Below are positions 1 to 34,718 of a DNA stretch of 34,718 nt, piece by piece; within the stretch, counting starts at the first letter, position 1; each line of letters begins with the position of its first letter. The stretch is from the NCBI GenBank assembly GCA_903878475.1, contig CAIRHQ010000181.1, positions 1 through 34,718 of the forward strand. The letters run 5' to 3'. Source of the stretch: an uncultured Bacteroidota bacterium (GTDB taxonomy: Bacteria; Bacteroidota; Bacteroidia; Chitinophagales; Chitinophagaceae). The position numbers were made by a program, and so were the translations under genes. The notes under the pieces are model-generated. The model saw only the letters and a list, made by a program, of their open reading frames with translations, made no database searches and was not told the origin of the DNA.

Positions 1-1026
1 ATTGGTAAAGCCCTGAGCCAGGTGGATCTTACTATCTCGGCCGCGGTACTGTCCGTCGATATCCATATTGATATTGGGTACAACCATCGTGTGGTATAAG
101 GCTGTATAAAAAATATGCAGCTTCGAGAGGCTATCAGACTTAACTTCTATTTTACCCAATTCCTGATTCCAGATTTTAGTAGCATCGTTCTTTACTTTCG
201 CAAAATCCCATCCGGGCAATTCTGCTTTAAGGTTTTTTTCGGCACCCTCTGCATTTACCGCAGATAAAGCCACTTTAGCCATCACGATCTTACTGTTGAA
301 TCGGAAAAAAGATTTTACATTTTTTCCGCTTTTTTCCTTTTCCTTTCCAATGAGCTTGTCATCTAACCAGATGCCATAATCAGCAAAAGGAACTGAAAAT
401 TCGATCACAAAATAAACATACTGGTCATTGGCCCATGCCTTGCTTCGTCTTAATCCTGATATTGTATGATCATTGATGATCTTAATAGATGATTCGATCA
501 CTTCATCACGATGTTTCAGATCTAGGATCACCAGGGCATTTTCTGCAGAGGCAAAACTGTATTTATGAAAACCTACGCGATAGGTTGCTGTTAATTCAGC
601 CAGGATATTTTCATCATCGAGCTTTACGGAATAATAACCCGGACTGGCTTTTTCATGGGCATGTTGAAATTTACTTCCGTAAACTTTATTGTCGGGCGAA
701 GGCGTTCCCTGCATGGGCATTAGTAAAATATCGCCATAGTCGCTGCAACCTGTACCACTCAAATGCGTATGCGAGAAACCGAAAATAAAATTATCGCTGT
801 AATGGTATCCGCCGCAACCATCCCATCCATCCATTCGGGTATCGGGACTCAGTTGTACCATCCCATGCGGCAGTACCGCCCCTGGATAAGTATGTCCATG
901 ACCACCGGTACCGATTATGGGATTTACATATTGAGTAAAATTTTTCTGGGCACTGGTATTCAGGGCTTGGCCCATGATGTACACAGTGAAGCATGCAATC
1001 GAGAGTATTTTTTTCACAGCAAACAT
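1..1026 (-). CDS. GH92 alpha-mannosidase, N-terminal part (runs off left edge)
   Basis: The minus strand is open for 342 codons from an ATG at 1026 to the window edge, so the gene is cut at its 3' end; the ORF track omits it because its stop lies outside. The protein starts with a signal peptide (about residues 1-27, ending NTSAQ) and continues into the N-terminal beta-sandwich domain of glycoside hydrolase family 92: NPIIGTGGHGHTYPGA at 35-50, GMVQLSPD at 55-62 and HTHLSG at 86-91. GH92 enzymes are calcium-dependent exo-alpha-mannosidases (mostly alpha-1,2) acting in the periplasm or outer membrane on yeast mannan or N-glycans. The (alpha/alpha)6 catalytic barrel is outside the window, so linkage specificity cannot be judged. 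A weak promoter (TTG, about 20 bases, TATCTTG) can be traced just upstream, overlapping the ssb terminator. Family call firm, substrate inferred. Confidence 0.9.
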   Translation of the reverse strand, partial: MFAVKKILSIACFTVYIMGQALNTSAQKNFTQYVNPIIGTGGHGHTYPGAVLPHGMVQLSPDTRMDGWDGCGGYHYSDNFIFGFSHTHLSGTGCSDYGDILLMPMQGTPSPDNKVYGSKFQHAHEKASPGYYSVKLDDENILAELTATYRVGFHKYSFASAENALVILDLKHRDEVIESSIKIINDHTISGLRRSKAWANDQYVYFVIEFSVPFADYGIWLDDKLIGKEKEKSGKNVKSFFRFNSKIVMAKVALSAVNAEGAEKNLKAELPGWDFAKVKNDATKIWNQELGKIEVKSDSLSKLHIFYTALYHTMVVPNINMDIDGQYRGRDSKIHLAQGFTN

Positions 1027-1068
1027 TTTGCACAAGATAAAACTTTATAAAAGTAGCAGCAATAAAAA

Positions 1069-1086
1069 AGCTCCGCAAGCGGAGCT
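1069..1086 (-). terminator. Rho-independent terminator of ssb
   Basis: AGCTCCGC-AA-GCGGAGCT forms a perfect 8-bp GC-rich stem. Read on the minus strand it is followed at once by TTTTTTATT, the classic U-tract. It lies 25 bases after the ssb stop codon and separates ssb from the GH92 gene. Confidence 0.85.
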
Positions 1087-1111
1087 GTATAAATCATATA
1101 AAATAAAATCA

Positions 1112-1546
1112 TTAGAATGGAAGGTCGTCAGCACCTTCGGCAGTTCCGGCAGGAGCCGAAATGGCCACAGGCCCTTTGCTGATACCGGCGTTGCTTACAT
1201 TACCTGCATTGGAACCAGAACCCTCAGGGCTATTGCCCCCAAGCAATTGTACCGTTTGAACCCGCATGCGCAATGTAGAAGACACTTGTCCTTCTTTATT
1301 GGTATAAGCATCTGCTTCCGGTGATCCTTCTGCATATACCGTTCTGCCTTTTGTGAGGTACTGGGCTACAGCTGTCCTGTCTGTCCAGTAAGCACATTCC
1401 ACCCAGGTGGTGCGCTCTTTTTGGTTGCCCTGTGCATCTTTGAAGCGCTCGGTATGCGCTACACTGAAATTGATCACATTTTTTCCATTCACTTCTTTCA
1501 CGATACAATCTTTTCCAAGATTGCCGATGATCTGTAACTTAATCAT
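1112..1546 (-). CDS. ssb: Single-stranded DNA-binding protein
   Basis: A 144-residue protein of usual bacterial SSB length. Residues 1-104 form the OB fold (IIGNLGKD near the start, FSVAHTER, TTWVECAYW, GRTVYAEGS). A glycine/serine-rich linker follows, and the protein ends in the acidic tail DDLPF, the docking peptide for RecO, PriA, exonuclease I and other repair or replication partners. It acts as a homotetramer coating ssDNA. It is not next to rpsF/rpsR, where a housekeeping ssb often sits, so it could be a second copy. A strong terminator follows it. The start at 1546 gives the standard MIKLQIIGNLG N-terminus. Confidence 0.96.
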   Translation of the reverse strand: MIKLQIIGNLGKDCIVKEVNGKNVINFSVAHTERFKDAQGNQKERTTWVECAYWTDRTAVAQYLTKGRTVYAEGSPEADAYTNKEGQVSSTLRMRVQTVQLLGGNSPEGSGSNAGNVSNAGISKGPVAISAPAGTAEGADDLPF

Positions 1547-1618
1547 AACTGTTTGTTTTTAGTGTTTATTAATCGATGTATCTGAGTTGCTAAAGTTATG
1601 AATTTATGAACACAATCG

Positions 1619-2089
1619 CTAATCCCAAATGGCGGCCCTTGGGGCCTTTAGGGTGCGAAGATAATCCAGTAGCTGCCCGGCATGTACTGATTCATGATAG
1701 GCCATTATCAATAAAAAATCGCCCAGTTTCCGGTTCTGTTTTTTCTCCTTCCGGATAATGCGTACTTCCTCCAGTTCTTTCAAAGAAAAGCTGTTCACCA
1801 TCTTCAGGAATTTCTCGCGATAAGGCTGTGCATTTTTTAGTTCCTCATCAATAGAACCATAAGGATTACCGGTTAGGGGGCATTGATAGCTTCCCATTTC
1901 TCCCCGATGCAATACCAGATGATGATAGATATTTTCTGACTCCAATACATGCCGTATCATCTGGATACAATTCATCGCAGCCGGATCGGGTTTCCAGAAC
2001 AAATGTTCTTCAGAAATATTCATCCAGATCTTTATACTTCTGCGGCGAACCTCTTCAAAATTCAATATCAATAACTCTTTTGTGTTCAT
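1619..2089 (-). CDS. DinB-family protein (DinB/YfiT-like four-helix bundle)
   Basis: A 156-residue protein of the DinB/YfiT fold. The three histidines expected to hold a divalent metal are visible: H47 (MIRHVLES), H132 and H136 (YHESVHAGQL). Despite the family name these are not DNA polymerases; studied members are metal-dependent thiol transferases (bacillithiol- or mycothiol-linked) or damage-inducible proteins of unknown activity. The substrate cannot be predicted here. It lies between ssb and an S24 repressor on the same strand with gaps of 72 and 82 bases, so a loose operon or separate transcription are both possible. A small hairpin CCTTG-AAA-CAAGG lies 12 bases before the start codon and could affect translation. 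Confidence 0.85.
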   Translation of the reverse strand: MNTKELLILNFEEVRRRSIKIWMNISEEHLFWKPDPAAMNCIQMIRHVLESENIYHHLVLHRGEMGSYQCPLTGNPYGSIDEELKNAQPYREKFLKMVNSFSLKELEEVRIIRKEKKQNRKLGDFLLIMAYHESVHAGQLLDYLRTLKAPRAAIWD

Positions 2090-2171
2090 AGTAATTCCTG
2101 CCTTGAAACAAGGTCATTTTTGCCGCTTGAGTTGCCGGTCCTTTAAAACCAGTGCTTCCAGATGGGGATGA

Positions 2172-2924
2172 TTAATTCATTTTCTTCTTTAATGTACTCA
2201 CCTGACTTTGCAGATTATTGACCATACTGGCCAGTGAGTTCACATCCCAGCGTTGCTGCTGGCTGATCTTACTGATCACCATCTGCGCCTGCCAGAGTTC
2301 CATTACATCCTCGGCATTGATCTGATAAGGCTGAAACTGAGGATTATCGCTGATCAGCGTCAATTTATTTTTACTGCGGTTATTCTTTTCCACGCGCTTG
2401 TATACGATCCCTTCATTTCGGCTGACCACTATATACGCCTGATTATTTTTAATATCGGAGGTGTTCTCAATTTTCTCCCCCACGATGATGCTGCCACTGG
2501 GTGTAGGCAGCATGCTATCCCCAATGATCTCGAATGCCCGGTAATTTCCACCGGCGAGCATGGGAAGCGTGAACGTATTGAGCTCATCGATGAACTCACT
2601 GTCGGCATAGCTGGCCAGATAACCCGCCGCTGCTTTCACCGGCACAAAATGAATCAGGTTCCTTTCGGCACTCATCATTTTTTGTTGCCTTCGCTTGGCC
2701 ATATAATTATCTGAGCTGATGCTCAGATCCTTGAGCAGGAGTTCATCCAGACTCAATTTAAATATATCGGCAATGATCTCCAGCACTTCCAGCCTGGGGT
2801 CTGCACGTTCTTCTTCATAGGCTCCGATCAAAGAACGTTTGATACCGAGTTTATTGGCAAATTCTTCCTGCGTCCACCCGCGGAGCTTGCGCAGATATTT
2901 GAGGTTTTGTCCGGCTACTGACAT
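2172..2924 (-). CDS. XRE-type repressor with S24 (LexA/CI-like) autocleavage domain
   Basis: A 250-residue regulator. Residues 5-65 form an XRE helix-turn-helix (GWTQEEFANKLGIKRSLIGAYE). Residues 95-215 form an S24 peptidase domain like LexA, UmuD and phage CI: a candidate cleavage dipeptide A100-G101, nucleophile S137 in GDSMLP, and general base K176 in VYKRV. The last 20 residues form a short coiled coil. Family members bind DNA as dimers and can be inactivated by RecA-stimulated self-cleavage, though many Bacteroidota members are uncharacterised and may use the S24 fold for dimerisation only. No phage genes adjoin it, so it seems chromosomal. Two identical-core dyads precede the gene, suggesting autoregulation. 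Domain call firm, stimulus unknown. Confidence 0.9.
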   Translation of the reverse strand: MSVAGQNLKYLRKLRGWTQEEFANKLGIKRSLIGAYEEERADPRLEVLEIIADIFKLSLDELLLKDLSISSDNYMAKRRQQKMMSAERNLIHFVPVKAAAGYLASYADSEFIDELNTFTLPMLAGGNYRAFEIIGDSMLPTPSGSIIVGEKIENTSDIKNNQAYIVVSRNEGIVYKRVEKNNRSKNKLTLISDNPQFQPYQINAEDVMELWQAQMVISKISQQQRWDVNSLASMVNNLQSQVSTLKKKMN

Positions 2925-2931
2925 GGTACAA

Positions 2932-2967
2932 CTAATTTGATTAGCACAAATATACTAATTTTTTTAG
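2932..2967. promoter_or_regulatory. Twin CTAA-N5-TTAG dyads, candidate operator of the S24 repressor
   Basis: Two 13-bp dyads share the same half-sites: CTAATTTGATTAG at 2932-2944 and CTAATTTTTTTAG at 2955-2967. Their centres are 23 bp apart, about two helical turns. They start 8 bases upstream of the repressor start codon, where an autorepressor would bind. Role is inferred. Confidence 0.55.
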
Positions 2968-3073
2968 TTTCTCCAAATTTATTTTTTTTCCCTTATAAAA
3001 CTTCCCTTTCGGCCAGATATCGGGTTTTTTAAACGAAAACCCACCGGCCTTACCAGCATACGGGCAGTTCCCT

Positions 3074-3081
3074 TATTTTTG
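3074..3081 (+). promoter_or_regulatory. Bacteroidota-type -7 element
   Basis: TATTTTTG matches the TAnnTTTG consensus exactly and lies 16 bases before the ATG at 3098. No clear -33 TTTG was found, so this is a partial match. Confidence 0.4.
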
Positions 3082-3097
3082 CAACAAACTACAAACT

Positions 3098-3562
3098 ATG
3101 AACTATACTTTAGTCATTCACTCCATATTACGCTGGGCCGTTTTATTATTCGGGCTCTGGACCGTAATCAATGCCCTGTCGGGTGTTTTTTCAAAAACAA
3201 AATATACCAATAGCGACAATAGAACCAACCTGTTCTTTATGATCAGTTGTGATATTCAATTGTTACTCGGACTGGTACTTTATTTTAACGGCAGTTGGTT
3301 CAACCTGCTTAAAGCCAATGCTAAAGAAGTGATGAAAGATGGCGCAAACCGGTTCTTTGCTGTAGAACATATCAGCATGATGATCATCGCCTGGCTGCTG
3401 GTGCACCTGGGAAGAAGTATGGTTAAGCGCGCAGATACCGATGCCCAGAAACATAAAAAAAGCCTGATCTGGTTCGGTATTGCCCTGGTCCTGATCCTGG
3501 CTATGATCCCCTGGCCTTTCCGCCAGATAGGCATTTCAAGAGCACTGTTTCCTCAATTTTAA
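3098..3562 (+). CDS. Small four-helix membrane protein, possibly heme-binding
   Basis: A 154-residue integral membrane protein with hydrophobic helices near residues 8-30, 46-64, 90-106 and 122-140. Histidines sit within or at the ends of helices (H8, H91 in VEHIS, H103 in LVHLG), which resembles small cytochrome-b-like membrane proteins seen in Bacteroidota, but no defining motif was recognised and heme binding is only a guess. It has its own -7 element upstream and is followed after 19 bases by surE, so the two are likely co-transcribed. The function is unknown. Confidence 0.75.
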   Translation: MNYTLVIHSILRWAVLLFGLWTVINALSGVFSKTKYTNSDNRTNLFFMISCDIQLLLGLVLYFNGSWFNLLKANAKEVMKDGANRFFAVEHISMMIIAWLLVHLGRSMVKRADTDAQKHKKSLIWFGIALVLILAMIPWPFRQIGISRALFPQF

Positions 3563-3581
3563 TTAAGCGTTTTAATCGTAC

Positions 3582-4367
3582 ATGGCAACCAAGAAGAAAG
3601 AAGAACCCGTAATATTGATCACCAATGACGACGGAATAACGGCACCGGGCATACGCAGTTTAGTAGAAGCTGCCCGTCCACTCGGTAAAGTAGTGGTAGT
3701 AGCCCCGGATAAACCACAAAGCGGTATGGGACATGCCATCACCATTGGTACCCCGCTGCGCATGAACAAAGTGGAAATATTTGAGGGTATTGAAGCCTGG
3801 CAAACATCGGGCACCCCGGTGGATTGCGTAAAGCTGGCGGTTGACAAGATACTTCACCGCAAACCCGATATCTGCCTGAGCGGCATCAACCATGGCGCCA
3901 ACCATTCTATTAATGTGATCTATAGCGGCACTATGAGTGCGGCCATGGAAGCCTCTATTGAAAGTATTCCCAGTATTGGATTCTCATTGCTCGACTACCG
4001 CTATGAAGCCGATTTCAGCGCCGCCATATTTTATGCCAACAAGATCATTAAGATGGTATTGGCCAATAAATTCGACAAACACCTGTTGTTGAATGTGAAC
4101 GTCCCTGCTGTTCCCAAAAATGAGATCAAGGGTATCCGCATCTGCAAACAGGCCTATGCCAAATACAAAGAAGAATTCGATGAACGCAAAGATCCCCAGG
4201 GTAAAAAATATTACTGGCTAACGGGAGAATTCATCAACTTTGATAAAGATAAGGATACCGATGTGTGGGCACTTCAGCATAATTATGTGAGTGTGGTACC
4301 GGTGCAGTTCGACCTGACCAATTATGCATTAAAAAAACAACTGGAAAAAAAGAACCCCTTCAAATGA
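3582..4367 (+). CDS. surE: 5'/3'-nucleotidase SurE
   Basis: A 261-residue cytosolic metal-dependent phosphatase that removes phosphate from nucleoside monophosphates; it is a stationary-phase survival factor in other bacteria. The metal ligands are all visible: D16 and D17 in LITNDDGI, S47 in PQSGMG and N103 in SGINHGAN. The body continues with the conserved IYSGTMSAAMEA. Length is normal. Its stop overlaps the next start by four bases (ATGA), showing translational coupling to the small membrane protein, with lpxB after that. Confidence 0.96.
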   Translation: MATKKKEEPVILITNDDGITAPGIRSLVEAARPLGKVVVVAPDKPQSGMGHAITIGTPLRMNKVEIFEGIEAWQTSGTPVDCVKLAVDKILHRKPDICLSGINHGANHSINVIYSGTMSAAMEASIESIPSIGFSLLDYRYEADFSAAIFYANKIIKMVLANKFDKHLLLNVNVPAVPKNEIKGIRICKQAYAKYKEEFDERKDPQGKKYYWLTGEFINFDKDKDTDVWALQHNYVSVVPVQFDLTNYALKKQLEKKNPFK

Positions 4368-4666
4368 TATTCAAAAAAGATAATTTTCTAATGGGATGTA
4401 TCCTCGGCTTTATTGGCCCCATGATCGGCATCCTCATTTTCAAGTTTGTAAAATTCAGCATCTTCTCTTTTAAAGAAGTGATCCAGTTCATGTATGTTGA
4501 ACCGGGGCACCGTACATTCAGTGTTGCCCTCAGTTTGGCCCTGCTGGTAAATGCCGTGCTGTTCACGCTCTACATCAATGCCCGCAAAGACAGTACAGCC
4601 AAAGGGATCTTCGCACTTACCTGTGCCTATGGCCTGCTGGTGCTCTGCATCAAAACATTCAGTTAA
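4364..4666 (+). CDS. Conserved small membrane protein between surE and lpxB
   Basis: A 100-residue protein with about three hydrophobic helices (roughly residues 8-28, 53-70 and 80-97) and a basic N-terminus (MIFKKDN). It overlaps surE by ATGA. From memory, similar short membrane proteins occur between surE and lpxB in related Bacteroidota; that could not be checked here. No domain was recognised. The position suggests a link to the envelope, but no function is assigned. Confidence 0.8.
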   Translation: MIFKKDNFLMGCILGFIGPMIGILIFKFVKFSIFSFKEVIQFMYVEPGHRTFSVALSLALLVNAVLFTLYINARKDSTAKGIFALTCAYGLLVLCIKTFS

Positions 4667-4766
4667 TCACAGTCTGGCAGATCAGTGAAGCGATCCTATT
4701 TAATCACATCAGGCTTCAGCATTAATACCCTACAATCCTGTAAATTGCAAGAGCAATCAATAACCC

Positions 4767-5879
4767 ATGCGCTATTATATCATTGCCGGAGAAGCCAGTG
4801 GTGACCTGCACGGCAGTAACCTGATCAAAGAGATCTATAAGAACGATCCCGCAGCGAGTATACGTTGCTGGGGTGGCGATAAAATGCAAGCCGCCGGCGC
4901 AACCCTTGTTAAGCATTACCGCGAACTGGCCTTCATGGGATTCACAGAAGTACTCAAGAACCTGGGCACCATTTTTAAAAATCTGGCTTTTTGTAAGGAA
5001 GATATCAAGGCCTTCCAACCCGATACCATGATCCTGATCGATTACCCTGGCTTTAACCTCCGGATCGCAAAATGGGCAAAGGCCGAACATTTCAAGATCA
5101 TTTATTATATCTCACCACAGGTATGGGCATGGAAAGAGAACAGGGTGAAGATGATGAAACAATGCATCGACAAGATGCTGGTGATACTTCCTTTTGAAAA
5201 AGATTATTATCAAACGAAATGGAACTGGACCGTTGACTATGTAGGACATCCCTTAGTGGAAGTAGTAGAAGATTATCAAGAAGCCTATCCATCCATCAAC
5301 CAAGAAGCCCCTACCATTGCATTATTGCCCGGCAGCCGAAAACAGGAGATCCTGAAAAAACTTCCCATCATGCTGGAACAGGCAAAGCATTTTCCTGAAT
5401 TTCAGTTTGTGGTGGCACAGGCGCCCGGACAGGAAGCTTCTTTTTATGAACCCATGCTGAAGCCTTATAGCAATGTATCGGCTGTTGCAAACCAAACCTA
5501 TTCTCTTTTAATGCGATCCACTGCAGCCCTGGTCACCAGCGGCACCGCTACCCTGGAAACCGCTCTGTTTGGCGTGCCGGAAGTGATCTGCTATAAAGGC
5601 AATGCACTATCCTACCAACTGGCCAAAAGATTGATCAAGATCAAGTTCATCGGACTGGTAAACCTGATCATGGATAAAGAAGTGGTGAAAGAACTGATAC
5701 AGGATGAACTGAATGAAAAAAATCTGACACACGAGTTGAAACAACTGCTCAGCAATCCGGAAAAACAAAAACAAATTTCTGAAGACTACTCAAAGTTGAA
5801 ATCATTGTTAAGCCAGGGCGGACACGCCTCCGCCAATGCAGCAAAGATCATTGATGAATTTTTGACGGCTGGAAAATAA
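4767..5879 (+). CDS. lpxB: Lipid-A-disaccharide synthase
   Basis: A 370-residue glycosyltransferase (GT19). It joins UDP-2,3-diacylglucosamine and 2,3-diacylglucosamine-1-phosphate to give the lipid A disaccharide at the inner face of the cytoplasmic membrane. Diagnostic segments are AGEASGDLHG at 7-16, the acceptor-domain YISPQVWAW, LLPGSRKQE for nucleotide-sugar binding, and the C-terminal SGTATLETALFG. Length matches the family. It lies 100 bases after the small membrane protein gene. Its presence confirms a Gram-negative envelope. Other lipid A genes are not in the window. Confidence 0.96.
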   Translation: MRYYIIAGEASGDLHGSNLIKEIYKNDPAASIRCWGGDKMQAAGATLVKHYRELAFMGFTEVLKNLGTIFKNLAFCKEDIKAFQPDTMILIDYPGFNLRIAKWAKAEHFKIIYYISPQVWAWKENRVKMMKQCIDKMLVILPFEKDYYQTKWNWTVDYVGHPLVEVVEDYQEAYPSINQEAPTIALLPGSRKQEILKKLPIMLEQAKHFPEFQFVVAQAPGQEASFYEPMLKPYSNVSAVANQTYSLLMRSTAALVTSGTATLETALFGVPEVICYKGNALSYQLAKRLIKIKFIGLVNLIMDKEVVKELIQDELNEKNLTHELKQLLSNPEKQKQISEDYSKLKSLLSQGGHASANAAKIIDEFLTAGK

Positions 5880-6006
5880 TTGAGCTATTATATCTTCCAT
5901 GATTTTACGGCCATCAGGATCTTCTCCTATACCCACCATTTAACTTTTCGGCTAAAAATTATGGCCTATATTTATACAAGAAAGACAGAAATAATAAACC
6001 CATACT

Positions 6007-6471
6007 ATGACAAAAAGGTTCCTTTTGGCGGCCCTCGTGATCGCCTTGGCTGCCTGTTCCAATGGCCAGATAAAAAAATATACGATCAATAAATCCGATG
6101 CAGCATGGAAGCAGCAACTGAGTGCCGAACAATTTGACGTAACCCGCAAAAAAGGAACGGAAAGGGCCTATTCAGGAAAGTACTGGGACAATCATGCTGC
6201 CGGACAATACAATTGTATCTGCTGCGGTCAACCCTTATTCAGTTCTGATACCAAATTTGATAGCGGAACAGGATGGCCCAGCTTCTGGAAAGCACTGAAC
6301 AAAAAAAACGTTGAAGAGATCACAGATAATAGTTTTGGTATGGTGCGCACAGAAGTGAATTGCAGCAGATGTGGCGCCCACCTGGGACATGTGTTCGATG
6401 ATGGGCCAAAACCTACGGGGCTAAGGTATTGTATGAATTCTGCCAGTTTGGTTTTTGTTGCGGGGAAGTAG
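6007..6471 (+). CDS. msrB: Peptide-methionine (R)-S-oxide reductase, lipoprotein form
   Basis: A 154-residue MsrB with an N-terminal lipoprotein signal: hydrophobic [17 protein letters not shown] with lipobox LAAC at C17, so the enzyme should be anchored in the envelope rather than cytosolic. The fold carries two zinc CxxC pairs (C70/C73 and C119/C122), the substrate segment SGTGWPSFW and the catalytic C142 in RYCMNSASL. An extra cysteine, C72, lies inside the first pair (CICC). It reduces methionine-R-sulfoxide in proteins. Being outside the cytosol it needs an electron donor other than cytosolic thioredoxin. The cytochrome b / Mo oxidoreductase pair starts 166 bases downstream on the same strand. 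Confidence 0.94.
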
Positions 6472-6625
6472 TTTAAGGTTTAAAGTTTAAGGTTTAAAGT
6501 TCATTATAATTGAAGGATTTTACTGTTAACGAAATTCCCTAAACTTCTAAACTCTTAAACCCACCTTAAACTTTAAACTTTAAACCTTAAACGACTTAGA
6601 CCCTTAAACCCTTAAACCCTTAAAC
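6471..6625. repeat. Telomere-like TTTAAG/CTTAAA repeat patch with long inverted arms
   Basis: Right after the msrB stop, copies of GTTTAAG/GTTTAAAG run from 6471 to about 6501. After an unrelated 60-base spacer, the complementary units run from 6562 to 6592 as an inverted arm of about 30 bases; the distal 20 bases (TTAAACTTTAAACCTTAAAC) pair perfectly. Then three exact tandem CCCTTAAA units follow at 6601-6624. The patch fills the msrB-cytochrome b gap. It could form a long A/T-rich hairpin acting as a bidirectional transcription stop, or be a mobile or slippage-derived intergenic repeat. The function is unknown. Confidence 0.8.
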
Positions 6626-6637
6626 GTAAAACCGAAA

Positions 6638-7351
6638 GTGCAGCAAAGAACGATCATAAAAAAACACCCCCTGGCCATTCGTTGGTTTCACTGGATCAAT
6701 TTTCCGGTGCTGGCCATTATGATCTGGAGCGGATTGCTGATCTATTGGGCCAATGATATTTACAGATTAGGCTGGGGAGATAAAACCCTGTTGAAATTCT
6801 TTGATGCCCCGTTTTATAATACCCTGAATATCCCCTACCGGCTGGCAGAGGGCATGAGCTTTCATTTTGTGTTCATGTGGGTATTTTTTCTAAATGGATT
6901 GCTGTATGTGATGTACCTGATATTTTCCAAAGAATACAAACTCTTGCTGCCCAATAAGCAGGCCTGGAAAGAATCCTGGCAAGTGCTGCTGCATTACCTC
7001 AGGATCAGAAAAGGAATGCCGGCACAACTCAAATACAATGCTGCTCAGCGTATAGCCTATACCGTTGTCATACTGATGGGCATCGGATCCTTGCTCACCG
7101 GACTGGCCATTTACAAACCCGTTCAATTCCAGGGTTTGGTATACCTGCTGGGTGGATATGAATGGGCCAGGGCCGAACATTTTATCCTTACCTTATTGTT
7201 CTGTTTGTTCTTCCTGGTGCACCTGATCCAGGTCATTGCCGCTGGCTGGAATAATTTCAGGGGCATGATCACCGGGTTTGAAGTGGTCAAGAAGGCAGAT
7301 AACATAACTGAACAGGAAAAAGCTTCCGAACAAGAAACGAATACTCGTTAA
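6638..7351 (+). CDS. Membrane cytochrome b (Ni/Fe-hydrogenase b-type / b561 family)
   Basis: A 237-residue integral membrane protein with four helices (about 20-38, 74-95, 136-160, 183-203). Histidines sit where a di-heme cytochrome b would need them: H10, H18 (RWFHW), H76 (MSFHF), H181 and H195. It begins HPLAIRWFHWINF, typical of the b-type subunits of hydrogenases, formate dehydrogenases and thiosulfate reductases, which pass quinol electrons to a partner enzyme. The start is a GTG at 6638 directly after the repeat patch with no clear ribosome site. The next gene, nine bases later, encodes a molybdopterin oxidoreductase, so this is most likely its membrane electron donor. Confidence 0.88.
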   Translation: MQQRTIIKKHPLAIRWFHWINFPVLAIMIWSGLLIYWANDIYRLGWGDKTLLKFFDAPFYNTLNIPYRLAEGMSFHFVFMWVFFLNGLLYVMYLIFSKEYKLLLPNKQAWKESWQVLLHYLRIRKGMPAQLKYNAAQRIAYTVVILMGIGSLLTGLAIYKPVQFQGLVYLLGGYEWARAEHFILTLLFCLFFLVHLIQVIAAGWNNFRGMITGFEVVKKADNITEQEKASEQETNTR

Positions 7352-7360
7352 ATCATTACC

Positions 7361-8134
7361 ATGAAAAATCAAACTGAAGAAATAGTATCCACTACACAGA
7401 TCAGAAAAAGAACGGTAACCGGGTTACTGGTTTTTGGATTGCTGGTAATCGTTATCGTGAGTATGGCTGCCTTATTCAGCAGGGATTGGAATAAGTCATC
7501 GTCAACAAGGGCTGCAGGTATTCCTACACAATTCAGGACCGTACTCAATGCCAACGAAAGTATTTTCGACCTGATCTTCAGTGAACAACATCTGGCCAAG
7601 ACCTACCCGGTAAACGACGCCGTAAAAAATGTGCGGGTAAACGGAAACTATGGCATGGGCAAAAACTTTGATTCATCTGCCTGGAAACTGCAACTCATCC
7701 GCAAGCCGGGAGATACGATTTACCTTACCCTGGAAGATATAAAAGCATTACCCAAAACCGATATCGTATTCGACTTCAAATGCATTGAAGGCTGGAGTCA
7801 GGTTACCCATTGGGGCGGTGTAAAGTTCAGTGATTTTATAAATAAGTTCGGACTGGATGAACAAGCGCATATGAAATATGTGGGTTTGCATACTCCCGAC
7901 AATGCCTATTATGTGGGCATCGACAGCAAAAGCATGCTGCATCCGCAAACCATTCTATGTTATGAAATGAATGGCAAACCACTGCCCATGAACCAAGGCG
8001 CCCCACTGCGGTTGATCATTCCTGTAAAATATGGGATCAAACACCTGAAACGCATCGGCACCCTTTTCTTCAGCAACCACCGACCTCCTGATTACTGGTA
8101 TGAAAAGGGGTATGACTATTATAGCGGGCTTTAA
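7361..8134 (+). CDS. Molybdopterin-dependent oxidoreductase, sulfite-oxidase/MsrP-like fold
   Basis: A 257-residue protein with one N-terminal membrane helix (about 19-39) and an extracytoplasmic catalytic domain of the sulfite oxidase/YedY type. C141 in FDFKCIEGWS is the expected molybdenum thiolate ligand, and GAPLRLIIPVKYGIKHLKRI at 213-232 matches the pterin-binding end of the fold. There is no C-terminal dimerisation domain as in true sulfite oxidases, so it resembles MsrP (YedY), a periplasmic methionine-sulfoxide reductase. The segment before the helix is RKR and not a canonical twin-arginine, which is odd because Mo-cofactor proteins are normally exported folded by Tat. It is nine bases from its cytochrome b and near msrB. 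The substrate is inferred. Confidence 0.85.
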   Translation: MKNQTEEIVSTTQIRKRTVTGLLVFGLLVIVIVSMAALFSRDWNKSSSTRAAGIPTQFRTVLNANESIFDLIFSEQHLAKTYPVNDAVKNVRVNGNYGMGKNFDSSAWKLQLIRKPGDTIYLTLEDIKALPKTDIVFDFKCIEGWSQVTHWGGVKFSDFINKFGLDEQAHMKYVGLHTPDNAYYVGIDSKSMLHPQTILCYEMNGKPLPMNQGAPLRLIIPVKYGIKHLKRIGTLFFSNHRPPDYWYEKGYDYYSGL

Positions 8135-8149
8135 TTAATTGCTGAAAGA

Positions 8150-8950
8150 CTATTTAGCTAACGGCTGATTGTAAAGCACCAAGGGTTTACCGGTTACCGG
8201 ATTGCTCATGATGCTGGTAGATACATCAAATACTTTGCTGATCAGATCCTCATTGATCAATGTTTCAGAAGAGCCCTGCGCAATCAGTTCACCTGCTTTC
8301 ATGAAAAATAATTGATCGGCATATTGAATGGCCAAGTTGATATCATGCATCACTGCAATGATCACAGTATTGGCATCACAGAAAGAACTGGCTATTTGTA
8401 AAAACTCTTGTTGGTAATTGATGTCTAAACTTGTCAAAGGCTCATCCAGAAAAAGATAACGGAATCCATCAGCAGGCTTTTCCCATATTTGAGCCAATAC
8501 CCTTGCAAACTGCACCCGCTGCTTCTCTCCCCCACTCAAGGTCAAATAATTTCTGTTGCGAAAATCGAGCAGGTGCATTCGCTCCATCACTGCATGGCAT
8601 ATCTCGTGATCTTTTTTATTGGGTTGAAAATGGAAATGCGGATAACGCCCCATCATCACCACTTCTTCTACCAGCAGTGGAAAACTTAATTCTGGTTGCT
8701 GACTCATTACGGCGCGATAACAGGCCAGCGTTTCTTTGCTGATCTGTTCAAGTGGAGTGCCTGCATAACTAATATTACCATCATATCGATTCAACTCACC
8801 ACTAAATATTTTCAAAAAACTGGATTTGCCCGAGCCATTGGGCCCCAGGATCATATTGAATTTGCCGGGAAGAAAATCTGCATTGATCCCATCCAGGATC
8901 AGTTTTTTTCCAATGCGATAATAGATATTACGGGTGCTAAGCATGCTCAC
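8150..8950 (-). CDS. hmuV: Heme ABC transporter ATP-binding protein
   Basis: A 266-residue ATPase of the FecE/BtuD/HmuV class. Walker A GPNGSGKS at 36-43, signature LSGGEKQ at 138-144, Walker B LFLDE at 166-170 and switch H202 are intact. It drives inward transport of heme through the HmuU permease. The first codons overlap the end of hmuU by 14 bases, so hmuT-hmuU-hmuV are translationally coupled. The alternative start M3 would shorten the overlap to eight bases. It converges with the Mo oxidoreductase gene with only 15 bases between them. Confidence 0.92.
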   Translation of the reverse strand: MSMLSTRNIYYRIGKKLILDGINADFLPGKFNMILGPNGSGKSSFLKIFSGELNRYDGNISYAGTPLEQISKETLACYRAVMSQQPELSFPLLVEEVVMMGRYPHFHFQPNKKDHEICHAVMERMHLLDFRNRNYLTLSGGEKQRVQFARVLAQIWEKPADGFRYLFLDEPLTSLDINYQQEFLQIASSFCDANTVIIAVMHDINLAIQYADQLFFMKAGELIAQGSSETLINEDLISKVFDVSTSIMSNPVTGKPLVLYNQPLAK

Positions 8951-9989
8951 CTCCTTTGTTTTGCATCAGGTCGAACCGCTTCAGCAGGATGATAAAGACA
9001 GGAGCCCCCACAATTGAAGTAATGATCCCAATCGGCAATTCAGCCGGCGCCAGCAATAATCTTGCGCACATATCTGCCAGCGTGAGTAAGGCTGCACCCA
9101 ATAAGATGGCAGCAGGTAACAAACGTTTATTATCACTACCGATCAATAACCTCAATACATGCGGCACGATCAATCCCATGAAAGCGATCACACCCACAAA
9201 TGCCGTAGCCACCGCTACCATGGCCGTATTCAACAACATGATCCTTTTCTTCAATCGGTCTGGATCCACACCCAAGTATAAAGCCTCTTCTTCACCGAGT
9301 AACAAGGCATTCAATTGTTTTGAATAGCGGAATGAAATGATAAACCCGATCACTGCGATGGACCCCACAATAAAAACCTGTTGCCAGGAGGCCCCGGAAA
9401 AAGTTCCGAGGTTCCAGAACGTGATACTTCTTGCCTGTGGGTCACGGGCTATATAACTCATGAAACCGGTGCCGCTTAAACAAACGGCATTGATGGCAAT
9501 ACCGATCAGCAATAATGACAGCACGGATACACGCCGAGCATTCTTTGCTAACGAATACACGATAAAACTGGCCAGTAAAGCACCGCAAAATGCGGCAAGG
9601 GGAAGCAACCAGGGTCCGGTAAAACTTTTCATGGCAGGACTAAAAGCTGGTGCCAGTACAAAAACGATTGAAGCCCCCAATGCAGCACCGGAACTGGTAC
9701 CTACCAGCCCGGGTTCAACAATAGGATTGCGAAACAACCCTTGCATCAATACGCCGCTTACGGCCAGAATAGAACCTGTGATGGCACATAATAATACACG
9801 AGGTAAGCGCAACTGAATAAAAACACCTTCATAAATATTGCCTGCCGGCTTGCCCTGAAATAAATGCAACAAGGCATTGTACATATCAGCAACACTGATG
9901 GGCACTGCCCCAAAAGCAATGCCGGCAGTGAGTACAGCTATAAGCAGTACAAACAATGCAGGAAAAAAATATTTATTTTGTCGGAGCAA
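8937..9989 (-). CDS. hmuU: Heme ABC transporter permease (FecCD family)
   Basis: A 350-residue permease with about ten hydrophobic helices. The FecCD signature is clear: RLPRVLLCAITGSILAVSG, then MQGLFRNPIVEPGLVGTS, and later GLIVPHVLRLLIG, the coupling segment that meets the ATPase. It forms the inner-membrane channel of the hmu importer. It overlaps hmuT upstream by 17 bases and hmuV downstream by 14. Family members also carry vitamin B12 or siderophores; the heme assignment rests on the HmuT partner. Confidence 0.92.
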   Translation of the reverse strand: MLRQNKYFFPALFVLLIAVLTAGIAFGAVPISVADMYNALLHLFQGKPAGNIYEGVFIQLRLPRVLLCAITGSILAVSGVLMQGLFRNPIVEPGLVGTSSGAALGASIVFVLAPAFSPAMKSFTGPWLLPLAAFCGALLASFIVYSLAKNARRVSVLSLLLIGIAINAVCLSGTGFMSYIARDPQARSITFWNLGTFSGASWQQVFIVGSIAVIGFIISFRYSKQLNALLLGEEEALYLGVDPDRLKKRIMLLNTAMVAVATAFVGVIAFMGLIVPHVLRLLIGSDNKRLLPAAILLGAALLTLADMCARLLLAPAELPIGIITSIVGAPVFIILLKRFDLMQNKGGEHA

Positions 9990-10866
9990 TGGTTGGTGTA
10001 TGTAAAAGGTTGATCAATTTAATGATATTAGCTCCCGAACGCGGGCCAAAATAAACGATATCATGTTCTTCAAATCGTACAATGCGTTTATTCTTTCCGG
10101 CGTTGGTAAGGGCCACTCCGGGAACACTGCTGATGAATTTATCCATGGTACCCATGCGATCAAATCCAAAATCGGTAGCAATGATGATATCCGGGTTGGC
10201 TAATGCCACTGCTTCGGCACTCATTTCCCGGGCACCTTTTCCATCATAGCTCGCAGGAGTACAACCAGCCAATCTTATCATTTTATCTCCCACCCCATTT
10301 CTTCCGCTCATCACAAAATAGTTATTGTTGCGTAATCCAAAATGAATGATCATCACTTTCAATGAATCTTTCAGTTGTAGGGATTTCAATGTATCGGCTG
10401 CACGGGCTAAGCCTGCTTCCATATCCGAAATGACCGAATCAGCTTTTTTACTTACACCAAAGAACTGTCCTAATTCTTTCAGCAATAATTTAGCACTATC
10501 GATGGTATTGGCACCGCCGAATGCTTTTATATTCAATCCGGCTTTTGTGATCTGGGGCAATACTGTTTCCGGACCAATATCGTTGCTGTGGATCACCAGG
10601 TCGGGATTCATAGCAATAATGCCTTCTGGATTCAATGCGCGGTGGTACCCCACTGTTTTCAATAGTTTGGCACTATCGGGATAAGTACTGCTGAGGTCAA
10701 CGGCCACCAGGTCATGGCCCTTACCCAGGGCAAAAACCATTTCGGTAAGTTGCTTCGACAAACACACAATGCGCATGTCCTTTGTACCATCAATTTCTTT
10801 ATTGCCAAAACGACCACAAGAAAATAAGCTGGCAGCAAGTATCAGAAAAGGGATTATTTTTTTCAT
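9973..10866 (-). CDS. hmuT: Heme-binding lipoprotein of the ABC importer
   Basis: A 297-residue class III substrate-binding protein. The N-terminus is a lipoprotein signal (MKKIIPFLILAASLFSC, cysteine at 17). The mature part begins MRIVCLSKQLTEMVFALG and carries the HmuT-like stretch VDLSSTYPDSAKLLKTVGYH followed by LNPEGIIAMNPDLVI. The tyrosine in VGYH aligns, from memory of Yersinia HmuT, with a heme-ligating tyrosine. It should sit in the periplasm attached to the inner membrane and deliver heme to HmuUV. A strong hairpin terminator separates it from the receptor gene upstream. A B12 or siderophore substrate is less likely. Confidence 0.86.
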   Translation of the reverse strand: MKKIIPFLILAASLFSCGRFGNKEIDGTKDMRIVCLSKQLTEMVFALGKGHDLVAVDLSSTYPDSAKLLKTVGYHRALNPEGIIAMNPDLVIHSNDIGPETVLPQITKAGLNIKAFGGANTIDSAKLLLKELGQFFGVSKKADSVISDMEAGLARAADTLKSLQLKDSLKVMIIHFGLRNNNYFVMSGRNGVGDKMIRLAGCTPASYDGKGAREMSAEAVALANPDIIIATDFGFDRMGTMDKFISSVPGVALTNAGKNKRIVRFEEHDIVYFGPRSGANIIKLINLLHTPTIAPTK

Positions 10867-10882
10867 ATTTCAATTTTAAATA

Positions 10883-10913
10883 AAAAGGGCAGTTATCAAT
10901 CAACTGCCCTTTT
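10883..10913 (-). terminator. Strong hairpin between TonB receptor and hmuT
   Basis: AAAAGGGCAGTT-ATCAATC-AACTGCCCTTTT is a perfect 12-bp stem with a 7-base loop. On the minus strand it is followed by a T-rich run (TTTTTATTT). It lies seven bases beyond the receptor stop and 17 bases before the hmuT start, so it either ends the receptor transcript or attenuates hmuTUV expression. The A/T ends also make it work in the other direction. Confidence 0.85.
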
Positions 10914-10919
10914 ATGATG

Positions 10920-13370
10920 TTAAAAATTATACTTCACATTCACGCCGCCATAAGCATTTGCTTTAAGCGGGGCAGGCAAATAAGCATCGGGCAATTGGTT
11001 GGCAAATACCATATATGGATACTGAGTTTTGGTGATATTGTCTACCCCAAAAAATGCATCCAGATCAATATGATTATTCAGTGATTTCCTGAAACCGATC
11101 TTTCCGTTCACCAGATTATAACTGGCTGCTTTACGTAAGATATTCACATTGCTGATGTTTTCAAAACCAATATTTACGCCATCCTTGTACAGGTGATATA
11201 CATTCAGATACAAACCATTGTTGAGGCCTACATCAACACCCCAGGTATTGGCGATCTTAGGAACACCAAACACATTCAAGCCACTATAATCCGTGGTTAT
11301 GATATTAGAAGTGGTGGAACCTGATTTATAAATAAAATTCTTGTATTTAAAATCGCTGTAAGCAAAATTGAGGAAGGGGGTAATATTTGCGATCAATCCT
11401 TTTCCGTCTTTCACCACTGCATATTTCAGCAAGGCTTCAATACCATTATGATCCTGTTCGCCACCATTTACTACATAACTATATGCAGTAGTGGTGTTGT
11501 TCAGCTGCACAGATACATTGGTCATTTTATTGGAGAAAACAGCATGGAAATAAGCCAACTGATAATTCAACTTACTGTTAAGCAAAGAGCCCTTGGTTCC
11601 TAATTCAAACTGACTGCCTCTTTCTGGCTTCAATGCCGAATTGAGTCTGGCTGTTGCCGCTGTTGCCGGTGAAGCAACCACCGGAGTTACAATATAGAAA
11701 TAGGCACTAATGGGTGCTTTATAACCGGTGCTATAAGAAGCATACACAGAGAAATTCTTATTGAATACTTTATTCACTGCGAAATGTGGCGACACCATAT
11801 TCTTGTAGCTAGTATCAAATTCAGAAGGCTTGGTTGCTGTTGCCGGATTCAATCGATCCTGCAGGTAGATCTTCATATTGCTGAATCCGAGTCCTGCTGT
11901 AAATGACAGATCATTTGGCAGTCCTAATGTCCATTCAGTAAATTCAGAAGTGGTATTGGTAATGGTGAATACATTCGAAGTAGTGGCATTGATCACCCAA
12001 TAAGGTTTTCCGATGGCCCATCCATTGGTTGTGGTATCCAACGGATTTTGTTTCATATTGTATCCGATCGTGTTGGCATGCTGGTGTTGTGTTTCAATTC
12101 CGGTGATACCACTGAGTGAAATTTTAGGGCTCAGGTTGAACTTGGTATTGAATGTAGAACGAAGTCCGATATTGATAGGCGCTTTATCGGTCCAACCAGC
12201 TGCCGAACTCACGTTCTGGTTTTGGCCTGTACCAAAAACAGTGGTAGAGTTAGAAAAATTATTGTTGAAAGAATAATTATGACTAATCCCTGCACGGTAG
12301 CTGATCACATTGCTATGTCCGTTCCTTTTAATGTAATCAACATTCCCTACACTGTAATCCTTGCTCTCGTATTGCGTGGTGGTGAGTTCGCCTCCGCGTT
12401 GATCGTAGCTGTTGGTATAGCCAAAATAAGTACTGATATTCTGTTTGGCATTGGGTTGAAATTCGCCCACAAAATTTACAAATTGTTTATCGGAACGGGT
12501 ATGCACCATATAACCATCTACGTGCTGGTTGCCATAGTTCAGCAGTATGGAAGACTTCTCAGTACCCATAGAAAAATGTGTGGTAAAACGACGCAAGCCA
12601 TAGCTGCCCAGTAAGATATCCTGTCCAAGGGTCGTTTGCCCCTTAACCGCTTTTACTGTTTTAAGGTTCACGGCACCCGCAATAGCCAGTCCGTATAAAG
12701 TACCCGCTGGCCCCTTGGTGACTTCCACATTGGCTACCGAACCAAAGTCGATATCATCCATCAGGGTAATGCCTTCTGCATCAGTAACCGGAATGCCATT
12801 GAGGTAAACTTTATATCCTTGTCCGTCGAAATTGCTGCTTACGCCCCTGGTTCCACGAGTACCATTGCCGTATCCGCGTAAATTAAATTGTTGCCCTGCA
12901 GCCACAGATCTTCTTTGCATACTCACACCGGGAATATTAGCATTAATGGCATCATCCAGGAATAAGCCCACACCCCTTTTTAATTCTACGGGAGTTAGTT
13001 TACTGATGGAGGCAGGCTGATACAGCAATGATTTATTGCTATTAGACGTAGCCGTTACTTCCACTTCTCCCAGGGTACCGGCAGTAGGGCTAAGGCGAAT
13101 ATTCAGTACCTCATCACAATTTTTAATGGTGAGTTTTCTCAATTCATATCCCACATGAGTGATTGTGATCGAAGTAGCTTTGCTGCAGTCGAATGAAAAA
13201 TTCCCTTCATTGTCACTGGTTGTACCAGTAGCCCCTGTACCGGTGATGGTGGCACCTGCCAAGGGATTATTATTTTCGGCATCCACGATTTTCCCTTTCA
13301 GTTTTGTTTGGGCAATGGAGGCCAGGGTGATGAAATTCAAAATCAGTATGGTAATAATTCTGCGTGTCAT
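10920..13370 (-). CDS. TonB-dependent outer-membrane receptor, probably for heme or iron chelates
   Basis: An 816-residue receptor when started at the ATG at 13370. The track start at 13436 adds 22 residues before an obvious signal peptide (MTRRIITILILNFITLASIAQ), so 13370 is preferred. A carboxypeptidase-regulatory-like domain comes first (KLKGKIVDAENNNPLAGATI), then a TonB-box-like segment (GEVEVTATSN), the plug (YGLAIAGAVNLKTV) and a long beta barrel ending in phenylalanine (GGVNVKYNF), the sorting signal for outer-membrane barrels. The SusD partner is missing, so this is a plain importer and not a Sus-type glycan system. The neighbouring hmuTUV genes suggest heme or an iron chelate as cargo. 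An inverted repeat lies upstream. Confidence 0.92.
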   Translation of the reverse strand: MTRRIITILILNFITLASIAQTKLKGKIVDAENNNPLAGATITGTGATGTTSDNEGNFSFDCSKATSITITHVGYELRKLTIKNCDEVLNIRLSPTAGTLGEVEVTATSNSNKSLLYQPASISKLTPVELKRGVGLFLDDAINANIPGVSMQRRSVAAGQQFNLRGYGNGTRGTRGVSSNFDGQGYKVYLNGIPVTDAEGITLMDDIDFGSVANVEVTKGPAGTLYGLAIAGAVNLKTVKAVKGQTTLGQDILLGSYGLRRFTTHFSMGTEKSSILLNYGNQHVDGYMVHTRSDKQFVNFVGEFQPNAKQNISTYFGYTNSYDQRGGELTTTQYESKDYSVGNVDYIKRNGHSNVISYRAGISHNYSFNNNFSNSTTVFGTGQNQNVSSAAGWTDKAPINIGLRSTFNTKFNLSPKISLSGITGIETQHQHANTIGYNMKQNPLDTTTNGWAIGKPYWVINATTSNVFTITNTTSEFTEWTLGLPNDLSFTAGLGFSNMKIYLQDRLNPATATKPSEFDTSYKNMVSPHFAVNKVFNKNFSVYASYSTGYKAPISAYFYIVTPVVASPATAATARLNSALKPERGSQFELGTKGSLLNSKLNYQLAYFHAVFSNKMTNVSVQLNNTTTAYSYVVNGGEQDHNGIEALLKYAVVKDGKGLIANITPFLNFAYSDFKYKNFIYKSGSTTSNIITTDYSGLNVFGVPKIANTWGVDVGLNNGLYLNVYHLYKDGVNIGFENISNVNILRKAASYNLVNGKIGFRKSLNNHIDLDAFFGVDNITKTQYPYMVFANQLPDAYLPAPLKANAYGGVNVKYNF

Positions 13371-13419
13371 AATTATAAAATGTAAATGGTGAAACAAATA
13401 GATATCATCACAAATCAGA

Positions 13420-13439
13420 TGTATGTTATTAAACATACA
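13420..13439. promoter_or_regulatory. 20-bp inverted repeat upstream of the TonB receptor
   Basis: TGTATGTT-ATTA-AACATACA has perfect 8-bp arms and a 4-base centre. It lies 50 bases before the receptor ATG, in the gap after the unknown anchored protein gene. It has no T-tract, so an operator is more likely than a terminator. It does not resemble the enterobacterial Fur box. Confidence 0.5.
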
Positions 13440-13476
13440 GTTGCGATGAAATCAAATAAAATAAATAAATGAAAAC

Positions 13477-14007
13477 CTATGCCCGGGGTGGCATTTTATT
13501 CACCTTCAGAAAAGAGGATATAAGTTTATCTGAAGTTTCAGTATAAACCAATTGAGTAAAAAACCTGTTTGCTTCTATTGGAACCAGTTCATGATTAATG
13601 AAGTCTGTCAATTGAAATTTAAATTGGTGCCTGCTGCCTTTTCCATTGGAACTTGCTTCATTTCCAGTTTGGGCATTATTGGCCAGATTTTTTATGATGG
13701 CATCTTCTCTGGAATCTTCCAGGCAGTATAAATAAGTAGCTCCATCTTTTACGGATGATTTAGCCACATCATACAGTTTCCCATTCAGGTAAAATTCCTT
13801 CCCCTCTTCTTCCCAGGAAATGGCGTTGCTGTTTTTTTCGAGAACAATAATTTGATAAGATTGATCTGGCAATCCGGCCAGCATAGCGGCTTTCATCTCA
13901 TGCTGAGCCGCTGCTCTTTCGCCTACATAGAAGAAATAGTAACCCATCTGGCATGCAAAAACCAGTAATAAGCAGGAGATGGTTAATATTTTACGCAAAT
14001 CACTCAA
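13477..14007 (-). CDS. Unknown single-helix anchored protein next to the TonB receptor
   Basis: A 176-residue protein with one N-terminal helix (about residues 6-28) and a soluble domain presumably outside the cytoplasm. Visible motifs are SWEEEGKEFYLNGKLYDV around 64-81 and a YLYCLEDSRED stretch near 92-102. Proteins of this pattern (W-x-x-x-x-KEF-x-x-x-G-x-x-YDV followed by Y-x-C-x-x-D) recur in Bacteroidota beside TonB receptors in my memory, with no known role. The only in-frame starts before the helix are TTG codons (14007 or 13998). A TAnnTTTG match at 14018-14025 lies very close upstream, which would give an almost leaderless mRNA. The same strand and order as the receptor suggest linked expression. 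Function not assigned. Confidence 0.7.
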   Translation of the reverse strand: MSDLRKILTISCLLLVFACQMGYYFFYVGERAAAQHEMKAAMLAGLPDQSYQIIVLEKNSNAISWEEEGKEFYLNGKLYDVAKSSVKDGATYLYCLEDSREDAIIKNLANNAQTGNEASSNGKGSRHQFKFQLTDFINHELVPIEANRFFTQLVYTETSDKLISSFLKVNKMPPRA

Positions 14008-14075
14008 TTGTAAGCCTCAAAAATATTGAATTTTATGATATTTAGTTCAGGTGGAAATGAGCTGTAAAAAAATAC

Positions 14076-14816
14076 TTATTTCTCAAACAGCCAGGCAAAT
14101 GGGCGGAATGGCTTTTCGGTATGGAGGTTGAATTTATCGATGCTGTTCTTTTTGATAAACGATATGGCTTCCTCCACTGAATCGGTGACCAGAAAAAGTG
14201 ACATATCTGAATCGGAGATGGTACCCGCAGCCTTCATCACAGCGATATGTTTCACCAGTTCCTGATGAAATTCTTTGCAAAAAATAACGATGGGAAATTC
14301 ACTGATCTTTTTTGTTTGGATCAGGGTGATGGCTTCAAAATATTCATCGAGGGTGCCGAATCCTCCAGGCATTACCACGAAGGCATAAGAGTATTTTATG
14401 AGCAATGTTTTACGCACAAAAAAGTAGCGAATATTCACCCATTTATCGAGGTAGGGATTTGGCTTTTGTTCCATGGGCAGTACAATATTGCAGCCTACAC
14501 TTCTACCACCTACTTGTTTTGCCCCTTTGTTGGCGGCTTCCATGATACCCGGACCGCCACCGGTCATGATGGTGAACCCCAATTGGGCAATTCTTCCCGA
14601 AACGGTTTCGGTAAGCTCATAATAAGGATGCCCGTCTTTAAAACGGGCAGAACCAAAAACGGTAACACAGGGGCCTACGAAATGCAATGCCCTGAACCCT
14701 TTGATAAATTCAAATAATACTTTAATGGAAAAGGCGAAATCTTTCCAGCGGCTTTGGGGACCTTCGAGGAACTTGATTTCCGACTTGATCTCAGGTTTGT
14801 CCTCCGGTGCTGTCAT
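14076..14816 (-). CDS. LOG-family Rossmann protein (TIGR00730)
   Basis: A 246-residue protein of the lysine-decarboxylase-like/LOG family. The two hallmark motifs are intact: GGGPGIMEA at 86-94 and PGGFGTLDE at 150-158. Related proteins cleave ribose 5-phosphate from nucleoside monophosphates; some make cytokinins, others (PpnN) act in purine nucleotide balance and the stringent response. The old annotation as lysine decarboxylase is not supported. The N-terminal 45 residues look like a helical extension before VFGSARF. It stands alone between an unknown protein and a response regulator. The exact substrate is unclear. Confidence 0.9.
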   Translation of the reverse strand: MTAPEDKPEIKSEIKFLEGPQSRWKDFAFSIKVLFEFIKGFRALHFVGPCVTVFGSARFKDGHPYYELTETVSGRIAQLGFTIMTGGGPGIMEAANKGAKQVGGRSVGCNIVLPMEQKPNPYLDKWVNIRYFFVRKTLLIKYSYAFVVMPGGFGTLDEYFEAITLIQTKKISEFPIVIFCKEFHQELVKHIAVMKAAGTISDSDMSLFLVTDSVEEAISFIKKNSIDKFNLHTEKPFRPFAWLFEK

Positions 14817-14862
14817 TGGCTATTGTACTTATCAGCCAGGCGGTTGGTAATTTCGATTACCC

Positions 14863-15489
14863 TTATACGTTATACGCCTTGGCTAGTTCACTTAGTTCTA
14901 AAATATTGTTTACTTCCAGTTTTTCAAACAACCTTGCCTTGTGTGTTCCGGCGGTAGAAGTATGGATATTGAGTGAATGAGAAATATCGCTAAGGGTCTT
15001 TCCTGATAACAAGAGCGAGGCGATCTCAAATTCTTTTGGAGAAAGCCTGTCGAATGGATTTACCGGGTTCCCTGATAAAGAATCCTCAGCCAGTTTATCG
15101 ATCAGGGTTTCACTGATGTACTTACGGTTATTGAGGATGATGTTGATGGCCCGTGTAATTTCATCCAAGGGTGCTTCTTTTGAAATAAATCCAAATGCGC
15201 CATCTTTCATGAAACGCTTCGCATATATATTTTCTGCACTCATCGAAAAGATCAGCACTTTGGTCTCTGGATAATTTTCGTGAATGTATTTCATCAACGC
15301 CAAACTATCGGTATTCGGCATTTGTATGTCGAGCATCACCAGGTCATACCGATTTTCTTTTAATTTGGCAATTGTACTATCACCATCGAAAGCCTCATGT
15401 ACTTCTGCAGGCTGGTAAATATCAGTCAACAGGGTCTTAATACCTGATCTTACAACGATATGATCATCAACTAAAAGGAACTTTTTCAT
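14863..15489 (-). CDS. NarL/LuxR-type response regulator, orphan
   Basis: A 208-residue regulator when started at the ATG at 15489; the longer track start adds 18 residues before the normal MKKFLLVDDH beginning. The receiver domain (1-120) has the acidic pair D8/D9, phospho-acceptor D54 in VMLDIQMP and K104. A LuxR/GerE helix-turn-helix fills about 145-205 (LSPKEFEIASLLLSGKTLSDIS). Such regulators dimerise on phosphorylation and activate transcription. No histidine kinase adjoins it; the nearest is the PAS kinase 2.6 kb away, which already has its own regulator. The -7-like TACCTTTA lies about 30 bases upstream. Confidence 0.92.
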   Translation of the reverse strand: MKKFLLVDDHIVVRSGIKTLLTDIYQPAEVHEAFDGDSTIAKLKENRYDLVMLDIQMPNTDSLALMKYIHENYPETKVLIFSMSAENIYAKRFMKDGAFGFISKEAPLDEITRAINIILNNRKYISETLIDKLAEDSLSGNPVNPFDRLSPKEFEIASLLLSGKTLSDISHSLNIHTSTAGTHKARLFEKLEVNNILELSELAKAYNV

Positions 15490-15543
15490 AATTTTTACAT
15501 AGTTAAGGATTACGGGGTTACATAAAGGTAGAATATATTCCAC

Positions 15544-15902
15544 ACAAAAAATATCAACTGCCGGGTGGACTAAAAAAATATGACATGAAATGTGCGATTT
15601 CTGGAAATTTTGAAGTCTACTATTTGAGTTCGTGGATTAAGTTTATTCGCAATTATTATAAACCTACAAAAAACAGTATCCCATGAAAGTCTTACCCAGC
15701 ATATATTTCAAACATTTTAGTGACAGAATTAAGATCAGCCATGATCTATTAATATACCCCTGTATTGCAGTCTCTGAAAAGACGGCTTGTAGTTATTTTT
15801 CTATCTAAAAAGGTATTTTATACTATTCGCCTAGGGTCTCTTTTTGAGCAGAATTCATAAAGGATGCTTTCAAAAACAGTAAAATTTGCAAATACTTCAT
15901 TA
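15544..15902. other. 359-base AT-rich gap with no firm gene
   Basis: This gap lies between the regulator and pfkB. It contains one plus-strand reading frame of 41 codons (15683-15808, starting MKVLPSIYFKHF) without a ribosome site, promoter match or recognisable domain, so it is not called. No hairpin with a T-tract was found for pfkB, and no RNA gene was recognised. Confidence 0.6.
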
Positions 15903-16817
15903 TCAACGTAATTCAGCAAAAAGCTTAAATGCCTGTTCCCGATCAAATAGATGAGTACCCTCATTCATGGTGGCCGCAGTGCCGCAAGCAATGCCAAATT
16001 TAAGGGTGTCTGATCTACTTGCCCCTTTCAACTGCATGTACAACATACCTGCCAGCATACTGTCGCCAGCTCCAACGGTACTCTTTTTTTCTACAGTTGG
16101 TGCCAGCACATAATCTTTCCCGGTGGAATCTACGAGCCAGGCTCCTTTAGGTCCCATGCTTACGGCTACCATTTCTGCATATCCCTCACTGATCAGTTTG
16201 GCGGCAGCAGCAGGCACTTCATCTTCTTCGATCCGATCGATCCCGATGATGGCGCATAACTCTCCCAAATTTGGTTTGATGAGAAAGGCTCCCTTCCCTT
16301 TTATCGCGTGCAAGGCTGGTCCGCTGGTATCAACGATATATTTTGCGCCTATTGCATTCGCTGCATCAGCAATACTTGCATAGATATTATCTGAAACCCC
16401 TTGGGGTATACTTCCGCTTGCCACAACAAATTCCGGAGCAAAAGCATGAAGTTGATCGATCAGGGTTTCGATGATCTGATCTTCTAAGGGCATTCCGGGA
16501 AAGGTGAATCTGTACTGGCGGTTGGTGCTTGTTTCCTGCATAACCCAGTTCTCGCGGGTTTCTACCTCAGTTTTCACAGCATGGTATTTTATTCCGGCTT
16601 TCCGCAATAATTCGTTCAACATATTGCCATTGTGCCCGCCCGAAGGGAATAAAGCCGTACTGCTGATATCTAATTTCATTAATGCCTTGCTTACATTGAT
16701 GCCTCCCCCGCCTGGTTCATACACAATTTCACTGCAACGCAATTTGGCTTCCGGCTGAAGGTTTTCTACCCGGCTACTTTTGTCAATACAAGGATTAAGG
16801 GTTATGGTTAGTACCAT
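15903..16817 (-). CDS. pfkB: Phosphofructokinase, Pfk-2 (PfkB) type
   Basis: A 304-residue ribokinase-family sugar-phosphate kinase. It matches the E. coli minor enzyme Pfk-2 more than FruK or LacC: EAKLRCSEIVYEPGGGGINV at the start, ALFPSGG at 55-61, SMGPKGAW, the catalytic base D252 in TVGAGDSM, and GTHLF near the end. It should phosphorylate fructose 6-phosphate with ATP in glycolysis. Tagatose-6-phosphate or fructose-1-phosphate kinase activity cannot be excluded. It is a single gene 400 bases from an orphan response regulator. An exact -7 element TAGCTTTG lies about 75 bases upstream. Pfk-2-like enzymes belong to hypoxia regulons in some bacteria (the Mycobacterium DosR regulon), which fits the neighbourhood. 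Confidence 0.88.
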   Translation of the reverse strand: MVLTITLNPCIDKSSRVENLQPEAKLRCSEIVYEPGGGGINVSKALMKLDISSTALFPSGGHNGNMLNELLRKAGIKYHAVKTEVETRENWVMQETSTNRQYRFTFPGMPLEDQIIETLIDQLHAFAPEFVVASGSIPQGVSDNIYASIADAANAIGAKYIVDTSGPALHAIKGKGAFLIKPNLGELCAIIGIDRIEEDEVPAAAAKLISEGYAEMVAVSMGPKGAWLVDSTGKDYVLAPTVEKKSTVGAGDSMLAGMLYMQLKGASRSDTLKFGIACGTAATMNEGTHLFDREQAFKLFAELR

Positions 16818-16891
16818 CTTCTTTTTCTATAAAATTACACTTATTACCTGGTGACTTTGGGGCATTCTAACATAATACCCAACTGAATAAT

Positions 16892-16899
16892 CAAAGCTA
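16892..16899 (-). promoter_or_regulatory. -7 element for pfkB
   Basis: On the minus strand this reads TAGCTTTG, an exact TAnnTTTG match, about 75 bases before the pfkB ATG. No good -33 TTTG was found at the right distance. Confidence 0.4.
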
Positions 16900-16967
16900 T
16901 TGCTGTTGTCATATATTTTTGATACGATTATCATATATGCTGCTACATACCAGCCTTAGATAAGAGA

Positions 16968-16975
16968 TAATTTTG
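16968..16975 (+). promoter_or_regulatory. -7 element for the small membrane peptide
   Basis: TAATTTTG is an exact TAnnTTTG match 21 bases before the ATG at 16997. It supports transcription away from pfkB into the small reading frame. No -33 element was seen. Confidence 0.4.
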
Positions 16976-16996
16976 TTCCCTCAATCCAACCCTAAC

Positions 16997-17140
16997 ATGA
17001 AGCATTCATTATATACTGCAGGAATTTGTCTAATACTGGTATTGCTCTACCTATACGGATTGATCAGCAAGTCATTTCAAAACTCCCAAAACGGTCCACA
17101 ACAAAATAATTTGAAGGATCGAAACCTAAGAATGATCTAA
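16997..17140 (+). CDS. Candidate 47-residue single-helix membrane peptide
   Basis: This frame is too short for the ORF track. It encodes 47 residues: a basic start (MKHS), one hydrophobic helix of about 19 residues (TAGICLILVLLYLYGLIS) and a polar, glutamine/asparagine-rich tail ending in basic residues. This is a plausible layout for a small membrane protein. An exact Bacteroidota -7 element lies 21 bases upstream. Its 3' end overlaps the tail of the convergent gene 17126-17905 by 15 bases. No homologue was recognised. It may not be translated. Confidence 0.4.
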   Translation: MKHSLYTAGICLILVLLYLYGLISKSFQNSQNGPQQNNLKDRNLRMI

Positions 17141-17905
17141 TGATATTCTTTTATGGTCTGCTGGATCGTACTTCACAAAGATTATTTTTCCCGGCTGGTA
17201 TTTAGCAACAGATTCTTCCATGATGGTACCCCTTACCGTTCCCTGAAATGCAGGCTCATCATCTGGAAGTACTTCCAGTTCCAGCTCAGCATAAGGATTG
17301 TTGCCGTTCACATAAACTCCCAGCCATTGATAATTCTTAATGATGGCGCGGGCAGACTTACCCGTTAGTCGGATCGACTGTAACTCGGCATCCAGTTTTT
17401 CCATCTCGGCTTGCAGGGCTCTTTTTTTAGCTTCGGGGAATACCGATTCTTCTGCTATTGGATGCTCACCGGTTAGGTCAATCACCATTATTTTTTCATT
17501 TTCGGGATCTATCTTTACAGGGACCGTCATACCCGGCCGAAACATATCAGGTTGTAATCTGGAAACCAGTGTCTTTAATGTAGCAGAATATTTTTGTCCG
17601 AAAGAATTCTTCAGTTCCAATACCAGTTTTACCTGAGGACTATTATTGATCGTAACTCCGGTATCTTTTACCTCCAGGATTAACGCCTTTCCTGAAATTC
17701 CTGTTTTTTGTAACCGGTTTGACAAGAGCATGGGCGCAAAAAATAATTTATAAAAAAGCCACGCGATACTACCAAATATAGCAACTAGAATTGCTGCATA
17801 ATAAATACCAAATTCGCCACTACTAGTATAAACACTGATCACGGCTACAATCAAGCCCAGCAGGGCACCGGATAGGCCGATCCAAATTCCAATATTCATT
17901 TTCAT
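17126..17905 (-). CDS. Membrane protein with two similar beta-rich repeats (DUF3592-like), function unknown
   Basis: A 259-residue protein with two N-terminal helices (about 6-26 and 34-56). Two soluble segments of like pattern follow: one near 69-140 (GKALILEVKDTGVTINNSPQ through PGMTVPVKIDPEN) and one near 184-255 (ARAIIKNYQWLGVYVNGNNP through PGKIIFVKYDPADH). Each has a strand, a G-x-x-x-N turn, a conserved LELEV/LVLELK strand and a closing PG-x-x-x-x-VK-x-DP. They are joined by a charged helix that looks like a coiled coil (about 150-180). The pattern resembles DUF3592-type domains. It is divergent from the kinase gene, with 151 bases between them. Role unknown. Confidence 0.72.
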   Translation of the reverse strand: MKMNIGIWIGLSGALLGLIVAVISVYTSSGEFGIYYAAILVAIFGSIAWLFYKLFFAPMLLSNRLQKTGISGKALILEVKDTGVTINNSPQVKLVLELKNSFGQKYSATLKTLVSRLQPDMFRPGMTVPVKIDPENEKIMVIDLTGEHPIAEESVFPEAKKRALQAEMEKLDAELQSIRLTGKSARAIIKNYQWLGVYVNGNNPYAELELEVLPDDEPAFQGTVRGTIMEESVAKYQPGKIIFVKYDPADHKRISLDHS

Positions 17906-18007
17906 GATAAGGCTTCAGGGGTCATTTACTCGTCCCCGAGAGTAAGGTAGAAAATTATACACAAAATTGCAAGGGGTAGCCATTATCTGAAAATTTACTT
18001 TTTTCTT

Positions 18008-18037
18008 TTTGACCAAGTGCTAATTGTTGTAATTTTA
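18008..18037 (+). promoter_or_regulatory. Promoter of the kinase-regulator operon
   Basis: TTTG at 18008-18011, an 18-base spacer, then TAATTTTA at 18030-18037 fit the Bacteroidota -33/-7 pattern with one mismatch in the -7 box. Transcription would start near 18044, just before the ATG at 18057. Confidence 0.5.
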
Positions 18038-18047
18038 TCAATAATTA
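18021..18047. promoter_or_regulatory. 27-bp dyad over the kinase promoter
   Basis: TAATTGTTG-N9-CAATAATTA has eight of nine paired positions. It covers the -7 element and the expected start of transcription, where a repressor or autoregulator would act. It is AT-rich, so chance is not excluded. Confidence 0.4.
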
Positions 18048-18056
18048 CATTAATGC

Positions 18057-19322
18057 ATGCCATCAGGTTCGGTATTTACACCACAGTATAACAAAATAGA
18101 AAATGAACGTTTTGAAGCATTGTTTCAATTCGCTTCCATGGGTATATTGGTAGCCAACAGCGGTGGCGAAATTGTGTTGGCCAATGATTTCCTGATAACC
18201 TTATTCGGATACGATAATGCGGATGAACTGGTTGGGAATAAGATAGAAAAACTGATCCCCCAACGCTACCATTCAGGCCATGTACATCAACGCGATCATT
18301 ACATGCAGGAACCCAAGCGCAGGCCAATGGGGCGCGGCATTGACCTTTTTGCCAGCCGGAAAGATGGTTCTGAATTCCCGGTAGAGATCAGCCTGAGCAA
18401 TTATTCAACCGACGAGGGTAATTATGCCATTGCCTTTATCACTGATATCTCCAAAAGAAAGGAGATTGAAAATGCCGTGATGGAACAAAAAGAAGAACTG
18501 GCATCCATTAACCTGAAAATTGAGGAACTGAACAATGACCTGGAGAAAAAAGTAGAATTGCGAACCAAGCAATTAAGGGATACCATGAAACAACTGGAAA
18601 CTTCCAGGGATGAGATCACCAAGGCGCTCAGCAAGGAAAAAGAGCTCAGCGACCTGAAAAGTCGGTTTGTATCCATGGCTTCTCATGAATTCAGGACCCC
18701 ACTCAGCACCATCCTGTCTTCGGCCTCACTGGTAGCAAAATATACGGAAAGTGAGGAGCAGGATAAAAGAGACAGGCATATACAGCGTATTAAATCATCT
18801 GTAAACAACCTTACTGATATCCTGAATGAGTTTTTATCGCTGGGCAAAATCGAGGATGGAAAGATCGTTTCCCATTATGCAGATTTCAGCATCAAGGAAA
18901 TGGGAACAGCCATTTGTAATGAGCTTACAGGTATTGCCCGGCCAGGTCAACAATTGATATATACCCATCAGGGGAATGAAATTGTACACCTCGACCCTAC
19001 ACTATTTAGGAATGTGATCATCAATTTATTATCCAATGCCATTAAGTTCACCCCCGAAAATGGTACCATCACCATAACCAGTAAAGTAACTCCAAAAAAA
19101 ATCAGCCTTCGCATAAAAGACAATGGGTTAGGAATTTCGCCCGAAGATCAGAGCCATTTATTTGAACGATTCTTTAGAGGGGCAAATGTGATCAATATTC
19201 AGGGAACCGGATTAGGCCTGCATATTGTTGGAAAATATATAGAACTCATGAATGGCCAGATCGAATTTAATAGCGTGTTGGAAAAAGGTACAGAATTTAT
19301 CATTACTTTTAATACAGAATAA
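18057..19322 (+). CDS. Soluble PAS sensor histidine kinase (FixL-like layout)
   Basis: A 421-residue kinase without membrane helices, so it senses an internal signal. A PAS domain (about 17-135) ends in RKDGSEFPVEISLS and a PAC-like AIAFITDISKRK. A coiled coil (134-200) leads to the dimerisation domain with phospho-acceptor H210 (MASHEFRTP). The ATPase domain has N327 (LLSNAIKF), DNGLGI at 355-360 and GTGLGL at 383-388. The PAS F-helix region contains H75 in YHSGHVHQ, which lines up without gaps with the heme histidine of Bradyrhizobium FixL, but the FixL heme-pocket arginine is not kept and this PAS type is also common without heme. The receiver-CRP regulator follows 20 bases later. Confidence 0.9.
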   Translation: MPSGSVFTPQYNKIENERFEALFQFASMGILVANSGGEIVLANDFLITLFGYDNADELVGNKIEKLIPQRYHSGHVHQRDHYMQEPKRRPMGRGIDLFASRKDGSEFPVEISLSNYSTDEGNYAIAFITDISKRKEIENAVMEQKEELASINLKIEELNNDLEKKVELRTKQLRDTMKQLETSRDEITKALSKEKELSDLKSRFVSMASHEFRTPLSTILSSASLVAKYTESEEQDKRDRHIQRIKSSVNNLTDILNEFLSLGKIEDGKIVSHYADFSIKEMGTAICNELTGIARPGQQLIYTHQGNEIVHLDPTLFRNVIINLLSNAIKFTPENGTITITSKVTPKKISLRIKDNGLGISPEDQSHLFERFFRGANVINIQGTGLGLHIVGKYIELMNGQIEFNSVLEKGTEFIITFNTE

Positions 19323-19342
19323 CCGAATCCAAATAAAACGAT

Positions 19343-20401
19343 ATGAAGCATTTATTGCTAATTGAAGACAATAACGAGATCAGAGAAAATACCGTAGAAA
19401 TTCTGGAACTCGCAGGCTATAAAGTACATTCTGCTGAAAATGGGAAAATTGGAGTTGAAACCGCTTTGCGGGAAAAGCCAGATCTGATCATTTGTGATAT
19501 CATGATGCCGGTACTGGATGGATATGGGGTTTTACATTTACTGAATATGAATCCCGAGATCAAAGGAACTCCCTTTATATTTCTGACAGCTAAGTCAGAA
19601 CGCAGTGATCTAAGAAAAGGAATGGAAATGGGAGCCGATGACTATATCACCAAACCTTTTAATGATATAGAACTGTTGAATGCCATTGAAAGCCGGCTGA
19701 AAAAAGTGGAACTCATGAAAAAGAATTATGAGTCCAGCGCAGACGGCATGCGGCAGATGCTCAGTGAATTCAACGGAAAAAATATATTGGAAGACATCAC
19801 CAAAGACAGAAATACCAATTATTACAAGAAGAAGCAGATCATCTATACAGAAAGCAATCACCCCTCTCGTCTATTTTATATCATCAAGGGTAAGGTAAAG
19901 ACCTACAAAACGAATAATGAAGGGAAGGAACTGACGGTGGGTCTTTTTAATGAGGGCGATTTTTTAGGATATACGGCGTTGCTGGAAGGTACCATTTATA
20001 AAGAAACAGCTGAAGCCATCGATGAAACGGAAACTGCCATCATTCCCAAAGAAGAATTTGAAGCGCTGATCAACAACAACAAGGAATTGACGCATAAGTT
20101 CATCCAATTGCTGGCCAAAAACATCAGTGAAAAAGAGGAACAATTACTCGGACTGGCATACAATTCATTAAGGAAACGAGTAGCCGATGCGTTGGTGACC
20201 CTGCAGAATAAATACAAAAAATCGGGACAGCAACCATTCTCCATTCATATTTCAAGAGAAGATCTGGCCAATATTGCAGGCACAGCCACTGAATCACTGA
20301 TCCGCACCCTAAGTGATTTTAAAAGCGAAAAATTGATCGAGATCAAGGAAGGAAATATCATCATCCTGAACGAGAAGAAATTGGCAGACATGCTCAATTG
20401 A
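19343..20401 (+). CDS. Response regulator fused to a CRP/FNR-type DNA-binding protein
   Basis: A 352-residue fusion. The receiver domain (1-120) has E8/D9, phospho-acceptor D52 (IICDIMMP), T82 and K104. A helical linker leads to a cyclic-nucleotide-binding-like beta roll (about 148-255: FYIIKGKVKTYK, GLFNEGDFLGYTALLEG), then a CRP-type winged helix (about 273-345: ISREDLANIAGTATESLIRTL). There is no FNR iron-sulfur cysteine cluster (one cysteine only), and the cAMP-binding arginine/serine pair is not evident, so phosphorylation is the likely switch. It follows the PAS kinase by 20 bases as a cognate pair. It converges with 20413-20802 and faces the cbb3 oxidase cluster, suggesting it controls those genes. 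Confidence 0.92.
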   Translation: MKHLLLIEDNNEIRENTVEILELAGYKVHSAENGKIGVETALREKPDLIICDIMMPVLDGYGVLHLLNMNPEIKGTPFIFLTAKSERSDLRKGMEMGADDYITKPFNDIELLNAIESRLKKVELMKKNYESSADGMRQMLSEFNGKNILEDITKDRNTNYYKKKQIIYTESNHPSRLFYIIKGKVKTYKTNNEGKELTVGLFNEGDFLGYTALLEGTIYKETAEAIDETETAIIPKEEFEALINNNKELTHKFIQLLAKNISEKEEQLLGLAYNSLRKRVADALVTLQNKYKKSGQQPFSIHISREDLANIAGTATESLIRTLSDFKSEKLIEIKEGNIIILNEKKLADMLN

Positions 20402-20412
20402 TGCATGCTGGC

Positions 20413-20802
20413 TTATAATTCAGTTGCCAGATATTTATTGAATTCATTTTTCAATTTGGTGAAATCCCGCTCCAGATATTCCATTTCATTGCGCAGCTTA
20501 TCCTGACGTTTCATATTCTTATCGCTCACCACATAAATGGAATTGCTGATATCATCTTTCAGCATCCTGGCCTGTGCATTGATATCATGTTTCAATTCAT
20601 CCATGAATTCATCTTTCAAAATAAACCGGTTTTGAAACTGTTCGGCCAATGCGAGAAATTCTTTGCTGCTTTCCTGGTCAACTACTTCAGATAACCGATT
20701 TTTCAGAAAACTATTTTCCTGCTTAAAAAAATCAATAGAGCGGCCCCATGTAAGATTTTCGTGGAGAAATTGTTGGTGTTTAGATAGTTTAGTAGTTGAC
20801 AT
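20413..20802 (-). CDS. Coiled-coil cytosolic protein, function unknown
   Basis: A 129-residue hydrophilic protein with no signal or membrane helix. It is almost entirely helical: heptad-like patterns run through residues 25-60 and 85-125 (LRNEMEYLERDFTKLKNEF). It starts MSTTKLSKHQQFLHENLTWGR. No domain was recognised. It converges with the receiver-CRP gene, separated by only 11 bases, and lies downstream of the cbb3 cluster on the same strand with a 105-base gap, so it probably has its own promoter. A partner role in the stress or oxygen response is only a guess. Confidence 0.72.
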   Translation of the reverse strand: MSTTKLSKHQQFLHENLTWGRSIDFFKQENSFLKNRLSEVVDQESSKEFLALAEQFQNRFILKDEFMDELKHDINAQARMLKDDISNSIYVVSDKNMKRQDKLRNEMEYLERDFTKLKNEFNKYLATEL

Positions 20803-20830
20803 AATATTCCCTGATTCAGAACAGCAGTAT

Positions 20831-20849
20831 TTTAATTTATTGAATTAAA
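20831..20849. promoter_or_regulatory. 19-bp AT-rich dyad before the coiled-coil gene
   Basis: TTTAATT-TATTG-AATTAAA has perfect 7-bp arms. It lies 28 bases upstream of the start at 20802. It may be an operator or a 5' UTR hairpin; its AT-only arms weaken the case. Confidence 0.3.
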
Positions 20850-20893
20850 GATAATTTTAGTGTTAGTATAATTGAACGATAAAAATCATATAT

Positions 20894-20908
20894 ACGAATG
20901 AGATTCGT
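20894..20908 (-). terminator. Weak hairpin at the end of the cbb3 cluster
   Basis: ACGAAT-GAG-ATTCGT gives a 6-bp stem that touches the stop codon of the TauE-like gene. On the minus strand a T-rich stretch (ATGATTTTTATC) follows some bases later. It is weaker than the ssb and receptor terminators. Confidence 0.3.
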
Positions 20909-21609
20909 CAGGGTTTATAGCATTCTTGCATGGTCATTTTATTGGAAACAATATCAGGACTAACATACGGTATCCCCAATCCCATGCCGCGAAGGATCAG
21001 CAGACAGGCTATACAGACCATCAGGTATGGATAAACCTTGCGTATCTTCATCCTCACTCCCGCGCCAATATGATTCGCGAAGAAAATGATTGTCCACATA
21101 ACAGGCAATGTACCCACCCCAAAAGCTGCCATAAAAATCACACTGTCCAATATAGAACCGGATGATAGTCCTGCCGCCATCGCCATATACACCATACCAC
21201 AGGGCAATAAACCATTCAGCATACCGATCATTAGTAATGAACGGTAATTATTCTTTGTATATAGTTTTCCCATCAACTGGCGAACTATCTTGAAAAAATT
21301 TGCCACTGGTGGAAGATGATCAAAACTATACCTCATCAACAGGAAAAACAATATCAAGGTTCCTAATATGATGGACAACCACTGTTGGAACCCGAATAGA
21401 CTGGCCGATCTTCCTATCCAGCCCACCAACAACCCGAGCAAAGAATAGGTGATTATCCTTCCTGCATTATATAAGAATGAACCCATGAATTTGCGAAAAC
21501 TATTTTCACTTTGTATCGGCAAGGAAAGCGCCAATGGCCCGCACATTCCCACACAGTGGAAACTTCCGAGTAAGCCCAATGCTATACCTGCTGATAATAA
21601 TGCGATCAT
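20908..21609 (-). CDS. TauE/SafE-like (DsbD_2) membrane protein, cbb3 oxidase maturation
   Basis: A 233-residue membrane protein with about six helices. It begins LLGSFHCVGMCGPLALSLP: a His-Cys-x3-Cys segment in the first helix typical of the DsbD_2/urease-accessory-H-like subfamily, thought to handle copper or other metals rather than sulfite. A second hallmark, GLLPCGMVYMA, lies near 134-144. In many Bacteroidota and Proteobacteria this gene ends the cco cluster. Here it follows fixH by 27 bases. A role in copper delivery to the CuB site of the oxidase is likely but inferred. The sulfite-exporter name should not be taken literally. Confidence 0.85.
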   Translation of the reverse strand: MIALLSAGIALGLLGSFHCVGMCGPLALSLPIQSENSFRKFMGSFLYNAGRIITYSLLGLLVGWIGRSASLFGFQQWLSIILGTLILFFLLMRYSFDHLPPVANFFKIVRQLMGKLYTKNNYRSLLMIGMLNGLLPCGMVYMAMAAGLSSGSILDSVIFMAAFGVGTLPVMWTIIFFANHIGAGVRMKIRKVYPYLMVCIACLLILRGMGLGIPYVSPDIVSNKMTMQECYKP

Positions 21610-21636
21610 ACTATTTTGTTAGTCTAAATAAATTTT

Positions 21637-22068
21637 TTAGAAAACTATTTTTTTCTCCGAATAATAATCAAGTCCATCTACCTGCCAATTGACATGTAAC
21701 TCATAAGCCCCCTTGTAGCCCGGAGGAATGGAAAGTGTATAACTGGTATCGGTTACTGAAAAATCTTTCCGGATATCCCTATTTTCATCTGATGGGCAAT
21801 ACAACAACACATTTCCTTTGATGAGTTTTCCGGCAAAATCCTTTGGAAAACTGATCTGCAACTGATTTTCTTTTAATGCGAATTGCAGCTCCGCCGACAA
21901 TGCATCGGCCCGTTTTGTTTGATCGATCCGCTGCTGGTATTTTAACTCCTGGGCATAATAATCAGGCGTTACCAGATCGTCCTTCTCGCCCGACACTTTG
22001 AATACCATGAATAATATTCCGGCAACAAATGCGAGATAAACAAAAAGTATTTTATGTCCCCAGTTCAT
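21637..22068 (-). CDS. fixH: FixH-family cbb3 oxidase assembly protein
   Basis: A 143-residue protein with one N-terminal membrane helix (about 5-25) and an extracytoplasmic beta domain, matching FixH/CcoH in length. The characteristic start of the soluble part, LVTPDYYAQELKYQQRID, is present. CcoH-type proteins bind the cbb3 complex during assembly and may stabilise it. It lies between ccoG (25 bases upstream) and the TauE-like gene (27 bases downstream), as expected for an operon. Confidence 0.9.
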   Translation of the reverse strand: MNWGHKILFVYLAFVAGILFMVFKVSGEKDDLVTPDYYAQELKYQQRIDQTKRADALSAELQFALKENQLQISFPKDFAGKLIKGNVLLYCPSDENRDIRKDFSVTDTSYTLSIPPGYKGAYELHVNWQVDGLDYYSEKKIVF

Positions 22069-22093
22069 GTTGATTGTTTTAAAATTTAATAAA

Positions 22094-23512
22094 TCAATGA
22101 TACACTTCCGGTCCGATAAATTTGGCAGTAATGGTTTTCAATTTTTTTTCATTTTCATATAACCCAATGACCAATGCCGTTTTCCATCCATTCAATTGTT
22201 CTGGTTTTAGATTCACAAAGAATTGCAGGTTGGTATAATCCTCTTTTTTAACCACCAAGCTACTGCTTCCTACAAATGTGATCTCCCCCGCCATATTTTC
22301 AAGCTTCAACGTGAACGGAATATCTTCGTGTGTTTTGTTGGCCAGTTTAAGGCTATACAAGTTGGCAATTCGACCATCCGGCAATGTACTGTACGTCATA
22401 CCGGCTGTACGCATCAATCGGGCATCAAGGTTGGTACGACTTACCAACAGGAATACCAATAAGCTCAGGAGTATGGTCAGTACTACGGTGTAGGCTTTGA
22501 TACGAGCGGTGAATTTCAACTGCACTCCACTGGCAATACTATTTTCAGAAGCATACCGGATCAGACCCTTTGGTTTTTGAATACCTTCCATGATGGAATC
22601 GCAGGCATCAATACAGGCGGTACAATTCACGCATTCCAACTGGGTTCCATTGCGAATATCGATAGCCGTTGGACAAACCCTTACACAGGCAAAACAATCG
22701 ATACAATCACCTGATTCAGCAGGTTGATTGAGATCGTCTTTTCTGAATTTTCCCCTGGGCTCTCCACGCTTATTGTCGTAAGCTACCATGATGGAATTCT
22801 TATCAAGCAATACACCCTGTAATCTTCCATAGGGACATACCACGATACAAACCTGTTCCCTGAACCACCAGTACACAAAAAAGAATACAGAAGTAAACAC
22901 GATAAGGGAAACCAAGGTGCCTGTATTGGCACCCGGATTTTCCATATAGCCAATCAGTTTGTCCATACCGATCAGGTAGGCCAGAAAAAAATTTGCAATG
23001 ATGAATGAGATAGAAAAAAAGGTAATGAACTTGAATGTCCTTTTCATTAATTTTTCAGCATTCCAGGGCATTTCCCTGAGTTGCTTTTGCCTGCCGGCAT
23101 CGCCATCTATCCAATATTCAATTTTACGAAAGACCATTTCCATGAAAATGGTTTGGGGACAAGCCCATCCGCAAAATAATCTTCCAAAGATCACTGTGAA
23201 CACGATCACAAATACAATGAACGTCAGCATTGCGATCCCGAAGATGAAGAAATCCTGGGGCCAGAACACCATTCCAAAGATGATGAACTTGCGCTCCAGT
23301 ACATTCAGCATGAAGAGCGGCTCACCATGCAGCTTAATAAAAGGAAGTGTAAAAAATACTGCTAGGTAAAAAATACTGAACCAGGTGCGCAGGTTATATA
23401 ACCTGCCCTTGGGTTTTCGTGGATTTATGAAATTGCGTTTACCCTCACTGTTGATGGTCGCCACAGAATCCCTGAAAGACCCCTCTTCATCCAGTTCAAT
23501 AGTCTTTTTCAT
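22094..23512 (-). CDS. ccoG: Cytochrome c oxidase accessory protein CcoG (FixG)
   Basis: A 472-residue membrane ferredoxin-type protein. It has an N-terminal helix region, the CGWACPQTIFMEMVFRK motif, a later REQVCIVVCPYGR motif, and two [4Fe-4S] clusters in CIDCFACVRVCP and CVNCTACIDACD. The C-terminal 120 residues form the immunoglobulin-like FixG domain. CcoG reduces Cu(II) to Cu(I) for insertion into the cbb3 oxidase. Length is normal and all cluster cysteines are present. It follows ccoP by 52 bases. Confidence 0.95.
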   Translation of the reverse strand: MKKTIELDEEGSFRDSVATINSEGKRNFINPRKPKGRLYNLRTWFSIFYLAVFFTLPFIKLHGEPLFMLNVLERKFIIFGMVFWPQDFFIFGIAMLTFIVFVIVFTVIFGRLFCGWACPQTIFMEMVFRKIEYWIDGDAGRQKQLREMPWNAEKLMKRTFKFITFFSISFIIANFFLAYLIGMDKLIGYMENPGANTGTLVSLIVFTSVFFFVYWWFREQVCIVVCPYGRLQGVLLDKNSIMVAYDNKRGEPRGKFRKDDLNQPAESGDCIDCFACVRVCPTAIDIRNGTQLECVNCTACIDACDSIMEGIQKPKGLIRYASENSIASGVQLKFTARIKAYTVVLTILLSLLVFLLVSRTNLDARLMRTAGMTYSTLPDGRIANLYSLKLANKTHEDIPFTLKLENMAGEITFVGSSSLVVKKEDYTNLQFFVNLKPEQLNGWKTALVIGLYENEKKLKTITAKFIGPEVYH

Positions 23513-23564
23513 AATACATATTTCTCAAATTCGTCTAAACAATATCTAATCAAAAAGACCATCC

Positions 23565-24761
23565 TTATGGCTTCTTCACTGTCACAGAATCCAGCTTCAC
23601 TACTTTAACAGTATCTTTTTTCACCCCGGCAGAATCTGCTTTAGGTGTAGTTGCCACATCCACATACATATCGCCCTGTGGCGCTTTGGCATTTGGCGGA
23701 TTGGTACCACGCAATGATTTTACATAACTCGCCAGCAAACTGATCTCCTTAGGATTGAATTTGGTGCTCCAGGATTGCATGCCCTTGTCGGGATAACCAA
23801 TCTTAATGCTCTTAAAAATATCATTCAATGATCCCTTGTGGATCCAGTAATCATCTGTTAAGTTCGGACCTACATTACCGGCACCACCCTTTAAATGGCA
23901 GGCCACACAATTAGCCTCAAACATTTGTTGAGCAGTGGCGAGGCCAGCTGCATCAGCCATGGGCACATTGTTCTCATCGATCTTATCCTTATTCTGTGCA
24001 TCATAGATATCCTTTTCCACCTTAGCTTTTTCCATTTCAGCTACATATTCCTGATCAGGATTTTTTCCGATCCCCAACACATGAAAATTAAGCAGGTATA
24101 CCAAGGCAATACCAATGGTGATATAGAATCCGTATTTCCACCAGGGTGGCAGGGCATTGTCAAGTTCATGGATGCCATCATAATCATGATCGAGCATCAC
24201 ATCTGCTTCCTTCTCTACGGGGATGGCCTTGGTAAATAATTTAGAATCCATTCTTGCCCACCAGCTACCGAGTGCCGATTTCTGACCAGCAACAACTTTT
24301 CTTTCGGGCATTAATTCATAATAAATCCTGCGGATAGAAAATGCCATGAACAAGATCACCAACACTTCGATGGCGATCACTGTTACAAAGAAGTAGAAGG
24401 TAGTTTCAGATAGTCCACCATAATTTGGCACTACTTTAACCGCTGCCGCAGCATCCTGAGCAAAGCTCTGCTGGGCCAATAAACTTCCTGCTATCAGCAA
24501 TAGCAAGCCCAATGCTTTAGGTGTATTCCTGCTTTTTTCCATTACCTGACGGCTGAGTTCTACTAATATCCTACCCATCCCCCAGATAACAAAAGATAGC
24601 ACAACGGTCATGATTACCAGTAAAACAGCCAATTGGTTGTTCCCGGAGGCTACCGTTTTTTCTGCAGTTGTTGCAGCATTCTGCGCCAGTATCACCTGTG
24701 CCATTGGAAGGCTGATTGCGGCAAGAAATATTTTCTTTTTTATAGATGAAATGAATTGCAT
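23565..24761 (-). CDS. ccoP: cbb3 oxidase subunit CcoP with a single heme c
   Basis: A 398-residue subunit when started at the ATG at 24761; the track start adds 22 residues that overlap ccoQ and precede an evident leader (MQFISSIKKKIFLAA). It has helices near 44-62, 84-100, 122-142 and 211-229. The cbb3 N-terminal motif LDHDYDGIHELDNALPPWW is at 190-208. There is one cytochrome c motif, CVACH, at 285-289, with M328 as a probable axial ligand. Proteobacterial CcoP carries two heme c groups; here only one is visible. The N-terminal extension has two signal-like stretches each ending in alanine-glutamine. It accepts electrons from cytochrome c and feeds CcoO/CcoN. Confidence 0.92.
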   Translation of the reverse strand: MQFISSIKKKIFLAAISLPMAQVILAQNAATTAEKTVASGNNQLAVLLVIMTVVLSFVIWGMGRILVELSRQVMEKSRNTPKALGLLLLIAGSLLAQQSFAQDAAAAVKVVPNYGGLSETTFYFFVTVIAIEVLVILFMAFSIRRIYYELMPERKVVAGQKSALGSWWARMDSKLFTKAIPVEKEADVMLDHDYDGIHELDNALPPWWKYGFYITIGIALVYLLNFHVLGIGKNPDQEYVAEMEKAKVEKDIYDAQNKDKIDENNVPMADAAGLATAQQMFEANCVACHLKGGAGNVGPNLTDDYWIHKGSLNDIFKSIKIGYPDKGMQSWSTKFNPKEISLLASYVKSLRGTNPPNAKAPQGDMYVDVATTPKADSAGVKKDTVKVVKLDSVTVKKP

Positions 24762-24771
24762 GTCTTTCAAT

Positions 24772-24963
24772 TTATAATGTTGAGTTAGATAATTCCTCTT
24801 TGTCAAAAGGGATATTCGATAATTCATCCAGTTTCGATTTTCTCATTCTTTTTACCAATACCAGTAAGATGACAAAGAAGAGAAAAAAGATCAGCAATGA
24901 GATCATCGGATAGATCTGCACATTGCTTATTGATTCAGCATATTGCTTAATGAATTTGAACAT
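24772..24963 (-). CDS. ccoQ: Small cbb3 oxidase subunit, CcoQ-like
   Basis: A 63-residue protein with one membrane helix (about 18-40, IYPMISLLIFFLFFVILLVLV) followed by a basic stretch and an acidic tail. It lies between ccoNO and ccoP with gaps of seven and ten bases, the usual place of CcoQ, which stabilises the complex. The sequence itself is poorly conserved, so the call rests mainly on size, topology and position. Confidence 0.82.
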   Translation of the reverse strand: MFKFIKQYAESISNVQIYPMISLLIFFLFFVILLVLVKRMRKSKLDELSNIPFDKEELSNSTL

Positions 24964-24970
24964 GTGTTAT

Positions 24971-27103
24971 TTATTTTTGACTGTTAGTGTTTGATTTCCC
25001 AATATCGGTACCCAGCCTTTGTAAATAAGCAATCACGGCGATGACCTCCTTCGTAGCAGGAACATCAATACCTTCTATTTTCAGGTTGATCCTGATTCCG
25101 TTTGCCTGCGCAGTCAGGTCGGCATTGGCCTGTGTATCATATCCCTTAGGATAAGGTACACCCAGCGTTTGCATGGCCCTTATTTTAGCAGGTGTTGTAC
25201 TGATATCAAGGTCTTGCTCGATCATAAATGCATAAGGAGGCATGATCGAACCTTCGCTCATGGAAGATGGTTCACGCAAGTGGCGGAAATGCCATCCATC
25301 CGATTTTTTCAGGTTACCTGAACCCTCTCTTCCCAGATCAGGACCGGTACGTTTACTTCCCCACTGGAATGGATGATCATACACAAATTCTCCTGCTTTT
25401 GAGTATTCTCCATATCGCTCTGTTTCGCTTCGGAAAGGACGGATCATCTGAGAGTGGCATACATAACAACCCTCTCTAACATAAATATCTCTTCCCTGTA
25501 ATTCAAGTGGAGTATATGGTTTAACGCTGGTAATCGTAGGTACATTCGACTTTATCAGGAATGTGGGTACCAACTCAATAAGTCCACCAATCAGGATCAC
25601 CACTAAACTCAGGATCATGAACTGAATAGGACGACGCTCGATCCAGCGATGCCAATGTTCGCCTGCATGTGGGGCCATTGACTTTTCAATAGGAGCCGCT
25701 TCTGCTGCTTCATTAGCCACCAGTGTTCCGGACTTAACTGTTTTATAAATATTGTACACCAATAAAACAGCACCGGTTAGGTATAATACACCACCCAGTG
25801 AACGCATGAAGTAGAAAGGCTTCATATAAGTCACTGTTTCCAGGAAAGTGTATTTCAACTGTCCTGCTTCAGTGAATTGTTTCCACATTAAACTTTGTTG
25901 GATACCGGCCCAATACATAGGAATGGCCCAAAAAAGGATACCCAAAGTAGCCAGCCAGAAATGGCGGTTGGCCATTTTCTTAGAATACAATTCAGTTTTG
26001 AAAATTCTTGGAATCAGCCAGTACAACACACCAAAGGTGAGCATACCGTTCCATCCCAATGCCCCAATATGTACGTGGGCAACTACCCAATCAGTATAGT
26101 GACTTACTGCACTAACACTCTTCAACGAAAGCATAGGACCTTCAAATGTAGCCATACCATATGCGGTTACTGCTACCACCATGAATTTAAGAATTACATC
26201 ATCACGCACCCTGTCCCAGGCACCACGAAGTGTAAGTAATCCATTGATCATACCTCCCCAGCTTGGGAAGATGAGCATCACAGAGAAAACAACACCCAGT
26301 GATTGCGCCCAGTTTGGAAGGGCAGTATATAATAAATGGTGAGGACCTGCCCAGATATATAAAAAGATGAGGGCCCAGAAGTGAATGATCGATAAACGAT
26401 AAGAATACACAGGACGATTGGCTGCCTTTGGCATGAAATAATACATCAAACCAAGGTAGGGCGTGGTGAGGAAGAATGCTACTGCATTATGACCATACCA
26501 CCATTGTACCAATGCATCCTGCACACCAGAATAAAAACTATAACTTTTCAACCAGGTATAAGGCAATTCACCTGAACGAACGAGGTGAAGCACCGCCACG
26601 GTGATGAATGTTGCGATATAGAACCAAATGGCTACATACAAATGTTTTTCCCTTCTTTTAATGATGGTACCAAACATATTCCAACCGAAAATAACCCAGA
26701 TCACGGTGATGGCCAGATCGATCGGCCAGATCAACTCGGCATACTCAGCACCATTGGTTAATCCAAGTGGAAGCGTAATCGCAGCCGATACAATGATCAA
26801 CTGCCAGCCCCAGAAATGGATATTGCTCAGTACATCACTGAACATCCTGGCCTTGCAAAGCCGTTGCAAAGAATAGTAAACTCCCATGAAGAGCCCATTG
26901 CCCACGAAGGCAAAGATCACAGCATTGGTATGCAGAGGCCTTAGCCTGCCGAAAGAACCATACTGCGTGATGTTCAGCTGGGGAAATACCAATTCCAATG
27001 CTACCCAGAGACCGGCCAGCATACCTACAACCCCCCATAGAATGGTGGCGTATGCGAAATTTTTTACAATCCGGTTGTCGTAATAAAATTTTTCTACCTG
27101 CAT
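24971..27103 (-). CDS. ccoNO: Fused cbb3 cytochrome oxidase subunits CcoN-CcoO
   Basis: A 710-residue fusion. Residues 1-470 are the heme-copper subunit CcoN with twelve helices: H58 (RPLHTN) for the low-spin heme, H205 (WWYGHNAVAF) and H255/H256 as copper-B ligands, and H343/H345 (VVAHVHIG) for the hemes. After a short linker, residues 492-710 are CcoO: one anchor helix, then heme c motif CYVCH at 546-550 and QMIRPF. The protein reduces oxygen to water with high affinity and pumps protons. Such fusions are common in Bacteroidota. It follows ccoS by four bases. Confidence 0.96.
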   Translation of the reverse strand: MQVEKFYYDNRIVKNFAYATILWGVVGMLAGLWVALELVFPQLNITQYGSFGRLRPLHTNAVIFAFVGNGLFMGVYYSLQRLCKARMFSDVLSNIHFWGWQLIIVSAAITLPLGLTNGAEYAELIWPIDLAITVIWVIFGWNMFGTIIKRREKHLYVAIWFYIATFITVAVLHLVRSGELPYTWLKSYSFYSGVQDALVQWWYGHNAVAFFLTTPYLGLMYYFMPKAANRPVYSYRLSIIHFWALIFLYIWAGPHHLLYTALPNWAQSLGVVFSVMLIFPSWGGMINGLLTLRGAWDRVRDDVILKFMVVAVTAYGMATFEGPMLSLKSVSAVSHYTDWVVAHVHIGALGWNGMLTFGVLYWLIPRIFKTELYSKKMANRHFWLATLGILFWAIPMYWAGIQQSLMWKQFTEAGQLKYTFLETVTYMKPFYFMRSLGGVLYLTGAVLLVYNIYKTVKSGTLVANEAAEAAPIEKSMAPHAGEHWHRWIERRPIQFMILSLVVILIGGLIELVPTFLIKSNVPTITSVKPYTPLELQGRDIYVREGCYVCHSQMIRPFRSETERYGEYSKAGEFVYDHPFQWGSKRTGPDLGREGSGNLKKSDGWHFRHLREPSSMSEGSIMPPYAFMIEQDLDISTTPAKIRAMQTLGVPYPKGYDTQANADLTAQANGIRINLKIEGIDVPATKEVIAVIAYLQRLGTDIGKSNTNSQK

Positions 27104-27107
27104 GTAA

Positions 27108-27284
27108 CTAGTTTTTGGTTTGTGTTAAATTGGCATCAGCCTTGGGCTCATCGTCAAACAACATCCGTACAGATGGAGTGTAATCGTCGTCGAACTGACC
27201 ATTCTTTACACTCCATAAAAAAGCGGCAAGAAAACTCCCTGCCACCAGTATACTAATACCGATAAGTATGAATAAGACGCTCAA
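27108..27284 (-). CDS. ccoS: cbb3 oxidase assembly protein CcoS
   Basis: A protein of about 58 residues with one helix (SVLFILIGISILVAGSFLAAFLW) and the family motif KNGQFDDDYTPSVRMLFDD. CcoS is needed for heme and copper insertion into the oxidase. No ATG fits. The TTG at 27284 gives the standard MSVLFILIG start and is preferred; the track start, a TTG at 27323, adds 13 residues. A GGAAGG sequence lies 13 bases before the chosen start. It is the first gene of the cluster; the copper ATPase ccoI, which usually precedes ccoS, is absent from the window. Confidence 0.85.
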   Translation of the reverse strand: MSVLFILIGISILVAGSFLAAFLWSVKNGQFDDDYTPSVRMLFDDEPKADANLTQTKN

Positions 27285-27335
27285 TAGTGATGTTTTACCT
27301 TCCAAAAATATAAGAGCTACCAAAAAATCGGAATG

Positions 27336-27350
27336 ACCGTTGTCAAAGGT
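27336..27350. promoter_or_regulatory. 15-bp dyad between ccoS and ytxH
   Basis: ACCGTTGTCAAAGGT pairs at six of seven positions around a central T, with a TTG-N-CAA core like CRP/FNR-family sites. It lies 52 bases upstream of ccoS and 69 bases upstream of the divergent ytxH gene. It is the best candidate target of the receiver-CRP regulator in this window; binding is inferred. Confidence 0.45.
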
Positions 27351-27418
27351 TTAGATGATATAAATCAGTAGCTTTCATTTGGTTTTGGTCTAATTTTATA
27401 TAGACAAACTTATAATAT

Positions 27419-27646
27419 ATGAGTAAATTTTCAAAAATAGGCTTCGTATTTCTTGCTGGTGCTGCAATTGGTGCCATTGCCGGAATTCTGCTTGCCCCGG
27501 ATAAAGGTTCGGAAACCCGTAAAAAGATGGCCGACAAGGCCAAGGACTGGGGAGACGCTGTTAAAGAAAAAGCCCAAAAAGGCTTTGAAGAAGTAAACAA
27601 TATGAAGGAAAATTTTGTAAAAAAGTCGGAAGAAAGGTTTTCCTGA
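27419..27646 (+). CDS. YtxH-domain protein
   Basis: A 75-residue protein with an N-terminal glycine-rich helix (FVFLAGAAIGAIAGILLAPDKG) followed by a charged amphipathic helix, the pattern of the YtxH/gas-vesicle-like general stress family. It is probably anchored in the inner membrane. Function is poorly known; relatives are induced by envelope or osmotic stress. It is divergent from the cbb3 cluster and may share its control region. Another 18-bp dyad (GTCTA-N8-TAGAC, 27388-27405) lies just upstream. Confidence 0.88.
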   Translation: MSKFSKIGFVFLAGAAIGAIAGILLAPDKGSETRKKMADKAKDWGDAVKEKAQKGFEEVNNMKENFVKKSEERFS

Positions 27647-27693
27647 CCCGTTTTTCTCACCAATCGGTCAATATTAATGCTATAAGATTGGTA

Positions 27694-27701
27694 TACCTTT
27701 G
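27694..27701 (+). promoter_or_regulatory. -7 element for the YqjE-like operon
   Basis: TACCTTTG is an exact TAnnTTTG match 42 bases before the ATG at 27744, and part of a small dyad TACC-TTT-GGTA. It suggests that the operon starting at 27744 has its own promoter apart from ytxH. Confidence 0.4.
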
Positions 27702-27743
27702 GTAAAAGCCACCCATTTCAGTATAGCATTTGCGACTACCAAT

Positions 27744-28100
27744 ATGGAAAAAGATCCCAATCAATTTGAACAACTATACCAGGACATTCGCGAATATGTG
27801 AATATCCGGCAGGAGTTATTGAAACTTCAGGTAACAGAAAAGTCTACCCGATTTACTGCCCACCTGATCTCTTTCCTGATCATCATCCCTTTTTTCTTTT
27901 TGGCATTTCTTTTTATCAGTTTTGCCCTTGCACATTTGTTTGCGGAATGGTGGGGACATGAATATGCGGGATACCTCACGGTTACGCTATTATACCTGAT
28001 CATTGGGATGATTCTCCTGATCTTCAGGAAGCGTTTATTGGTAAAGCCCCTGAAAAATGGCATGATCAAAATGATCTTTTCAAAAAAAACGGATGACTGA
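27744..28100 (+). CDS. Phage-holin-family / YqjE-like membrane protein
   Basis: A 118-residue protein from the ATG at 27744; the track start is a TTG at 27699 lying inside the likely promoter, so it is rejected. A charged helical N-terminus (EQLYQDIREYVNIRQELLKLQ) is followed by two helices (about 41-65 and 76-95) and a basic tail, typical of the PF07332/DUF1469 family that includes E. coli YqjE. Despite the holin name these are chromosomal envelope proteins. It overlaps the next gene by eight bases. Confidence 0.82.
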   Translation: MEKDPNQFEQLYQDIREYVNIRQELLKLQVTEKSTRFTAHLISFLIIIPFFFLAFLFISFALAHLFAEWWGHEYAGYLTVTLLYLIIGMILLIFRKRLLVKPLKNGMIKMIFSKKTDD

Positions 28101-28482
28101 TATCAAAAACAGTAAAGATCTCCATGCTGCCATTGCACAATTGCAGGCTGATGTTCAACAACAGGAACATCGGATCAAAGCTGATTTCCATGCCCTCAAG
28201 GAACAATTCAAACCAGCCAATATATTGTCTAATAGTTTTGAAAAGATCACTGGTGTTCCCATCCTTCAAAAAAAGGGTGGCATTGCTGGTGGAATAATTA
28301 AAATTGGACTATCCCTCCTATTGGGAAAGATCATGGTGAAGGCTGAAGAAAAACTGGAGCACCAGGTGTACGACCTGATCGATCAGGGTTTCGACAAATT
28401 GAAAAACTTTTTGTCAACCCGTTTCCAAAAATCACCTGAGAAAGAAGAACCACCAGCTTTTGAAAATGAATTCAATGATTAA
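28093..28482 (+). CDS. Helical envelope-associated protein, YqjK-like position
   Basis: A 129-residue protein: a helical first half with coiled-coil character (LHAAIAQLQADVQQQEHRIK), a glycine-rich hydrophobic segment at 62-81 (GGIAGGIIKIGLSLLLGKIM), and an amphipathic second helix. It overlaps the YqjE-like gene by eight bases and is followed by the exporter genes after three bases. Order and shape recall the E. coli yqjD-yqjE-yqjK set, but sequence identity with YqjK was not established. Function unknown. Confidence 0.75.
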   Translation: MTDIKNSKDLHAAIAQLQADVQQQEHRIKADFHALKEQFKPANILSNSFEKITGVPILQKKGGIAGGIIKIGLSLLLGKIMVKAEEKLEHQVYDLIDQGFDKLKNFLSTRFQKSPEKEEPPAFENEFND

Positions 28483-28485
28483 CCT

Positions 28486-29583
28486 ATGCAAAGCATTCAC
28501 ATGAGATTAATATTCTTCATTGCCTTAACCCTTGCCTGTTTCTCTTCCTGCAAAAAAGCCAAAGAAAAAACACAGGTTTCCAGTGCCAATATCACCGAAT
28601 CGGTGTATGCATCCGGCATTGTAAAAAGCAAAAATCAATACCAGGTTTTTTCAACAGTGAACGGATTGATCGCCAAACTGCTGGTAACCGAAGGCGATAC
28701 TGTTAAGAAAGGTGATCCCATCATCATCATTTCAAATGAAATACAGCAACTGAATAATGAAAATGCACAACTGGCGGCCCAGTTCGCAGCAGCCAATATC
28801 AATTCCGATAAACTGAACGAATTAAATGCGAATATCGAGTTGGCCAAGATCAAAATGAACAATGATCAATCGCTGTTACAAAGACAACGAAACCTTTGGA
28901 CCCAGGGCATCGGTTCAAAAAATGAGCTGGACCAACGGGAACTTTCCTATAACAACTCCACCACTGCCTATCAGGCTGCACAGATGCGCTACAATGACCT
29001 GAAAAAACAATTGCAATTCAGTTCCGCACAGTCGCAAAAAAGCCTACAGATCAGCAGCAGTATAGCAAAAGATTATACCCTCAAAAGCAACAACAGCGGC
29101 AGGGTCTACAGCCTGTTGAAAAAACAGGGTGAACTGGTCAATACCCAGGGCCCGGTGGCCATCATTGGAGATGCCCATGCCTTTATGCTGGAACTGCAAG
29201 TAGATGAATACGATATTGCCAAAATCAGGTTGGGACAGCATATTGCGATTAGCCTCGACAGTTATAAAGGGCAGGCATTTGACGCAGTGGTCACCAAGAT
29301 CAACCCATTGATGAATGACCGAACCCGGTCGTTTACCATTGAAGCAGATTTTGTTACCGAGCCCGCTTCCCTATTCCCCAATCTTTCCGTGGAAGCCAAT
29401 ATCATCATTCAAACAAAAGAAAAAGCATTGCTGATACCCCGTAATTTTTTGGTCAATGATACCACGGTGATCTTAGAAAATAATGAAAAAAGAAAAATTA
29501 CCACCGGATTAAAAGATTATCAGCGGGTTGAGGTACTGAGCGGATTAAACAATGGTGATATCATCCTCAAGCCGGTGAAATGA
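28486..29583 (+). CDS. Periplasmic adaptor of a MacAB-like exporter (HlyD family lipoprotein)
   Basis: A 365-residue membrane-fusion protein. The leader ends in a lipobox-like CFSSC (cysteine 22), so it is probably lipid-anchored. The lipoyl-like domain (VFSTVNGLIAKLLVTEGDTVKKGDPI) comes first, then a coiled-coil hairpin (about 85-175), the second lipoyl half (NSGRVYSLLKKQGELV) and a beta-barrel domain. It would link the inner-membrane permease to an outer-membrane channel; no TolC-like gene is in the window. The start could also be the ATG at 28501, which gives a tighter signal peptide. Stop and next start overlap by ATGA. Confidence 0.88.
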   Translation: MQSIHMRLIFFIALTLACFSSCKKAKEKTQVSSANITESVYASGIVKSKNQYQVFSTVNGLIAKLLVTEGDTVKKGDPIIIISNEIQQLNNENAQLAAQFAAANINSDKLNELNANIELAKIKMNNDQSLLQRQRNLWTQGIGSKNELDQRELSYNNSTTAYQAAQMRYNDLKKQLQFSSAQSQKSLQISSSIAKDYTLKSNNSGRVYSLLKKQGELVNTQGPVAIIGDAHAFMLELQVDEYDIAKIRLGQHIAISLDSYKGQAFDAVVTKINPLMNDRTRSFTIEADFVTEPASLFPNLSVEANIIIQTKEKALLIPRNFLVNDTTVILENNEKRKITTGLKDYQRVEVLSGLNNGDIILKPVK

Positions 29584-30839
29584 ATTACAAATTAATTTTC
29601 AACATCGCAAAATCGCTGTTACTCGCCAGGTGGAAACAAACCCTGGTGGCCGCTATTGGTGTAACGTTCAGCATCACCATGTTCATCACCTTGTTGAGTT
29701 TTATGACCGGGCTCAACGATCTTCTCGACGGACTGATCCTCAACCGTACCCCGCATGTACGATTGTTCAACGACATCAAACCCAATAAACATCAGCCCAT
29801 CAATAGCACGGTAACTTATGGAAAGGATTACAATTTTATCAATTCTATAAAATCAAGTTCGAGCCGTCAGGAAATTTACAACAGCGGTGCCATTATGGAA
29901 TCCCTGACTAAAGATGTTAATGTGATGGGGCTTGCGCCAAAGATCATTGCTCCCGTTTTTTTTAATGACGGCTCCATCGATATCACCGGCGTGATCAATG
30001 GCATTGATGTGGAAGAAGAAAGCAGATTATTGCATTTCAACGAATATGTTACAACAGGCAACCCGCTCGATCTGAAAAATGTTTCCAACAGCATTATTTT
30101 AGGAAAAGGTTTGGCCGACAAGTTAATCGCCAACATTGGAGATGTTGTGCAGATCACTACTTCCAAGGGTGAACGGTTTCAATTAAAAGTGATCGGTTTC
30201 TTTCAGTCGGGCCTTCTCGAATTCGACAAAACCCAAAGCTTTGCCACCCTAGGCACGGTGCAAAAAATTCTGGGCAAACCCAATTCCTATATCACCGACA
30301 TTCAGGTAAAACTGTATGATATCAAAAAAGCACCTGCCCTTGCCCGTGAGTATACCCAACTGTATGGCGCCGATGCTGAAGATATTCAAACCGCCAATTC
30401 ACAATTTGAAACCGGCAGTTTTGTTCGTTCCCTGATCTCTTATGCTGTGGGCATCACCTTGCTGGTGGTAGCCGGCTTTGGCATTTACAATATATTGAAC
30501 ATGATGATCTATGAGAAGATGGATTCCATCGCCATCCTAAAAGCCACTGGCTTTTCGGGAACCGATGTGAAACGCATCTTCCTGGTGATTGCACTGACCA
30601 TTGGTTTATTTGGGGGAACACTCGGACTGGCATTTGGATTTCTGTTATCCTCGGTGATCGACCAGATCCCTTTTAACACAGCAGCTTTACCCACCGTAAC
30701 CACTTATCCCATCAACTATAATCCGGTATTTTATTTAATCGGTTCATCATTTTCACTGATCACTACCTACCTGGCTGGATTTTTCCCTGCCAGAAAGGCA
30801 AGTAAAGTGGATCCGGTGATCATCATAAGAGGAAAATAA
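29580..30839 (+). CDS. ABC transporter permease (MacB/FtsX family)
   Basis: A 419-residue permease of the type VII ABC fold: one N-terminal helix (about 22-45), a large periplasmic domain (about 46-275), then three helices (about 281-305, 333-360, 380-405). The FtsX segment YEKMDSIAILKATGFSGTDVKRIF is present between helices two and three. The ATPase is encoded separately one base after its stop. Such systems use ATP in the cytosol to move periplasmic substrates by mechanotransmission, without carrying them through the membrane. The substrate (antibiotic, peptide, lipoprotein) is unknown. Confidence 0.9.
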   Translation: MNYKLIFNIAKSLLLARWKQTLVAAIGVTFSITMFITLLSFMTGLNDLLDGLILNRTPHVRLFNDIKPNKHQPINSTVTYGKDYNFINSIKSSSSRQEIYNSGAIMESLTKDVNVMGLAPKIIAPVFFNDGSIDITGVINGIDVEEESRLLHFNEYVTTGNPLDLKNVSNSIILGKGLADKLIANIGDVVQITTSKGERFQLKVIGFFQSGLLEFDKTQSFATLGTVQKILGKPNSYITDIQVKLYDIKKAPALAREYTQLYGADAEDIQTANSQFETGSFVRSLISYAVGITLLVVAGFGIYNILNMMIYEKMDSIAILKATGFSGTDVKRIFLVIALTIGLFGGTLGLAFGFLLSSVIDQIPFNTAALPTVTTYPINYNPVFYLIGSSFSLITTYLAGFFPARKASKVDPVIIIRGK

Positions 30840-30840
30840 T

Positions 30841-31518
30841 ATGAGCGACATCATTCTTGAAGCCAGGGGCATCTGCAAATATTTCTACGATCCGGTTAAG
30901 GTTAAAGTATTGAATGAGATCAACTTCAGCATCAACAAAGGTGATTTTGTGGCCGTAACTGGAAAGTCGGGATGCGGAAAATCAACCCTGCTTTATATCC
31001 TATCCACCATGGATACTGATTACGAAGGCGAACTACTGATCGATGGAGAACTCATGAAAGGAAAAAAAGAAAAACAACTGGCTCGCATCAGAAATGAAAA
31101 AATCGGCTTCGTTTTCCAGTTTCATTACCTGCTCAATGAATTCAGTGTACTAAAAAATGTGATGTTGCCCGGTTTAAAACTTGGCAAATACAGTGATACA
31201 GAAGTAGCTGACCGGGCCATGGAAAAATTAAAAATGCTGGGCATTGAAAATCTGGGTATGAAAAAAGCCAATCAGTTGTCGGGCGGCGAAAAACAACGGG
31301 TAGCCATTGCCCGTGCGCTCATCAACGACCCGCTGATCATCATGGGCGATGAACCCACCGGAAATCTTGATAAAAAGAACAGTGAGATCGTTTTCGATAT
31401 TTTTAAAGAACTGGCCGAACGGTATAAGCAAACGCTGTTGATCGTTACCCATGACCAGGGCTTTGCAGCTAACACACATCGCATCATTGAAATGGAAGAT
31501 GGAAAGATCATTAAATAA
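30841..31518 (+). CDS. ABC transporter ATPase (LolD/MacB type)
   Basis: A 225-residue ATPase. Walker A GKSGCGKST at 41-49, the family motif FVFQFHYLLNEFSVLKNVMLP with its Q-loop, signature LSGGEKQRVAIARAL, Walker B IIMGDEPTGNLD and the switch histidine in VTHD are all intact. It pairs with the permease one base upstream and the lipoprotein adaptor. LolD itself is very similar, but LolC/E-type partners and the LolA chaperone are absent here, so an exporter of the MacAB type is preferred. Confidence 0.93.
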   Translation: MSDIILEARGICKYFYDPVKVKVLNEINFSINKGDFVAVTGKSGCGKSTLLYILSTMDTDYEGELLIDGELMKGKKEKQLARIRNEKIGFVFQFHYLLNEFSVLKNVMLPGLKLGKYSDTEVADRAMEKLKMLGIENLGMKKANQLSGGEKQRVAIARALINDPLIIMGDEPTGNLDKKNSEIVFDIFKELAERYKQTLLIVTHDQGFAANTHRIIEMEDGKIIK

Positions 31519-31547
31519 AACAGATCCATGCACCCCAATCGCCTTTC

Positions 31548-32801
31548 ATGAAATCAAAAAATAGGTTAACGGCATTTTGGAAAATACTGGGCCCCGGCCT
31601 CATTACCGGAGCCAGCGATGATGATCCCTCGGGCATTGCCACATACTCGCAGGCGGGTGCTAAATTCGGACTCACCACCTTATGGGCCGCAGTGGTTTCT
31701 TATCCATTGATGTATGTGATCCAGGAAATGTGCGCAAGGATCGGTATTGTAACCAACCGAGGACTGGCGGGTGTGGTAAAAGACAATTACCCTAAATGGG
31801 TATTATATGTATTGCTGTTATTCAGTTGTCCGGCCATCATTCTTAATATCGCAGCTGATATTGCCGGCATGGGAGCCGTTAGTCACCTGATCTTTCCAGC
31901 TGTTCCCGCCCCCTTCTTCAGCATTGGCTTTACGCTACTGCTCCTATTCGTTACCGTTAAATTATCGTATCGAAAGCTGGCGGCCATCATGAAATGGCTT
32001 TGCCTGGTATTACTGGTATACCTGGTTGTTCCCTTCCTTTCTCATCAGGATATAAAACATATCATCCGCAGTACTTTTATACCAAATTTTTCGCTCACCA
32101 AAGATTATATGATGGTGCTCGTGGGTGTACTGGGTACTACCATCTCGCCTTATCTTTTTTTCTGGCAAACTTCCATGGAAACTGAAATATATCAAGGAAG
32201 AAAAAAGCATATCATCCTGGATAAATTTATCCTGCCCAATATGAAAAAAGACATCCGCTATGGCATGTTCTTTTCGGTGATGATCATGTATTTTATTACC
32301 CTCACCGCAGGCACGGTACTGCACAATAATGGCGTACTGGAGATCAATACTGTTGAAGATGCAGCAAAAGCCCTGCAACCATTGGCAGGCGATATGGCCT
32401 ATTCCTTGTTTGCGATTGGTGTGATTGGCATCAGTTTTCTGGCGATCCCGGTATTGGCCGGATCCTTATCCTATATCATTACCGAAACCCTGGGATGGAA
32501 AGAAGGGCTGAACAAAAAATTTCATGAAGCCAAAGAGTTTTATGGGGTGATGATCGTTTCTACCCTACTCGGACTGATATTACAATTGGCAGGTATCGAT
32601 CCTGTAAAAGCCCTGTTGTATACCGCCATTTTATATGGCATCACCGCACCGGTAATGATCGGCATCATCCTGCATATCTGCAACAGCAAAAAGATCATGG
32701 AAGAATATACCAATAGCCTCTACAAGAACATCATTGGCATGATCGCCCTCTTGCTGATGGCCGCATCGGCAGTATTACTGGCCGTGTTCATCCTGAGGTA
32801 A
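31548..32801 (+). CDS. Nramp-family transporter with atypical metal site
   Basis: A 417-residue transporter with about eleven helices. The helix-1 motif reads DDDPSG at 24-29 (GPGLITGASDDDPSGIATY) where classical Nramps have DPGN. Helix 6 reads TTISPYLFFWQ at 197-207, where classical manganese/iron transporters have an A-x-x-MPH motif, so the metal-binding methionine is lacking. This variant is widespread and usually annotated as a divalent metal transporter; the missing soft ligand suggests a different ion such as magnesium, or another substrate. It lies 29 bases after the ABC ATPase and may be in the same operon. Confidence 0.88.
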   Translation: MKSKNRLTAFWKILGPGLITGASDDDPSGIATYSQAGAKFGLTTLWAAVVSYPLMYVIQEMCARIGIVTNRGLAGVVKDNYPKWVLYVLLLFSCPAIILNIAADIAGMGAVSHLIFPAVPAPFFSIGFTLLLLFVTVKLSYRKLAAIMKWLCLVLLVYLVVPFLSHQDIKHIIRSTFIPNFSLTKDYMMVLVGVLGTTISPYLFFWQTSMETEIYQGRKKHIILDKFILPNMKKDIRYGMFFSVMIMYFITLTAGTVLHNNGVLEINTVEDAAKALQPLAGDMAYSLFAIGVIGISFLAIPVLAGSLSYIITETLGWKEGLNKKFHEAKEFYGVMIVSTLLGLILQLAGIDPVKALLYTAILYGITAPVMIGIILHICNSKKIMEEYTNSLYKNIIGMIALLLMAASAVLLAVFILR

Positions 32802-32953
32802 TAAATATTAATAATTTCTATAACAAAATTTTAAACATATCCGCAGCCAATCAACAATACCTGCTTGACTGATAATAATTTTATGTTTTCCTAACATTTG
32901 TCACCCGATGATTATGCAATAAGTTGTTACTTTGCCCACCATTAAATAATAAT

Positions 32954-34243
32954 ATGATTCATCCCTATCAATATGTTTCGCCACAAGAAGCATTATCCAT
33001 TATCCAGAGTAATCAACGTGTTTTTGTTCAAGGCAGTGCCTGTACACCCGTTTATCTGCTGCACCAGCTGGCGCTGGAGGCGCATCGCCTCAACAATGTA
33101 GAACTTGTTTTCATCAGTGTACAGGGTGATGTGGAAGTGGACAAGCCGATCTATAAAGACGCTTTCCATATCAATTGCCTGTTTGTATCTTCTTCCATCC
33201 GCGAATCTGTGAATAACGGCTATGCCGATTTTATTCCTGTTTTCTTAAGTGATATACCGGATCTTTTCAAAAAGAATATCCTGCCCCTGGATGTGGCCAT
33301 CGTTCAGGTATCGCCTCCCGATCAACATGGCTATTGCTCATTGGGCGTATCGGTAGATATTGCCCGCACGGCCGTAAATACCGCCAAATATGTGATCGCA
33401 CAGGTGAACCCGCAGATCCCCCGTACCCATGGCGATGGCATGATCCATACCGATCGCTTTACCAAAATGGTATTGCATGAAGAAGCCTTGCCGGAAATAG
33501 ATTATGCCGCAAAAATTGGTCCCGATGAATTGACCATTGGTCGCTATGTTGCCGAACTGATCGATGATGGAAGCACTTTACAAATGGGTATCGGCACCAT
33601 TCCGGATGCCGTGATGCGTTCCCTGTATAACCATAAACACCTGGGCGTTCATACAGAGATGTGCAGTGATGGCATCATTGACCTGGTAGAAAAAGACGTG
33701 ATCGATAACAGCAGGAAAAGTATCCATCCCAATAAAACCGTTACGAGCTTTGCACTGGGCACCAAAAAATTATACGATTATGTGGATGATAATCCTGCCT
33801 TCGCTTTTCTTGACATTGATTATGTGAACGACCCCCATGTGATCAGGCGGAATAAAAAAGTGATCGCCATCAACAGTGCTATTGAAGTAGATATTACCGG
33901 ACAGGTTTGTGCCGATAGTATTGGCACCAAGCAATACAGTGGCATTGGCGGACAAATGGATTTTATGCGTGGGGCTGCATTGAGTGAAGGCGGTAAACCC
34001 ATCATTGCGCTCACCAGCAGAACCAAAAGCGGAATATCGAGGATCGTACCCACCCTGAAAGAAGGTGCCGGGGTTGTAACCACCCGCGGGCATATTCATT
34101 ATGTGGTTACAGAATACGGCGTGGCATTTTTATATGGAAGAAATCTTAGACAAAGAGCAACAGAACTGATCAATATTTCCCATCCGGATGACCGGGAAAT
34201 GCTATACCGCTATTGTTATGAGCGTTTCAAGATCTTCCCATAG
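32954..34243 (+). CDS. Acetyl-CoA hydrolase / acyl-CoA:carboxylate CoA-transferase
   Basis: A 429-residue protein from the ATG at 32954; the track start is a TTG at 32924 in front of a leader that is not conserved. The fold is the Ach1/Cat1/4-hydroxybutyrate CoA-transferase family. Visible signatures are QGSACTPVYLL, VQVSPPDQHGYCSLG, LQMGIGTIPDAV, GGQMDFMRGAALSEGGK and EYGVAFLYG, whose glutamate lies in a conserved C-terminal motif. The enzyme moves CoA between acyl groups, for example succinyl-CoA and acetate. It is a single gene with its own 152-base leader region. Its 3' end overlaps the convergent next gene by 17 bases. Confidence 0.9.
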   Translation: MIHPYQYVSPQEALSIIQSNQRVFVQGSACTPVYLLHQLALEAHRLNNVELVFISVQGDVEVDKPIYKDAFHINCLFVSSSIRESVNNGYADFIPVFLSDIPDLFKKNILPLDVAIVQVSPPDQHGYCSLGVSVDIARTAVNTAKYVIAQVNPQIPRTHGDGMIHTDRFTKMVLHEEALPEIDYAAKIGPDELTIGRYVAELIDDGSTLQMGIGTIPDAVMRSLYNHKHLGVHTEMCSDGIIDLVEKDVIDNSRKSIHPNKTVTSFALGTKKLYDYVDDNPAFAFLDIDYVNDPHVIRRNKKVIAINSAIEVDITGQVCADSIGTKQYSGIGGQMDFMRGAALSEGGKPIIALTSRTKSGISRIVPTLKEGAGVVTTRGHIHYVVTEYGVAFLYGRNLRQRATELINISHPDDREMLYRYCYERFKIFP

Positions 34244-34718
34244 GATGCTGCTGCAATAATTTCAGCCAGCTGAAGAATAATCTTTGCTTGGCCAGAAGGA
34301 TCACAAATTTCTTCTCATCTTTTGTTTTCTTATGAAAAAGATCCAGCAAGTTTTTGAAAGCTGAAGGATCTACGACTGTATGTTCATGCAGCATATCGGC
34401 TATGAGCAATACAGATAAAGGCACAGGCTGCTTTACAGGACCATATTTTTTCAGCAATTTCTTTTGAGCAAGTTCTCTGTTGAACCCATACTTGTTTCCA
34501 ATATGGTGACTGATGGCATTGCTGATCGCGTTGATGTCGTAAAAAATTTGTTGCCTTGCAGCAGTTGATTGCAATTGCATGATGGAACCACTAAGTTTTT
34601 TTAACAAGGCTGCTGATCTTAGCGAGGCAGGAGTTGATCTTTTATCTTCAAATGCAGATGCAGCCAATTTTTTAAGATCGGGCTGCATGGGCCTGAATCC
34701 CATTTTATAGTAGAACCA
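34227..34718 (-). CDS. C-terminal part of a possible GNAT-like protein (runs off right edge)
   Basis: The track gives a start at 34703, but the frame stays open to the window edge, reading WFYYKMGFRPMQPDLKKLA across it. The segment FYYKMGFRP resembles the last strand and helix of a GNAT acetyltransferase (Y-x-K-x-GF-x-P). The 150 residues after it are helical and basic (LLIADMLHEHTVVDPSAFKN) and match no domain I know. The gene is therefore probably longer, with its N-terminal part outside the window. The GNAT link is tentative. It converges with the CoA-transferase gene with a 17-base overlap. Confidence 0.6.
   Translation of the reverse strand, partial: WFYYKMGFRPMQPDLKKLAASAFEDKRSTPASLRSAALLKKLSGSIMQLQSTAARQQIFYDINAISNAISHHIGNKYGFNRELAQKKLLKKYGPVKQPVPLSVLLIADMLHEHTVVDPSAFKNLLDLFHKKTKDEKKFVILLAKQRLFFSWLKLLQQHPMGRS

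Follow-up and report, generated by a model that had tools for sequence, protein, structure and literature searches.

The window analysed here is a stretch of 34,718 nucleotides from an uncultured Bacteroidota bacterium and forms one of the 245 contigs of a 2.85 Mb genome assembly. The named organisms closest to this genome belong to the Chitinophagaceae. Near its middle, a gene for a soluble sensor kinase is directly followed by a gene for a protein in which a receiver is fused to a CRP-type fold and a winged helix, and the pair faces the genes of a cbb3 oxidase on the opposite strand (Table 1). Both open reading frames proposed in a first-pass annotation of the window are present (18057–19322 and 19343–20401), and the oxidase genes that they were said to face are real, with Pfam or profile matches for ccoN-ccoO, ccoP, CcoG, FixH and DsbD_2. 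The gene ccoI, which is found beside ccoS-ccoNO in many relatives, is located apart from ccoS on contig C80 in this genome. An open reading frame listed at 27343–27663, which overlaps the operator, is most likely spurious. Elsewhere in the window, genes for a TonB receptor, a periplasmic binding protein, a FecCD permease and an ABC ATPase form one cluster (8150–13436), which is an uptake system of the metal-chelate or cobalamin type and unrelated to the kinase-fusion pair.

Table 1. Genes and predicted regulatory sites around the kinase-fusion pair (positions refer to the window).
Feature	Position	Strand	Basis
Soluble FixL-like sensor kinase, PAS - coiled coil - HisKA - HATPase_c, 421 aa	18057..19322	+	Pfam, PDB sequence matches, model
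Fusion protein, receiver (D52) + CRP-type sensor fold + HTH_Crp_2 winged helix, 352 aa	19343..20401	+	Pfam, conservation, tree
Small coiled-coil-like protein, convergent with fusion gene	20413..20802	-	No convincing Pfam match
Degenerate tandem box, 2 mismatches, upstream of small gene 20413-20802	20877..20910	-	Suggestive only
DsbD_2 membrane protein, member of oxidase operon	20908..21609	-	Pfam; kept with operon in 33 loci
ccoH/FixH	21637..22068	-	Pfam
ccoG (TIGR02745), cbb3 assembly ferredoxin	22094..23512	-	Profile match
ccoP, cytochrome c subunit of cbb3 oxidase	23565..24827	-	Pfam
ccoN-ccoO fusion, cbb3 oxidase subunits I/II, predicted target	24971..27103	-	PRK14485, 1250 bits
ccoS, 58 aa, TTG start, first gene of oxidase operon	27108..27284	-	Translation; relatives at same place; name from our own reading of the sequence
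Predicted tandem operator, TGAC-CGTT-GTCA (27334-27345) + TGAT-ATAA-ATCA (27356-27367), 22 bp apart	27334..27367	-	Motif scan

The kinase contains a PAS_9 domain (residues 28–132, E 5e-12), a HisKA domain (201–268) and a HATPase_c domain (313–419), while no membrane or extracellular domain was found by Pfam; the candidate phospho-acceptor is H210 within the SHEFRTP motif of HisKA. All Pfam matches of the kinase and the fusion protein were above the curated cut-offs. The proposal that the sensor is FixL-like gained support from haem-PAS matches, from the conservation of a putative haem ligand and from the kinases of relatives. In phmmer comparisons with PDB sequences, the PAS domain matched the haem PAS domains of DosP (E 1e-9) and FixL (E 5e-8), and H75, aligned with the DosP His by phmmer and with FixL by motif, is a candidate haem ligand. 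It is kept in 47 of the 48 partner kinases spanning that position, and none of the 12 other PAS_9 domains of the window's genome has an equivalent. The distal Arg of FixL (GIGREV/GIDRVV-type motif) is absent from the window's kinase, which has Ile95 there, and for this reason we call it FixL-like rather than FixL. The FixL motif including the distal Arg is present in kinases of cco-linked relatives from another family (L066 and L068–L072), one of which (L070) matches FixL at E 8e-26; to judge by these features, these kinases are plainly FixL-type. Haem and O2 binding are likely in the window's kinase and, in these FixL-type relatives, very likely, and oxygen is the likely signal of the window's pair; not every PAS domain with this His may bind haem.

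The fusion protein comprises Response_reg (residues 5–116, E 3e-27), cNMP_binding (160–246, E 2e-19) and HTH_Crp_2 (278–349, E 2e-16) domains. The predicted union of a D52 receiver with a CRP-type fold and a winged helix was borne out by these matches and by the conservation of the receiver pocket: among 61 relatives, D52 and D9 are found in 60 and K104 in all, and T82 is kept in 54 with Ser in the remainder. The hallmarks of a two-component system are all present, namely the HisKA His, the HATPase, the receiver Asp with its pocket, and neighbouring genes. In the recognition helix, ATESLIR, E317 and R321 are invariant in 61/61 fusions, and their spacing is that of the Glu and Arg contacting the TGA half-sites in CRP and FNR. 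The residues E72 and R82, which contact cAMP in CRP, correspond to Tyr210 and Glu221 of the window's fusion in a hand alignment; across the 61 fusions, the former position is Tyr in 50 and the latter Asp/Glu in 55. There is no cysteine in the CRP part, the sole Cys of the protein being C51 in the receiver, and the FNR-type N-terminal Cys cluster with the further Cys for a [4Fe-4S] cluster is absent from the sequence. Since the CRP part has neither cysteines nor the cAMP-contact residues, the receiver is the evident input. Two structure models reached moderate confidence between domains (pTM 0.42 and 0.44), the fusion being modelled as separate domains in an uncertain arrangement, and fold searches with the models retrieved CRP/FNR proteins and histidine kinases and added little.

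Oxygen control of the cbb3 oxidase in rhizobia runs through the PAS kinase FixL, the receiver regulator FixJ and the CRP-type activator FixK, and the first-pass annotation had seen the last two steps collapsed into one protein. This holds as a description of the wiring, but not as a statement of descent. The receiver scored best against models of OmpR/PhoB-type regulators, with FixJ absent among the matches listed, and according to Pfam the output domain is of the CRP type and not the LuxR/GerE DNA-binding domain of FixJ. The FixK model gave 64 bits against a cut-off of 300, in a match spanning the CRP part only. In a tree, with FixK outside it, the fusions formed one group (99/100) and their CRP part was separate from FNR-type regulators. 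By sequence, the fusion falls outside FixJ, FNR and CRP alike.

The fusion architecture has more than 580 relatives in public genomes, and in most of 80 loci the kinase lies directly before the fusion, its catalytic domain starting approximately 690 bases ahead, so the architecture is not a chance frame. A search of 199 genomes of the order with the fusion protein yielded matches in 175 at E<=1e-20, which among the matches listed were strong and mostly full-length in 123 of these genomes. Among 297 genomes across the phylum, 47 matched the fusion at E<=1e-40, and all but three weak or partial matches were within the class of the window. Named carriers include Chitinophaga, Niastella, Ferruginibacter, Flavihumibacter, Emticicia, Dyadobacter, Spirosoma, Rufibacter, Adhaeribacter and Hymenobacter. 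Fusions of the chitinophagal type were also seen in contigs labelled Azovibrio, Chryseobacterium gleum and Alphaproteobacteria (L178, L182, L234), which are probably misnamed or mixed metagenome bins. In the open literature, subscription journals being outside our scope, we found no description of a receiver-CRP fusion in Bacteroidota; the three domain names occur together in a Dehalobacter genome paper.

The regulatory link to the cbb3 genes, originally inferred from gene position, was supported by linkage, by the operator and by the reciprocal replacement with a cysteine-rich FNR. In the order, the fusion lies less than 25 kb from ccoNO in 47 of the 90 genomes having both, where about 1.3 linked matches are expected; an association with ccoN no stronger than chance, which the first-pass annotation had given as refuting the link, was not observed. 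This proportion is a lower bound because the assemblies are fragmented, and the sampled genomes are related to one another, so that the counts are not independent. The usual distance in linked genomes is 3–10 kb, and outside the order linkage was found in 12/28 by our own count. Many linked loci show the arrangement of the window, with pair and oxidase operon convergent, and in others the kinase and the fusion flank the cco operon on opposite sides (L052, L057, L058, L060, L061, L064). In approximately half of the genomes, the pair is located away from cco, often in several copies, indicating that the pair family is not dedicated to cco. Many genomes contain extra copies of the pair that have universal-stress and other genes as neighbours and the same box as at cco. 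The idea that cco linkage is ancestral, with all deep branches of the tree cco-linked, was dropped because those rows had been picked for being linked. A gene for an acetyl-CoA hydrolase/transferase (32924–34243 in the window) recurs near the pair in L046, L048, L049 and L064. In L038, L039 and L041, genes for proteins of 791 aa and 400–402 aa, which we read as phosphoketolase and acetate kinase, lie between the fusion and cco and suggest a coupling of acetate metabolism to low oxygen.

A palindrome TGAY-N4-RTCA was present in 41/41 linked ccoNO promoters, compared with 1.5 expected from a Markov background, and among the gapped 4-base palindromes tested, TGAT-N4-ATCA was over-represented most strongly. 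The tandem operator of the window precedes the TTG start of ccoS by 50 bp and ccoNO by 231 bp. A perfect tandem box occurs 4 times in the 2.85 Mb of this genome versus 0.02 expected, while the reversed pattern occurs 0 times. Two of these sites are at cco genes, one upstream of the ccoS-ccoNO operon and one approximately 340 bp before the start of ccoI (G000 contig C80, 5981–6611; L276, L288), and a third lies about 100 bp upstream of a metallo-beta-lactamase/rhodanese protein. Another perfect tandem box precedes, by 108 bp, a probable paralogue (L275 1034–1393) of the small protein convergent with the fusion; a family like this protein recurs beside kinase-fusion pairs, with a box upstream in 14 of 23 members. 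Around pairs without nearby cco, 53 of 250 upstream regions contained a box; in random 20-kb regions, mostly taken from the genomes of these pairs, 3 of 210 did (p 3e-12). The rate around these unlinked pairs fell with distance from the fusion. The intergenic background of the loci is itself full of boxes and would have understated the enrichment, and therefore the Markov background and the random regions were used instead. By gene family, a box was found upstream of ccoNO (41/52), ccoI (24/42), the kinase set (51/115), universal stress proteins (23/31, and 11/15 in a second, weakly matching set), a radical-SAM protein reading as HemN (7/9), a ScdA/RIC-type protein (8/8) and Hsp20 (9/19). Small families without a Pfam match also have the box upstream, and in one family of 130–134 aa next to kinase-fusion pairs (L045 5727–6116, L053 10830–11231 and relatives) this applied to 21 of 31 members.

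The box is not unique to the fusion, since 17 of 20 ccoNO promoters have it in genomes where no fusion was detected. The 22-bp tandem spacing also occurs in fusion-less loci and was dropped as a feature specific to fusion-linked ones. Where ccoNO is present but no fusion was detected, the best CRP relative is in most cases a stand-alone protein whose cysteines follow the CxxC...C...C pattern of Fe-S FNR, and a stand-alone cysteine-rich FNR lies 3.3–3.6 kb from ccoNO in 8/20 fusion-less genomes. In G089, G163, G169 and G178, FNR is found at the cco locus although a fusion is present elsewhere in the same genome. The fusion and FNR were both near ccoNO in only 1/122 genomes (Fisher p 0.002, uncorrected for relatedness and with hand-picked FNR-linked genomes), which suggests that either sensor, the fusion relay or FNR, can fill the same post at cco. 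The window's genome encodes four cNMP-fold proteins, the fusion and three others, two of which have an E..R helix; a search for a cysteine-rich FNR in this genome found none and retrieved the fusion only.

We consider it probable that the kinase and the fusion constitute a one-step oxygen/redox relay that turns on microaerobic respiration. At low O2, the kinase, with haem most likely bound to H75 of its PAS domain, would autophosphorylate at H210 and pass the phosphate to D52 of the fusion. The CRP-type part of the phosphorylated protein would then bind TGAY-N4-RTCA palindromes via E317 and R321, with the CRP fold presumably serving as dimerisation and DNA-binding output that requires neither cAMP nor an Fe-S cluster and with the receiver as only evident input. 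The box pair at 27334–27367 is predicted to activate, rather than repress, the ccoS-ccoNO-P-G-H operon, and the same tandem box is found upstream of ccoI on the other contig.

The relay and the box might function as described while the PAS domain senses something other than O2 via haem, such as redox state, NO, a flavin or a metabolite, with cco as one of several stress or respiratory targets. The lack of the FixL distal Arg in the window's PAS domain, the copies of the pair next to genes for universal stress, Hsp20 and RIC/ScdA-type proteins, where the same box recurs, and fusions in genomes without detected ccoNO (e.g. G160 and G166) point in this direction. However, partner kinases keep H75 almost without exception while none of the other PAS_9 domains of the genome has it, the cco-linked relatives from another family are clearly of the FixL type, and in other genomes the same place is occupied by the cysteine-rich FNR, a predicted direct O2 sensor, so that we regard a signal other than oxygen as unlikely, though worth keeping in mind. 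Rather less probable is that another member of the CRP/FNR family, either the C81 or the C69 regulator, is the main reader of the ccoNO boxes here and that the fusion serves other promoters. Both regulators have E..R recognition helices (VETVIR and REVISR), and the retention of the box in fusion-less genomes implies that other proteins can read it, but the box clusters around kinase-fusion pairs even far from cco. The C81 protein was set aside as a general reader of the box because it has orthologues in only 26 of the 199 genomes, whereas the box is found in all linked promoters. We see a similarly slim chance that the fusion has kept, in its CRP-like fold, the ability to bind a small ligand and is a two-input regulator combining phosphorylation with a second messenger: its cNMP_binding fold is intact according to Pfam and the pocket-region positions G209, Y219 and A223 are among those conserved in the family, but where CRP contacts cAMP the family mostly has Tyr and Asp/Glu. 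A coincidental neighbourhood, with the pair unconnected to the oxidase, is in keeping with the separation of pair and ccoNO in about half of the genomes having both and with the many other neighbourhoods of the pair, but the linkage, seen in several families and also outside the order, and the operator results already make it very improbable.

The oxygen relay proposed above provides a concrete candidate system of sensor, activator and operator for microaerobic respiration in this branch of Bacteroidota, and its tandem box allows targets to be predicted across the genome. How oxygen controls the high-affinity oxidase has been described well for Proteobacteria; for this Bacteroidota branch, we found no paper on it in the open literature. 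A direct Fe-S oxygen sensor and a phosphorelay appear to have been exchanged in evolution while the operator was kept. More tentatively, and with slightly more doubt than confidence, we propose that one-step relays from haem-PAS kinase to receiver-CRP protein across Chitinophagales and related Bacteroidota orders share or took over the Fe-S FNR operator at the cbb3 locus, and that duplicated relays with this operator control low-oxygen or stress islands of their own.

The architecture is widespread and linked to cbb3, and in its predicted wiring it works like FixL-FixJ-FixK shortened by one step. With the FixL-FixJ-FixK systems of rhizobia and Caulobacter it has in common a PAS kinase with the haem-ligand His position, a putative phosphorelay to a CRP-type regulator and a CRP/FNR-type palindrome upstream of the cbb3 operon and its assembly genes. 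In contrast to these systems, one protein would cover the work of FixJ and FixK without a separate fixK step, the receiver is OmpR/PhoB-like instead of FixJ-like, and the window's kinase is devoid of the FixL distal Arg. Of the features of FixK, the CRP/FNR fold without Fe-S cysteines, the E..R helix and the box at the cbb3 promoter are seen for the fusion, but FixK has no receiver, and its model fits only the CRP part and scores far below the cut-off. The haem PAS of E. coli DosP matches the kinase in sequence with its His ligand aligned, whereas DosP has another output and its distal Met position is Arg93 in the window's kinase. The stand-alone cysteine-rich FNR of related Bacteroidota shares the ccoNO promoter box, a homologous CRP fold, the E..R helix and the place near ccoI-ccoNO, but is predicted to sense directly through an Fe-S cluster (CxxC-x8-C ... 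C112) and has neither receiver nor kinase. In Rhizobium leguminosarum, a FixL-type relay (hFixL-FxkR-FixK) and FnrN likewise converge on one operator, the anaerobox shared by FixK and FnrN upstream of cbb3 genes (PMC7888657). There both act in sequence in one cell, whereas across the genomes compared here the fusion and the cysteine-rich FNR tend to be mutually exclusive at the cco locus.
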